Source of the DNA: Pseudoscleropodium purum
Taxonomy: Eukaryota; Streptophyta; Bryopsida; Hypnales; Brachytheciaceae
Reading direction: 5' to 3'
Assembly: GCA_963969395.1 (NCBI GenBank)
Contig: OZ017799.1
Location: 11,348,501 to 11,412,500, forward strand
DNA: 64,000 nucleotides
Shown: positions 1 through 64,000 of the stretch, one piece after another
Numbering within the stretch: position 1 is the stretch's first letter
How the letters are laid out: every line of letters starts with the position of its first letter
Notes under the pieces: generated by a model
Told to the model about the DNA's origin: nothing
Databases searched by the model: none
The model's input: only the letters and a program-made list of their open reading frames with translations
Program-made: the position numbers and the translations under genes

Positions 1-2650
1 AGGCATGCCAAAACTCAATCAAAATCCAATCAAGTATAAATAAAGTCCAAGGGAGAAGGGGTACGGATTTATAGAAGACACTAAAGATAGATAAAGGTTG
101 GTAGGAAATCTCTAGGGGGAAGGTCAACCATTAGAGAAGAAACAACCCAATAAGTGACATTAGATAAGAATATCGGGTTGGAATAATCAATTATTGTGTA
201 GGACATAGAGTCAAAGTCTAAAGTCAACTTTAGCATATAATAATGGAGGAAAGATAGAAGGAAAAGAAGAATAGTAGAAGGGAAAAAAATAGAGGAGGAA
301 GAAAGAAAATAATCTTAGAGAAAGCGACCACTTGTAAGTTTTCTTTATCTTCAAGCTACGACCAAGATTATTAAGGTGGAAGAAGGATGAAAAACGAGGG
401 AGAGCATCAAGGGTTACAACACAATCTCAATAACAACCCCACTTTTGAGGTATGTACCTAAATCCTTTATTTTTCTTGAATTTTTAAAGTTAACTAGTTT
501 TACTACACTATCAAAAGTCTAAAGCCAATTCAGATTGTAAAGAGTAGGTTATTACCTAATGTCAGGTGGTTCATAGTACAAGCCTTGCCTAGCGATTTCT
601 AAAACTATATTACACTTAGAATTCTGAGTTATTTCAATGAAGATATTAATGGAAGAAGTTTTGAACCATATTGGATGAAAACTAGCTCAATTCATTCAAA
701 GAGACCAGAAATGGAAACTAAAATAAGTTAAAGGATTTGGAAGTCAAAGGTAAGAGAAACACTAGGTTTTGAATTATTGTTAGAAAACTATGGATGAAGG
801 TTGATTTACCGAATAGTGGTCAAAGTTCATCCTTCCATAACTCTCACTAGAGAAGTCCAAATTAGAAGTTCTTATCAAGTAGAGAGTGTGAACTAAGGCT
901 TACAAAAGACCAATTTCAATCATACAAAAACAATAAGTTGGTAGAAGGAACTTACAACTCAATTGAACTAGAGAAGTGTTCACTTGGAAATTATAAAACA
1001 ATATTTAAAACCTCCACAATGAAGGGTAGAGGGATAAAGAATGTTATGAATCATAGGAGTAGGAATTCTAGAAAGATCCATTACTTAGAAGGCACTATGG
1101 ACCAATGTTAAAACACCTATAGGATAGAAATAAAAAATCCAAGAACCTGGTTATGTTTGCTTGTTTACCAAGGGCGAGTAAAAAAGCACTTACATCGGTG
1201 TAATCCCTCATCAAATTCTCTCAAAGCAAGGAGGTCTTTGTGTGTGACTATGTTGCAACAATTCACATTTGTATTGCTGAAATACTAGCTTTGTATATGG
1301 ACGAGAGCAGTGCGTTTTAACAGGATTTGTTTTGGGATTTTAACACTCTCAATGAAGTTCAACATGATGCCATCCCCATGTCTTGGGTGAGTGAAGCTCT
1401 AGACTTGAATGAAGTAGGCGAGACTTTGTATTTTACCTGTGGTGATCATAGTATCCAAGCACTTGATGTAAATCCAAGCAAAGACACTTCAGTGCCCATC
1501 ACTTGGGAGCTACATGCAAGCATCTGCAATGATGTGAAGGCCATGTATAAAGGTCAAATTCACTCCTTATTGTTAGTGGTTACACAATATAACAGAGAGA
1601 AACATAGTACACACTAGCATATTAGAGATGGCCCAAAAAACAAGTTTTCCAGGTGCCTTCCGGAAATAAAGACCTAGCTAGGTCCGGTATAGATTTGAAG
1701 GTCTGATTGAGCCATTGAATCTGAGCTAATATCACTGAAATCCGCCATTTAACAAACACGAGAAAGAAATTAGTTACTAATTGACACCTTCTAGGAACCC
1801 CCAAAAGTATAAATAGAAATGCAAATGTCAATGTCAATTAAGTTTAATTTAGGTACGTACAATCAAATCTATTTAATCAATCACGAACTTCTTAAGCCTG
1901 AAAATCTTAGCTTAGCAAGTCCCTTGACAGAATAACAATGACCAATATTTATATTCTACTTTGGTAGAGATTGCTCAATAGAGTGACCTACACATCAAAT
2001 ACTTGCTCAAAAAGACTAGATAAGAGCTAGCACCATACCAACAGTACGGAAACTAGTTTGTAAGTTCCTGCATTCAAGACGAAGGTATGTACATGAGATA
2101 AGATGAGTTTGAATGCGCTGTCTAGGAAAAAATTTAATAGAAAAAACTCGATCAGACAAATGTCAATGAACAACAATTAATTATGGTGTAGTTCCCAATG
2201 TAATTGTGGCATATTATGATTGGCTAACAAGACTCTCAATATTGCAACTAGCCCTTGGTTGGGAAGGAGTAGGTCTATATCACCATTATGGAAGAAAGTC
2301 CATCTTCCACTAAAAAATTCACAGTGATTTTATGCTGTGAAAAAAAAATCTGAAAACCTATTCAAACCTTCTATTGTCTATTGCTAAATATAAGAAACTT
2401 TACCTTTTGAAGAAACCCACCTTGTAGATACCAGAAATTGCTTAAGTAGTCAAGAATGGGTTGCCTTCTTTACAGCTTCATCTTTTCTGAGAAAAACTAG
2501 GTGCTTTGTAGTGCAAGGGTTGCCAAGATCATGCTTTACATCATTAAGAAAACTGCCGTTGACAATTACGGAGTACTAAACTAATGCAACCTGCAAAGTG
2601 CTACAAAATGCAAGCTGAGTTGCAAGAAAATGTACCTACAACCCACGTTT
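1..2650. other. AT-rich region, no recognised gene
   Basis: I see no recognisable coding region, RNA gene or bounded mobile element. Positions 220-330 form a purine-rich stretch. A short open frame at about 1330-1617 (about 96 codons, opening with TTG rather than ATG) has no recognisable domain and could be chance or part of an old exon. Confidence 0.5.
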
Positions 2651-2873
2651 CTGGCAGGCGGAGATGAACCTGATAAGAGAATTTGAAAGGGCTGGCACGT
2701 ACGGACACAAGGCAGCGCCCACTTTCGTAAGCAAACAGTCATGTTCGTTGATCAGCAGTTCCGTACTCGGGGTTCCGCGCCTCCCAACTTTGACACTCTC
2801 AGAATTTCTCAGTATATCGATCCTCGCGCTTGTGAAGCTGGGGAAACCCTAAACAAATTAAAACAAGCTGTAC

Positions 2874-2880
2874 TATAAAA
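2874..2880 (+). promoter_or_regulatory. TATA box of the terpene synthase gene
   Basis: The sequence TATAAAA lies 106 bases before the preferred ATG at 2980 and 52 bases before the alternative ATG at 2926. This predicts a transcription start near 2905. It is the only good TATA match directly upstream of the gene. Confidence 0.6.
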
Positions 2881-2979
2881 GCAGGAGGGGGCAGGCCCTA
2901 TGCTATAAGAGGAGAGAAACACCACATGTGCCACAAACCATCTACGATAGCAAGAGTTTCGATCGATCGAGAGAGCAAG

Positions 2980-4098
2980 ATGGTGACTGCGATGGAGCCA
3001 CCGGTTCCAGTTTCCTCAGTTCAGATTGCTTCCAAGGGAGATGACAAGCTTCCACCCTTGCTGTCCATGATCGTAGAAGGCCTGCCGCCGTATGCTGAGT
3101 CCAAGTATGTGCACGAGGCGGAAAACTATTTGAAGGAGCAGGTGAAGCGGTATGAGAATCCCCCTTCTTTGGACACCTACTACCGTTACGGCCTTGTCTT
3201 TGCCGGATATTGTCACCCTGGAGTGATCAGCTTGGACCGTCTCGTTGCCTTGTCCACTTACTATGCTTCATTATTCTTGTTGGATGATCTCCTTTTTGAC
3301 GATCCAGATGAGAATCTCTTTGAACCCTATGGCATTGACCGCAGTGTTCTCTCGAGCCCTGAGAAAATACGAGAATATCTTGATCATCTCGCTGCAGTTT
3401 TTGGTCAGCAAAAGTCACCCCGTAGCCCTGCTACCTTGATTGAGACCTTGATGTGCGAGGTGGGTCGGGACATGTTGGCTTTGTCGAACCCCGAATGGTT
3501 CAAGGCGAATCTTCACTTGCTCTATGAATATTTCCATGTCTCTGTTGCTGGCCACTCTGATATCGTTACAGGCCACAACTCATACTTCCAAGACTTGCAG
3601 TCTTATACCGACATGCGCGCTGTCATCGCGGGTGGTAAGTATATTCTAATATTGACGGAGTTTGCTAGCGATACCTACATTCCGACTGTCATGAGATCGG
3701 ATCCATACATGCAGAAAATGGAGATTGCAGCAGCCACACATCTTGCCTTCGCAAATGACGTCTTCTCATACCACAAGGAGAGCACTGTAGAAGAAAACCC
3801 TCGCAATCTCGTCACTGTGCTTATGGCTTGTGAAGGAAAGTCTTTTGTCCAGGCGGCGCAGCAAGCCATAGAATTGGTGAACAAATATGCGTCTTCAATC
3901 TTGGATTTGGAGGTAGAAGCTTCCGACTCTGTTTTGCAGAATCACTCGCGCGAAACCAGAGCACTTGTTGCTGGCAATGTGTACTATAGTTGCATGTGCG
4001 AGCGCTACCGGCAACCTGATTCGGTGTTTCCCGAGCTGAGAGACATGAGTACGAGCTGGAAGGCCTTTCTTGAGTCCAGTGGTGGAGTTGTTGTGTAA
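2980..4098 (+). CDS. Microbial terpene synthase-like protein (MTPSL), class I
   Basis: An intact, intronless reading frame of 372 residues from this ATG. It fits a class I terpene synthase of the microbial-like type: it ionises a prenyl diphosphate and cyclises it to a mono- or sesquiterpene, probably in the cytosol because no transit peptide is apparent. Visible motifs are the Asp-rich metal site DDLLFDD at residues 102-108, the second metal site NDVFSYHKE at 259-267 (NSE type), an Arg at about 213 where the diphosphate sensor sits, and an Arg-Tyr pair at 342-343. The length suits the single alpha-domain family, not the larger seed-plant synthases. An in-frame ATG at 2926 would add 18 residues, but its context is poor (C at -3, T at +4) while 2980 has A at -3 and G at +4. 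Substrate and product cannot be told from sequence. Family assignment is firm. Confidence 0.9.
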   Translation: MVTAMEPPVPVSSVQIASKGDDKLPPLLSMIVEGLPPYAESKYVHEAENYLKEQVKRYENPPSLDTYYRYGLVFAGYCHPGVISLDRLVALSTYYASLFLLDDLLFDDPDENLFEPYGIDRSVLSSPEKIREYLDHLAAVFGQQKSPRSPATLIETLMCEVGRDMLALSNPEWFKANLHLLYEYFHVSVAGHSDIVTGHNSYFQDLQSYTDMRAVIAGGKYILILTEFASDTYIPTVMRSDPYMQKMEIAAATHLAFANDVFSYHKESTVEENPRNLVTVLMACEGKSFVQAAQQAIELVNKYASSILDLEVEASDSVLQNHSRETRALVAGNVYYSCMCERYRQPDSVFPELRDMSTSWKAFLESSGGVVV

Positions 4099-4235
4099 TT
4101 TTCTTTTCATTTGGGTGGCACAATCTATCTTGTTTCTCACCTAGGTTTATGTGCCACAAGGGATTGGATACCATCACCCCCCAAATGTTGACTAGCTTAG
4201 TACTGCCAACGTCTTTTGAGACGTACAGCACTATT

Positions 4236-4338
4236 AATAAACCACATGGCTGGATGTCTTACCACAAATTCTGTAGAGTCTAAGATCGATGTTCCGTCTC
4301 TTTTCTGTTTCATGGTCACAGTTTGTTTTTGAAATAAA
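4236..4338 (+). terminator. Polyadenylation signals of the terpene synthase gene
   Basis: Two AATAAA hexamers, at 4236-4241 and 4333-4338, lie about 140 and 235 bases after the stop codon on the coding strand. Both are well placed for 3'-end formation; which is used cannot be told. Confidence 0.5.
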
Positions 4339-4379
4339 ATATCCAGGTCATTACTGTAACTCCCAGTGTTCCATGTACA

Positions 4380-5340
4380 GCTGCTTTCAATATTTGTACC
4401 TTGATTGCTTCCATGGATGGAAATGTCATCCTAATGTGGAGGGTATATTTCAGCCAGATTGATGAAATGCTAGTCTATGTACACCGTACTCACCCGTTAT
4501 CACTTGTCATGTCTGGGTTATATAGCGTCGAGATCGTCCAGCAGAATCGTCGAACAGATTGAACGAGGTCGTTCGTCTCTGTCGATGGCTTTCCAGTAGC
4601 ATGGAACCGTTGACAGAAAATGCCCTTCTTCCTCTCTAAGCTCTCTCGGTTCTGAACTCCTTTACCGATTTTTCCTCGCAAGTGTATCAGATCGCTCCGT
4701 CGCCGTTTCCAATTGCAAGTTTCTGCAGCTTCCTGTGCACGAAAGTCTAAACCCGTCCCCCGACGATGCCATGTGCTTGTTTCCTTGATCACTTCTCGCT
4801 GGAAATGAGGACTCGTCGTCCTCTCTTTTGAAAACTACGCATTCACGATCGTGGAAGGAGTAGAACGCCGAGTGCCAGAGAATTGTTATTGAATTATTGA
4901 AGTATGGAAACATCATGGCATTGCATGCTTTTGTAAGATGGTCCTTGAGAGCTAGAGATACAGAAGTTCGAAAAAGAAGTTATATATTGAAAGTTCGATC
5001 GGTCAGTATATATTTAGAGTTTGATGGGAGCTAGCGTTCGATGGCGATCGTGACGTCCTTCAGTGTTGAGCCGGGTGCTTTAGAATCGATCGATCGAGAG
5101 CATGGACTTGTGCTGTTGATGTTGATTCCATTGGATCCAGGAACAGTAACAACAGTATCCGAGTATCCGAGCAGCACAAATCGTACACTGGCGCTCGATC
5201 GAATGCACACCGTGTACTGCGCTGCAGAGGTCGTCTTGCACGGAGTTTCAGGCGGCGTTTTCTGCCTTCCAATGCGAAGAAGAGTCGATTGTTGAGTTCA
5301 CAAACGGCGTGACCTCTGCCTGGTCATCGTTTGTGGGTCC
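4380..5340. other. Less AT-rich region without a recognised gene
   Basis: Base composition is closer to that of the terpene synthase gene than to the AT-rich flanks. Short open frames exist on both strands (minus 4490-4792, plus 5041-5295 with an ATG), but neither has a recognisable domain. The run ATCGATCGATCGAGAG at about 5085-5100 resembles the terpene synthase 5' leader (2959-2974). It may be an old exon or promoter remnant. Confidence 0.35.
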
Positions 5341-6599
5341 TAATTTTTACAAAGATCCAATGGTTGGATAAAAAGTTATGTTTCTTTTTTTTCCCTTCCA
5401 TTCAGGCAGGTGGAGGACTCAGAGAATAATATTTTTTCTTTGAAAATTGACATAATATTTCCTAACTTGAGACTCTAATCAAATCTGGAGTCTTTAGATC
5501 TTTTTGTAAAGTGGAATTTGAGTTATGGAACTGGAAAGCTTGACAAAGGGGTATGTGGTTGCACGAAACACTTATCCAATTTTTTGTCACTTGGTTGTGA
5601 ATGGGTGGTTTCTTGGCTATAACTTTTGTAAAGTATGTTCAATATATATGAAACTTGAATGAAATGAAGGTACATATGATAGTTGTAGACATTGTGTAAT
5701 TTTTTTTTTGCATATTTTGAAATTTGTTTATTATTTTTAAAAAGCGTTTGATTGGATATCTATTTTTGCTATTTTCAAGTGGTTAGTCTCATTTTCAATC
5801 TACAACTGCAAATCCAAAGCCAAAAATTAGGAAATTAGTTGCTATTTTATGATTGTTTGCAATGACAATGAGGTTTTAATGCAAATTTTGACATATGCGG
5901 CGTGCATATAGACTCAATGGGTTCATCCTTTGCACAAAATTAGAATGAAAAAGAAAATTTCCTTTTAAGAAATATTTGGCGCAATTCAAGTGCATCAATG
6001 TGGAGAAAATGGCCATTTTTTAATTCATCTTTAAATTATTAAAAATCGAAATGTTTGTACAGTAATTTTCTAATTTTTTTGAAATTCAAAATCTTTTCTT
6101 GTATAAATAAGAACCCCATGAAACAAAGCTCATGCACACACACACCCCTTTTACTGAGAGCTTTTCGCTAGTAATCTACCAAGAATTTGATTACAAGCGA
6201 CCTAACTTTTATACCTCAACCTTTGAGTGCCCAACTCATTTTTACTGAAATCCAAATTCTTTTCAATTCATTCTAAATTCAAATTTTACCTAAAAAGTGA
6301 CTCACATAAATTAACCATATCAATTGGTAGTAGAAACAAGCCTAAAGCTAGAGGGAAAAGGACATATCTTTTGACCGTACCATTGAAAAGATTATAATAG
6401 TCAAACAAGAAAATCTTTGAATTAGGGAGGCCATATTTGGGGCTTTAGGGCACTTCTGGGTAAGGACAAATTGTTTTATTTTGTTGATATATTGAGATCT
6501 AACAAATTATAAGGCATCTAACGCCATTCTTGGTTCTTGGTACTATTAGGAAGCTCTTTGCTAGGAAGGGTATACAAACTTTGTTTCCTAGTGTTGTGA
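5341..6599. other. AT-rich intergenic region
   Basis: No gene, RNA or bounded mobile element is recognised. The sequence is AT-rich with many homopolymer runs and resembles decayed transposon sequence. Confidence 0.4.
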
Positions 6600-8990
6600 T
6601 GTGAAAATTCTAGATTTTGAAAATTAAAAAATTAGATTGCATTATCTTTTATTTTGAAAAAATGATAACTTTCACATTGTATGTTCAAACACAACAAAAC
6701 AAAGCCCTTGCACTCCTTTGTCCATAAATCATAGAACACAACCTCTCACACTACAACAAAGCCCTAAAATATAAAATACATTGAATTTCAAATTTTTTCT
6801 TAATTAAAAAACTACTTCTACTTTTATTTTGGCTATGGCAACCACACATTGCACTTAGGCACATTAGTATCTATACTTGAAATTAAATTGTTGATTTGGT
6901 TTGGTTTGTTGGTATAGAAAATTTTGTTCAAATGGAGGTAGTCCATACTCCATTCTTCAATTCATTTTTTGGACAAATATGGATTTCACATTGTACAATC
7001 TAAATGTGAAAGTGCCAAGTTTGTGGAATACCACCATTTCAATGAGATATCAATTCTATACATTCTTGAAAGTAATGTAGGCATTGTGGGCAATAATTGT
7101 TTTTCATTGGTAAAACCTCTAAATGAGAAATGGGTGTTTGGGGGGCTTTTGTCAATTTCAAGTGGGCAATTGCGATCTCAATTTTCTAATGCTACAATAG
7201 GAATGTTGCACATAGATCCACACATGGGTTGTCTTGGATGCAAGGCATATTTGATTGAATTTGGATTAATGGTTACAAAGTTGTGTCCAATTTAGTCTTT
7301 TTGTTCTCCACTTGGGCAAGTTGGTCAACAAGAAAAACTTCTTGTTTTTGAGGTTTTTTTGCTTGAATTCTTTTTCATAATTTCTCAACTAAATTTCAAA
7401 GTGATTCATCAACTTGAAGAAAATTGTAAGATACATACATTTTGCTAGAAAAAAATTGAAAGATGAATTGTGTCAATGCAAAGTCACGAAAAAAAACTTT
7501 TTCTCAAAGTTTTAAGATGAATATCTTACAATTAATTCGTTAGGTACTTCACTTTGAAATTTTGACACAAGAAATTTTCGATGAGTTAATTAGTTATATG
7601 ATATTACGATTGGATTAGAAAAATTATTCAAAATAAATATTTTTCTAGTTGCCTAGATTAAGATTGAAAATACATTTAACTTCATATATAATTCTTCAAA
7701 TACTTATTCAAATTGGACAAACAATAGGACACATTAGAAAGCTATGACACACACTATCAAAGAGAATTAATAAATGAATTTTTTGACTTTATAATAGCCT
7801 ACTCAAATAATGCAAAAGTCTAATGTACGTGTTTTAGTTATTGAAGGATTAATAAAGAAGTATAGGTAGAATTTTTTTTTATTGTTTAGATCAAACTATT
7901 GACAATTTGAATTCACTTTAACCTTGAAACATTTGGAAGGACAAAAAAGGAAACCTTGGATGACATTTAACACTTTTAAGAGATGGAAAAAATATTATTT
8001 TTTGTCCAATCTTAAATGGAGATTTTATTGAAATCTTTTGCAAGAAGATGGGATTAGAAATTATCTTTTTGACATATTGTTGACTATTCTATATAGGAAG
8101 ATGCTTAATCTACAAATTATCATGTAATAAAATTTGGCAACTTCAATCTCCTTACTCTTGATGTGAATTTGAGCCATTAAATTGATTTTTTGGAATGAGA
8201 GTTCAAGGAATAAAATGCAATTTCTATTCCAACTTGGAAATTTGAAAAATTCTTTAATTATAATATTTTATTGCATTTGAACATTAAGCCTATAACCACA
8301 ATCTATTGATTTTCTAACTATAGAAAGGACATGGTCATTAGAAGAGTTTTGGGGGGTCCAAAAGCGTGTTTCAGGCATGTTCCCCCGCAGCGAGGAGAAT
8401 GGTTCGTTGTTAGAATTTTTTTTTTCATGAAAAAATATAAATAAATAAATAAATAAAAATTTAAAAAAAAATTTAGTCTCCAAATGCAAAAAGAATAAAA
8501 ATAAAAATAAAAAATTTTGGTCAATGATGTGGCAGGGTCTTGGCTACATCAGACCACTACGCCGAACCTATTTCTTGTGTTCACAGGCTGTGATAACTTG
8601 CAAGCATCCAAAGGCCCCAAAAATCTTTTAATGAAATGTTTTCACTTTATGATATACACATAGAAAAATTTTCAAATTTTTTGATTTAATTTTGTATTTG
8701 ATATGATTTCCCTTCACTTTTTCCTAAAAAATTATAGTGATTTTGTAGTTCATTTGTAAACTCATAGACATGTCTTTTTAGGGTCAAAATTCTATTTCAT
8801 TTTTTAATGTTCTTTTATCAACAACACACTAGAAATGGCTAAGTTACTTGTTTAGCAATTAAATTAACTTTAAAAGACTAAAACAACAAAGCATATGTCC
8901 ATTGTCACAATGTTAATTATTTTATTATGTAGTGATATTTATTGTCTTTATTTTGGCTAGATTTGACTAAATTCACTCAAAGAAAATGAA
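6600..8990 (+). repeat. Left arm of a large imperfect inverted repeat
   Basis: This arm matches the reverse complement of 9765-11845 over its length, with many substitutions and small gaps. Clear anchors are 7190-7255 (ATAGATCCACACATGG and neighbours) against about 11170-11290, 6695-6770 (ACAAAGCCC, CTACAACAAAGCCCT) against about 11670-11760, and 8300-8330 against about 10110-10145. The arm is longer than its partner mainly because a 298-bp foldback element sits at 8336-8633. A 108-codon frame (6969-7295, opening with a non-ATG codon) is broken in the other arm and has no recognised domain. The outer boundary near 6600 is approximate. Confidence 0.8.
8336..8633 (+). mobile_element. Foldback element, CATTAG family, copy 1
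   Basis: A 298-bp element with ends CATTAGAAGAGTTTTGGGG and GGCCCCAAAAATCTTTTAATG (imperfect inverted repeats). The right arm of the surrounding inverted repeat gives the empty site near 10105-10115, which confirms the boundaries to within a few bases. No clear target-site duplication is visible. It shares most of its internal sequence with the copy at 50770-51381 (opposite orientation) and more distantly with 14310-14580. It has no coding capacity. Confidence 0.75.
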
Positions 8991-9764
8991 AAGCGGTAAA
9001 AAGAAGTACTTTTTTTCTAGAAGTTCTACACTTTTCTTGTTTTCCTACTTAGTAATTTTTTCTATGTTTTTTCTTTCTTTGGGTGACTTTTTCTTACAAG
9101 TGTACACAATATTTAAATTTTCTATATCTTTAAAGTTTTATTTTGTGAGTAATCTTGAAATTATTTTTATAATTCAAACTATGTTGATCTTGCATAACAT
9201 TTGTAGTAATCTTAGCAATGACTATCCTATGGCCAAAACTAACACTTTTGAGACAAAAAAGTTAAATGTTTCCTACAACAACTCAAAGCCACATTGTCAA
9301 AAGCTCATCCAAGCTTGAAAAAGCATTGTGTTGCTCTTTGCTTGGTCATATTTCACACATATATTTTTTTTTTACCCTTATTTTCAAATAAATTCCTTGT
9401 ACTTATCAAAAATAAGATCCTATGGTTACAAATTCTAAAATATAGATAAAATTTTGATTTCAAGACTCATTTTTAGAAGGTGTTAGTTTTTGAAATTTTC
9501 ATGAGTATTTTCTAATTCTTGATTTAAGGAACTTTAGAAGGTAGTAAGTTTTTGCAACCTTGATTATCTAGGTTGGAGCAACATGAGCGACTTGTAACTT
9601 GATACTACTAGTGAGATAAAGAATGTAGAAAAGTGTACAACCAACCCATTATACATTTTCTAAGTTGTGATAAGATGTAGGACACTAGAGATAAGATAAC
9701 AAACTCTATCTTTGAACTAAGCCATGGTTCTCAAAAGAATCCCTCTCTTTTATCCCTTTTCATT
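8991..9764. other. Spacer between the inverted-repeat arms
   Basis: This single-copy spacer holds most of an open frame from ATG 8986 to 9318 (110 codons) that is rich in Phe, Ser and Leu. It contains ILHNIC near residue 67, a string reminiscent of the C-terminal part of PIF/Harbinger transposases. That resemblance is too short to name the protein. Nothing else is recognised. Confidence 0.35.
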
Positions 9765-11845
9765 TTTTTCTACTGAATTTAGTCAAATCTAGCCAAAATA
9801 AAGATAATAAATGTTTTTACATAACAAAATATTTAAAATCGTAATGATGGACAAATGCTTTGTGGTTTTAGAGTTAATTTAATGGCTAAAAAATTTTCTT
9901 AGTCAGTTCTAGATAGCGTATTGTTGTTGAAAAAACATTAAAAAAAATGGAATAGAATTTGAAATGAAAAAAGAAATCTTTGAGCTTGCAAATTAATTAA
10001 AAAATTACTACAAATTTTTAGGAAAAAGTGAAGAAAATTCATATCAAACACAGAATTAGCTCAAAAAATCTAAAAAGTTCTCTATGGGTTTATCATGGAG
10101 TAAAACCGTTTACCATTAGTCCTTTCTATAGTTAGAAAATCAATAGATTGTTGTTATATAGGCCTAATGTTTAAATTGTAATAAAATATTCAAATTAAAG
10201 AATTTTTAATATTTCCAAGTTGGAGTAGAAATTGCGTTTTATTTTTTGTATTTTATTAATTGAACTTAAATTCAAAAAAAATATTTTTGTTATGATTCAA
10301 ATTCACATTAAGAGCAAAGAGATTAAAGTTGCTAAAATATAATACATGATTATCCATGGATTAAGTATCTTCCTATACAAAATAGTCAACAATATCACAA
10401 AGAGAGAATTTTCAACCCCATCTTCTTGCAAAAGTTTTCAATCAAATTTCAATGAAAGATTGGACACAAAAATATTTTTTTTCCATCTCTTAAGAAAATC
10501 AGATGTCATTCAAGGTTCCTTTATTGGCCTCCCAAGTGTTTCAAGGTTAAGGTGAATTCAAATTGTCAATAGTCCAATTTAAACAAGAAATAAATTCCTA
10601 CCTATGATTCTTATTTAACCCCTAAATGACTAAGAAGCCCACATTGGGCTTTTGTATTTTTTGAGTAGGCTATTGTAAAGTTAAAAAATTTAATTTCTTT
10701 AGATAGCATGTATTATGTTACTAGCTTTCTAGCATGCACTATTGTTTGCCCAATTTGGATAAGTGGTTGAAGAATTATGAGGTAAAATGTGTTTTCAATT
10801 TCAATCTAAGAAGCTAGAAAAAGATTTATTTTGAATAATTTTTCTAATCCAATTGTTACATCATATAACTAACTCATTGAAAATTATTGTGTCAAAATTT
10901 CAAAGTGAAATACCTCACCAAATAATTGTACAATGTTCACCCTAAAACTTAAAGCTTGAGACAAAAAATTTCATGACTTTGCACTTGCATAATTCATCTT
11001 TCAATTTTTTTCTAGTAAGATGTACGTGTCTCACAATTTTTTTCAAGTTGATGAATCAATTTGAAATTTAGTTGAGAATCCATAAATAAGAATTCAAAGA
11101 AAAAACTCTCAAAAACAAAATGTTTTTTTTGTTGCCCGACTTGCCCAAATTGAAAACAAAAAGACTATATTGCCAAACATAACTTTGTAACCATTAATCC
11201 AAATTTTATAAAATATGTCATGCATCCAAGACAATCCATGTGTGGATCTATGTGCAACATTCCAATCGTAGCATTAGAAAATTGAGATTGCAATTATCTA
11301 TCTAAAATTGATAAGAGCCTCTAAAACACACCTTAGTCATTTAGGGTTCTTAACAAAAAAAAAATCAATACTTCCAGTGCCCACATTACTTTAAATAATA
11401 TATATAACTAATATTTCTTTGAAATATAGTATTCCACAAACTTGGCACTTTCACATTTAGATCATGCAATTTGAAATCCATATTTGTCCTAGAAATGAAT
11501 TGAAAAATGGCGTACAAAATACCACCATTTTAATAAAATTACCATACAAAAAAACAAAATTAATTTATGGTATAGATACTAATGTACATAGCTTGTGCCA
11601 TTGCCACAACCAAAATAAATATAGAAGTAAATTTTAAAATTAAATTTTCTTTTTTAATTCAATATCTTTTATAGAATAGGGCTTTGTTGTAGTATGAGAG
11701 GTTGCATTCTTTGATTTATGCATGAATGAGTTCAAGGGCTTTGTTTAGTGGCATTTAGACATGTGGTGTGCAATTTACAAAATAAATGATAATTTAATTC
11801 TATTTTTCTATTTTGAAAAATCCTTAACTTTTACACTATAGGCCT
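9765..11845 (-). repeat. Right arm of a large imperfect inverted repeat
   Basis: Reverse-complement counterpart of 6600-8990. It begins with the complement of the TAGATTTGACTAAATTCA stretch near 8960-8980 and ends near the complement of about 6600. It lacks the foldback element found in the left arm, so it preserves the empty site. The outer boundary is approximate, because the match fades rather than stopping sharply. Confidence 0.8.
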
Positions 11846-14309
11846 AGATGCTACAAAATTGTTTTTGTTCCTTGTCAACGTGCGTTGCATTATAATTGAA
11901 TTTGTGGTTAATTATGCATGAATTGTGGAGCAAATGCAAATTGTATTTCTATTTGTTGCTTACTTTGTGATGAAGGGCTGAATTTGATTATTCTTTCAAA
12001 ATATATTCTAAAATTCTACAGCCAAGGAGAAAGACAACTTTTCAATATAAATACTCCAAATTTGAATACTATATGCATAGGTCAAATCTCGCACCTTGCT
12101 ACCAAAACAATTTACTTTTTAGAGTTCAACAATTTGGCAACTTGATTTAATTTTCTTAGCTTTCAACACTTTGCTTTTTCTAATTTTTTTGACACTCTTA
12201 ATTTTGAATTGATTTTTTCTATTTACGAAGAAATTTTTTCTTTTTTCTAAATTTTCTCTAGAATAATTTTTGGAGATTCAGAATTAGCAACAATGAAATT
12301 TTTTCAAATTTTCCAAAATAGTTGTACAATTTAAAAAATTTTAGACACGGTCCAAATTTCCCTAATTAGTCTCTTGTGGTAGGTAATTTTGTTCTAGACA
12401 ATTGGACGTTTCTGGTGTCTATGATGTGTTTTTCACACCTGAGATTGAACTCTATGTAACTTACTAACCTTAGTGCAGAACCTTAGTTTTGGGAAAGAAC
12501 TTTGTGAGGTTCAAATACTACCATTATGCAATAGTGACTTATTTTATAATTTAATAATAAAATATTATTATATTTCATTAACCAATATATTAGACTATTG
12601 AATTTTAAAAAGTACAATGTCAAGTTCCTTTGCTAAATATAATTAAAAGAGAAGTAATTAATCACCAACCTAAGCCCTTGTTTGTAGATATTTACAACAA
12701 AATTGCTTGGTCATAGAAAGCTGAGCTATCTTTAACTCCTATAGGACTAGGTGCTCAAATTTAAAACAAAAAATGAGCACAAACACACATCAAGCATGCA
12801 AAAAGGTATTTTTTCATCCATCAATTTTAAAAAAAGTCTTCTATTAATTCTTTAACATTTGTACAATATAAAATTTGAAGACCTTTCTATTTGATTCAAA
12901 CAATATTTATAAGTTTGACTTCAAAAAATAAATTTATCACTTCAAAAAATGACCCTTCAAAAATAACTTGAATAAAAAAATTTTAAAAAATTTTAAAAAA
13001 TCACTATGATCAAAAACTAACATTTAGAATTTAATTCTTGGGAGAAAACTCTTGGGAAAAGATCACATATATTCAATCTACAATTGATTTAAGAAATCAT
13101 TTTCATTTTTTTTGGCTTCAAATGTTATTGAAAATTTATGATTTTTGTACTAGTTGATTTAGCCATATAGATATGATCTATGGATTATATTTTACAATTA
13201 GTGTTTGAAAGTCATCATTAAATTATTATTCTAAGTTGCATATATAATATATTTTCACAATTTTGGAAATTTTGACTATCCTTGGTCTTTTAGGGTTTGA
13301 TCGCAAATTGCCCAAGAAGACATCTATGCCTCTATGGAAAATCTCAAGTTGCAAAAGATGGAGAAATATGACAAGGAATTTGAACTAGCTTGAATTGATT
13401 TCAAGCAAATTCATTGTGAATGTTTTTGACTCTACTCCTTAGAGTAAAAACTTGCACGCAAGTCCTAGCGGCAATTTAGTGAATTCAATGGGGTTTCACA
13501 AGTTAATGTTCTTTTGGCCTTCCAAGCAATGGACACTTTTATGTTTATATTTTGAACCTAATTTAAATGTCTTAATCCTACTTAATTAGTTAAAGTGTTT
13601 AATCCTAAATGAGTAAGTGAAAACTAATCTATTCGTGAGTTTTGTCTAAACTAAATTGTGGAATATGATTTACTCTTTCCAAAATGATAAAGTATGTTGA
13701 ATTCCACTATTCCTATCAAAAGTTATCGACGAATGAAAACTACCCCTAATTCTAGTCTAAAAACTTCATCCGCTTATTAAAAATAGAAAATCAATTCTAA
13801 AAAATTCTAAACTGAAAGATATGATTATTGATTGGTTAAACTATTATTTTTCCAAGAAAAATCCTAATTTTGACCTATTTTGGAAAAGTTCATCTAAAAT
13901 GGGACAAAACTTCATCCACATGTTATTACCTCAAAAATTAACCAATTTCCAAAGTAAGGGTGGATTTGGAATCTGTAAAAGATTTCCTAATTGATTCTTT
14001 TTTTTGAAAGATTCTTTAATGATTCTTTCAAAATATTCTTAATTCTTCTTCTTCTAAGTCTATTCTTTGATTATTATTATGCATTTTAGAGATTCTTATA
14101 TAGTCTTCCAAGGTTTTAGACTGAAATTATAATTCCACTTCCTAATAAAGTAAAATTGGACTCTTAGTTAAGTTCTTTAACTTGGTAATTAACAAATTTC
14201 CTATGCTAAATCTAATCCTAATCTAATTTCATTTAAGATTTTAATTTTAGGTTCCTTTTTGGTAATTCTAAGCTATCTCTAGTTAATTCTAACTACCAAA
14301 ATTCTAACT
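11846..14309. other. AT-rich intergenic region
   Basis: No gene, RNA or bounded element is recognised. Many A and T runs are present. A 75-codon frame at 11918-12145 has no identifiable domain. Confidence 0.4.
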
Positions 14310-14580
14310 CATTAGAAAATTTTTGGCATCTCGAGAGGGCCGTTTCAAGAAGCTACGTTGCGAACTGTCCCCTCTGCAATTTTTGAGGAACGGCTATTTC
14401 TGACCAAATTTTTTTTTTAAATTTACTCTTGAAATGAAGAAAAAAACTAAATTTTTTTTTGGACGTGGAAGTTGTAGTGCCACATTAGCAAGCTACCACA
14501 AAACCTTGCGACCCCCTACAAGGTAGTTCCCACAATTTGAGAACTTACAACCCTCCCAGGGGCCCAGAAATCTTTTAATG
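14310..14580 (+). mobile_element. Foldback element, CATTAG family, copy 2 (diverged)
   Basis: This 271-bp element has the same plan as the copy at 8336-8633. It starts CATTAGAAAATTTTTGG and ends GGCCCAGAAATCTTTTAATG, with GC-richer segments near both ends and a T-rich/A-rich middle. Internal sequence is strongly diverged from the other two copies. No target-site duplication is evident (flanks ACT and ACA). Confidence 0.6.
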
Positions 14581-15507
14581 ACATAATTCATGCATTAATT
14601 TGAAATTCAAATTCATTGCAACTAAAATCAAAGGAAATTGAAGGAGTCTATCATTCCATCCTCGTGAACCGTTAAATGTACTATGTTGTAGTACTTGTCT
14701 CCGTCTATATTTAGTCTATGCCATCAGTTTTGATTTTTAGTCCCTTTTGTTAGTAAATGAATTCAATCTAATGATTGTTTTATTGCTTTTGGTAATTCTA
14801 ACAAATCCTAATTTTATTTTAGAATTTTGTTATTTTAATTGAAGCCTTAAAACTCACTAAATCAAATCAAATCTAATTGTTTTATGGAATTTTTTTGTTA
14901 GTATTAATTTCCTAAATTAGTTTGGAAGTATTTGTTGAAGTTTGTTTTATTATTTTGGCTTATTAGGCCTAATAAAACAAATCCCCAAAAAATTAAACCA
15001 ACTAAATTCCATCGGAATCCCTAATTAATGACTAACTACCAAAGAATGAATAGTAAAAAGAATGATTGCAATAAAAAATAATAAAATGAATAGTAATGGA
15101 ATCAATGACAACCCGCACCATCAACCATGAATAGTTAGATTCTTACCTAAATGATTTTTTAATGAATTGATGCCATATTGCCACCTCTAATTCTCCCTTT
15201 AGTCTTCTTCATCACCTATTCACTCATCATTTGTTGTTTGTTGTTAGTTGTGAGAGAATGAGGAGACTGATACATGAGAAAGAGTGATAGTACTTTGGAT
15301 TTCAAACCAAAAGATGAGTTGAATGTGGCAAGCAATGACCAACTTGGTGTGTGGAGATTAATTCCAACACCAAGTATTTAGTTATGAGAAATCTATGTTT
15401 GCAATCACCTTAATTGAATCAGCAGTCCAGTAACCCCTTCCCTTTTATGTTGTTCCAATAGTCCCTTGCTGTGCCCAAGCCTCCCCACTATATAGGGCTC
15501 TCCTGCC
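14581..15507. other. AT-rich region left of the hAT end
   Basis: No gene is recognised. Just before the hAT end lies a small promoter-like stretch, CCCACTATATAGGGC near 15484-15498. It does not continue the hAT pseudogene found to the right of 27102, which matters for judging whether 15508-27102 is one element. Confidence 0.4.
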
Positions 15508-15665
15508 CAGGATTGACACGACGTCCGGACGTGGACGCTGTGTCCGCAGCGTTCGCTGACATTCGCGGTCCCAGCGGACGCAGCGTCCACCGGGACCGCC
15601 CCGTCCGCCCCGTCCGCTTTGACGGCCCTATTTCCCCCGACCGCCCTATCCAAACTGCCCCGCGG
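15508..15665 (+). repeat. hAT terminal region, B-type end
   Basis: GC-rich end that begins CAGGATTGACACGACGTCC and runs into CGTCCG-rich sequence. It aligns with the B-type end of 59662-59988, including the GACGTCCGGACG block, the GTCCGCAGCGTTCGCTGACA block and the GCGGACGCAGCGTCC block. The second TIR base triplet is CAGGAT rather than CAGGGT, a single change. Confidence 0.75.
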
Positions 15666-15850
15666 TCACTCCCTTAATCTTTAAACAATTAAATGTTAAA
15701 TGAAGTGCAATGGTTCGCGATTTGTTATTAAAACAATGTCTCTTATAAGTTGAAAAATTATAAAGTTTGACCATGAGTCCATGATAGTCTTGAAACTATG
15801 AAAAAATTTCAATTCATTTTCAGAAGGCAAACTAAAAAAGTTTGTGACTT

Positions 15851-15853
<3 letters not shown>

Positions 15854-15888
<35 letters not shown>
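15854..15888. repeat. (AT)n microsatellite
   Basis: Uninterrupted alternating A and T over 35 bases. Two more of this kind occur at 20801-20823 and 51216-51252, the last inside a foldback element. Confidence 0.95.
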
Positions 15889-15889
<1 letters not shown>

Positions 15890-16085
15890 TATTTAAAAAA
15901 TCAAGATCAACACAAATACAAACATAATCAATATGGGCAAAATGTATTGAATTTAATATAGAATACCATACATTATGCACATTTGGCTAATTGCACATAT
16001 AATTTTTTTCATTCCAACTCTATATTTTTAAACTAATTTTTAATGCCTATATAACCTATTCAACTACTACTTCTGTACTACCAAT

Positions 16086-17579
16086 CTAATATAAATGGCG
16101 AAAATGTTCATCTGGCATCGGCCAACGATATGTATTTGAAAATCGCGTAATCACATGGGCCAAACTAATATTTTCATCGTCAGTCTTCGAAGAAATGCGC
16201 TTCAAGTAAGTATAAAACACTTTTACAAAGTCATGAAAGGCAAATTGTGTCGCACTAGGTGTTTTTCGTAGCAAGTTGAAATACGCCTCTGACATGTTGT
16301 TTCCATTCATTCGCCGAGCAATTTTTCGAATGGCATACTCTTCCGACTTACGTGAATACATCGGAATGACTTCCACATCTGCACCTGCTTTATGCAAATA
16401 TGCAATACGTGGATCCACCCACCATCTCCTCTGCAAAGTTTGTTTCATCTCATCTGTTGATGTAAATGTATACAAAGACTTCATTGGCTGAGAAGCTAAG
16501 GTGGTCATGCCCCAATCGCAAACTCTAATGTACACACGTGACTCATCCCTTGGAAAATGCAACAAGATGTTGTCCAGAGAAAGATCATTGTGCAAATGTC
16601 CAGCAAGATGCACTACATACATTATATGCATAAAGGCCCATGTCAGCTCCGTGCGCTTCTTCCGATATCGCCCTAAACGGTGAGCTTTTACAACCTCCTC
16701 TTCGGTTGGATTTGTATACATCAAATGGATTTGAATGTTGTCTAGATAGTCCTTATCCATATTCAACATTTGTCGAAGAGTTCCACCATTCCACCAATAC
16801 GCATAACCTTCATACGTCGTTCTGTGCACCGCAGCAAACCGTATCACACCCGCGTGTGGAATTTGAACAGCCATTGATTCGTTTTGATGTTCTAACTTTG
16901 CAAGATCGGGTCAAGTTTGGTGGTGAATGGATTTCTTTGCCGCAAACTCCCAATAAGAAAGTATTCTTGGACATCCTTCAATACGAATCTTTCGAATCGT
17001 TGCATATTCACCTCTCATCGTTCTATCATCAACAACAATCACGCGTGTTGTATCTGGAAGTGCTATGAGGTGTCGTTTGTTCTTTTCCGCTTCAACAACT
17101 CCATCATTGCTTTTCCACCAACCAATTGAACCAACTCGATTGTGCTTTTTGGCGAATGGAGCACATCGCCCCCTAAACAAGTCCGCTTTCAGAATCACTT
17201 CTTCAAACTGGATGTCATTGGGTCGATATTCCTTGCCATATTTAACCAAAATGACTTTGGAATTCCACAAAGCGTCATGAACCTTGTTCTCCAAACATTT
17301 GGTGAAGTGCGTTTTATGCATTTCGTCATGCCACTTCGCCACATTCAATGCATCCAACAACATCTGTGTCATGTCTACCTTGAATTTAGACACATACTCC
17401 TCTTGATATCTGATGTACTTATTGTCTATAGACAATGTTGTTTCCGATTCATAAAATTGAACGATGCGCTCGATCATGAATTTCTTGCATTCTTCCGAAG
17501 GACTTTGGCGAGCTACCTCCAAGTTTGATGGTCCCTCTCCATGTTTCAGCTTCGCAACCTTTTTCTTCCCGTTCGGCAT
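16086..17579 (-). pseudogene. Protein kinase-like gene inside the hAT region, one in-frame TGA
   Basis: One frame of 497 codons apart from the stop, starting at ATG 17577-17579 and broken only by TGA at 16911-16913 (codon 223). Residues 1-180 are basic and charged, of no family I recognise. The kinase fold starts near 188 with a degenerate glycine loop (RGEYATIRKIRI). The beta-3 lysine lies in EFAAKK (211-216) and a likely helix-C Glu in LEHQNES after the stop. The catalytic loop is HNDLSLDN (330-337, HND instead of HRD) and the metal site is DWG (355-357) instead of DFG. The catalytic Asp, Asn and Lys are all there, so an undamaged copy could be active. Residues after about 360 (RRWWVDP, then SEEYAIRKIARRM) suit an activation segment and helix F. 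It lies downstream of a GC-rich array at 17775-18090. No close family is named. Without the TGA I would call it an intact gene. Confidence 0.7.
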
Positions 17580-17774
17580 CGTGACAAATGAAATTGATAT
17601 AGATCAAATTTTTTAATTTGAAATTGAATTCACGCGCAAGTGTCCAAAAAATTGGCAACAAGGGTGCCCCAATAAACCACTCTTGCCTTGCCTCGGAAAG
17701 GAGCCAATGGAGGATGAACCACCAAGCTCTCCGCTCCACCTTGCATTCACAAGGGGCAAAGCAAAAGTGACAAT

Positions 17775-18090
17775 GCGGACGGTCCGTCCGCCCCTCTTAT
17801 AAGGGCGGACGGCCCTAAACCGTCCGCCGGATCGGACGGCCACGGGCGGACAAATCTACCATCCGCCTAATCCGACGGGCAGTGGCGGACGGCCCCAAAC
17901 CGACCACTTGATCGGACGGGCCGCGGTTGGCGGACGCATCAGCCGTTCGCCTCCCCGAAACCCTACAGCCGCGTCCGCCCGATCGGACGGGCCGCGGGTG
18001 GCGGATGCATCGGCCGTTCGCCTCCTCGAAACCCTCGAGCCCCGTCCGCTCGATTGGACGGCCACGGGTGGACAAATCAAGCGTCCGTCC
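17775..18090 (-). promoter_or_regulatory. GC-rich GGACGG array upstream of the kinase-like gene
   Basis: About 315 bases very rich in GGCGGACGG and its complement, set in AT-rich DNA. The core ATCGGACGG recurs at 17911, 17982 and (as ATTGGACGG) 18053, exactly 71 bases apart, and also at 17831. The last two 71-bp units share most of their sequence, including GCCGTTCGCCTCC and GAAACCCT. A TATA-like CTTATAAG (17796-17803) lies about 220 bases before the kinase ATG. This suggests a promoter built from the motif that also fills the transposon ends. Confidence 0.65.
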
Positions 18091-18692
18091 GATCCAGTTT
18101 ATTTTCCATATTTGAAAATAGAATCTAAAGAAGAACCACTAATTGTCTAATTTGGGCATTTCTTCATACCAATAAGAAATCATTTTAGTTTTTAGCAATC
18201 GTCGAATGAAAAATTAAAATTTTTTAAATATTCAAATAATTCAATCTTTCATAAATTAATTAGAAATACATTTATACCATTTACGAGTTTCTAAATGTAA
18301 TAAACACACAACAATAATTTCAAAATACACACCATGCTAGTACATATTTAACCTTGAATGCTAAATTCAAAAATAGACATAATATGGCTCTTACAAAGTT
18401 ACATTTCTTCTTCATATTTTTATTATTTATCAAAGTTACTTATAGCCTTATACATCAACGCTATTATAAAATAATACAATGATGTCTTCAACAATATGCT
18501 TGCCTACATACATACTTGGTGTACACTATTACACAACACTTTTTGAAAAAGTGAACAAAATTGTTGTTCAAAATTGTTCTATTCATTTAAAATTTTGTAC
18601 TACTTCTACCAATCTAGTACTCTATACTTGTCGTGAGAGTAAAAATGAGAAAATTGAGCAAATACATGCTCACTATATACTTGCATGTTTTT
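18091..18692. other. AT-rich spacer between the two minus-strand genes
   Basis: AT-rich sequence between the kinase-gene array and the 3' end of the neighbouring minus-strand gene. No gene or bounded element is recognised. Confidence 0.4.
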
Positions 18693-18719
18693 TTATTCGG
18701 AATCTGAATCGGACTCAAA

Positions 18720-19955
18720 TTATTGACCGCTGCCTCTTCTTTGTACTCCAATGAATGGACCACCTCCGTAGTTTCCGTGATATCCACTCGGTGCACCTCC
18801 TTGTCCACAGTTTGAACCTCCAAAAGTGGGAGGAGGAACCGGAGTAGTAGGCTCTGATCCTCTTTCATTTGAAGCCCCATAATAAGAGGCCCTATGATGC
18901 CCGTATGAATCACTTCTAGTTGATCCCGGATAGTATTAGGCGCTTCCGTGAAGAGAGCAACTATACTGCGGGGTTACATGGCTTCCTCCACTACCTTTGG
19001 AGCCCACTTGAGTGGGCGTCGTATAATATGAACCAGATTCACTAGACCTACCATAGTGCGTGTTGCCATAGCTACCTGCTCCACCTTGAGAGCCAATTTC
19101 AGGAGAAGTGCCATAATGAGAACCAACTGCACTTGAACCACCATAATGTGTGGATCCATAGCTCTCTCTTCCACCTTCATGTCTATTTTGAGGATCATAA
19201 CTAGAGTATGAACCACCTCTTCCTTGTTCAGATTTTCACGTTCCATGTTCATGTCCGTAGGACCCACCATGCCTATCTTGCCGTCCACGATCTTGAAAGC
19301 TTCTGCATGTTGCCTCTTGCATTTGTTGTTCGAATTCAATTCGTTCTTGTTCTTCTACCCGCTCGTACCTAACTCCAAATGTGACAGGCGCTTGCATATC
19401 ATCGTCATCATCGTCATCTGTCCACACATCTTCAGCATCTCGTAGAACAACTGAAGATTGTTGTAGATAACCTCGATTGGACCACTCTGGCATGCAATCG
19501 CTTGCGCCCATCCATTGTGTATCTATAACGGCATCCGTGCGTGTATAGTTCTCCACATTGCGACCTGTAGCGGTACGCCAGTCCACGCCCTTGTGGAGTA
19601 CAATCTCTGCCCAAACCATTGCCATAACATTATAATTCATTATATTTGGTTTGGCGCTTTTAATGCCAAGAACTCGATGCACTTGTGTGTATCGTTGTTT
19701 GAAGTGCTTACTTTGGCACGTAGACATTTGTCCTTCCCAACGTGGCGCTTGGTGCTCTACACGTTCACGTCGCCAAAGTTTTTGAATGTGAGTCATTTTC
19801 ACATACTTCTTGCACATTGAGCAATTCCCCACTCTTGTTGGTTCTTCTTCCCATCCCGGTTCACCCATGCACAATGGATCAGCCCAAGCATCCCAATCGA
19901 ACAATTGGGGTCTTCCCTTTCGACTACTTTTTTTGGGTGTTCTATCTTTCGGCAT
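18720..19955 (-). pseudogene. Zinc-knuckle-like, Gly/Tyr/Ser-rich low-complexity protein gene
   Basis: The frame starts at ATG 19953-19955 (MPKDRTPKKSSRKGR) and is interrupted by TGA at 19236-19238 and TAA at 18936-18938. It stops at TAA 18720-18722 or, if read through, at 18693. The N-terminus is basic. A Cys/His cluster follows (CSMCKKY, then STCQSKHF about 30 residues later) that could bind zinc but matches no standard finger. Next come Trp-rich segments, an Asp run (WTDDDDDDDM) and a Gln/Glu/Arg-rich coiled stretch. The remaining third is a prion-like region of SYG, HYGGSS and SGSYY repeats, like the disordered tails of RNA-binding proteins. I do not recognise the family. Its array and its neighbour suggest it belongs to the transposon. 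Protein start and order of parts are seen; function is not. Confidence 0.6.
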
Positions 19956-20095
19956 GATGAAGCCGAAGCAAAGAGAATGAAACAATTAGAAAGCTTAAGA
20001 ATCAAAATTTTGATTTAATTAATTAATTAAAATTTTACAAGCGTGAAATTTGTGAAAATTTGTAACAATGCCACAACAATCATTCACTCAAAGCG

Positions 20096-20330
20096 GAAGG
20101 GGCGCGCAGAGTTTCCAATGCACTGGTCCGCCCACTCCAAAAGAGAACGATTGTTTGGAATGAGCCGTCCGCCTCCCCATATATATATGCGGACGCCTCG
20201 AGGCGGACGTCTAAATCATACGGACCACATCAGTCCGCGTGCCAATCGGACGGCCGTACCGGGGCGGACGGGGCGGACGCCGGATCGGGCGGACCAGGCG
20301 GACGGGATGGACAGGGTAGACGGCTCATCT
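20096..20330 (-). promoter_or_regulatory. GC-rich GGACGG array upstream of the low-complexity gene
   Basis: About 235 bases dense in GGCGGACGG and CCGTCCGCC, with CCAATCGGACGGCC and GGCGGACGCC blocks like those in the short hAT elements. A TATA-like ATATATATAT (20179-20188) lies about 225 bases before the ATG of the minus-strand gene, a spacing like that in the kinase-gene array. A telobox AAACCCTAA sits at 20332-20340. Confidence 0.6.
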
Positions 20331-20340
20331 TAAACCCTAA

Positions 20341-22700
20341 ACCTAATGAAGCAAATTGTTCTTTTTTCAAAATCCCACGGTATAGATGTTTAACCCCTAA
20401 AGTTCTTTTCACTAAAAACACTTCAAAACTGTCATTAGTAGTGCAAATACCAAGTCTTAGAAGAAAAATACTTTGGAGCATATGTAACTGTAGGATCTTG
20501 TAGTAAATTAGTCGGAAAAGATGTGGAAAAATTTTTAGACAAATCCACCATTTGGATTGTAAGATATTAGATATTGAATGTTTCATTTAAGGGAGCTACT
20601 CAATTATGTCTATTAATCAACAATTGGTAGGCTAACAAACCTAACTTAGCATGTATTTTAATATTTGTTGCAATTGTTTTAGGAATATTATAACATAACA
20701 CTATTATAATATTCTTATAAATGATATAGTACTAAATCATTTCAAAATCAACAACATTTGAACACAATTTGTCAATCATGTCTTCCATACTCCTTTAATG
20801 ATATATATATATATATATATATACATACATAAAATATATTAGATAAATCAACATGAACAAATCAATGATTATATATTTCATAGATCTATTCTTCATCAAT
20901 CAAATAAGAGTGCATATTCAAATATAGACAAAGATGGTTTCCCCATTTGTTCCCAAAAAATAGAGAAACAAATAGAGAAAGATATGAAGTGAATGTTACT
21001 TGGAGAATTGGAAAGAAAAAAATTGAAGTACTCAATTGCATTTTATTAAATTGAAAAATTGCATGTGGATGGCATGAATTAATCTTCATAGATGCTAAAC
21101 TCATACGAGTTGCATTTCAACAATTATGATTTATGCAATTGATTGAATTGAAAGCTCTTGTAATTACATTTTCAAATTTTCAATTCAATCATTCAAATTT
21201 GCAAGAGTGATTTAGGATAGATTTATAACTTTAAATGTGAAAGCATTCAATGCCTTTATGCGTTTGTTCATCAATATATTAATTTTAAATAAATAATATA
21301 TATTTTTTATAACATATGCATAAACCATTGCATTAAAAAAACAAAAAAACTAAGAGCCAAGCCAAATAGGCTGGTCAAATGAAGAGAACAAGAGCCCTAC
21401 GAGAAAGCAAAGGAAAAAAAAAAATATCAAAAGAATTCAAAGGAAGGAGCAAGATGCATTCTTGCAAGACCGTAGAATACATAATGATTTCAAAATCCAA
21501 ACACAAATATATTTTCTATTTCAATGAGAGCCAAAAATGAACTACCTTGCTCTCAAAGATTGTATAATGTACACGTTATACAAAACGAACATATAACAGA
21601 AAGAGTAGAAGACATCGTTTATCATGATTGAAAACTAAAATGATTTTTTTTTTCTATGTAGAATATTTTATGAAATGTAACAATGTATTTAATTATCATA
21701 ATAATTGGTAGAAATCTTTGTGCAATACATAGAAACATTTCATTCATGTGGAATTTTTTCATTTATTTAGGATTAAAATGGAAATATTATACTCTACAAA
21801 GTACAAACCAAAAACAATACCATATACCTAAGTTCAAAAGTTTGCAATTGTTTCGTGAATTCATTTTGAAAACTCAAACAAAGAAATATTTTATAATCAA
21901 TATCTTGTTCATTTGAATCATTTCAAAAATCGAATTCCGAATTCAATTCCTATTTATAATAGAAATTATATTTGTCAATTTTTTAGATCTTTAAACAATG
22001 AACCCTCTTTTTTAAAATTAATATTTAAAAACATCTGAAATAAGAATATTGGAATTACCCTTCAAAATAAATATAGCACATGTATAATGTATTCTACTCC
22101 ACTAACTCAAGTAACAAATTTTTCTATGTTTTTAAAGAAAAATATAGCCATACATGATTTGAAAGTTAAAACATTGATTCTTTTTCTTTGTTTTCAAATC
22201 TAATCAAAATTTCATTAAAAAATATGAAAGACTCGATGTTCATTTGAAGATCGTGATGCACTTTTAATGAGAAATCACAACCTTTCATTAAATATCATGA
22301 GGTTGAAATCCATTAAATTGTTATTCTAATTATGTATTGGGGCCTTTTTAAAAAATTTCATTTGCTTACAATGAAAATGGAATTGATTATTTCTGCAAAA
22401 CATTTGATTTCCTAATGAACTTTAAAAAAATCCCCACCATCTTCAGATCTTCTCAAAACCTATTTAGAGGGATAATATCAGTAAATAATCCAAACATATT
22501 CAACTTAACCACAATCCCCTCATTTGTAAAACAATTTAGGGGAGAAAAGAAAAGGTTTAGGGTAATTAGGGTATAGGGTTTAGGATTTACATTTAAAAAT
22601 AAAATAAAATGATAAATCAATTACATTGATCCTCATTTAGCAGTGATTATTAGGCTGTTTTTTTTTGGAAATGTTACCGCTCTTTTTGAGTAATATCGGC
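20341..22700. other. AT-rich region between divergent genes of the hAT region
   Basis: No gene is recognised. It contains an (AT)n tract at 20801-20823 and a degenerate telomere-like stretch at 22556-22584. It separates the minus-strand low-complexity gene from the plus-strand transposase. Confidence 0.4.
22556..22584 (+). repeat. Short telomere-like (TTTAGGG-like) stretch
   Basis: Four imperfect units read TTTAGGG, TAATTAGGG, TATAGGG and TTTAGG. They resemble the plant telomere unit but are too few and too degenerate to be a true interstitial telomere array. Confidence 0.45.
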
Positions 22701-22719
22701 CTCATAGGATGCTCCAATG

Positions 22720-22945
22720 GACAGCTGGGCAGATGCCATCGGCGGTCAGTGTTTAAGTGGGACGGTCGACGTGTCCAAAGCGCGGACGGCGTCGGAAGGC
22801 GGATAGTGCGGACAGTCCCGTCTGACCGCCCCGTTCGCCATGTCCGACTGCCCGTCCGACCCGTCTGGCCTGTCTGCCCGCCTGCCCCGTCTGGCCTGTC
22901 CACCCGTCCGCCCGTCCGCTTCAGCCCCGTCCGAGCCGTTGCTTG
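22720..22945 (+). promoter_or_regulatory. GC-rich array upstream of the hAT transposase
   Basis: About 225 bases dense in GACCGTCCG-type motifs and their complements (GCGGACGG, CCGTCCGCCCGTCCG, CTGGCCTGTC). It lies about 300 bases before the first ATG of the transposase (23249). A telobox AAACCCTAA follows at 22957-22965 and a TATAAAT near 22995 is the likely core promoter. Confidence 0.55.
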
Positions 22946-23248
22946 TTTTTGAATGTAAACCCTAAAAATGAACCTTAAATTTTTTGGAGGGGATTATAAA
23001 TGTTAGAAGAGAAGCTTTTGTATTCATTCTTGAAAAACCGAACGCTAAGATTTCCAAGGGCTATGAGCTTCAATTTATTGTGTCTCTTGTTTGGTAATGC
23101 ATAGTTTGGTGGACGGGGGGGCTTTGATTTTCAAAGCTTTGTGTGACTAATTTCATTGATATTGTATACATTGTCACGTTGTGGGTTTCAAATTTAAAAC
23201 ATTCTATTGGTTTCTTTTGAAATTGAGGTAAAACATACACTTGTCAGT

Positions 23249-23706
23249 ATGGTGGCCAAACCGACGAGGGATTTTTCTCCTTGGTATAGTGTGCCAGAGG
23301 ATGGTAAAGTAAAATGTAGGCTTTGCAAAGCAATCATGTCAAGGAGGCTCAGCCGTATGTTAGCTACTTAGGCTATTCTGAGCCTGGAGGTATACGTGAT
23401 AAAGGGGTGAGCCTTTGTCTACGATTACCAATGGCAGTTTGAGATTTATTTCGGCATTGCGAAGGAGTTTTTCCAAAACGCGTTGTAATGGACAATGTGG
23501 ATGGCAATCCTGGCCCTTTAGATGTCCAAGAGTTTTCGGCCGGAAAGGTTGTATCGCATTCTGACCACAAAGACTCTTGTCCAGCGTCCAAAGAATTGGT
23601 ATCAATGGTATGTGCCACAACTGAAGTGACTTTGAGTACAGAAGCTTCTGGTGAACGTGAAACTCCGAGGGCATCAAGTTCTAGGCCTTAGAGGCAAGGC
23701 AGTTTA
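23249..23706 (+). pseudogene. Broken 5' part of the hAT transposase, BED-finger remnant
   Basis: ATG 23249 opens MVAKPTRDFSPWYSVPEDG and then KCRLCKAIMSRRLSR, the first half of a BED zinc finger (CxxC, with a Trp before it). The frame ends at TAG 23369-23371. Reading then continues in the frame of the main transposase (SEPGGIRDKGVSLC). That frame holds a TGA near 23441 and a TAG near 23689 before joining the long frame at 23707. The finger's His ligands are not evident. A frameshift plus two stops is the simplest reading; an intron in this interval cannot be excluded. Confidence 0.65.
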
Positions 23707-25995
23707 GTGAATGGGTTTGAAGAAGGTCATAGACACAAATTACATTCAGTGTGGGCAAATTTTTTTTATTCGGCAAACATACCACTTTCCGTGGCTCGAA
23801 ATCCAGCTTTTAAAGAAGCAGTGAAGAAAACATCTACGTTCGGTAGGCCATACATTCCTCCCTCATACCACGACCTTCGGTACAAATTGTTGAATGAGGC
23901 GAAGACCAACATTCAGACACAGTTGAATGCACGGACTGAAGATAACATTCGAAAATTTGGAGCAACATTGTCCATTGATGGATGGAGCTCAATGACTAAT
24001 CGACCTCTCATCAATGCCATGCTTGTATCATCCGCAGGTGAAGAATTTCTTGGATCTGTGGATACAAGTGGTTGTGAAAAAAATGCGGAGTACTTGGCAG
24101 TTGTGTTGGAAAAGTTCATTGAACAAGTGGGGTCCAAGAACGTCGTGTTAATAACTACGGATAATGCTCCCGTGAATCCGTCCGCATGGGATGTAATATC
24201 TGCAAAATATCCTCATATTTTTTACCAAGGGTGCGTGGTACATGCATTGAATTTGTTGTTGAAGGATTGGGCTGTACAGAAATGGATTGCTTCCAAATTG
24301 GATAAAGGAGTTCTTGTAGCTAAATGTATTAAGAAGAGACATATGCCGCTAGCTCTATTGCGAAAGTATTCGCCAAATCTTGGTCTCTTGATGCCTAGGG
24401 ATACGAGGTTCGCCTCTAAATTTATCATGATGGAGCGTTTGACAAAATTGAGAGGAGCATTGGAACAAACGGTGGTAGATTCGCAATGGATTGAGTATGT
24501 ACATACTCTCAAGAAGAAACGTGGAGCTAAAGTCCAACTAAAAGACTTGGTCTTAGCGGTGAAGAAAATTGTTCTTAATGACCATTTTTGGAATCGGTCC
24601 ATGAATTATGTGGAGATGGTTGAACCAATCATATGTGCACTCCGCGATTTGGATTCAAAATTACCATGCATGGGGAAGGTGTTGCATATCATGAGGAAGT
24701 TAGAGAAGCACGTGAACGGATTACAAAGTCTACCATTTTGTTTGCTAGAAGAACTTGCAATTTCATTGGTACAGTCTTTTTATGCCCGAAGAAGAATGGT
24801 GGACAACGATCTCCAATCAGCCGCAGCTCTTTTGAATCCATACGTTCTTCATGACAAAGAGTTAGGGGATGACGGAGATGCAATGTCAAGATGTAAGAAA
24901 GTTTTGGAGAGAATATGTAAACCGGATGAATATGCAGCAGTGGTGAAGGAATTTGTGGCTTTTCAACACAAGGAACCTCCATTCTACAATATGTTGAATC
25001 CGGGAGATCAAATGTTGTCCGCACATGCTTGGTGGGATTTTGAAGGTACATGTGGCAAGTTTATAGCTCCATTAACGAAGAGGATATTGGCTCAACCGGT
25101 GTCATCATCTTCATGTGAACGGAATTGGAGCAACTATTCTTTTGTTCACAACAAATTTCGAAATAAATTGAAGCCGGAGAGAGCATCGGATTTGGTGTAC
25201 GTGTATACCAATTCCAAAGTATTAAACGCATCAAAGGAAAAAGATGAAAAAAAATGGTATAATGATAATGTGGATCCGATGGAATCAAAAGATTCAGATA
25301 GGCCGACGTTAGAAGACGATGATGACGATGATGACAAGGATTTGGAAAGGGCCCTTTCAGCTGTAGATGGCGGGGATGACTTCAATCGTGCGACAACATG
25401 GGGAGATGAAGACGTTATGGAAGGCTTTCCTAATTTGGTGAATGATATGCATGATTATCATCTAAACCGCAAAGATGTCGTTCCCGACAATGCAAACAAT
25501 GCATATACCTTTTATGAAGACGAGGACAATGTAGGGGTACAGGAAAATCTACCTTCTTTAACTACATATTGCAATGGAACGGGATACTTGAATAGCGAAA
25601 ACATTCTATCGGAAAAGGCAAACGCTATTGCCAAAGAGGTGAAAATCAATAAGAATGCTATTGGTGATGAAGGGAGAAATGAAGAACTAATTTCTCAATT
25701 TCCATCTGTGGCATTAAATGTAGTACAAGGAAATGACAGAAGAGAAGATGCGGTCATGGAGGTGGACGTTCCAAAAGATGTAGGCAACAATAGTGGTGAT
25801 GAGGGGGAACCAAATATTGCGGTACAGAAAAATAGTGATTCACTTGGAATGGCAGTCACAAATTCGGCAATTGTGAAGAGTGATAAAGGAAAGGAATCAA
25901 TGAAGTCAATTTTTGAAGTACCGAGATATAGTGCTCTTTCACCAATACCGTTGAAGTCTGTTAGCACACGATTGGTCGGATTGGATGATTCTTAG
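23707..25995 (+). CDS. hAT-family transposase, DUF659 type (main open frame)
   Basis: A 762-codon frame, uninterrupted but opening at GTG, so it is the body of a longer protein. Function: cut-and-paste transposition of hAT elements, giving 8-bp duplications as seen at the short elements here. The DUF659 catalytic core is clear. Asp91 sits in LSIDGWSSM, Asp152 in LITTDNAP, and the CxxH signature Cys176/His179 in GCVVHALNLLLKDW. The third catalytic residue is probably Glu471 in SSSCERNWS. The C-terminal hAT dimerisation domain spans about 440-508, with AWW at 441-443. Residues 540-550 are an Asp run and the rest is acidic and unstructured. The frame ends at TAG 25993-25995, but the same frame continues to 26619. 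Catalytic residues are intact, yet damage upstream makes a working protein doubtful. Confidence 0.85.
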   Translation: MNGFEEGHRHKLHSVWANFFYSANIPLSVARNPAFKEAVKKTSTFGRPYIPPSYHDLRYKLLNEAKTNIQTQLNARTEDNIRKFGATLSIDGWSSMTNRPLINAMLVSSAGEEFLGSVDTSGCEKNAEYLAVVLEKFIEQVGSKNVVLITTDNAPVNPSAWDVISAKYPHIFYQGCVVHALNLLLKDWAVQKWIASKLDKGVLVAKCIKKRHMPLALLRKYSPNLGLLMPRDTRFASKFIMMERLTKLRGALEQTVVDSQWIEYVHTLKKKRGAKVQLKDLVLAVKKIVLNDHFWNRSMNYVEMVEPIICALRDLDSKLPCMGKVLHIMRKLEKHVNGLQSLPFCLLEELAISLVQSFYARRRMVDNDLQSAAALLNPYVLHDKELGDDGDAMSRCKKVLERICKPDEYAAVVKEFVAFQHKEPPFYNMLNPGDQMLSAHAWWDFEGTCGKFIAPLTKRILAQPVSSSSCERNWSNYSFVHNKFRNKLKPERASDLVYVYTNSKVLNASKEKDEKKWYNDNVDPMESKDSDRPTLEDDDDDDDKDLERALSAVDGGDDFNRATTWGDEDVMEGFPNLVNDMHDYHLNRKDVVPDNANNAYTFYEDEDNVGVQENLPSLTTYCNGTGYLNSENILSEKANAIAKEVKINKNAIGDEGRNEELISQFPSVALNVVQGNDRREDAVMEVDVPKDVGNNSGDEGEPNIAVQKNSDSLGMAVTNSAIVKSDKGKESMKSIFEVPRYSALSPIPLKSVSTRLVGLDDS

Positions 25996-26619
25996 AGCTT
26001 TGGATATGGAAAACGCCTAGTGAACATTTCCAAAGAAATTTCTACAGGCGGTAATCTACAGAAAGTAGCATCATCATCTACAAGCCTAAGTGATACGAAT
26101 AGTGATCGGATGCCATTGGCATCTTTGCGTGATCACATTTTAGGAAAAGGAATGGTGCAAGAACCCATCAAATCAACAAACGGCACTCTATTACTTCAAA
26201 AGAAAGCCAAAGTGGAGATAACCGTTCATGGACATGTCGACCCTACATCGAGATTGATGGTTCAAGAATCGAGTAAGGTGAAAGCGAAAAGAGAAATGCA
26301 ACCTTTTGCTATCTCTCTAGTGAAGAATAGGACCCCTCTTGATGAAAATGTTGCTACTTTGTCAAATAGAAAGAAAAGAAAGGTTCCTATTCAAAAAGCC
26401 TTTAATCGTTTTGTCAAATTAAAAAAAGAAAAATTAAATTCGAAAAAAGGGAGTAAACCTACTTCGAGAGAAGACTTGAAGGAGACAACGATACTTGATT
26501 CCAACAATGAAGATGACTTTGACAATGAAGATGACTCCGATAATGAAGATTTTGAACGGAGAGCTGCAGGAGAGAGTAGTGGGGCTGAGGTTAAAGGAGA
26601 TGTGGATTGGCGTTCATAG
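25996..26619 (+). pseudogene. In-frame C-terminal tail of the hAT transposase after a TAG
   Basis: This 207-codon stretch is in the same frame as the transposase and directly follows its TAG. It holds RKKRKVP, a close match to a classical monopartite nuclear localisation signal, then more Lys-rich sequence and an acidic tail with NEDDFDNEDDSDNED. Composition is like the acidic segment before the stop, which suggests the TAG is recent and that the full transposase was over 1,000 residues. Confidence 0.6.
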
Positions 26620-26966
26620 GAATTGTGGAGATGTGAATTTAGATGTTTGATTGTTTAGTTGCTCATGATATATGGAGCTCATGTTGACAAATGACAATGG
26701 TTTCTTCAATCATTTTATTATAAAATTGTTTTTTATTGATGATATACATCTCGCTGGATTTTAAAGTGATTTTGTTTCTAAATCAAAATGAAATTCAACA
26801 AAAAAAATTAAAAATATATTTCATATTTTAGCTTTTATATAAATAGTGATATACAACTCTATTGAATCGCAATTGCAATATAAGAAAAATCCAAATCCAA
26901 ATGACTTCACTCTCAATCTCTCATTGGTGAAAACAATAAAAACAAAAAACCCAAAATGGGTTTTCT
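26620..26966. other. AT-rich 3' flank of the transposase
   Basis: AT-rich sequence between the transposase tail and the right hAT end. No gene is seen. This would hold the transposase 3' untranslated region. Confidence 0.4.
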
Positions 26967-27102
26967 AAGCCGCCCCGTCTGTCTGCCCTGCCTGTCCGCC
27001 TTCCAACGGCGGGAGGGACGCTACATCCGCTAGCGTCCGTGCGTCCGGACGTCCGGAAAACGGACGCTATTTTGGGGCGGACGTAGAGATTCGTCAACCC
27101 TG
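26967..27102 (-). repeat. hAT terminal region, A-type end
   Basis: GC-rich end whose reverse complement begins CAGGGTTGACGAATCTCTAC, then GTCCGCCCCAAAATAGCG and TCCGTTTTCCGGACGTCCGG. These blocks match the A-type end of 59662-59988 best among the five short elements. The end abuts a different hAT pseudogene at 27103. Confidence 0.8.
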
Positions 27103-28495
27103 GTCAAATCTTCATACATCTTGAGAATTAGAATTCAATCCTCTGAAAAGATCTTCCTCATTAGTTCAATGAAGCTCACCCATCTTGTTTCTACTTTAAG
27201 CAATAGCTTAAGACCTTTTGTCTTTGTAATTTCCACTAGTCTTCTAAGCTCAATGTACCTCTTTAATGAGTTGCAGAAATAAGAATGGGACTCCCTTAGC
27301 AACATCTCTACCTTGTGGAATAGGGGCAATTTGCTCAAAGCTTCAAGTGCAAGATTCAGCTTGTGAGCTGGGCAATGATATGGAGTGCAAAATGGAGCAT
27401 ATTTCTTTACAATCTGGATAGATACACCAGTTTTGCAACCAGCCATAGCAGTGACCCATCAGATCCAAAGCTCAATAGTTTGGAAGCTATAGCTTGATGA
27501 TCTAAGCCACCACCATCTACCACAACCTCTATGATAATTCTCACAAGGTTGTCTACTATAGGAGCCTCCTCCACCTTCTGTAAGTACACCAAAAGTGGAA
27601 CATGAATCCAATCTTCCACCATATACAAGTGAATACTAATCCAACTTCCATTGTCAATGCTAGTTACTTCATCAACTATACAAGCAAGAAACTTAGCATT
27701 TCTCACTTTCAATTTCATTTCACTGGTTATCTACCTATACATGTATTCAGCTAATATCCATCTATTAGAATTAGACCAATGAATTGTAGGCAGATTTGGC
27801 ATCTTCAAAAACTTATAAAGAGAAAAACGATTTTGATACTCTTGCATGGGGAGTCCATTAGCCAAAACTTGAAACAAAGTTGCAAATTGCACACGCTTCT
27901 TCACATGTTCAATTGAAAAAATCAACTATATAGTTTGGGCAATGGATAGAGGTGACCACTTCTAGTACAACTTCAAATTCTTGTAGTGTTTGCATTGTGC
28001 AGCTATGTATTGTTGCCTTTTATTGACATTGAAGGATGGTATGTTCTTCTTGGCTATCCTCTTCCCATCATGCTTGAATAATGTATTAGATTTAGGAGCC
28101 ATCACAATGGGCTTCTTCTCCATTGCACTGTAGGGGATGCACTTCACCATATGCAAGATTCCATCTTTTGCCAGCACCCCTTCAGTCCATGTAAATTGTG
28201 CTTGCCAAATTGCCTTGAATTTTTGATGTCTATCATATCATTTTTGTGCTATTGCAGCCACCAACTCGCTTGCAATTTGTGTCCTCCTCCCCCTTTTCTT
28301 CTCAGTTTGCAATAAGACAACCTCATCATCTTCACTCTCATCATCAACCAATGAGATGTTTGCTAGGAACTCACTCTCTTCACCAAAGTCATCTAAGACA
28401 AGCACCATTGTTGGAGTAGAAGATAGCAAACAAATATCACTTGAGTCTGAAGAAGGTAGTACATTGTTGGATTGCAACTGTAGCTGCATCAACAA
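27103..28495 (-). pseudogene. hAT-related transposase pseudogene, DUF4371 type
   Basis: Read on the minus strand in several frames. In order: an acidic Ser/Glu-rich start (28495-28238), a KKPIVMAPKSNTLFKHDGKR segment (near 28090), VLANGLPMQEYQNRFSLYKF (near 27840), and the core DNGSWISIHLYMVEDW with a PLLVYLQKVE segment (near 27640). A frameshift follows, then the typical AHKLNLALEALSKLP and VETRWVSFIELM segments (27380-27160). After a TGA the frame reads ILILKMYEDL up to 27103, where the GC-rich hAT end cuts it off. The family is a plant DUF4371/zinc-finger-862-like hAT transposase. Multiple frameshifts and stops make it dead. Its missing C-terminal part is not found to the left of 15508. 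Confidence 0.75.
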
Positions 28496-30299
28496 GAATA
28501 ATTATAATATATTAATATTTTACATATAAATAAAGATAGGACTCCTAATTCATTTCTTGTCCTATAATAATTGTACATATGTTGTATCATTTTAGAATTG
28601 TTGATTAGTATACTAGTTTAATTGATTAAAATAATGGAAAGTCAAATATTTTTAGATCCTAGCTCTCTCATTAAATAATTATATGGGTTTCAAATAGTAA
28701 AAATCATGCTCTCAAATCTCTTTGTTATGATTTTAAAAATAACATCCTAGAATATTTTGCTAGACTAAACACACTAATCAAGAATTTAATCTATGTTTTA
28801 ATTTAATAAGAAAGAACCTTAGGTGATAAAACTTTAGAGGTTAGAGTGTATTACGTACTCAATGTCCTCTCTGAGTTTTTTTACATTGAAATTTTGAATT
28901 TTGATTCAAATTGAATTCCAATTTTCTTATTCTAAAGATTTATTTCAATTCATGCATCAATGCTAGTAAAAAAAAGACACCAAATCCTTTGGATTCAAAT
29001 AATAAAAGATAATATTAGAGACATGACAACTATGCTTCTAACTGTACACTACAATATTTGGAATTAAAGTAGAGATTGAAGTAGTCCCAACCAACAACAT
29101 ACCTAACAATTGATAGATTAAGTTGATTAATTAATAAATTTACTCTTTAGTTAATCAATCAATCAATGGATTGTTTAGTAATTTGATCAATGGATTGTTC
29201 AGTACTTTTATTAATGGATTTTTTAGGTCATCAATCAATGGACTCACTATTCAGTAATTCAACTAAGCTTAATGGATTGTAACTCAATCCAATGATTGAT
29301 TAATAGTTTAAAAGATTACTAAACTTACACTCAATCCAAACTTAATCAATAACTTGATCAATAGTTTAAAAGATTATTGATGAATTGTTTAATTGATTAT
29401 TCAATCCATGATTTTAGTTATTGACTTCTAGAGTTTCCTTTCTTCATTCATGTGCACTACAAACTTCACATGAAACATAAATTAAATGACCACATCAATG
29501 CATCCATCCATGTGTCCTGGCAAAGGAGAACTCTCCCTCCAAGAAGATTGATTTCTCATAAACCCAAACTTAGATCAATGCATGTTTGATTAATCAATCA
29601 ATAATGAATTGTTTAGTTGATTATTGAATTGTTTAGTCGATTAATGGATTCATGATTTTAATTATGGACTTCTAAAGTTCCCTCTTGAATCATGCACATC
29701 ACAAACTTCACTTTTAGATATAACCTATGAAACTCAAATCATCCATCTATAAACAATACATTTATTAACAATCTACGCAATTGGATTCCACTAACAACCC
29801 TAAAGAATGAAATTAATTTAACTATAAATTGCAATTCTATTTCCAAACTTTCAATTCTTAAAGACTGTGAACAAATTCAAAGTGCCATCTCTAAACAAAA
29901 ACAAAAAGAGGAAAAATTTGAATTATTGGTCATGACTCATGAATAGATCTAACCTGTACTCCATGCATCATGAAGCAAATTTGTCACAAAACAAGGTAGG
30001 TAGTGACATGCACAATATTCTCACAGCATGCATATAAGCTTCAAAAGGATTATAGCTATTCCAATGTCATTTCATAATTTTGCTATTCCAGCTTTGAATC
30101 TTGTTATAAAACTCCATCTGTAAGTTTATTCTAAGATGGATTGTGGAGTATGCCACATTTATTCATTTAGAGTAAATTTGTAAATGTGGTAAACTTGAAA
30201 ACTGGTTGTGAGAAGCAAAGATATTTCACAGAACTTGTGTATTTAATCTTAAGCAAAGTATCATTTGGAGGTTTATTTTGCTTCAAAATGTATACACAA
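28496..30299. other. AT-rich region with ATCAATGGATTG-type degenerate repeats
   Basis: Between about 29100 and 29660 the motif AATGGATTGTTTAGT and close variants (TCAATGGATTGTTCAGT, GATGAATTGTTTAATTG) recur irregularly. This gives a short-period degenerate repeat. No gene or RNA is recognised. Confidence 0.45.
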
Positions 30300-32999
30300 A
30301 GGTGGAGCATTAGCTCAATGGGAAGTATAAATTCAAATTAGAAACCTAGGTGGAGTCTGTTGGGAACATCCTCCTGCTTCCATACCACTGCTATAATGTA
30401 ATTTTCTCTAGCGCCTTCTTCTTTTGCTTGTTCGCCATAGGAGTCTTGACCTTGATTTGTTTCCTCTTCATGGCCAAGGCTTCTTTATAAAGTCTCTCAT
30501 CTTTTTTGATTGCTCACTACGCTAAGTTTGTAGCTTGTGCCTCCTTTCCCCAATCTAGGATGTTTGAAGACTCCAAGGCAATGCCCCCTATCATTGTTTG
30601 TTCATCCAACATGCCCACACTTTGTCATGAATTAGATTTGGTGCAAGAACTCCAAAAAAATTAGCAAATGAAAAAACCAAAAAAATCCTCTAAGACACAT
30701 TACAGAGAACAAAAATGATGAAGCCATGGCATGATGTGCAGTACCAAACCAAACAAGAACGTCATTGAAAACTCAAGTGCAGTTGAAAAAAAGAAGTCAC
30801 ATTCTACAAATATTATAGAAATAATTTAACCTTCATAGCTGTAGAACTTCAACAATACCAATGCTTCATCTGAAATTGAATGGCCATTGCCTAAACTTTC
30901 AAACGCAAACTGTAAATAAGCGATTAGGCAGTAAAATTTTTGTTTTTTTAGTTGTGGTTGAAGTTTTTTTTAGTGTGTTTATTTGATTTGAATGCCTTTG
31001 AGTATGTTTTTGGATGTGAAATTGTTGGTTTGGGTGTCTAAGTTGAGTCTAAAGGAACTAAATAAATCAAGACAATGGGATCCAAATAGTAGGTGAGTAA
31101 GTTTCAAAGTGGAATTATGTGTAGTGTGAATGAGAATTCAATTAGGAGTTAGCTAGCGGATGAGTGAATGGGAAAAGGTTCCTGGTTCCTAATCGGGAAG
31201 TTAGAAGTTGAGGCAGTTGGCAGCAATTCCAAGTCGGGGGGAAGCAGCCGAACTGTCTGCAGAAGTCAAATAGGAATGGGAGCTGCATTTTTCGTGCCCC
31301 GCTGATGAAGAGTGCCAGTTAGGATCCTAGCCAAATTGTGCTGTGTTTTCTTGTTTCTTGTGTTTATTTGCGATGCTTGTTGGTGTGTGATTGAGTATGT
31401 CTATGGAGTCAAGTTGGTGAGATGAGATTGTGTGTCAAGTTGTGTATGTGTATGTGCTAATTGGAGAATTGTCGTGAGTGATAGAGGATGAGATGAGGAT
31501 CTATTGTGAGAGAGTGGAGAGATTAGGAGTGAATTTGTGAGAGTGCTAATCGGGATGATTGATGTTTGGATGTGACGTTGATGTTAGAAGGAAGATGTAT
31601 CAGTGAATGCAGTGAGTTCAATTTGGAGCCGTGTTACAATGTGGTGAATCTAGGAAGTTGAAGAGCCTGATGGAGTGAGAATTTGATGTTAGAGCGCTGA
31701 GAGTTTAATTGGCAAGTTGGAGTGCCAGGCAGGAGTGCGTAACAGGATGAGATTAGAGGTTGAGTGGAAAATCTTATGTGAGGAAAGATAGCAATTGGGT
31801 GATAGATTCTAGATTGAAAATTAGTTGTGAAGGATTTTGAGGCTAGTTATGGTGCATAGAATATCAAACGGAACATTTTGAACTGTGATTAGCAGACTGG
31901 ATGTATGCCTTAATGGTGAATTCATTCACCCATTAGGAGCAGTAAAAGTGACATGTTAATTGTATATGAAGGATTAAAGTAGATGGATTGTATATTCAAT
32001 TCAAGCGTGAAGAATTTTTGAGATTAAGTTGTGAGATTGAAAGTGAATGAAATAAATCAACTTAGGAGGCTATAGAGAGTGTCATTGTAATAAACCGAGT
32101 CGGGAGCAGAGAAAGGCGAAATCAAGTAATTTTGATAGCCGACTAGGAGACAAGTTCTTTCCGGGTTGGTAGATGCTGTTGAAGAATGTTCAAGACTAAA
32201 TAAAGAAATCAAGAACCGAGTTGGAGATAAAGATAAAAGAGTAAAAGAAAAGTTCATTAAAATTAATTGATTGGGAAAAATTTCTTACCCTTGTGGCCAT
32301 TAAGAGTGGAGTGACAAATTGTGTAATTAGATATTACATGATGAAAACATAGATATAGTTGATAAAAGAAATTTTATTTTTCTCAAAATACCATGTTGCA
32401 ATGACTTGTTAGGAATTAAATTTCAATTCATTTAGTGACAATCCTATTAGAAAGGCCTCCCTTGGAACGAATTTAACTATCACCCGGATAAGTCCTATTG
32501 GGCCCCGGATTAATCTACACAAACATTGTAGCCACCAAAAAAACCCAAAAAACCACCATTGCTCATAACCTTCACATCTTGCACATAATCTACTTTCAAT
32601 TCTTTGCCACTACAACCCTCAACCAAAAAATTAACAATCTGCAGTTCTACACTTTCATGTGACCTAAACAACTAACTTTTCCTTTGGCAATAAAAAGTGA
32701 TACATGGTTGCAAGATTTGGCACACAAGTTTATTTCTACAATGGTGAACTAGCAACATTTTGGGAGTTGCAGGGAGCAGAAGTGACGAGATGGAAATCAT
32801 GGCCCTGTACCAATGGCAAGAAGTGGGGACTAGCTGGCCAAGCCTTGGCAATGAAGCTCTATACCCTTGTGTCGCAGCACAGGGCAGGTCAATTCCCCAT
32901 TATACTCACAAAAATCGCTCTAGAGTATAACTAAGTGACTCTAAAGATCGAACCCACGAGATCCTGTGAAGTATCTAGCTCTATTAAGCAGTTAAGCTC
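30300..32999. other. Intergenic region, diverged repeat sequence
   Basis: No intact gene. On the minus strand near 30570-30400 there is Lys-rich coding-like sequence (DERLYKEALAMKRKQ in one frame) without a named domain. Positions 32456-32475 (CCTCCCTTGGAACGAATTTA) recur near 35740, suggesting a dispersed repeat with copies around 31000-32560 and 34950-35880. Confidence 0.35.
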
Positions 33000-34480
33000 A
33001 GTCAGTATCCCAATCTTACTTTCCGGTCCTAGATCTAGAACCAGAAATACCACCACACCGGATAACTATAGACCGGATTACTCCTTCTTCCGATCCTACT
33101 AACTATCCGGTCTGTACAAATATCCAAATCCCAGGATCTTACAACTTCCGGTCCTGGAAATCCGTCCTGACCAATCCGGTCCGGATGGTCATCATGTATC
33201 CGTAATCCTATCCGGTTTGGTTTTGCCTCTGTTTCACCATCAGAGGGGTCACCGCTTAATTTTGAGAGTGGTAGGCCCACCAGTCCTTCCGTGACTTATA
33301 GTGGCTAAAGACCCACTGTCCTACTTCCTAAACTACTAAGCTAATCCGCATCCGGTTTGGTCCTTCACAACAACCCAGATAGCAATCCGGGTTGTAGGTC
33401 ACACAAAGACCCCACACTCGACCCTCTCGTACTACAACGACCTTGATGCTACTTCCGATCTATGCGAAGACAGGTGGTTACAAGTGTACCCGTCCGTTCC
33501 AACATCAACTAAAGTTCTTCCGTTTACCAACTAAGGCAGTAAGACCTCACAGGAGATCGGACACTCGACCGGATTTCCCACCCGGGAGTTCTAGCGCAGC
33601 TAAGGAATCCCTCCCTACCCGCCTAGCCTAACAACGGCTTTCTCACCCGGAATCTCAAACTCTAAACGTGCTGAGGAACTAAGTTCACTCCCAACTCTTA
33701 GATACCTACTCACATGCACCTAGGATCGGAAAAGAAACACCAAGGGGAGAAATCACTCGCAAACCGGCTCGTACTATCCTAATTCCACATCATACAATCC
33801 TGTCGCGCTGGAAAGAGACACACAATGAGGAGAAGAGAAAGGTATAAGAAATTTGCAAAATGAAGACTCCCAGTTCCCATCGCAGGAACCGATTTATATA
33901 CAAAGGATAAAAACCCTAAAAGCACAAAAAGGAGCGGAAAACCCGTGGGGGTCCGCCGCCACCCTAATCTAACTTCTAGTCTGACCTAATACTGTTGAGC
34001 CGGATCCGGATCCGGATCCGCTCCTACTCCTAACTGAAATCAAAATCCTATCTACTCTACAACCCTAGATCCTATTATCGGGCTTCCTCTCTCCGGAACC
34101 AGCTGCTCGAAGACTTCACTCAAGTTCCGGTTCCGTTCCCCCTCCCCAGGGTTAGATCCGGGTGAAGACTCCAGGTCGATTGTAATATCCGGTCTCGTGC
34201 CCGGATTCTCAGTCCATGCTGACTTCTTGGACTCGGGAGTCCAATCCTTCCCACCCTTCGGAACGGTCACATCCGGAAAGGAATCCGGTTCACCCATAAT
34301 CCGGTCCTAGACCTAATCCGTGTTGCATTCCGTTTCCGTCGATAGTTACTCCTGACCGGATTAGATCTAAGAGGCCCACTACTTCATGTTCTGTGCTAGT
34401 TTTGAGTTTTCCTTCTTCACCTAATCGGATCCGGTTCACTAATGGCTAGTTTCCGTTCCTATTTTGGTGCATACTAAGAA
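33000..34480 (-). repeat. CCGG-rich block, possible retroelement LTR and 3' end
   Basis: A 1.5-kb island with far more GC than its surroundings, full of TCCGGT, CCGGAT and CCGGTTCCG motifs, including GGATCCGGATCCGGATCCG at about 34003-34021. On the minus strand a TATATAAAT lies at about 33893-33901, with a terpenoid-unrelated, Pro/Gly/Glu-rich 81-codon open frame upstream (34297-34052, ATG start). The pattern could be the U3/R of an LTR preceded by element sequence, but no matching second copy or LTR boundary was found, so the type is unresolved. Confidence 0.35.
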
Positions 34481-36639
34481 AATCAAAATTTTAAGCTGCG
34501 ACACCTTGCTAGAGAAAGACAGAGCCTGGCGATTAGGTCTCCACAACTCCGACGCATCCTCTACTATAATTGGTGATAGAGCAGGAACAATGGTCGCCTG
34601 GCATTTTTAATGTTTGGGTGAACTAGCGACTTGGTGCCTTTATAGGGCATTAATAGAGCACCTTTGGCACTTTAACCCTACATTGTACAATTGTCATGGC
34701 AAAGTCTTTATTTAGGGATTATTTTTAAATTATTTGCATTTCGCCAATTATTTTTTATTGGTGCGATTTGGCTATATTTCGCTAGAAAAAAAAGCCCTGC
34801 CAGAGACCCCCCAAAGCCAAAAAAATCCCACGATACTCTTAGTAAATTGGTAGCTAGAGACCCTTCCCGAGAACCTACCCCTCTAGAACCCTGTATGCAT
34901 CCATCAGCACAATCTAGAGGCCCGGTTGGTACCCACTGAGGATCTAGTAGTAATCAGCTAGTGGGAGGGGCTGATTGGGGAATGTAGATAGGCTAATATT
35001 TTAGTGGAAATTTTTGAGGTTGTTAATTCCTAATTGGAGCCTTGGGGGTTTAAAAGGTGGACTTTAGGCTTCTAGATGAATAGTAGTAAGCTTATTTGGA
35101 GTTTTTGATTAGTTATGTGGATATGGACCTTATCGGATTAGTTGGTGAGTTGAATTTGAGTTGGTTGTGTAGTAGGATTCATGTTTAGTTTTTAGGTGTA
35201 CTAGATTTGAAGTGGTGTATTATGTGAATTCTAAGTTGGAGTTGAAGCAGTGCCTAGAGGGGTATGAGTGTTGGCTAAGTTGATTTTGTTGTCACCTACT
35301 GCAAGAAAGAAGCCACTGCGAGTCCAACCAAGTTGGTTGTTTTGCTTTGTATTGTTTGTTGCTACTAATATAATTCAAAGTTAAATTTGTCTAATGGGAT
35401 GTTATGTGTATTATAAAATTAGTATTATAAGTATTGTGGTGTTTGTGAATTGTGTTATGTCTAATTGGAATGTGAGAATGATTGAATGTAGTATTAAGTT
35501 TGAATAATATGGATTTGTGAATTTGTAAGTTAATTTTGTAGGTTGTATTGTATAGAGTTGTTTACCAAATTGAAAGTTCTTATGACCTTATAATTGTTGA
35601 ATTGTGAATTCAATTTTGAGTGTCATTATAGTCTATTAATCATTGTATTATTGTGGCTTAAGATAGTGTACCAATTAAAAGTGTGTTACTTGTATTTGAG
35701 TTTGAGCCTATTAGCATAGGAATTTTCCTACTTGATCGTCTCCCTTGGAACGAACTTATTATACTCTTGAGTATTTTTCCAATTTGGTTAAATATTCTTC
35801 TTCAAGAGGGAATTTAAGTACTCAATCAACTTAATTCAAACAATAATTAAGGATTAAATCCCTCCGATCAAACAACCCCCACCCTACCAATTATATTTTA
35901 TGTCTTAAATTTCACAAATGGAAATAGATCAATAAATTGTAATTTTAATCATGTCCAATTGAAAATTAGAATCAAAGAAATATTGATGGCAATTAGCCCA
36001 ATTGAAAACGAGTGTAACCACTAATAATTGAATAATTAGAGGAGGAATCTTACCAAAAAAAATTAACACCAAAATCCCTTCTTTTGTTCACACCACCAAT
36101 TAGTAAAGTGGTTGAAATTTCTCACTTCTTGGCTTAAATAGTGGAATTTGAGGTTGAAAGTCAACATTTCATCGTATAGTCTGGTGTGAAATTTAGTAAT
36201 TTTCAAATGTCAATCTAACCTTTAGTTTATTTTGTAGTTTGAGAAAGGTTATGGCCTTTTTAATTCCAAAATCTCATAAAGGCTTAGAAGTCAATTTGGA
36301 TGAAAGTATAGGGGCAAAGCTTTGCCATGGGGGGTGACCGTAGGCACTAATGAAAATAATTCCTTAAGTTAAAGGAATTTCTATGGAATCTACCTAATTT
36401 GGGGAGTGCTTCCACGTATGGGGGCAACCCCAAGTTTCAAAGATTTGTTTAAATACAAAAGGAGGTACGCATGACAACGTTTAAACTAAAGATTAGGGTT
36501 TAAGTTATACACGTTAATATTTTTGTCCAAATTCCAAAGGAAGTACGTACGACAATGTTTGGACCAAACTTTGAATTTGAAATCTTAAGTACAATTATTA
36601 AATTTTAGTTTTCAATGGAGGTACGCATGATAGCGTTTA
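34481..36639. other. Intergenic region with short degenerate repeats
   Basis: No gene is recognised. Around 36460-36640 three degenerate units begin AGGTACGCATGACAACG, AAGTACGTACGACAATG and AGGTACGCATGATAGCG, about 75-80 bases apart. TGGTGATAGAGCAGG near 34570 resembles a retroelement primer site but has no supporting LTR. Confidence 0.35.
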
Positions 36640-38340
36640 AATTGAATTTTGAAACTAAATCAAACCAACCCCGTTGTACAATATGAGTTGATCAAGTATT
36701 GTGATTTGAAACCTTTTGACAAAGTCTAGCTTTGTTGCTTTAAACATTTCAAAATAAGTACATGTATTAGTGTCAAGCAAATGAGTTTGGAAATCCAACT
36801 CCCAATACCCTAAAAGAACAAGAATATGGTCACTCAAAAACTTCAAGAGACTATTAGCAAAAATGTATGATCTGAAGGGAACCCAAAGTCTTTAAGATCT
36901 CTTCACTAATAGAAGAAGAAAGCAAGCAAAGACTTGGTCACCCCAATTAGTAGTGGTGTACCAAGAGAGAAATTGTGTCCGACAAAATGTCGGTACACCT
37001 AGCAGAATTTGTCCAATAATCTTGTCGGTACAAAAATATACTAGAGCCTTGGTATTGAGAGAATGGAATTCAAATTGGGTTGTGAAAAATGGGTTGAGAA
37101 AAAATGGATTGCAAGAAACAAGGAAGGAGGGCCCTTATATACCCGTGGGAAAGGGCCCACCTCCTTGTTTACCACGAGATATTTTGTTTTTTCCTACCTA
37201 AGTAACTCCCTAATTAACCTAAACTACCCTAAGATATTTGTCCCATAAAGCTTTCTTTAGTCAACAGGAAGGTTTTCAAGCAAGTTCTTGAAAAGCTTCA
37301 ATTAGCTTTAAAAATATTGCCTAAATAAAATCCATTGACTTTTGAAAGATTTTGGGAATCAAATCCTAACTTACTTTAGATATTTTGTGTTTTATCTAAG
37401 GTCAATTCCTAAATAATCCTTAAAAAGTCAAAATTGACTTTTTAAAGCAAGATTTGAAGATCTAATCAAATCAAACCTTTGCTTCTTCTCCAAGCCATCT
37501 ATGAATCTACCTTAACTTACCACAATTTACACTAAAAAAGCCCAAATTATAAACTGATCTTTGGTATCTTTTAGGAACAACTCCAAACACAAAATGGATT
37601 GCGCCATTGCGTTTATAAGACCCAAATTAGTCAAGGGGCCCCCTCTCCTCTTTACCTAATTCATTCTTCACTAGAAAAACCACTCACGATAATTCCAAAG
37701 AAAAGTAAAATCTTTAACTTTTGGAATTCATGGTTTTTGAAGAATTTGAGCATTAGGGTTGTTTAGAAGGTTGAAGAAATTAAGGAAGGACCCCTTGATT
37801 GCGCAAATCAAACACTGTTAGCTCTTAGTTTGCTGGTCAACCCACTGCCATATTGTAAATTCTTATAAAATTCGATGTCATTGCTGATTCTAATACTTTT
37901 GCCTATCAAAAAGTCTTTAAACTTGACAAGGCTCTTATTCAATATACAAAACATTATTTAATTTTTAAGGGGATTTTACGACACTCTAAGTAATTTCTAT
38001 GAATTTACCAGTAACTTCAAACATAGTTAACTTCTCATAAAGTCATTATCGAAGCTTGTAAAATCCCGAAATTTTTTGGGCAACCTTTAGGGAATTTCAT
38101 AAACCTTAGGGCAAAACCAAACCTTCAATTGCATTGTTCATGGAGTTGCTAAAATCAGTAATTCTTTAATAAATTCTACTTAGAAGGGAAATTATTCCAA
38201 TTCCGGGGTTTATTGTGGATGACTGGCTTCTTCATTGACTTCCTGGCATGCTTTTATTCTAAAAGCACCTCTCTATAAGCTCCAATCTCTACTTTCGCCG
38301 TCTACTCTTGATTTTGGTTGATATTTAGCAGTTTCCTACA
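36640..38340 (+). repeat. Diverged dispersed repeat, copy 1
   Basis: Shares a series of blocks in the same order and orientation with 46130-47540. Examples are AAAATGGATTGCGCCATTGC (copy 2 AAAATGAACTACGCCATTGG), the ACTTTTGGAATTCATGG region (copy 2 ACTTTTGGAGTTTGTC), and GGTTGTTTAGAAGGTT (copy 2 GGTTGTCTAGAAGGTT). No coding domain is visible. Boundaries are approximate. It is probably non-coding sequence of a retroelement family. Confidence 0.45.
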
Positions 38341-39786
38341 AGACCAATATAAAAAATTCAAATTCTCTATGAATTGGATTCTCTAGACTTTAGACTCTCT
38401 AGACCTAAAATTAGACTACTATGCTTAGCCAGATTGTCACATGCACCCTAATGGTTATAGATAAGACATGAGGTCTCACCAACTCTCATATCGTCACTTT
38501 TCACTCAAACATACTATTCTAACCTTGCAATCTCTCTACTAATTTTTAGAAATATAGAAACATGTTAAAAACCATATTTCTAGTTTCTAAACAGACTCCG
38601 AACTCCATTGGTAGGGACTTCTACCAATTTCACTCAAACACTATAATTTATGCATATTTGCATAAATATTTGCTAAATGGTGCAAAACATTCATGAAAAA
38701 TATATCCATAGTTCCAAGTGCCAACTTAAGGACTCACATTCATCCCAAGAATAATCAAGATAAAAATTGTACTCCTCATAATACAAAAAAAGATGCACAT
38801 GGTATAACCTACACCATTAGGTGAAAATTTGTACTAGGCAAGGTTTTCTTTTGTCAATAGCTTCACAAATCTGCAAGATGGAACATTGCCACATATAGGA
38901 AACTTAACTATATTAGATCAAGTATAATTAGTCTTACAAAGATCAAAATTCAAATCCCAAACTACAAAAATCTAGGTAGCATGATCTACAACAACAACCA
39001 AGGAGACATGCATGAATAGTGCAAAAACAACTCACAATACAAACTACTCATGTGTCCTAAAATGGTAACAACATTGTGAATACTACAACCCGTACTTGAA
39101 CTTAAGGACTTGCAATGTGCACTACATTATTCCCTCGATGCTTTCATAGATCAGTACATTAGAACATTGTGATAAACAAATAGTAAAGACCAATCCCAAT
39201 TCTCTTCTCAAGGCACCCAATACTTGTGAGAGCACTATCCATGGTTCTTAAAATAAATTATATTCTACACAGAGAGACAAAACTGTAAGTCAAGACATGA
39301 ACCTTCTCTAAAAGAGTCCTATGTACAGTCAAGTCTAGCTCATTTACGAATTCTTGCCTTGTGCTTGCCTCCAACTATGCAAATTTTGATTAGTCCTATC
39401 CTCATTGCAGTTGCCTCATTAGGTCTTTGGCCTTCTAATTTTATACACTTGTCCCTACCCTAGTCTACTACATAGTGTCTTTTGCCGTGCTACTTTCCTC
39501 TAATCCATAAACTTTTTATCAATGATCAAATCAATGCACCCTTAAAATACTACCGCCGCCACAGGTTGCACTCCCACATCCCTTTCTATGGCCTTTACCA
39601 CAGCCTGATCTTTTTTGCCTCCATTGTCACCTCCATTTGCCACATTGGGGGGGGGAGGGGGGGCTTATACTCACCGAGTTGTTAGGAATGCCCCGGTCCA
39701 CTGTTTCCACTATTTTGACAAAATGAAAAGTGTTTGGATGCATAACTATTGAGAAGCCGAAACCTAGGCCTAGAAAGCTCTCTGAT
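38341..39786. other. Intergenic region with a second dispersed repeat and a G-run
   Basis: Positions about 38800-39130 resemble 42270-42560 (AATAGCTTCACAAATCTGCAA against AATAGCTTCACAGCTTTGCAA, and CAACTCACAATAC against CAACTTACAATAC). A G9-A-G7 run lies at 39647-39663. No gene is recognised. Confidence 0.4.
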
Positions 39787-40520
39787 CGCACACTTTGAAG
39801 CCTCGCTCAACTTATCAACCAAGATTGCCGATTTACTTTAACTACACTTGCAGACACATTTCATGTTCATCGAAATACCATTCGCAAGCACATCTACATT
39901 CTAGGATTTGGGAATCGTGTAGCTCCTAGAAAACCCTATCTCAATCTAGCTCACAAAAATTAGAGATTGGCTTTTGTTTGCAAATACAGACATTGGATAG
40001 TTGAAGATTGGAAAAATGTCATTTGGATAGACAAATCATTATTTGAGCTTAGCAAAGACTGCCACCGAATTTGCATTTGAAAAAAAGTTCACGATAATAT
40101 ACATCACATAGTTTTGTGTCTACTTTCAAATCAAGGAGAACATTCGTCATGGTATGGGGTGCATTTACAAGATTTGACAAAAGTCTTTTGGTTTTTCTAC
40201 CTCCAGGTGAGCGAATTGCAACAGATTTTGTCAAGCACATTTATGAATTATGATGGCATTTTATTTGCATTCTATTTCATGCATGATACTCTACATCAAC
40301 TAGTATTTATGGAAGACAGCGCTTTAGTACATTGTGGCAAACTTCCTATACTGTGGAGGCAATTTTATGGGATATAAAAGTTACAATGATCTCCAAACTC
40401 ACCTAATTTGAATCCCATAGAGAACCTTTAGAAGATCATAAAATATTTGTTTCGTTGCCATAAAAAACCAAATAGTAAGGAAGAAATGATCTAAACCATT
40501 CAAGCGGTATAGGATACAGT
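39787..40520 (+). pseudogene. Tc1/mariner transposase pseudogene
   Basis: Translation in two frames gives a recognisable Tc1-type transposase. A helix-turn-helix region (FTLTTLADTFHVHRNTIRKH) is followed by the start of the DDE domain (RLAFVCKYRHWIVEDWKNVI), with the first Asp in WIDKS. After a frameshift near 40085 come VMVWGAFTRFDKS and FLPPGERIATDFVKHIYE. The second Asp is in MEDSALVHC and the final Glu in NLNPIENLW (near 40405). In-frame stops at about 39961 and 40078 and at least two frameshifts make it dead. The W-T/I-VEDWKxVIW style resembles Tc1 elements common in fungi as well as animals. Terminal repeats were not identified. Confidence 0.75.
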
Positions 40521-43500
40521 TCATCTTGAGCAATTATAGAAGTTGATAGCAAACATGCCCAATCAAATGCAAGTTGTGATTTTAGCTAGAGGTGGTAGTA
40601 CTAGATGGTAGATAGTGTGCACAAAAATTTCAAAATGTTGTATGATTTTGAGGCTCATATGTAAATACTTCTTGTGATTATAAAGTACTCTTTATTACAA
40701 TTCCAACACAATTTATGGTTTGAAAATTGGATCATTTTTCAACATGCTACAATTCTTCGAACTTTTGGAACTTTCAAATGATTGACTACTAGTGATAGGA
40801 ATTCGTAAATGAGCTGGACCTAACTATACAAGAACAATATAAAAATATGCCTACAAAACAAAGCAATACATATTGTATTTTAAAGTTTTTGTACATTTAA
40901 AAGAAAGGAAGAAAACACTGTTTTCATGGCCTGAACCGACAAATTGAATCTATAATGTGTTTCAAAAACCATGCCGGTGTTATAAAAGCTTCATAATATG
41001 AAGTACCACTCACGTGTCTATATGAGTCGTATTTTGCTCTAACAAAGTTGGTCTAGACCCTAAGAATCATTCACATGATGCTCTGTCACTCTAAAGTAGT
41101 AATTGTAGAGAGAGCAAGAATCCAAGCCGTTGTTGTGGTGCATTACATCTAAATCACTTGCCCATGGCATTTTGATGGCAATGCAATCTAAAATCGTAAA
41201 TTTGCTAATCGAATCCTACCTTGTTGTAGAACTATTTTCCAAGAGGGTTAAAGAAACCCAAGGAATAGCTAGTGGAGATTCTTATATGGGGAGAATCGGA
41301 TCGGTTGTAGTTGAGCAATTATGGTCACAAATAGAAGCTTAAAAGACAAAAAATTAGAATTTGGATAATTTTAGCGTTCTTTATCTATTTGTTGTGTATT
41401 TTAGAATGAATTACAATTTATTTCAAATATTGTATGAACACTTATTGATATTGATTTAATTCAATATTCACAATTCCATTTGGTCTATAGTCTCATGTTT
41501 CAAACAAACCAAGGCATAATAGTCAATTTATTTATCAATTAATGATTGTAATAATGTCCATAGTCCAATATTCAACCTCAAAAGTCATCAAGTTAATTCA
41601 ATTCTACAATTATTATTGCACAATGTCTAGTCTTATTTAACAAACTATTCCAAGTATTTATTGCTTATAGTCAACAATACTTATTCTCAAATTAATTCCA
41701 CTTTGCTTTTAGCTTGTAAACAATATATGAATGTTGAAGAATATTATAAAAGCAATTTGCTTCAATTCAAAATTATTATAAGTGAAGAAAAATTCAAAAT
41801 TCAAAATAATATATTCCTTTTAGGAATTTACACGAAATGGATGCACATTCTTCTTGATGTATTCAAAGAAGAATGAGTTAATTTTTCCTACTTGTAGTTC
41901 CAAACTCTATTTTCTACCCTTTCATGTTTCATGTCTTTTCATTTGGTGACTTTTCACTTAATTCCTAATTTAACTCTAATTTCATTCACATTTATGCACA
42001 ATTAACTAAACAAAATGCATTTAGACTTTATTTATGCAAAAAAATATGAAAAAGTGATGTCATATAGCAAAAGAAATGTATGACACTTGTAGACTCTTTC
42101 CAACTGATCATAACAACAGAGATCAACTAGTTGCATAACAATCGATCCGGACTTGCTTGTTGATCCTACTCTTAGGCAGACTCAATTCTCAACAAGAATC
42201 AATTGACCAAGACCGACATCTCAATCCCAACCATACCGACAAAGATGCAAATGCAACTACTTGTACCTAGAGGTGAGATCTCGTATGGAGCTTGTTGGTT
42301 TTCTTTCCTTCAATAGCTTCACAGCTTTGCAAGAAAGAATATTATTACAAATTAGTACTGACATTTAAGATCGAGCATACCACTTCCATACACCAAAACC
42401 AAAATTCTAACTTAGAACTCCTAGATTAGTAAAATCTAGTACTGAAAGCATGATGCGTAATGCCAAACGTACAAGGAAGAAACTTGTGACAAGTACTGCA
42501 ACAACAACTTACAATACCAGAAAGAATTTGGACCTTTATGCAACATTCTCTAGTATCACTAGTTTTGTAGCATGCTCTTCTGAGACCAAATCAGCTAGTG
42601 CGCTTCTTATGTCTCTAAATTGCATTCAGTATCATGAAGATATTCAGTGATTTGGTTCAGCAACAATTGCTTCTTGATTTTGTTGCTCTCGTGCATGCAT
42701 CTTAGAGATGGTTTCAATTAACTTGTCAGTAAGTGCAAGAGAGCGAAGACTTCACCTCAATTAACAAATATCTACACCATCTACTAGTCTGTGAGTGTTC
42801 TAATCTCCACCCTTGAGATCGAACATACACAACTAGGTTCTACGTTAAATTAAATTCTATGGGTGAGTTGGTTTTTAGAAATGAGTTGCCTTCCAAGCCA
42901 TGGAGTTTTTTACCTAAATCCTATTGATAATCCTAACTGTGAATAATTGGAGGAAAAGGAAGTTTTTGGGAAGTATAAGCTAATTAATTGTGCAATTTGA
43001 GGATAAGGGTATTTTTGGGAAAAAGAAATGTATCTAACCTAAGTTAAAGAATTTTTCACACTCTTTCCAGAGTGCTAAAAAACTTGAAATTCTACTGTGA
43101 TTCCTAAGAGATATTCAAGGATGAAAATAGGCCATTTTTTTTAGTAAAACTTCATCCGTCACTTTCTAATGTTCTAGCTATCAAAATTGCGTTTGGATTT
43201 TTGGATAATTTTCTATTTTTATTTTTCTAGCTAAATTTGGAATTTGGAATATTTGGAGTAAGTTTAACTATGGTGCAATTAATTTTAAACTTCCTCTACT
43301 TCACTAATTCATCCTTTTTAAAGTTATTCAATAATTTTCCAAATTTTGAAGTGAAATTGGTTTTGGAATCCTAAATTTATGTCCTATAAGAATCTACCCT
43401 AACTTTGATCCAAAATATTCTCTAAAGATTCTTTGATTGGAAGCTAACCTTTTTTCTATCTTTTAATTTAAATGATTTGATTGATTCTATTCCTACTCTT

Positions 43501-46129
43501 AACATTAATTATTCTTTCCTTTTGTGACCTAGTTTTTACCTTGGGTGAAGCTGGTTTACTACTTCAAGTGTTGAAAAAGGAATGAAATTTCTTAATAACT
43601 CTTGATCATTATCTAGTTATTCAAAATTTACTTTAATTTTTCTTATTTTTTTATGTAAACTATTTTAACTTATAATTTATTCTTTAATTTTATCCACAGT
43701 AATTTCTATAGTTTGACTTTCACGTTAATAAATTTATAAATCAAATTTTGACCTCAAGTAGTTGTCCAAAATCCAATTACTAAATCCTAGTTCTTTTTAT
43801 TCGATAATGGTTAAATTGGATTTACCTTGGTAATTAATTTCTATTGGAAAATTAAAGCATAAATTACCTTTTGAATTCAAGGTAAAGGTTATTTACGAGA
43901 AGTTTTGATCGTTGGCCAGTTTACCAAAACTTCAAGTAATTCTTATTTACTGTTGTAACTTCAAAATTACTTCTGTTTTTAACCTTCTTCTACTTTTGCT
44001 TATACTTTTGAATTTTAACTCTAATCTAGATCTAAGATGCTTTCAAAATATTCCTTTGGATGAATCTCTATATTTTCATCCAATTCTAGGCTAACTTCAT
44101 TCATTCACCATTCCTTCAATTTCTATCAATTTTTTATATTTAATATCTTTTTAGAAAGCTATGGGAATTTCCTACGGGGTTCTTAACTCTAATGATACTT
44201 TCCAAATAATATTAATGGTCTGATTCTAATTCTACCTAGGGTCCTAATTGCTAAATGTAATTGAAAATAAAAATGGATTAATTTTGATATGAAAATGGAA
44301 ATTTAAGCATCCTTAAGAGAAGGGAATTAAGCACTAACCTCCACCACATTAGCCTTGTTCTCATTGGTAGGCACTTCGACTTCCAAAGCTTGCTTGTACG
44401 CTCCCTCCATGTTATTTTTTATTCTTGGTAGTTGGTAAATGTTGGAATTTCCCTTTCTTTTCCTTGTCGAACTTTTTCTTGAATTTATCTTATCTTTTCT
44501 TCTTTTAGAGGTTTTTGTAATCTTTTGATTTTTCTTGATGTTTCCAACAAGCCCTAGGCCAAATCCTATAAGAATCTATGCTAATCTCATCTTTTCCAAA
44601 CGTCTTTAAAGTCAACTATGCTTGCCTAACCTTTCTCTAATTTGGCAAACCTCTAGAATTCCTAAAAGTCAATTGATTCTTTACCTTGCTTTTTATTGAT
44701 TGACTTCCTACCAATCCTAATCTATACCTCCAAAGTCAATGATATTTGAATTTAAACATTCCCTTGACTTTTGTATCCATCCTTCTTGTGCCAAACTTTG
44801 ATAATTCTACACTTCCTTCTTGATTTCAATCTCAATTGTCAAATGTTGAGTTGCACAAAGCTTCAACAATTAGTTTTGAGCTGTATTGCTAATTTGACCT
44901 CAGTTGCTATTGAGTGAGGCTGGAGGGAGATGCTCCGTCAGTTGTTGTGCTTGAATGTGCTCAGTTAAGGTTGGTTGACTCTAGCTAATGTAGCTTGGTC
45001 TTCAACGACAAGTTCCAACTGGTATACGAACTGGCTCTAAATACTCAGGTTGATAATCAACCCTCCTTCTTCTGATGGTTTGATCGTTCTCTTTCTTGAT
45101 CTTAAGTGATTGCAAGGTTGATTTTCTTCCAATCTTTTAATTCCAAGCTTTCCTTGACCTTGGGCCTTCCCTCTTTTGACTTCAAATGGAATTCAAGGGT
45201 CTAGCTCACTCAACTTTAAAATTCTCTCTAGTTCACTTAACTTTAAAACTCTCTCTAGCTCATTCAATTTTAAAACTCTCTTTGGCTCTAACCTTCTCCT
45301 TTTAATTCAAAGAAATTATGAAGGGATCTAGCTTCCTCAGATGGAGTGTCCAATTCTTCCTATGGTCCTTTGCTCAAATTAGTGAGTTTTAAAATTTACA
45401 ATCAAAGAAAAAATCGTACTATGTAGAGCAAAATTCTCTTTGGTATTAAAATTTGGTCAAGAGACCAAATCAATCTTTCCACGATGGATGAATGTGGAAA
45501 AAAAAAGTCCGACCCTTTATGTCTAACCACTAATTGGAACGGAACTAGAATAATGGAAAGGGAAGTACCGATGCATTGCTTATGAAGTTGCTGCCAGTGG
45601 CAAGCTCGTATCGACCTCCTTACCGAGTGACCAGCCCTTGGGGTGCCAGCCCTTACTGGATGTTCGGCCCTTGTTGGGTGCTTGGACTCTAATTGGGCTT
45701 CGAATTTCTTTAATTTTTTGGATTTTTAATCCTATGGCTGTTGTTTGCTACACCTTGGGTCCCTTTTAGGGACCCCTAACCCAAAACTAAATTGGAATTT
45801 TCAGAGTCAAAAGTTATTTTTCTACTATTCAAAAACAAAAACACAACAAGACCTTTTTATTGAATAGAGAAAATTGTTTGGAAGAGTGAAGCTTTGCTAT
45901 ATAAGAGGGATTAAATTCAAATTCTTATAAGAACTCCGGAGGAGTTTGTTTGACATGTGAGACTTTGAAATTCTTAGATCTAACCCAAGATATTTTTGAA
46001 TGACACCAAACAAATACACAGACCACAAATCTCAACGTCAAGGGTCCAGGGGAATTTGCTGCATATAAAGTGTGAATTCTCACTCCAAAGGAACTTGGTC
46101 AAGACTGTGAACATACAACCAAAATATGA
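40521..46129. other. AT-rich intergenic region
   Basis: No gene, RNA or intact element is recognised over 5.6 kb. Part (about 42270-42560) is a diverged copy of 38800-39130. Open frames of 60-70 codons in this stretch show no domain. Confidence 0.4.
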
Positions 46130-47540
46130 TTAGCACTCTACTTAATTCCTAGGGAGGTTTTAACAAGAATTTGTGAAATCCCACACATGAAAATTTGAGT
46201 AGGGGTTAGTGAACAAATCTCAAGAAAATATAAGAAGATTAGTATATTAATGTCAAAAACACAAAAGTTTGCCAACTCTTCAAAAGGAACCCCACATCTT
46301 TTGAACGGCTTCAAAACATAAACAAGGAGGGAGCTAAGCGCTTCCAATGCAATTCAAAATAAAATGTTTTGGTCCAAGGACCAAAAATCAAACAATGCCA
46401 ACAATATTGGCAAGATATGAGAATACACAAGAGTTTTGGCCTCAAATGGCCAAGCAAGCAATTGAAGAAAAGGAACAAAGAAAAAGTGGTGGGTCTCAAG
46501 CCACCAAGAGAAAAGGGTTTGGTCTCAAGCAACCAAGAACAAAAAATGAAAGGGGGTGCAAAGGGAGTTGGTGGAAGCCCTTATATATATTTCCAAGGAC
46601 TCCCACTGACCTCCTTTTACTCTAAAACTACCTAAGTAAACCAAAATTCACTACAATCACTAATTACTACACATGATTCTACCCTATTGTTGATCCTTCC
46701 ATAACTTTTGAAGGAAACCTCCAAATGAAAAATGAACTACGCCATTGGCTTCAGAAGACTCCAATTAGTCTGCATACCTCCTAACCTCCATTTCTCCAAT
46801 CAAAACTATTCTCAAGAGACAACATTTTCCATCTTGGTGAAAAAGGTGGAAAATCCAACTTTTGGAGTTTGTCATTTTTGCTAATTTTGACTAGCCAAGG
46901 TTGTCTAGAAGGTTCAAAATGTAAGAAAAGAGTCCAAGACGACTCAATTCACTTCATATGCTTGTGGTCTAGTGGTCAATTCATAAAATGTTTTGAAATT
47001 CCATTAAAATTTGTTGGCGCTGCCAATTTGGATAGTTGCCATTGTTGAAATATCGCAAAATTTGATTAGGCTCTTAGTTAGACTTAAATACACTATCCTT
47101 ATTTTTTGTGGTATTTCACCATCACTAGATGAATTACTACAAGTTTTCCATCCTTGACAATTTTGATTGATTTTCCATGGAGTCTATGTTCTATAATTTG
47201 AAAAATTATGAAACTTTTTGGCCAACTTCTAAAAAGTCCCCACATCCTTTGGAAAAAGTTTCAAGTCAAACTTGTACTTTTACAAAGAGAAACAAATTTA
47301 CTTCTTTGGACTTTAATTCCTTCAGGGACAAAACATTTTCATTATTAAGGAATCTTCGTAGTCTAGCTTCACTATTACACTTCCTAGTATGTTTTTATTT
47401 TGAAAAAACCTTTTTTCTTCTAATGATCCTTTTTTAAAGTGATTGTGGATTTTACCTAAAAGGTCACTGTAAAAACTAATTTCCAACTCTGACATTTGAA
47501 ATGCAATTTCATTCAACATTTTGTAGTGAACTTTTATGAT
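46130..47540 (+). repeat. Diverged dispersed repeat, copy 2
   Basis: Same-orientation counterpart of 36640-38340, with matching blocks listed there. It also shares a paragraph of similar layout: a promoter-like CCTTATATATA near 46580 against CCTTATATACC near 37132. No protein domain is visible. Confidence 0.45.
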
Positions 47541-48007
47541 ACTAGGAAAATCGAATTAATCCTAGTTTGCTAATTTTAGTCAATATTGTCACATATACTT
47601 TGTTTGGTAACAATTTTTTATGGAATCCCAACTTAGTGTTTTCCCTATGTTTTGCCCCAAATTGGAAACTACTCACAATTCCTTATTTAGTGTTCAAATA
47701 CTCATTTAAACTCTTTAAAGTGACAAAAAGGGATTACTCATGACACTCCCAAGGCTTTTAAAAGATTAATTCCTACATATAGGGATTTCCTCCTTTTATC
47801 CTCTAAATCCATTTTTTGGGTCCTTTCGACCATAATTATCCATAAAAATGAGCGAAAAGCTAAAAATGAAGATTCTAAGACCCAAGTGACATTCATGGGG
47901 CTCATACGGTCCAAATTTGCGACAAAGTTTTAATCTAGCCTTCGTAAGGAAGGATAGTGCCCACTAGGTGTTGGCCAAGAATGCACCATCTAAGTGCGTG
48001 GAGTAGT
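47541..48007. other. AT-rich left flank of the copia element
   Basis: No gene or element is recognised. The last five bases before the LTR, GTAGT (48003-48007), are the left target-site copy of the retrotransposon. Confidence 0.4.
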
Positions 48008-48176
48008 TGCTAGAACTATTATTCATTGTAGTACTAAGGTTTCATCTTAGTTAGAATGTATTACATTCAAAGGGGCTAATTAGATTTAGTCTGTATATAA
48101 TGGGGGCCTAAACTATGTTTAAATCATCTTAAGCATAGTCTTAATCAACATTATAAGATTGTAGTATTTTATTGTA
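48008..48176 (+). repeat. 5' LTR of the copia element
   Basis: 169 bp, starting TGCTAGAACTATTATTC and ending at GTATTTTATTGTA directly before the primer site. It contains the TATA box GTATATAATG near 48100. It aligns along its whole length with 58108-58279 but is clearly diverged, so the insertion is old. Confidence 0.8.
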
Positions 48177-48191
48177 TGGTATTAGAGCAGG
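48177..48191 (+). other. Primer-binding site of the copia element
   Basis: TGGTATTAGAGCAGG immediately follows the 5' LTR. Plant copia elements typically have TGGTATCAGAGC here, complementary to the initiator methionine tRNA. Confidence 0.75.
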
Positions 48192-48779
48192 TTTTTAGAT
48201 CTTGCTCCTTATTTAGCAACTAGTACTATCACAAAGGATAGTCAATTATACAAATAGTCACAAACTAGCTAGATGCTACACCATTACTGGAAACCATAGT
48301 ATTCCATTGCTTTACAAACATGGATCTAAGTATGAAAGACATACCTAAAACCATGAAGCTTGTAGGTCTGACACATTATATTATCTAGAATTACAAAATT
48401 CAAATGATCCTCATACAAGAAGGATTGTAACACTTTATCAAATCTGAATCACAGATCAACGAGCTAATTGATGATGACCAAGTCACCACAATAGCTACCT
48501 CTGCAACCAACACCACCACCTCGATTGTCATAGACGCGACACCCCCGACAAAAGCAATGCCCAACATAGCACCCATGTCAATACACAAATACAACCCGCA
48601 ATACCAATTTGAAGTTCCGTGTCAGCATGATCATTACATCAATGGTACGGGACGTCATCTTCCTTAGCATTATACATCTTACATACCTTCAAGCCATTAG
48701 GCAAAGGCTTAGATACATATGCAATGAATACACTTCATTTACACTTCTCTCTCTAAAAGAGTAGTTTTACTTACTTCGC

Positions 48780-50038
48780 CTTGCAGAAGGCAAACAAATC
48801 GGAGAGCACTTCCAAGAGATCAACTTGCTAATTATACAACTTGCTAACCTAGAAGTCTCTATCCCTGACAAAGATAGAGTTGACTTTACACTAAATAGCC
48901 TACCAAGAAGTTGGTCTACCTTCCGTCAAATATAGAAAAAGGAAGAGAGGGTTCTATCATTTCCTAAATTAGAAGGACTATTACTCCAAGAGTAACTAGG
49001 TCACATACTTGTTTGAGAAGAAATACAAAGACATACATGAACTAAACTTGATTAGAATTGGTTGAGGTTTCCATCAAAGAAATAGATCCAACCCCAACCA
49101 TAGCTGCAGTACTTTGAGACACAGCCACACTTATAGACAATAGTAGCTACCAGCTCAACAACACACTAGAAGAAACATAGGTCTAAGTTGATGGATTTTT
49201 CTAAACATCCAATATAACAAATTGTGTTTTTATGTCAATAATTATGTGCACTGTAACATCTTCATGTTATAGTAGACTTAACTATTGATATAAAAACATG
49301 GTTTATTATATTAGACATCTAGAAAAATCTGTCAATTTAGACATGCTAAAATCCAAAAAAGTACAAGCTTCTTCTAGTGGTAGTAGCAATTAATTCCATG
49401 TCCAAATCTAGAAACACAAATACAACACCTTGTTCACTGCCAGAATTGTAATAAACCAAGGCACTACGCTTGCAATTGCGATTAGCTTGCACTAGAAGAA
49501 TAAATCAAGAATCTCCAAATTCAACTTACCAATGTCAAATGAAGTAGCTTGCAACAAGCCTACCTGGCAAAAATCAATGATGACAATATTGACCCATATC
49601 ACAGCAATGATTACTTTCAATTCTAAACCTCAGCAACTTCAAGACTGCTTTGATGCATTTGAAGACAATCCTAGTGCCATCACCAAAATGGTAAATGCCT
49701 GCATTACAAGTAGCACAAAAGATGAATGGTTTCTAAACTTCAAAGTTTCATCCCACGTTACAAGAAATTCCCAACTCCTAAGCAACACAGTAGCATTCCA
49801 CATTCTTCACATTAAAACAGCAAGAGGTCAAATCATGCCAGTAGTTCATCAAGGCATTGTATCTACTACCACCCCAATTGGAAAAAGAAAAGAGATCAAT
49901 CATATTTTATACATACCTCAAGTCAAAACCAATCTTCTCTTTGTAGGAAAACTTATTGATATAGGATACAAAGTACTATTCAAATCCACACAATATTTCA
50001 TCTATGACAAAGATTATCACCAACGCTTATTTCTATAG
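48780..50038 (+). pseudogene. copia gag and aspartic protease remnant
   Basis: Near 48790-48935 one frame reads GEHFQEINLLIIQLANLE and then LNSLPRSWSTFRQI, typical of copia gag (UBN2 type). After a nested element, the frame 49532-50038 gives the protease: EWFLNFKVSSHVT stands where active enzymes have WxxDSGASxH, so the catalytic Asp is gone. It is followed by NHILYIPQVKTNLLFVGKL, the usual copia link to the integrase. Confidence 0.75.
49164..49379 (+). mobile_element. Short CACTA-type foldback element
   Basis: 216 bp with ends CACTAGAAGAA and TTCTTCTAGTG. Inverted similarity extends about 80-90 bases inward (GATTTTTCTAAACATC-type and TGTTTTTATGTC-type blocks on both sides), so it would fold into a hairpin. 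It sits in the copia gag region. The 3-bp flanks are ACA and GTA, so a target duplication is not preserved or the boundary is off by a base or two. Confidence 0.65.
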
Positions 50039-50439
50039 GGGATGCAAGATTAGTGCAATAATCTTTATTGCATTCACAACAAACCTATGTACATTGGCAT
50101 GGTGTCCTCCACCAACAACCAAGCCCCATATCAATCCACAACATCAACTCCACTTCAACAACAATAGCTATATACTAAGCCTAAATGCAAGTCCACACGT
50201 GCAATTACAGACATCACCACCGGCCTCACTTCACAATAGCTGCCTCCAAAGCCAATACCTTAGAGCCCACCATCAACATCTCTTGCTTTATCTTCTTCCA
50301 AAGTCAAAACTAAAGACATTCTCTTATAGCATAGAAGGATTGAGCACATCAACTACTAAAGCCTATATCACATGACAACATGACATCTAGTTCCTGGAGT
50401 TCCTGCAATTCCTCTAATCATACATATATGCCGATCCTA

Positions 50440-50769
50440 CATGCAAGGAAAACTACCTAGAGACTGCATTCCTAAGCAATGTACCACCAATACAACAAGA
50501 TTACTTCAATTGATTCATATAGACTTATGTAGACCTACGCCAATCACATCTTGCACTGGTAGCAAGTACATAGTTACTTACATTTATTAATGATTTCTCT
50601 TCTAAGACCTGGCTTTATTTTCTAACAAAAAAATTCCAGACTCTGGATTATTTCAAGCTATTTCGAGCCCTTGCCAAAACTCCCAACCTCTTCATTGGCA
50701 TCCTTTGTAGTGATAGACGTGGAGAATATACATCCAACTCCTTTGTCACCTACTAACACACACATGGGA
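50440..50769 (+). pseudogene. copia integrase remnant, part 1
   Basis: Translations give RLLQLIHIDLCRPTPITSC then GSKYIVTYI and, with frameshifts, a DFSSKTWLYFL-like stretch, DRRGEYTSNSFVTY, the core integrase sequence with its Asp in HIDL. The coding sequence is broken at 50769/50770 by a foldback element. Confidence 0.7.
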
Positions 50770-51212
50770 CATTAGAAGATTTTTGGGGCCTCTAGATGCT
50801 TGCAAATTATCACAGCTTGTAAATGCAAGAAACAGGTTCAACGCAGCAGTTTGATGTGACCAAGACCCTACCACGTCATCAAGGTTGACAGGACGGTCGG
50901 ACGTCCGAGACGTTCGGACGCGGACGCTGACATTCGTGGACGCCGTCCGCCCCGATATCCGTCCGCCCGATTACGGCCGTCCGATCGACATGCGGACTGA
51001 TCTGGTCCGCATGATCTGGGCGTCCGCCTCAGGCCGTCCGCCCCGTTCGTCCGCCCCGCCCATCCGCCTTCCGACAATGGGAGGGATGCTGCGTCCGCTG
51101 GCGTCCGTGAGGACGAATGTCCAGGTTACGGACGCCTTTTTCGGGCAGACGTAGAGATTCGTCAACCCTGCACGTCATTGACCAAAAAAAAATTATTTTT
51201 TTTGCATTTGAA

Positions 51213-51259
<47 letters not shown>

Positions 51260-51381
51260 TATTATTATTATTTTTTATGAAAATAAAATTTTGACAATGG
51301 GCCATTCCCCTTGTTGCAAGGAACAATTGTGGGGTAACAGGCCCGAAACAAGCTTCTAGACTCCCCAAAAACCTTCTAATG
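50770..51381 (-). mobile_element. Foldback element, CATTAG family, copy 3, carrying a nested hAT element
   Basis: Starts CATTAGAAGATTTTTGGGGC and ends AAAACCTTCTAATG. In reverse complement it aligns with 8336-8633 nearly throughout (GTTTCGGGCCTGTTACCCC, CATCAAACTGCTGCGTTGAA, GCTGTGATAATTTGCAAGC). A GC-rich hAT element and its 8-bp target duplication (50880-51178) are inserted in it, which accounts for about half the length. Integrase sequence resumes directly after it with no visible target duplication. Confidence 0.8.
50880..51170 (-). mobile_element. Short GC-rich hAT element 1
   Basis: 291 bp with ends CAAGGTTGACAGGACGG and GATTCGTCAACCCTG, flanked by a perfect 8-bp duplication CACGTCAT (50872-50879 and 51171-51178). 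It has the B-type end on the left and the A-type end on the right. Interior is almost entirely GGACG/CGTCC motifs. Non-coding. Confidence 0.92.
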
Positions 51382-51960
51382 TCACAAAGTAACTTAATTA
51401 CCACTAGATATTCTCTCTACCAAAACGACATTATTGAATGCAAGAATTGCACTCTACTTGAGGGGATTCACAACATTGTGACAAGTACAAAAATTCTGAA
51501 ATTACATTGGGAAGACCTAGCCAAGACACTGAATTACAAACAAAATTGCTCACCTACCAAGGCTTTCAAACTTTAGATTCTTGAGAAGCCTTTACTGGTG
51601 TGAGCCCAAATCTTGCACATCTTTGTGTCGTAGGATGTATTGTCTATTGTCATATTCATGTTCAAAAACGCCAAAAATTTGACTCTAAGCCTATCTCTAC
51701 CATCTTGATAGGATTTAACAGTCAATTATAGATGACTATTACAATCTATATGACAATTACAATCTTTAGATGTTGCAACTCACACACTCGTCACATCATC
51801 ATTAGTTGGGACGTTAGATTTGACAAAGACAATCTTACTTCTCTAGTATCCAAAATCACTAAACCACTAGGAGATTCCTTATTTCTTGATCCTCTCCATT
51901 CTTGACCTAAAAAATTTCTCTCACCTATAGTTAGACCACCTACAATCCATCCTTCTCCAA
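51382..51960 (+). pseudogene. copia integrase remnant, part 2
   Basis: Immediately after the foldback element the frame reads LITTRYSLYQNDIIECKN then LEGIHNIVTSTKILKLHWED and LNYKQNCSPTKAF. This is the second half of a copia integrase; the usual catalytic Glu region (QNGVAERKN in active copies) is represented by QNDIIECKN, so the Glu is retained next to altered neighbours. Decay continues to about 51960. Confidence 0.8.
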
Positions 51961-51989
51961 CCCCGCCACTTGACTTTGTTAATTCCTAG

Positions 51990-52291
51990 CAGGGTTGACG
52001 AATGTCTACGTCCGCCCGAAAAAGGCGTCCGTAACCCGGATGTCCGTCCTCACGGACGCTAGTGGATGCAGTGTCCCTCCCGCTGTCGGAAGGCGGACGC
52101 CCAGATCATGCGGACCAGATCAGTCCGCATGTCGATCGGACGGCTGTACCAGGGCGGACGGGTATTAGGGCGGACAGGTGGACGGGGGGACAGGCGGACG
52201 GGGCGGATGGTGTCCGTAAATGTCAGCAGACGCTGCGGACACAGCATCCGTGTCCGGACGTCCCGGACATCCAACCGTCCTGTCAACCTTG
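51990..52291 (+). mobile_element. Short GC-rich hAT element 2
   Basis: 302 bp with ends CAGGGTTGACGAATGTC and GTCCTGTCAACCTTG, flanked by a perfect 8-bp duplication ATTCCTAG (51982-51989 and 52292-52299). The A-type end is on the left. It is non-coding and inserted in the decayed copia sequence. Confidence 0.93.
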
Positions 52292-52599
52292 ATTCCTAGT
52301 TCCTTCCATTAGGTTTTATTCCTTAGTCCTCTCCAATTCCTTTGTCAATTTTATTGCCTCTCTCCAACTCTCAATTTCTTCCCACCTTCTCTGTTACTAT
52401 TTCACCTATCCCATTATCAACTCCTCTAAATCAACCTTAGTCCTCCAACACTGAACCTACTGCCCTCTGTAGATCCCAACACTCTAGAAAACAAAATGTA
52501 CATTTAGAAGGTTACAACTTCATCGTTTCTATAAACAACTTGGACATTCTTGTGCTCACCTAAAATGCCTTCCCGATGTTCTGTTGCAAATGCAGACAT

Positions 52600-54720
52600 T
52601 ATATAAAAATATGTATATTTATATTATTTAGATGGGTTTCAATATTTGTAATATAATAAAAGAAATGATGTCATTAGAAATGGCTTCATGGTGATACACT
52701 TTTTCTGTCATTATAGACAACTATAAAGTGAGGGGTTCACTTGAGAACTTTATTATATTTGATATTATTTTTTTTTGTTTTTCATTTAGATTATACTATA
52801 TCAAACTGAAGGGATTTTTTTGAGTCTCAAAAAGAAGAATCTCAATAGGAGCATGAAGTTACATTTGAAAAATATTTTGAAGGTTTAAATGACGATTAAT
52901 ATTATTAGATAATCAAGTCTATCAAGGGAAGTTATGGTCATCAACAATGGTTAGAGGGGCTAGTCAATCCTTTAACTAAGGTGGATTGTGTTGTTTATAT
53001 CATTACTACTATTAAACGCATTTTCAGATTCTTGCAAATAGATTAATATTCTAATTGAAAGTCTATTTTTTACCTCTATTAGTCATATGTTAGTTTTTAA
53101 TTATTCATTCCATACTTGGAGTGTTTTTATATTTTTTTTCTGAAATTATTTTTTATTTATGAAGTAGTACAAGTAAAATATTTAAGTAGTTTGCCTTCTA
53201 CTAACATTGGAATGATTTATCTTCTTCATAGAAATATGAAATTAGTCTTATGGTCAATTTTCATTATCAATAGATGTTAGAAAATTCACCTAGTTAAAGT
53301 GTAGGTTGAATTCTCACTTAACTTGAGTGATTTAGATAGAAGATAAGGTAGAGGGAAAAAGAGGCACTAGAGGTCGTCTCTCTTGTAGTTGTTAATAAGG
53401 CCTGAAAGTTTAAGAGGCCATGATGTATTGTATTTTGAGATTTTGAAAATAAAATTTGAAGGAGTTGTGTATCTTGGTGTGAAGTTTTCAAATTGATCTC
53501 ACTTTCTTGATTTGAAGTTTGGAATTAAAAATTGTACCAATTTGAGTGGAAGGAGGTCTATTGCCTTCTATATAAAAGAGCAGAGATTTCAACTAATTAT
53601 AAAAGATGGACAGGTTTTTTGTTTACAATGAATTTTAAAGAAAATTTAGTATAAGTAAGTTGTAAATGACAAAGCAAAAAACAAGGTTGACGAATCTCTA
53701 CGTCTGCCCGAAAAAAGCGTCCGTAATCTGGACGTCTGGATGTTCGGACGCATGGACTCTAGCGGACGCAACGTCCCTCCCGCCGTCGGAAGGTGGACGG
53801 CCTGAGGCAGACGCCCAGATCGTGCGGACCACATCAATCCACGTGTCGATCGGATGGCTGTAACTGGGCGGACGGGCGGATGGGCGGACAGGCGGATGCG
53901 AATGTCAGCGGACGTTGCGGACACAGCGTCCGCATCCGGACATCCTGTCAACCCTGGCAAAAAAGGATTTGCTACTTCTTTTTTTTCAAGGCCTAAACTT
54001 TGAATACCTAACAAAATTGTATAGAGTTTTAGAATGAACTAAAATTTAGAAGAAAAGTAGAAAATTGTAGTTTTCTAAAAAACCATTATGCATCTTATTT
54101 GGATTCTAGACGAAACGGCAACACTAATTCAAAGTTAAATAGAGAAGTAGAAGTTGAAGTTTGGTGTTTGGAGTTGAAGTTTGGTGATTGGAGTTGGAGT
54201 TTGAAGAATTGAAAAAAATTGGAAGAGACTTTGAAAACAAGAAGATTGAAGATTTATATGTTGTGGCTTGTGGCTTCTTATTTTTAGCTTGATTTGGAGG
54301 CTGCTATCTTTTTATTATTATTCCTAGCAGTTTTGAAGGCTTATTGTTTTCATTTTTGCTTTGTAAACATTGTTGCAAATTATAAAGGTATCCAATAGTA
54401 GTCTTGTTTTATATTTGTAGACCATTGATGAAGCACAATTGCTAATCATTATGGGTTTGAGGTTTAAAAGCCAATTTTTGAATGGTCATCTCATAGTTTA
54501 GCTGACTTGTTTTACCTGTCTAAAGTCGTAGAATTTTATCACCTATCCTTACTATGACCTTTATAGAGCCACTATAAGATAGGCCAATGGAGAGGAGTTT
54601 AAAGATTTAAGAATGAAGAATGAAGGCCAAGGACTAAAAGGCCAAAGACTAGAAGGTTCAATTGAATTTCATAACAAACTATTTCTAGTTACAACTAGAA
54701 TCCTCATGATTTTCCAAAAT
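52600..54720. other. Non-copia segment between integrase and reverse transcriptase
   Basis: Copia-like sequence fades near 52600 and resumes near 54740 (SDFFAASQATPIQL). The 2.1 kb between shows no copia coding and is AT-rich apart from hAT element 3. It is probably another old insertion; no ends were identified. Confidence 0.4.
53682..53956 (+). mobile_element. Short GC-rich hAT element 3
   Basis: 275 bp with ends CAAGGTTGACGAATCTC and ATCCTGTCAACCCTG, flanked by a perfect 8-bp duplication GCAAAAAA (53674-53681 and 53957-53964). A-type end on the left. Non-coding. Confidence 0.92.
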
Positions 54721-54739
54721 AAATTTTCTTTACACAACA

Positions 54740-55480
54740 TCAGATTTCTTTGCTGCTTCACAAGCCACCCCTATACAACTTGACATTGCCAACATTACCT
54801 TCAAACAAGCCAAGAACGACCTTAGTTAGTAGTTCACCATGCAAAAAAAATTAACAACATTTGGCAAAACAACACTTGGGATTGGAACCATTACCTCCTA
54901 ATAAATGTGCCACTACTTGCAAATGAATCTTGAAGTTTGAATCCAACATCAACAACCAACTTTTGGTGAAAAAAGTTCACCTTGTTACTTACAGATTTGA
55001 ACAATGCCTTGGGATTGACTACATTGACACTTTTGCCCCAGTCATTAAATGGGCCACTCTTTGCATTGTTGTTGCACTAGCAACTACAAAATGTTGGAAT
55101 ATTCATCATATGGATGTGAAAACCACCTTTCTACACGACTTATTTAAAGAACAGGTATTCATTTACCAACCTCTCAAATTCCATGCCTACAGTTGGAAGA
55201 ACCTTGTTTGTCGCCTCAACAAGTTGTTGTACGACCTCAAACAAAGCCCTCGAGTTTGGTACGATCAAATTGATACTATACTTTGATGCCTAGGGCTACA
55301 TCTAATGGAAACATGTACTACATGCACCACCAAAGGAAGACACTCATACTCATGCTTTACGTAGACAACCTATTCATCACAAGCAACTTCAACAAACTCA
55401 TCTATTGGTTTAAACATTTTCTCCACAATGAATTTGCCATGGAAAACTCAGGCAGATTTGCCATTACCTTAGCATTTTGT
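54740..55480 (+). pseudogene. copia reverse transcriptase remnant
   Basis: The frame at 54930-55286 reads GIDYIDTFAPVIKWATL, then MDVKTTFLHDLFKEQVFIY and LVCRLNKLLYDLKQSPRVWY, the hallmark copia RT segments with the first catalytic Asp in HMDVKT. After a frameshift the second frame gives LMLYVDNLFITS, where active enzymes have YVDD. The changed second Asp and the frameshift make it inactive. Confidence 0.85.
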
Positions 55481-57330
55481 TTGAGACAGTCATTGCCGAC
55501 ATTGTCTTCCATCGATGCAATTGTACTCAATCTATTCTTACCAAATTCAAGATCAAGGATTGCAAACCTGCATCCACATCCCTCTTTCAAGGCCACATCC
55601 TTATTACGGACATGCAAACACCTTACACAAATTCCACATATTACTATAAACTAATTAAGGAGTTAATTTTTCATACTATCATATGATCCAATATTGCATA
55701 CACTACAAAAGAAATTATGTCCGATCTCGTAAGAAAATTAAACAATTTTGTCAACTACGGTGTCAATTAGGACACGTTGATTTGGATGCACAATTCACAA
55801 AATTGTGTCAATTTTTTGTTGATTCAAATAGAATTTCTGTCAATTCTTATTGTTTTGTTGACAAAAATTTTGCCCATTGTGCCCTCCTTTAAGGTTAAAA
55901 AAATATAATAATTCATTTTCAATTTTGCTCAATAAATGACCACCACACGGCAAGCCAAAATCCAGCTCCTTGCTAAAGGCCAGCCTAGTAGAGATTTCCA
56001 CATATAGAAATATAAAATTAGATTTCAAAATTTAATTAATTACAAGATAGAAGTCAAGGTTTTCACACCTTGATGATAGAGGGAGGCGCCTTGGGTGATA
56101 ATGATAAGGAGAAGATAAAATCTTTATACCAATGGGGTGGTAGAGGGTTGAACAGACCATATGGGATATGTGAATGATTCATAATCTTAATTCGCATATC
56201 CTATATGGTTTGTTCTACCTTCTACCACACCATTTGTATAAAGAACTTGTTTTTCCCTCTCTTGCATCACCAGAATCACCTCTCTTCTATCACCAAGGTG
56301 TTATAAGCGTGTCTTCTTCCTTGAAATCAAATTTGTTTTTAGTATAGAATTCCATATATTTATGGTGATTTAAACATTGTTCATATAATGACAACTTAAT
56401 TAAAACTTTTGAAATTCAAAATGAACAAAAACATGTTAATTTTTTTGTTGATTTGGATGTTGTGCTATTAGATTTAACAAAAAGTTACAAGGAAAAATAG
56501 ATATTGACAAGAATATCACAAAATAATTGACGTAGAATATGACAAAAGTACAAATTGACAACATTAATATATTATGGGCAAAATTGACAAATCTTGTCAT
56601 TTCAAGCAAACTTATATCAAATATTTGTCAATTTGGACACCATTCTCTTGCAGTAATATGCAATGAGCCGCCTCAATAGCTACATGGCCAACCCACAAGA
56701 ATCTCATCTACTTGTCGCAAAACATACTTTCTTGATACCTTCAGGGCACAATTAATCTAAGGATCCTATACTGAGCTGATGACCCGACAACAATTACGAG
56801 TTCTATTGACGTTGACTAGGGCTCATGCCCTAAAATCCACCAATCCATGAGAGCATACCTATTTTTAGTTGCCAAAAGGGCATTACATGGCAATGTAAAA
56901 GACAATTGATGATTTCAAGATCCTCGACAGAATCGGAATACATAGCATTCAATGACAACATCCAAGAAGCAATGTAGCTTTATAGGTTACTCTAAGAACT
57001 ATAACCACCACTCTCTATTATGACCAAACCTTTATTAGCATCCAACTCAACAATCACACTATATTATAATAACCAAGGTACAATGAAGTTTTTCCACAAC
57101 CCTGTGTTCTTTGCAAGATAATATATTGAAATTTACTATCACTTTATCAATGAAAATATCTTAGGGGGAAAACTTCAACTTAAATATATTAATAAAAATG
57201 AGCAACCTATAGATACACTTACAAAATCCCTAGGCAAAGTGAGGTTTCAAAAACACTGCACTTCCTTAGGATTGCACCAACTATCTACATTGGAAAACCC
57301 TAACAAAAATAGTCTTACCTAACCCGACAG
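55481..57330 (+). pseudogene. copia RNase H remnant, split by a CACTA element
   Basis: Left part near 55620-55700 reads NSTYYYKLIKELIFHTI then SNIAY. The right part begins at 56656 (AMSRLNSYMANPQESHLLVAKH, in joined frame) and ends near 57290 with LKYINKNEQPIDTLTKSLGK, the usual C-terminal end of copia pol. Several stops and frameshifts are present. Confidence 0.75.
55701..56655 (+). mobile_element. CACTA-type (EnSpm) non-autonomous element
   Basis: 955 bp with left end CACTACAAAAGAAATTATG and right end (reverse complement) TACTGCAAGAGAATGGTG, so the outermost C of the right end has changed. A perfect 3-bp duplication ATA flanks it (55698-55700 and 56656-56658). Motifs such as TGTCAATTTGGACAC and GTGTCAATTAGGACAC recur near both ends as subterminal repeats. 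Removing it together with one ATA restores copia coding across the junction (NIAYAMSRLN). It encodes no transposase. Confidence 0.88.
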
Positions 57331-57604
57331 GTACATTAAATACCTCTACAACACAACAACCCTAAATAGGTAAATCTCTGCTTCCTCCAACGACTTGAAG
57401 TACCTATACTTTACTTCAAGATACCTAATCACCTTATAGAAAAAATCCACCCAAAAGAAATCCACCTTAGGTGTCCGCCCTCACTTCATGGTATAAAACT
57501 TAGTCCCTATCAACACAGCTCCAAGCAAAACACTCCACAAATGCATTGCAACTCTCCTTATAGTAACATCTCGTTCTACACAAGCATCAACTCCAACGCC
57601 TAGG

Positions 57605-57836
57605 CAGGGTTGACGAATCTCTACGTCCGCCCCCAAAAAGCGTCCGTAACCTGGACGTCCGGACGCAGCGTCCCTCCCGCCGTCAGAAGGCGGACAGGGC
57701 GGACGGGCAAGGGCGGATGGGGCGGATAGGGTGGGGCGGACGGACGGGCCGACGGCGTCCGCGAATGTTAGCGGACGCTGCGGACACAATGTCCGCGTCC
57801 GGACGTCCCAAACGTCCGACCGTCCTGTCAACCCTG
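57605..57836 (+). mobile_element. Short GC-rich hAT element 4
   Basis: 232 bp, the shortest of the set, with ends CAGGGTTGACGAATCTC and GTCCTGTCAACCCTG. The flanking 8-bp copies are CGCCTAGG (57597-57604) and CGCCTGGG (57837-57844), one mismatch. A-type end on the left. Non-coding. Confidence 0.9.
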
Positions 57837-58100
57837 CGCCTGGGAGACCCACATCACAATCATCTTTGCTCGACTCCAATTGCTGCACCATGGCTGCATC
57901 CAAGACATTGTAGAGGAATTTCATCAACCACCTCAACGCCATATACCCCACCAAGAACACCAACTCACATAGTCTTGCAACCAACAATTCACTCACAAAG
58001 ACTTGCAGTTGATACCAACTTTGAACTCCAACACGTGTCATCTTCTGAGGATTTCTCAACCACTTCTAAGCTTCAACCTAGTGTGACAATCTCTAATTGT

Positions 58101-58107
58101 GGGAGGG
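58101..58107 (+). other. Polypurine tract of the copia element
   Basis: GGGAGGG directly precedes the 3' LTR, in the position of the plus-strand primer. Confidence 0.7.
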
Positions 58108-58279
58108 TATTAGAACTATTGTTCATTGTATTACTAGGGTTTCATCCTAGTTAGGATGTATTACATCAAAAGGGGGCTAATTAGGTTTAAGATGTGTATA
58201 TAATGGAGGTTTAAACCCTGTTTAAATCATCTTAAACATAGTCTTGATCAATACTATAAGATTGTAGTGTTTTACTATA
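58108..58279 (+). repeat. 3' LTR of the copia element
   Basis: 172 bp, starting TATTAGAACTATTGTTC and ending GTGTTTTACTATA, followed by the target copy GTAGC. It matches the 5' LTR along its length, with its own TATA-like GTATATAATGG near 58195. The terminal TG has become TA. Confidence 0.8.
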
Positions 58280-59661
58280 GTAGCGACGTCAAAAAACAAA
58301 AAAAAGGTTCCCTCGGCTCTTTTGAGAAGCTTGGCATGCAACGGACGGTACTAGCACTGCTACAAATAGCCATATTTTGTTTTGTTACGGTGACATATCT
58401 AAGATTTTATGTCCCCATATCATGTTCTTGAGATTGTAGAAAAGCCCTCAACAATGAGGGATGTATGAGCTTTGTTTTGTGACATTTGGACCAACACTGT
58501 GAAAGTTATGAATTTTCAAGTTAGAAAATTATTTTTATTTTTATCTTGGTTGTGGCAACAATACAAGCCACTTTAGTCTCGATTAAAGTAAGGTAATGTA
58601 GTCTAGCTTTTCAGCTTTTTGTAGAACTTTTTTGAGTTTCTATGACATTTCCTATATTATTTATATATATTTTGAGTATTTAGTGTTAAAGTAGTCCAGA
58701 GTACACTAAAAGTTCCAAAAAGTCAAAAGATACTTTGGTTTATAGTAGAAACAGTAGTTAAAAGAAAAAGATAAATAAAAGACAAGCTAGTTAAAGAAAA
58801 AGAAAAAAGAAAGAAGGAGAAAGTTAGGGTTGCAGGAGTGATTGGAAGCGGTGCCTACACAACTCTTCCCACTTCCGATCACCCCCGTCCCTCGACTTAA
58901 ATCCCTCTCCCTTCTCTCATTTTCCCCTCCTCCCCCGTGTAGATTTTGATATTCTCTTGTGCGTACTTGCGCAGTTGTGCCTATAATTTATGTGCTGTTT
59001 GTAATACATTGGTGCTTTTGTTTGTGTATTGTGTGTGTACAGTGGTGTATTTTGAGTGCTGTGATCAAATGTCTGGAACTTTGTCCTGGGTGTGCTGATG
59101 TAAAAATTATTGCGATTTGAGCACCTGGTGTGTCTTGCAACTGAAAAATTCACAATTTGTATTGGGAAAGTTTGCTAATTTGAGAGCGTGCAATTGTTGA
59201 TAACCTTCTCCTCTCATAGTACTGGAATGGAAGTTTTGGTTTTTACGGTGAGTGTTTTTGTGAAGCAATTGACCAGGTGGTGTTTTGGCGTTGCTCTAGT
59301 AATTTAGAGTGTTGGTTGAAGAGAGTTACATTCTGAGATTACGAACGCACCGACTTGTGAGCGTGAGGGTTCTTACTGCTAATTGGGATTGAGACTACAA
59401 CTTTCATCAAGAGCTCAGTGAAGAATTTGGAAGAACCATCCTGACCTCAAAAAGGGCGGCGTGAATTGATTTCCAAGGAGTTCGGACGTGCATACAAGTT
59501 TGAAGTAGTCGTCCCTGATCAAAGCAAGAATTTAGGCTTAGATTTAGGATTTGGAGAACGCCCTTTTGGGTGAACGAGATACTAGATTGACTGAGTATCT
59601 GAGGCTCCAGTTTGGTGAAGCTACTCGAGTTCAATTGCATGGATTCAAGGCCAGGTACATT
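58280..59661. other. Intergenic region, moderately AT-rich
   Basis: No gene is recognised. The sequence is less AT-rich around 58820-59640 but has no clear domain in any frame. Confidence 0.4.
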
Positions 59662-59988
59662 CAGGGTTGACGAATTTCAACGTCCGCCCCAAAATAGCGT
59701 CCGTTTTCCGGACGTCCGGACGTCCGAACGCTAGCGGACGCAGCGTCCCGACCGTCGTCGGAAAGCGGACGGGCGGGGCGGGGCGGACGGCCCGACCGCC
59801 CGAGGCGGACGCCCAGATCGTGCAGACCAGATCAGTCCGCGCGTCGATCGAACGGCTGTAATCAAGCGGACGGACGGACGGACGGGCGGGCAGACAAGCG
59901 GACGCTGCGTCCGCCAGGACCGCGAATGTCAGCGGACGCTGCAGACACAGCATCCGCGTCCGGACGTCCGGACGTCGTGTCAACCCTG
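59662..59988 (+). mobile_element. Short GC-rich hAT element 5
   Basis: 327 bp, the longest of the set, with ends CAGGGTTGACGAATTTC and GTCGTGTCAACCCTG and a perfect 8-bp duplication GGTACATT (59654-59661 and 59989-59996). Its ends are the closest match to those at 15508 and 27102: the A-type side shares AAAATAGCGTCCGTTTTCC, and the B-type side shares CACGACGTCCGGACGT (as reverse complement). Non-coding. Confidence 0.94.
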
Positions 59989-59996
59989 GGTACATT

Positions 59997-62900
59997 CGCA
60001 TCTAAAAAGAAATGACGATCTAAAGTTGCAATAGGAACTAGTTCGAGACTGCATGATGTAGAATCTTCAGCAAATCCAAGGAGTAACCTGAGAAATTTCA
60101 GGCTTTGTGTTTAAATTTATTGATGTATATACTTCGATTGCTGACCCAACCATCAATACGGCACTAGCTGTTATTTGGAAGATCATCGGAAATTGCATCG
60201 TTATCAACGACGTGTTGCATGCATTTACCAAGTCCTGTGAAGTGCTAGGCAATGCAAGTTGGAATGAGTTGGAGTAGCAGCAGTAATTTGATTCATTGTT
60301 TCAAAATTATTAATTGAATTTTCTTGACTGGTTTTGAATACTGAATGGTAGATTCGAGTATATATTGCATATGAGTTCTTGAATTACTGCATTTCGATAT
60401 CAAATGCAAAAGTTATTAATTTGTGAAGACACCCAATTTATACAGATCCGAGGATTTGTTAAAACAATTAAGGGTGAAGATTTGAGTGTCAGATTTAGGG
60501 TTTTGATCTTTGGATTTAAAATTCCTATTGTAAATTATTTGGCTTTATTTTAATGATTTCTGATAGATCATAGTATATTTAATCCATTGGATTTAAAATT
60601 ATTATTTTTGGTTAGCGTATGTAAAGGTTATGGATTTTTGAATTTGTCCAATTGTTACAGTCAAAAAGACCTATGGTCACAATTAGGATTAGGGATTTGG
60701 CTGTGAACTGAGGGTATTTGGTAAGGCATTTTCAAATTCTTATTATAAATAATTTAATTAAATTTTGATTATTTATAATAAAACACAGAATATTTTGTTC
60801 ATTAGCTTTGACATTATTGTAATTGGGAATTGTATAAACAAATTATTAATTTGCAAAATACCTCTAGTCTATACAAAACTAAAGGAACCTATTGCCGAAC
60901 AATTAAGGGTTTGAGCTAGAGTTTTAAGTTTTAGATTAGGACATCTTAGGGTTTGGTAATAGATGTAAGGTTATAAGTTAAAGTTAATTGTGTGTGGTAA
61001 TAAGGTTGTATTTGGAGACTTAGAAGAAACTTACTAGTTAATGGTACTAATATTTGATTGGGAATATTTATCAAGGGTTTTTAGATGCATGAAGCTTTAC
61101 TATATATGTTGAAATGGTTTTCTATTGAAATGATCTGTAGGTAGAGCATGCTAAATTTGCATGTGTTTGGCACTATTGTCCTTGTGTGTTGCGTGTGACT
61201 GCAAATTATTGTAAGTTCTAAAACGCTAAATTATATTTCTTTCCTAAATACTCATATTATTATTTATCTAGTCTAAAAGTCCTACATTGCACATGCATTC
61301 ATTATAAGTCAGTCCACATTGAACTATTGTCCCAGAACTATTGTCATGAGCCAATAGCACACTAGACAGGACTGAGACTGCATACATCAGTCAATAGCAT
61401 CTACTAATGGACAGCTTGAGTGATACCTTGGATTTTAGTGAGATTAAGAATAAATAAGTCTTTGAATTTTGCACGTTTATACATTGTGACCTTTAAACAC
61501 ATTACGCTAGCCTTATATAGTTCATTCCCTAGTGTTCGAACTCGGATTTAGTTAAATAAGATTAGATTCCGAAAAATATACTACAGGTAACAACACCTAA
61601 ATTTGTCTAAATAAGGGTTTGAGCATAAGCATGAACCATAAAAGCTTTTGTTGGGTATTGTTGATAGTTAAAAGAGGATTTTAGATTCTTATAGAATGCA
61701 ATTTTCTAACTCCATATGAATACATTATGATGCTCAAAGTGTTAAAAATAAGTGTACCTAAGATCAATTCTAGACCCTCTTTTATAGAGACTATTCATTC
61801 AAAAATGAAAATATCAATAGAATTTATTGAATATAGTCTTTGCAATGTCAACATCTGATTAATTTGAATATTTACATCTTCCAACAAAAACATGTCAATG
61901 AAACTATTAAAATTAAAATTTGTGTTACCATTTGTATGAACAAACAATGTACTTCTACATCATGATCATCATCAATATTAATACATATAAACATGAGCAT
62001 TGAAAAAATGATGCTAGTATGCTTGAACAACTGAACATGTCCAATTATGCAAACACAACAATATCAAAAGCAAATTATTGAACATTTCACTATAAAGTCA
62101 TGTATTAGAATTGAATCCAAATCTTTTTTATTTATATAATACCATATTTTCTTCAATATCAAATTATTAAAAAAAACCTAGCTTACTTTAAAAAAACATT
62201 AATCATTCAAAAAATTTAAAAAAATAACAAAAATCTACTATCTAAATATTAATACTAGTGTCGTTGCAAGAAACATTTGTCTTTTTTTTTTTGTCCCTTT
62301 GGCAGAAAACAAGTGGTTTTGGGCTCATAAATTTTGCATCATATGTCGATTTTTTATAAAATTTGAAAAAAGGTATATGTAGTATTTTTAGGCATTTAAT
62401 AAATTTTTTGAATTGCCCCCAATGGATGTCTACCCTGTCCATTTTAGAATTTTTTATTATTGTTTATCACTCAAAAATGAAAATTTGAAAGTTAAAATTA
62501 GAATATAAATAATTATACTAAAGTTATACAAATCTACATAGAGATTTTTTAAATAGAAAAATATCCACCTTCTACATGTATTCAAAGTGCACTTCCTTGG
62601 TACATGTGCAAAAAACATAATTTTTATTTTTTGAAGATGCAAATGCTTAAGAAGAAGAAACTTCAAGTTAGATTTTTTTATTTGAATTATTTGAAATTTT
62701 ATACTATTTTTGAAAATCAAAATCAAATGTATATCTATTTTTTTGCATTTTTAATCATTCTTTTGTTGTGTATAACTTTTAGAGATAAATTTTTCTAAGC
62801 TTGAATTTTCACATATATACTATTTTGAATTCTTTACAAATTATCCATAATTTATTTTATTTGAAAAATTATTATCCCAAAAGTCACAATGTTCCAATAC

Positions 62901-63515
62901 TTAGGGCATTTTGAGCCAAAACAATATGTGTTTTTTGCAACTAGCCACTATGTATCCAAAAGATGCATGAACACCTAGTTTTGCAATTAAGCACCCATCC
63001 ACCCCTTTTTGAAAATCTAGAGCCATTGATCTTTTTAAAAAAAAGACCTCTAATTGCCCTTGATCTACAATTTAAATGATTGTCATTAATCACTATTGAT
63101 CTTGGCCATTGGATACGGGATATAGATACAAAGTATAGATACAAGGTATAGAGTTTAATATACAAATACAATATTATAGAATTTATAATATATATTGAAT
63201 ATATGCCTATGTACACAAAATACAAATACAACTTCAAATTCCAAATGTCCCATATTGTTGCAAATCATTTGCATCTTTGAAAAATACAAATAATATGAGG
63301 TGTGAAGGGCCATGCAAATAAAAAAATTGACTGTGGATAAATTAAGTAATTAATTTCACTAAAATCAGTATTTTTGTCACTATGTACCTAGAGGATGCAA
63401 TTTGTGCATTTTTAGGTATTGTATTTTATTATAATAATATGGGACACTAATGTCTACTTTTCTAGATGACATCATTTTTTATTTTCAAGCATAATTAAGA
63501 AGAATTCATTTACAA
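59997..63515. other. AT-rich intergenic region
   Basis: No gene, RNA or bounded element is recognised over 3.5 kb. Positions 60530-60960 contain loosely repeated AT-rich phrases (TTATTAATTTG, AATTAAGGG), but no clear unit. Confidence 0.4.
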
Positions 63516-64000
63516 TTAATTGAATGAACAAAAAGATATATAACAAAATATTTGATATAATAACCTTGACTTGACCATTTTTTTAACTTCCCTACGATTT
63601 CTCAATGTCCAAGCATCATTAGGTTTGAGTTCATTAGCCTTATTCAAGTCCTCCAATGCATCTGTACACTTGCCCATCAATCGCCTAACTTCTCCATGCC
63701 TCTTCAATGTCCAAGCATCATTAGGCTCAAGATCATTAGCCTTGTTCAAGTCTTCCAATGCATTTGCATACTTGCCCATCAATCGCTTAACTTCCCCATG
63801 CTTCTTTAATGTCCAAGCATCATTAGGCTAAAGTTCATCAACCTTGTTCAAGTCTTTCAATGCATTTGCATACTTGCCCATCATTCCTTTAACCTCTCCA
63901 TGTCCCTTTAATGTCCAAGCATCATTGGGCTCAAGATCATCAGCCTTATTCATATCATCTAATGCATTTTCATACTTGCCCATCAATCCCTTAACTACTC
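63516..64000 (-). pseudogene. 3' end of a TPR-repeat gene or pseudogene, partial
   Basis: Minus-strand frame entering from the right edge with at least four tandem 34-residue units such as MGKYANALEDLNKANDLEPN followed by DAWTLKRHGEVRRL. The length and the positions of Gly, Tyr, Ala, Leu and Pro fit tetratricopeptide repeats, which make protein-protein contact surfaces. At DNA level the units are 102-bp direct repeats that remain very similar, pointing to recent expansion. A TAG at 63828-63830 interrupts the second unit from the edge (KVDEL then stop, then PNDAW), so this copy is damaged or this allele truncated. The final stop is at 63516-63518 after a short Tyr/Phe/Ser tail. The N-terminus and any other domain lie outside the window. 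Confidence 0.7.

What the first reader, a model, noticed from the sequence alone, without database searches (positions are those of the whole stretch)
15508..27102. Candidate hAT transposon carrying a kinase-like gene and a prion-like protein gene besides its transposase
Two hAT ends of opposite type, in the right orientation, enclose a DUF659 transposase plus two non-transposase genes, each preceded by an array of the motif that fills the transposon ends. Plant hAT elements normally encode only a transposase. A kinase and a low-complexity partner on the same unit would be an unusual accessory set. Caution: the 8-bp flanks differ, so unity rests on end types, orientation and shared motifs.
Basis: partly seen in the sequence, partly recalled or inferred. 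Interest (0 to 1): 0.87.

Follow-up and report, generated by a model that had tools for sequence, protein, structure and literature searches.

The report
Jumping gene carrying a protein kinase
A very abundant plant jumping gene of the hAT kind carries a protein-kinase gene beside its transposase gene, and a sister form carries the kinase with a half-disordered protein; hAT elements usually carry only a transposase, so this is an unusual equipped version.

Summary
Both hAT ends (15508, 27102), the CGTCCG arrays, the DUF659 transposase, the kinase and the low-complexity (LC) gene are there, all three genes broken. The window copy has no 8-bp duplication. The unit is still real: in the same 313-Mb genome the left end lies beside all 29 other fetched kinase copies and the right end beside all 7 other fetched transposase copies, and 7 of 9 tested copies have perfect 8-bp duplications around kinase plus transposase. 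All three genes together is the rarer form: of 187 listed kinase places 53 have the transposase at fixed spacing, 40 the LC gene, 2 both (one is the window), 92 neither detected. So there are at least two classes: A (kinase + transposase, about 9.5-10 kb) and B (kinase + LC; right half not read). The window is B-like on its left with an A-type transposase on its right. Best reading: a hAT family of a non-seed plant, probably a moss, with an accessory protein kinase; what the kinase acts on is inferred. Fungal hAT with TET/JBP genes and IS3EU with an alpha-kinase are precedents, so: new variant of a known kind.

The parts
15508..15670 (+). left hAT end: terminal repeat CAGGATTGAC and CGTCCG-rich subterminal stretch
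   Evidence: the same end type (up to 6 of 24 mismatches) lies beside all 29 other fetched kinase copies
16086..17579 (-). protein kinase-like gene, one in-frame stop in this copy (intact copies 497-498 aa): N-terminal helical part plus kinase domain
17776..18091 (.). CGTCCG array upstream of the kinase gene (13 exact motifs)
18720..19955 (-). LC gene, three premature stops in this copy (intact copies about 420 aa): conserved domain of about 165 aa with invariant or nearly invariant Cys/His/Trp, a helix, and a G/S/Y-rich disordered tail
20166..20304 (.). CGTCCG array upstream of the LC gene (7 exact motifs)
20305..22700. AT-rich spacer; in the loci printed, LC-side (class B) copies match the window up to 21596 (L056) and transposase-side copies from 22118 (L013), each to the end of the fetched stretch
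22783..22933 (.). CGTCCG array upstream of the transposase gene (5 exact motifs)
23249..26619 (+). DUF659 hAT transposase gene with C-terminal dimerisation region, broken in this copy (two in-frame stops and a frame break near the start)
26985..27102 (-). right hAT end: CGTCCG-rich subterminal stretch and terminal repeat CAGGGTTGACGAATCTCTACG read on the minus strand
   Evidence: the same end (up to 3 of 28 mismatches) lies beside all 7 other fetched transposase copies
15500..15507 (.). left 8-bp flank CTCCTGCC
27103..27110 (.). right 8-bp flank GTCAAATC (no duplication of the left flank)
50880..51170 (.). 291-bp short element (MITE) with one left-type and one right-type end, 8/8 duplication CACGTCAT
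51990..52291 (.). 302-bp MITE, 8/8 duplication ATTCCTAG
53682..53956 (.). 275-bp MITE, 8/8 duplication GCAAAAAA
57605..57836 (.). 232-bp MITE, 7/8 duplication
59662..59988 (.). 327-bp MITE, 8/8 duplication GGTACATT

Best explanation
The window holds a decayed copy of a very abundant hAT family of a non-seed land plant (probably a moss) whose elements encode a protein kinase of their own. Shown: the kinase gene and the DUF659 transposase gene lie divergently in one element with fixed ends, fixed order and 8-bp target duplications (class A). A sister class (B) holds the kinase followed by a protein with a conserved Cys/His-rich domain and a disordered G/S/Y-rich tail. In the window the same CGTCCG motif fills both ends and stands upstream of each gene. 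Inferred: the transposase cuts at the CAGGGTTGAC ends; the CGTCCG arrays are shared binding sites for an element protein (transposase or LC protein), which ties expression of the genes to end recognition and may fight silencing of these CpG-rich arrays; the kinase phosphorylates the transposase or host silencing or repair proteins and so sets transposition activity. The window copy is probably a B-type left half with an A-type right half, or one of the rare three-gene copies, and is dead. The confidence given is for the shown part; for the inferred mechanism it is about 0.3.
For: Left end beside 30 of 30 fetched kinase loci and right end beside 8 of 8 transposase loci, window included in both. 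Nine copies had a listed transposase and a fetched kinase locus (not a random set); 7 of 9 show perfect 8-bp duplications. Kinase-transposase spacing 5.58-6.29 kb in 47 of 57 pairs; kinase-LC spacing 3.60-4.13 kb in 42 of 42. In C1 plus C40:0-30.8 Mb, 52 of 83 listed transposase places have a kinase upstream on the opposite strand, against 0, 0 and 2 in the three control arrangements. Word counts in the genome at up to 2 mismatches: kinase 816, LC 411, transposase 495, left end 2256, right end 3523; reversed controls 0. Full-length kinase frames in 12 of 30 fetched loci, with HxD and DWG motifs in all 12. Kinase fold: 276 PDB chains at E <= 0.001; the 50 listed are by title protein kinases, one titled only 'phosphotransferase'. 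Relatives of all three proteins in public genome and metagenome protein data, best aligned identity 73% (kinase), 76% (LC), 68% (transposase, over 57% of its length). A kinase (P0030) and a transposase (P0081) relative both show a longest contig of 27,639 bases.
Against: No tool here shows expression, kinase activity or DNA binding, so the mechanism is inference. The window copy has no duplication and broken genes. Of the 9 copies tested for duplications, one disagreed (3 of 8) and one had no right end in the fetched piece. 92 of 187 listed kinase places had neither partner detected (capped lists). Of 12 long end-to-end pairs on C1, 7 had a detected kinase, 4 a transposase in the expected arrangement and 4 nothing detected; one had LC and transposase in the reverse orientation. 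Within-genome selection is weak once the mutation spectrum is allowed for: nonsynonymous/expected is 0.73 for shared kinase changes, 1.10 for LC and 1.16 for the transposase (8 copies); for single-copy changes 0.94, 1.62 and 1.03. The LC gene is mostly not in the transposase-bearing class. The right half of class B and about 2 kb of class A were not read. The shared contig length of P0030 and P0081 is only a hint: a kinase and an LC relative (P0042, P0064) also share a short length, 1679, perhaps by chance.
Confidence: 0.85

Rival explanations
1. The kinase and LC genes are passengers: plant gene fragments captured once by a hAT element and carried along without use, as in Pack-type elements.
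For: Selection within the genome is near neutral for LC and transposase and weak for the kinase. Many copies are broken: 18 of 30 fetched kinase loci have no full-length frame.
Against: The kinase is in the same element as a transposase in class A, and is also in class B, at hundreds of places. Relatives with kept kinase motifs are found at 50-73% identity in other sequence sources, plus one at 31%, which passengers would hardly keep.
Confidence: 0.12
2. The window is no unit at all: a B-type element (kinase + LC) that lost its right end lies by chance beside an A-type element that lost its left end.
For: Flanks differ. The window kinase groups with class B copies (weak support). Its kinase-transposase spacing of 7.6 kb lies outside the class A range.
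Against: The same LC-transposase spacing recurs at three other places (3896, 3960, 3971 against 3764 bp), so a chance neighbourhood is unlikely; a recurrent recombinant or a rare full form fits better. The family-level unit does not depend on the window copy.
Confidence: 0.3
3. Class B is a non-autonomous derivative that lost its transposase and is moved by class A.
For: Listed B copies rarely have a detected transposase (2 of 42). MITEs with the same end types are common, so ends are moved in trans.
Against: The one B copy whose two ends were paired is 11.64 kb long, about the window's length, which leaves room for a third gene; its right half was not read.
Confidence: 0.5

Closest known systems
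hAT superfamily (Ac/hobo/Tam3), plant members; survey PMC6027215 (passages read)
   Same: CAGGGTTG fits that paper's plant terminal pattern [T/C]AGNGNNG; 8-bp duplications (usual for hAT, passage of PMC12730594); hAT dimerisation domain; MITE derivatives
   Different: about 9.5-10 kb with a kinase gene; the longest consensus in that survey is 7144 bp
Fungal hAT7 elements with a TET/JBP dioxygenase gene (PMC12730594, passages read)
   Same: hAT element carrying a second, non-transposase gene
   Different: fungi, 7-bp duplications, an oxygenase instead of a kinase
Fungal IS3EU elements with an alpha-kinase gene (PMC12730594, passages read)
   Same: a kinase gene opposite in orientation to the transposase gene within one DNA transposon
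   Different: another transposon superfamily; alpha-kinase, whereas this one matches the protein kinase (PF00069) family and fold
VANDAL elements with VANC anti-silencing proteins (PMC5735166, passages read)
   Same: an accessory protein family and a short motif repeated in the non-coding parts of the element, terminal regions included
   Different: no sequence comparison with VANC was made; that any protein here binds CGTCCG is only inferred
Pack-type elements (PMC8903248, search listing and start of abstract only)
   Same: non-transposase coding sequence between transposon ends
   Different: those are described as non-autonomous; class A has its own transposase and the kinase is kept in both classes

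Membership tests
hAT superfamily | 8-bp target-site duplication | tested here: met
   7 of 9 other copies perfect; 4 of 5 window MITEs perfect, the fifth 7/8; not met by the window copy itself
hAT superfamily | terminal repeat of the type [T/C]AGNGNNG | tested here: met
   CAGGGTTG in the family; pattern from PMC6027215; the window's left end reads CAGGATTG, one letter off the pattern
hAT superfamily | transposase with hAT C-terminal dimerisation region | tested here: met
   PF05699 3.6e-8 and PF04937 3e-32; in L013 8e-9 and 5.5e-32
hAT superfamily | catalytic acidic residues of the transposase | not tested
   no alignment to a solved hAT transposase was made
Eukaryotic-type protein kinase | catalytic Lys, HxD and DxG motifs | tested here: met
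   HNDLS[PS]DN and CDWG in 12 of 12 full-length copies, FAAKK in 11 of 12; motif roles are recalled
Eukaryotic-type protein kinase | protein kinase fold | tested here: met
   276 chains at E <= 0.001, the 50 listed protein kinases by title; model confidence is modest, pLDDT 62; a profile search of PDB sequences gave weak kinase matches, best 5.3e-4
Eukaryotic-type protein kinase | Pfam Pkinase above the curated cut-off | tested here: not met
   22.5 and 21.5 bits against 31.7 for this genome's copies; 16 of 20 aligned members match at E <= 0.01, best 3.2e-10
Alpha-kinase (as in IS3EU) | alpha-kinase domain | tested here: not met
   no alpha-kinase hit at E <= 1 for the window piece nor among 20 aligned members at E <= 0.01
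VANC anti-silencing factors | binding to motif arrays and loss of methylation | not testable with these tools
   only the arrays are seen
Pack-type (gene-capturing, non-autonomous) elements | no transposase in the element | tested here: not met
   class A has it; class B open, since its right half was not read

The most novel reading that the evidence does not exclude
A two-part transposon system: class A elements bring transposase and kinase, class B elements bring kinase and a condensate-forming DNA-binding protein, both reading the same CGTCCG arrays. The element-borne kinase is the shared control part that switches transposition or host silencing, which would be the first plant DNA transposon to run on its own protein kinase.
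Probability: 0.25. Interest if true: 0.87.

Novelty: new variant of a known kind. Interest (0 to 1): 0.72.

Why it matters
Plant hAT elements are the textbook case of a one-gene transposon (recalled). Here is a family at hundreds of places in one genome that kept a protein kinase in at least two sub-lineages, with relatives in other sequence sources. It makes a question testable: can a transposon control its own jumping, or its host's silencing, by phosphorylation? The LC protein adds a domain family without a significant Pfam or PDB sequence match (best weak hits zf-C3HC at 0.0054 in 2 of 20 members; PDB 0.57), with a disordered tail, tied to the same motif arrays.

Tried and rejected

Led nowhere: scans of genome contigs and viral contigs with the kinase gave no relative. 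The last genome-search runs did not show which transposase class B has; one search showed one divergent LC gene at C1:11736150. NCBIfam gave only a weak lanthionine-synthetase match for the kinase, 0.0026.

Novelty searches: in the held open-access library showed no plant hAT with a kinase in their listings (titles and starts of abstracts); subscription papers and Repbase were not searched, so it may be described there.

Limits of the counts: the genome search scores and lists only the best places (kinase 141 of 1367 candidates, LC 150 of 1214, transposase 59 of 1208), and pattern searches list only about the first hundred exact places, so 'neither detected' is not absence. The 187, 182 and 183 places are merged, and 10, 13 and 80. 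In one search I used C1 and C40:0-30.8 Mb because the lists covered those; I left the 29 top DUF659 hits (sister family) out of the transposase set. One search printed 25 chosen loci only.
Full report
What is in the window. The left end starts at 15508 and the right end stops at 27102; the 8-bp flanks differ. CGTCCG occurs 100 times in the window against 2.8 expected; 36 of the 37 inside the locus fall in five clusters, at both ends and upstream of each gene. All three genes are broken in this copy. Five MITEs elsewhere in the window have one left-type and one right-type end; 4 of 5 have perfect 8-bp duplications and the fifth 7 of 8, so these ends do get moved.

The host. The window is G000:C43:11348501-11412500 of a 313-Mb genome in 52 contigs. 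A 420-aa frame at 2836-4095 matches the terpene synthase domain PF19086 at 1.9e-20; I take it for a microbial-type terpene synthase (recalled), and such genes are said to be widespread in non-seed plants and absent in seed plants (start of abstract of PMC13137197 in the listing). Eleven contigs exceed 12 Mb (lengths or places). A moss is likely; this is inference, and no tool named the organism.

Is it one unit elsewhere? Searches of the same genome gave 1208, 1367 and 1214 candidate places for transposase, kinase and LC gene, of which 59, 141 and 150 were scored and listed. All 30 fetched kinase loci (window included) have a left end about 0.46-0.88 kb beyond the kinase 3' end (up to 6 of 24 mismatches; L037 and L043 also carry further ends), and all 8 transposase loci (window included) have a right end about 3.4 kb beyond the query start (up to 3 of 28 mismatches). 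For nine copies with a fetched kinase locus and a listed transposase I fetched 251 bases at the predicted right end: 7 of 9 have identical 8-bp flanks outside the two ends; L018/L084 agree at 3 of 8; in L085 no right end was recognised, though the eight letters of its left flank do occur there. So kinase and transposase move as one element.

Sizes and numbers. Words at up to 2 mismatches: left end 2256 places, right end 3523, kinase 816, transposase 495, LC 411, with 0 in reversed controls. On contig C1 up to 23.9 Mb, 20 of 43 exact left ends pair with an exact right end within 30 kb: 8 are MITEs of 204-296 bp, and 12 are 6.4-17.3 kb, six of them 9.3-10.2 kb. Of these 12, 7 had a detected kinase, 4 a transposase in the expected arrangement, one LC and transposase the other way round, and 4 nothing detected in the capped lists.

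Two classes. In the listed places the kinase has the transposase upstream on the opposite strand at 5.58-6.29 kb in 47 of 57 pairs, and the LC gene upstream on the same strand at 3.60-4.13 kb in 42 of 42 pairs. But of 187 kinase places 53 have only the transposase, 40 only the LC gene, 2 both, 92 neither detected. If the two were independent about 12 would have both (my arithmetic). The sequence agrees: upstream of the kinase array, 9 of 29 other kinase loci continue into the window's LC-side segment and 20 do not, and the six of the 20 that were printed share another, non-window sequence there. The kinase tree groups most of the two sets apart, with the window on the LC side, though support is weak (no starred branch) and two non-LC copies, L045 and L046, fall on that side. 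LC and transposase at the window's spacing occur at four places, window included (3764, 3896, 3960, 3971 bp). So the window layout recurs but is rare; recombination between the classes or a surviving full form would both explain it. I could not read the right half of class B or about 2 kb of class A.

The proteins. The kinase: 12 of 30 loci have a 497-498 aa frame, all with HNDLS[PS]DN and CDWG, 11 of 12 with FAAKK; the model has an N-terminal helical part and a kinase fold, at modest confidence. 45 relatives in public protein data, the only organism name shown being a Bacilli metagenome bin, the best aligned at 73%. The LC protein: 9 of 30 loci have a frame of 411 aa or more; an alignment of 20 members shows a domain of about 165 aa with invariant or nearly invariant Cys, His and Trp, predicted as folded, followed by a helix and a disordered tail of 57% G, S, Y, Q and N; 27 relatives, best aligned at 76%. 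The transposase: DUF659 plus hAT dimerisation; 23 relatives, the nearest 68% over 57% of its length, the only named plants Cryptomeria and Salix at 24-34%. The kinase relative P0030 and the transposase relative P0081 have the same longest contig length, 27,639, a hint that the pair is linked elsewhere too.

Selection. Counting shared changes against synonymous expectation with a simple mutation spectrum gives 0.73 for the kinase, 1.10 for LC and 1.16 for the transposase; single-copy changes give 0.94, 1.62 and 1.03. Fetched copies are mostly close to each other and many are dead, so this neither proves nor excludes use; conservation between sequence sources is the better evidence for the kinase.

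How it may work. Inferred: ends cut by the transposase; shared CGTCCG arrays as binding sites at ends and promoters; kinase acting on transposase or host factors. The nearest worked-out parallel for arrays plus an accessory protein is VANC in VANDAL elements, for a kinase opposite a transposase the fungal IS3EU elements, and for accessory genes in hAT the fungal hAT7. The listings show no paper on a plant hAT with a kinase.

Verdict. A real, abundant hAT family with an accessory protein kinase; the three-gene claim is only partly right; the mechanism is open. New variant of a known kind.

Noticed in passing
genome-wide, e.g. G000:C1:6383051-6407091, C46:391137-407435, C45:21387945-21402517: Many element copies occur as inverted pairs about 9 to 27 kb apart with equal scores (4 exactly equal pairs plus one nearly equal among the 59 hits): inverted duplications made by transposition, or an assembly artefact of fold-back reads.
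   Followed up: no
L001-L008: A sister DUF659 hAT family (36% identical transposase, open frames up to 1181 aa) has upstream repeats of a different motif (CGTCCCCGCCC), as if motif and transposase diverged together.
   Followed up: partly
window 2836-4095 +: 420-aa frame with a terpene synthase domain (PF19086, 1.9e-20), taken for microbial-type, which points to a non-seed plant host.
   Followed up: partly
window 50880-59988: Five MITEs of 232-327 bp; four have a left end continuing ACAGGA[CT]G, one the ACACGACG form of the gene-bearing elements; right ends also come in CTCTACG and TCAACG forms genome-wide.
   Followed up: partly
L043 (about 3298-3596): A further MITE-like pair of ends, about 299 bp apart with the same 8-bp flank ATCCTTGT, next to the left end of a kinase copy.
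   Followed up: no
window 27135-28237 -: Broken open frames just outside the right end look like another degraded hAT-like gene (recalled resemblance); no Pfam match.
   Followed up: partly
window 49496-50035 +: Pol_BBD domain of a retroelement polyprotein (PF22936, 1.4e-11).
   Followed up: no
G000:C1:11736150-11737295 +: A divergent LC gene (48% to P0048, 403-aa frame), suggesting a further lineage of the LC protein.
   Followed up: no
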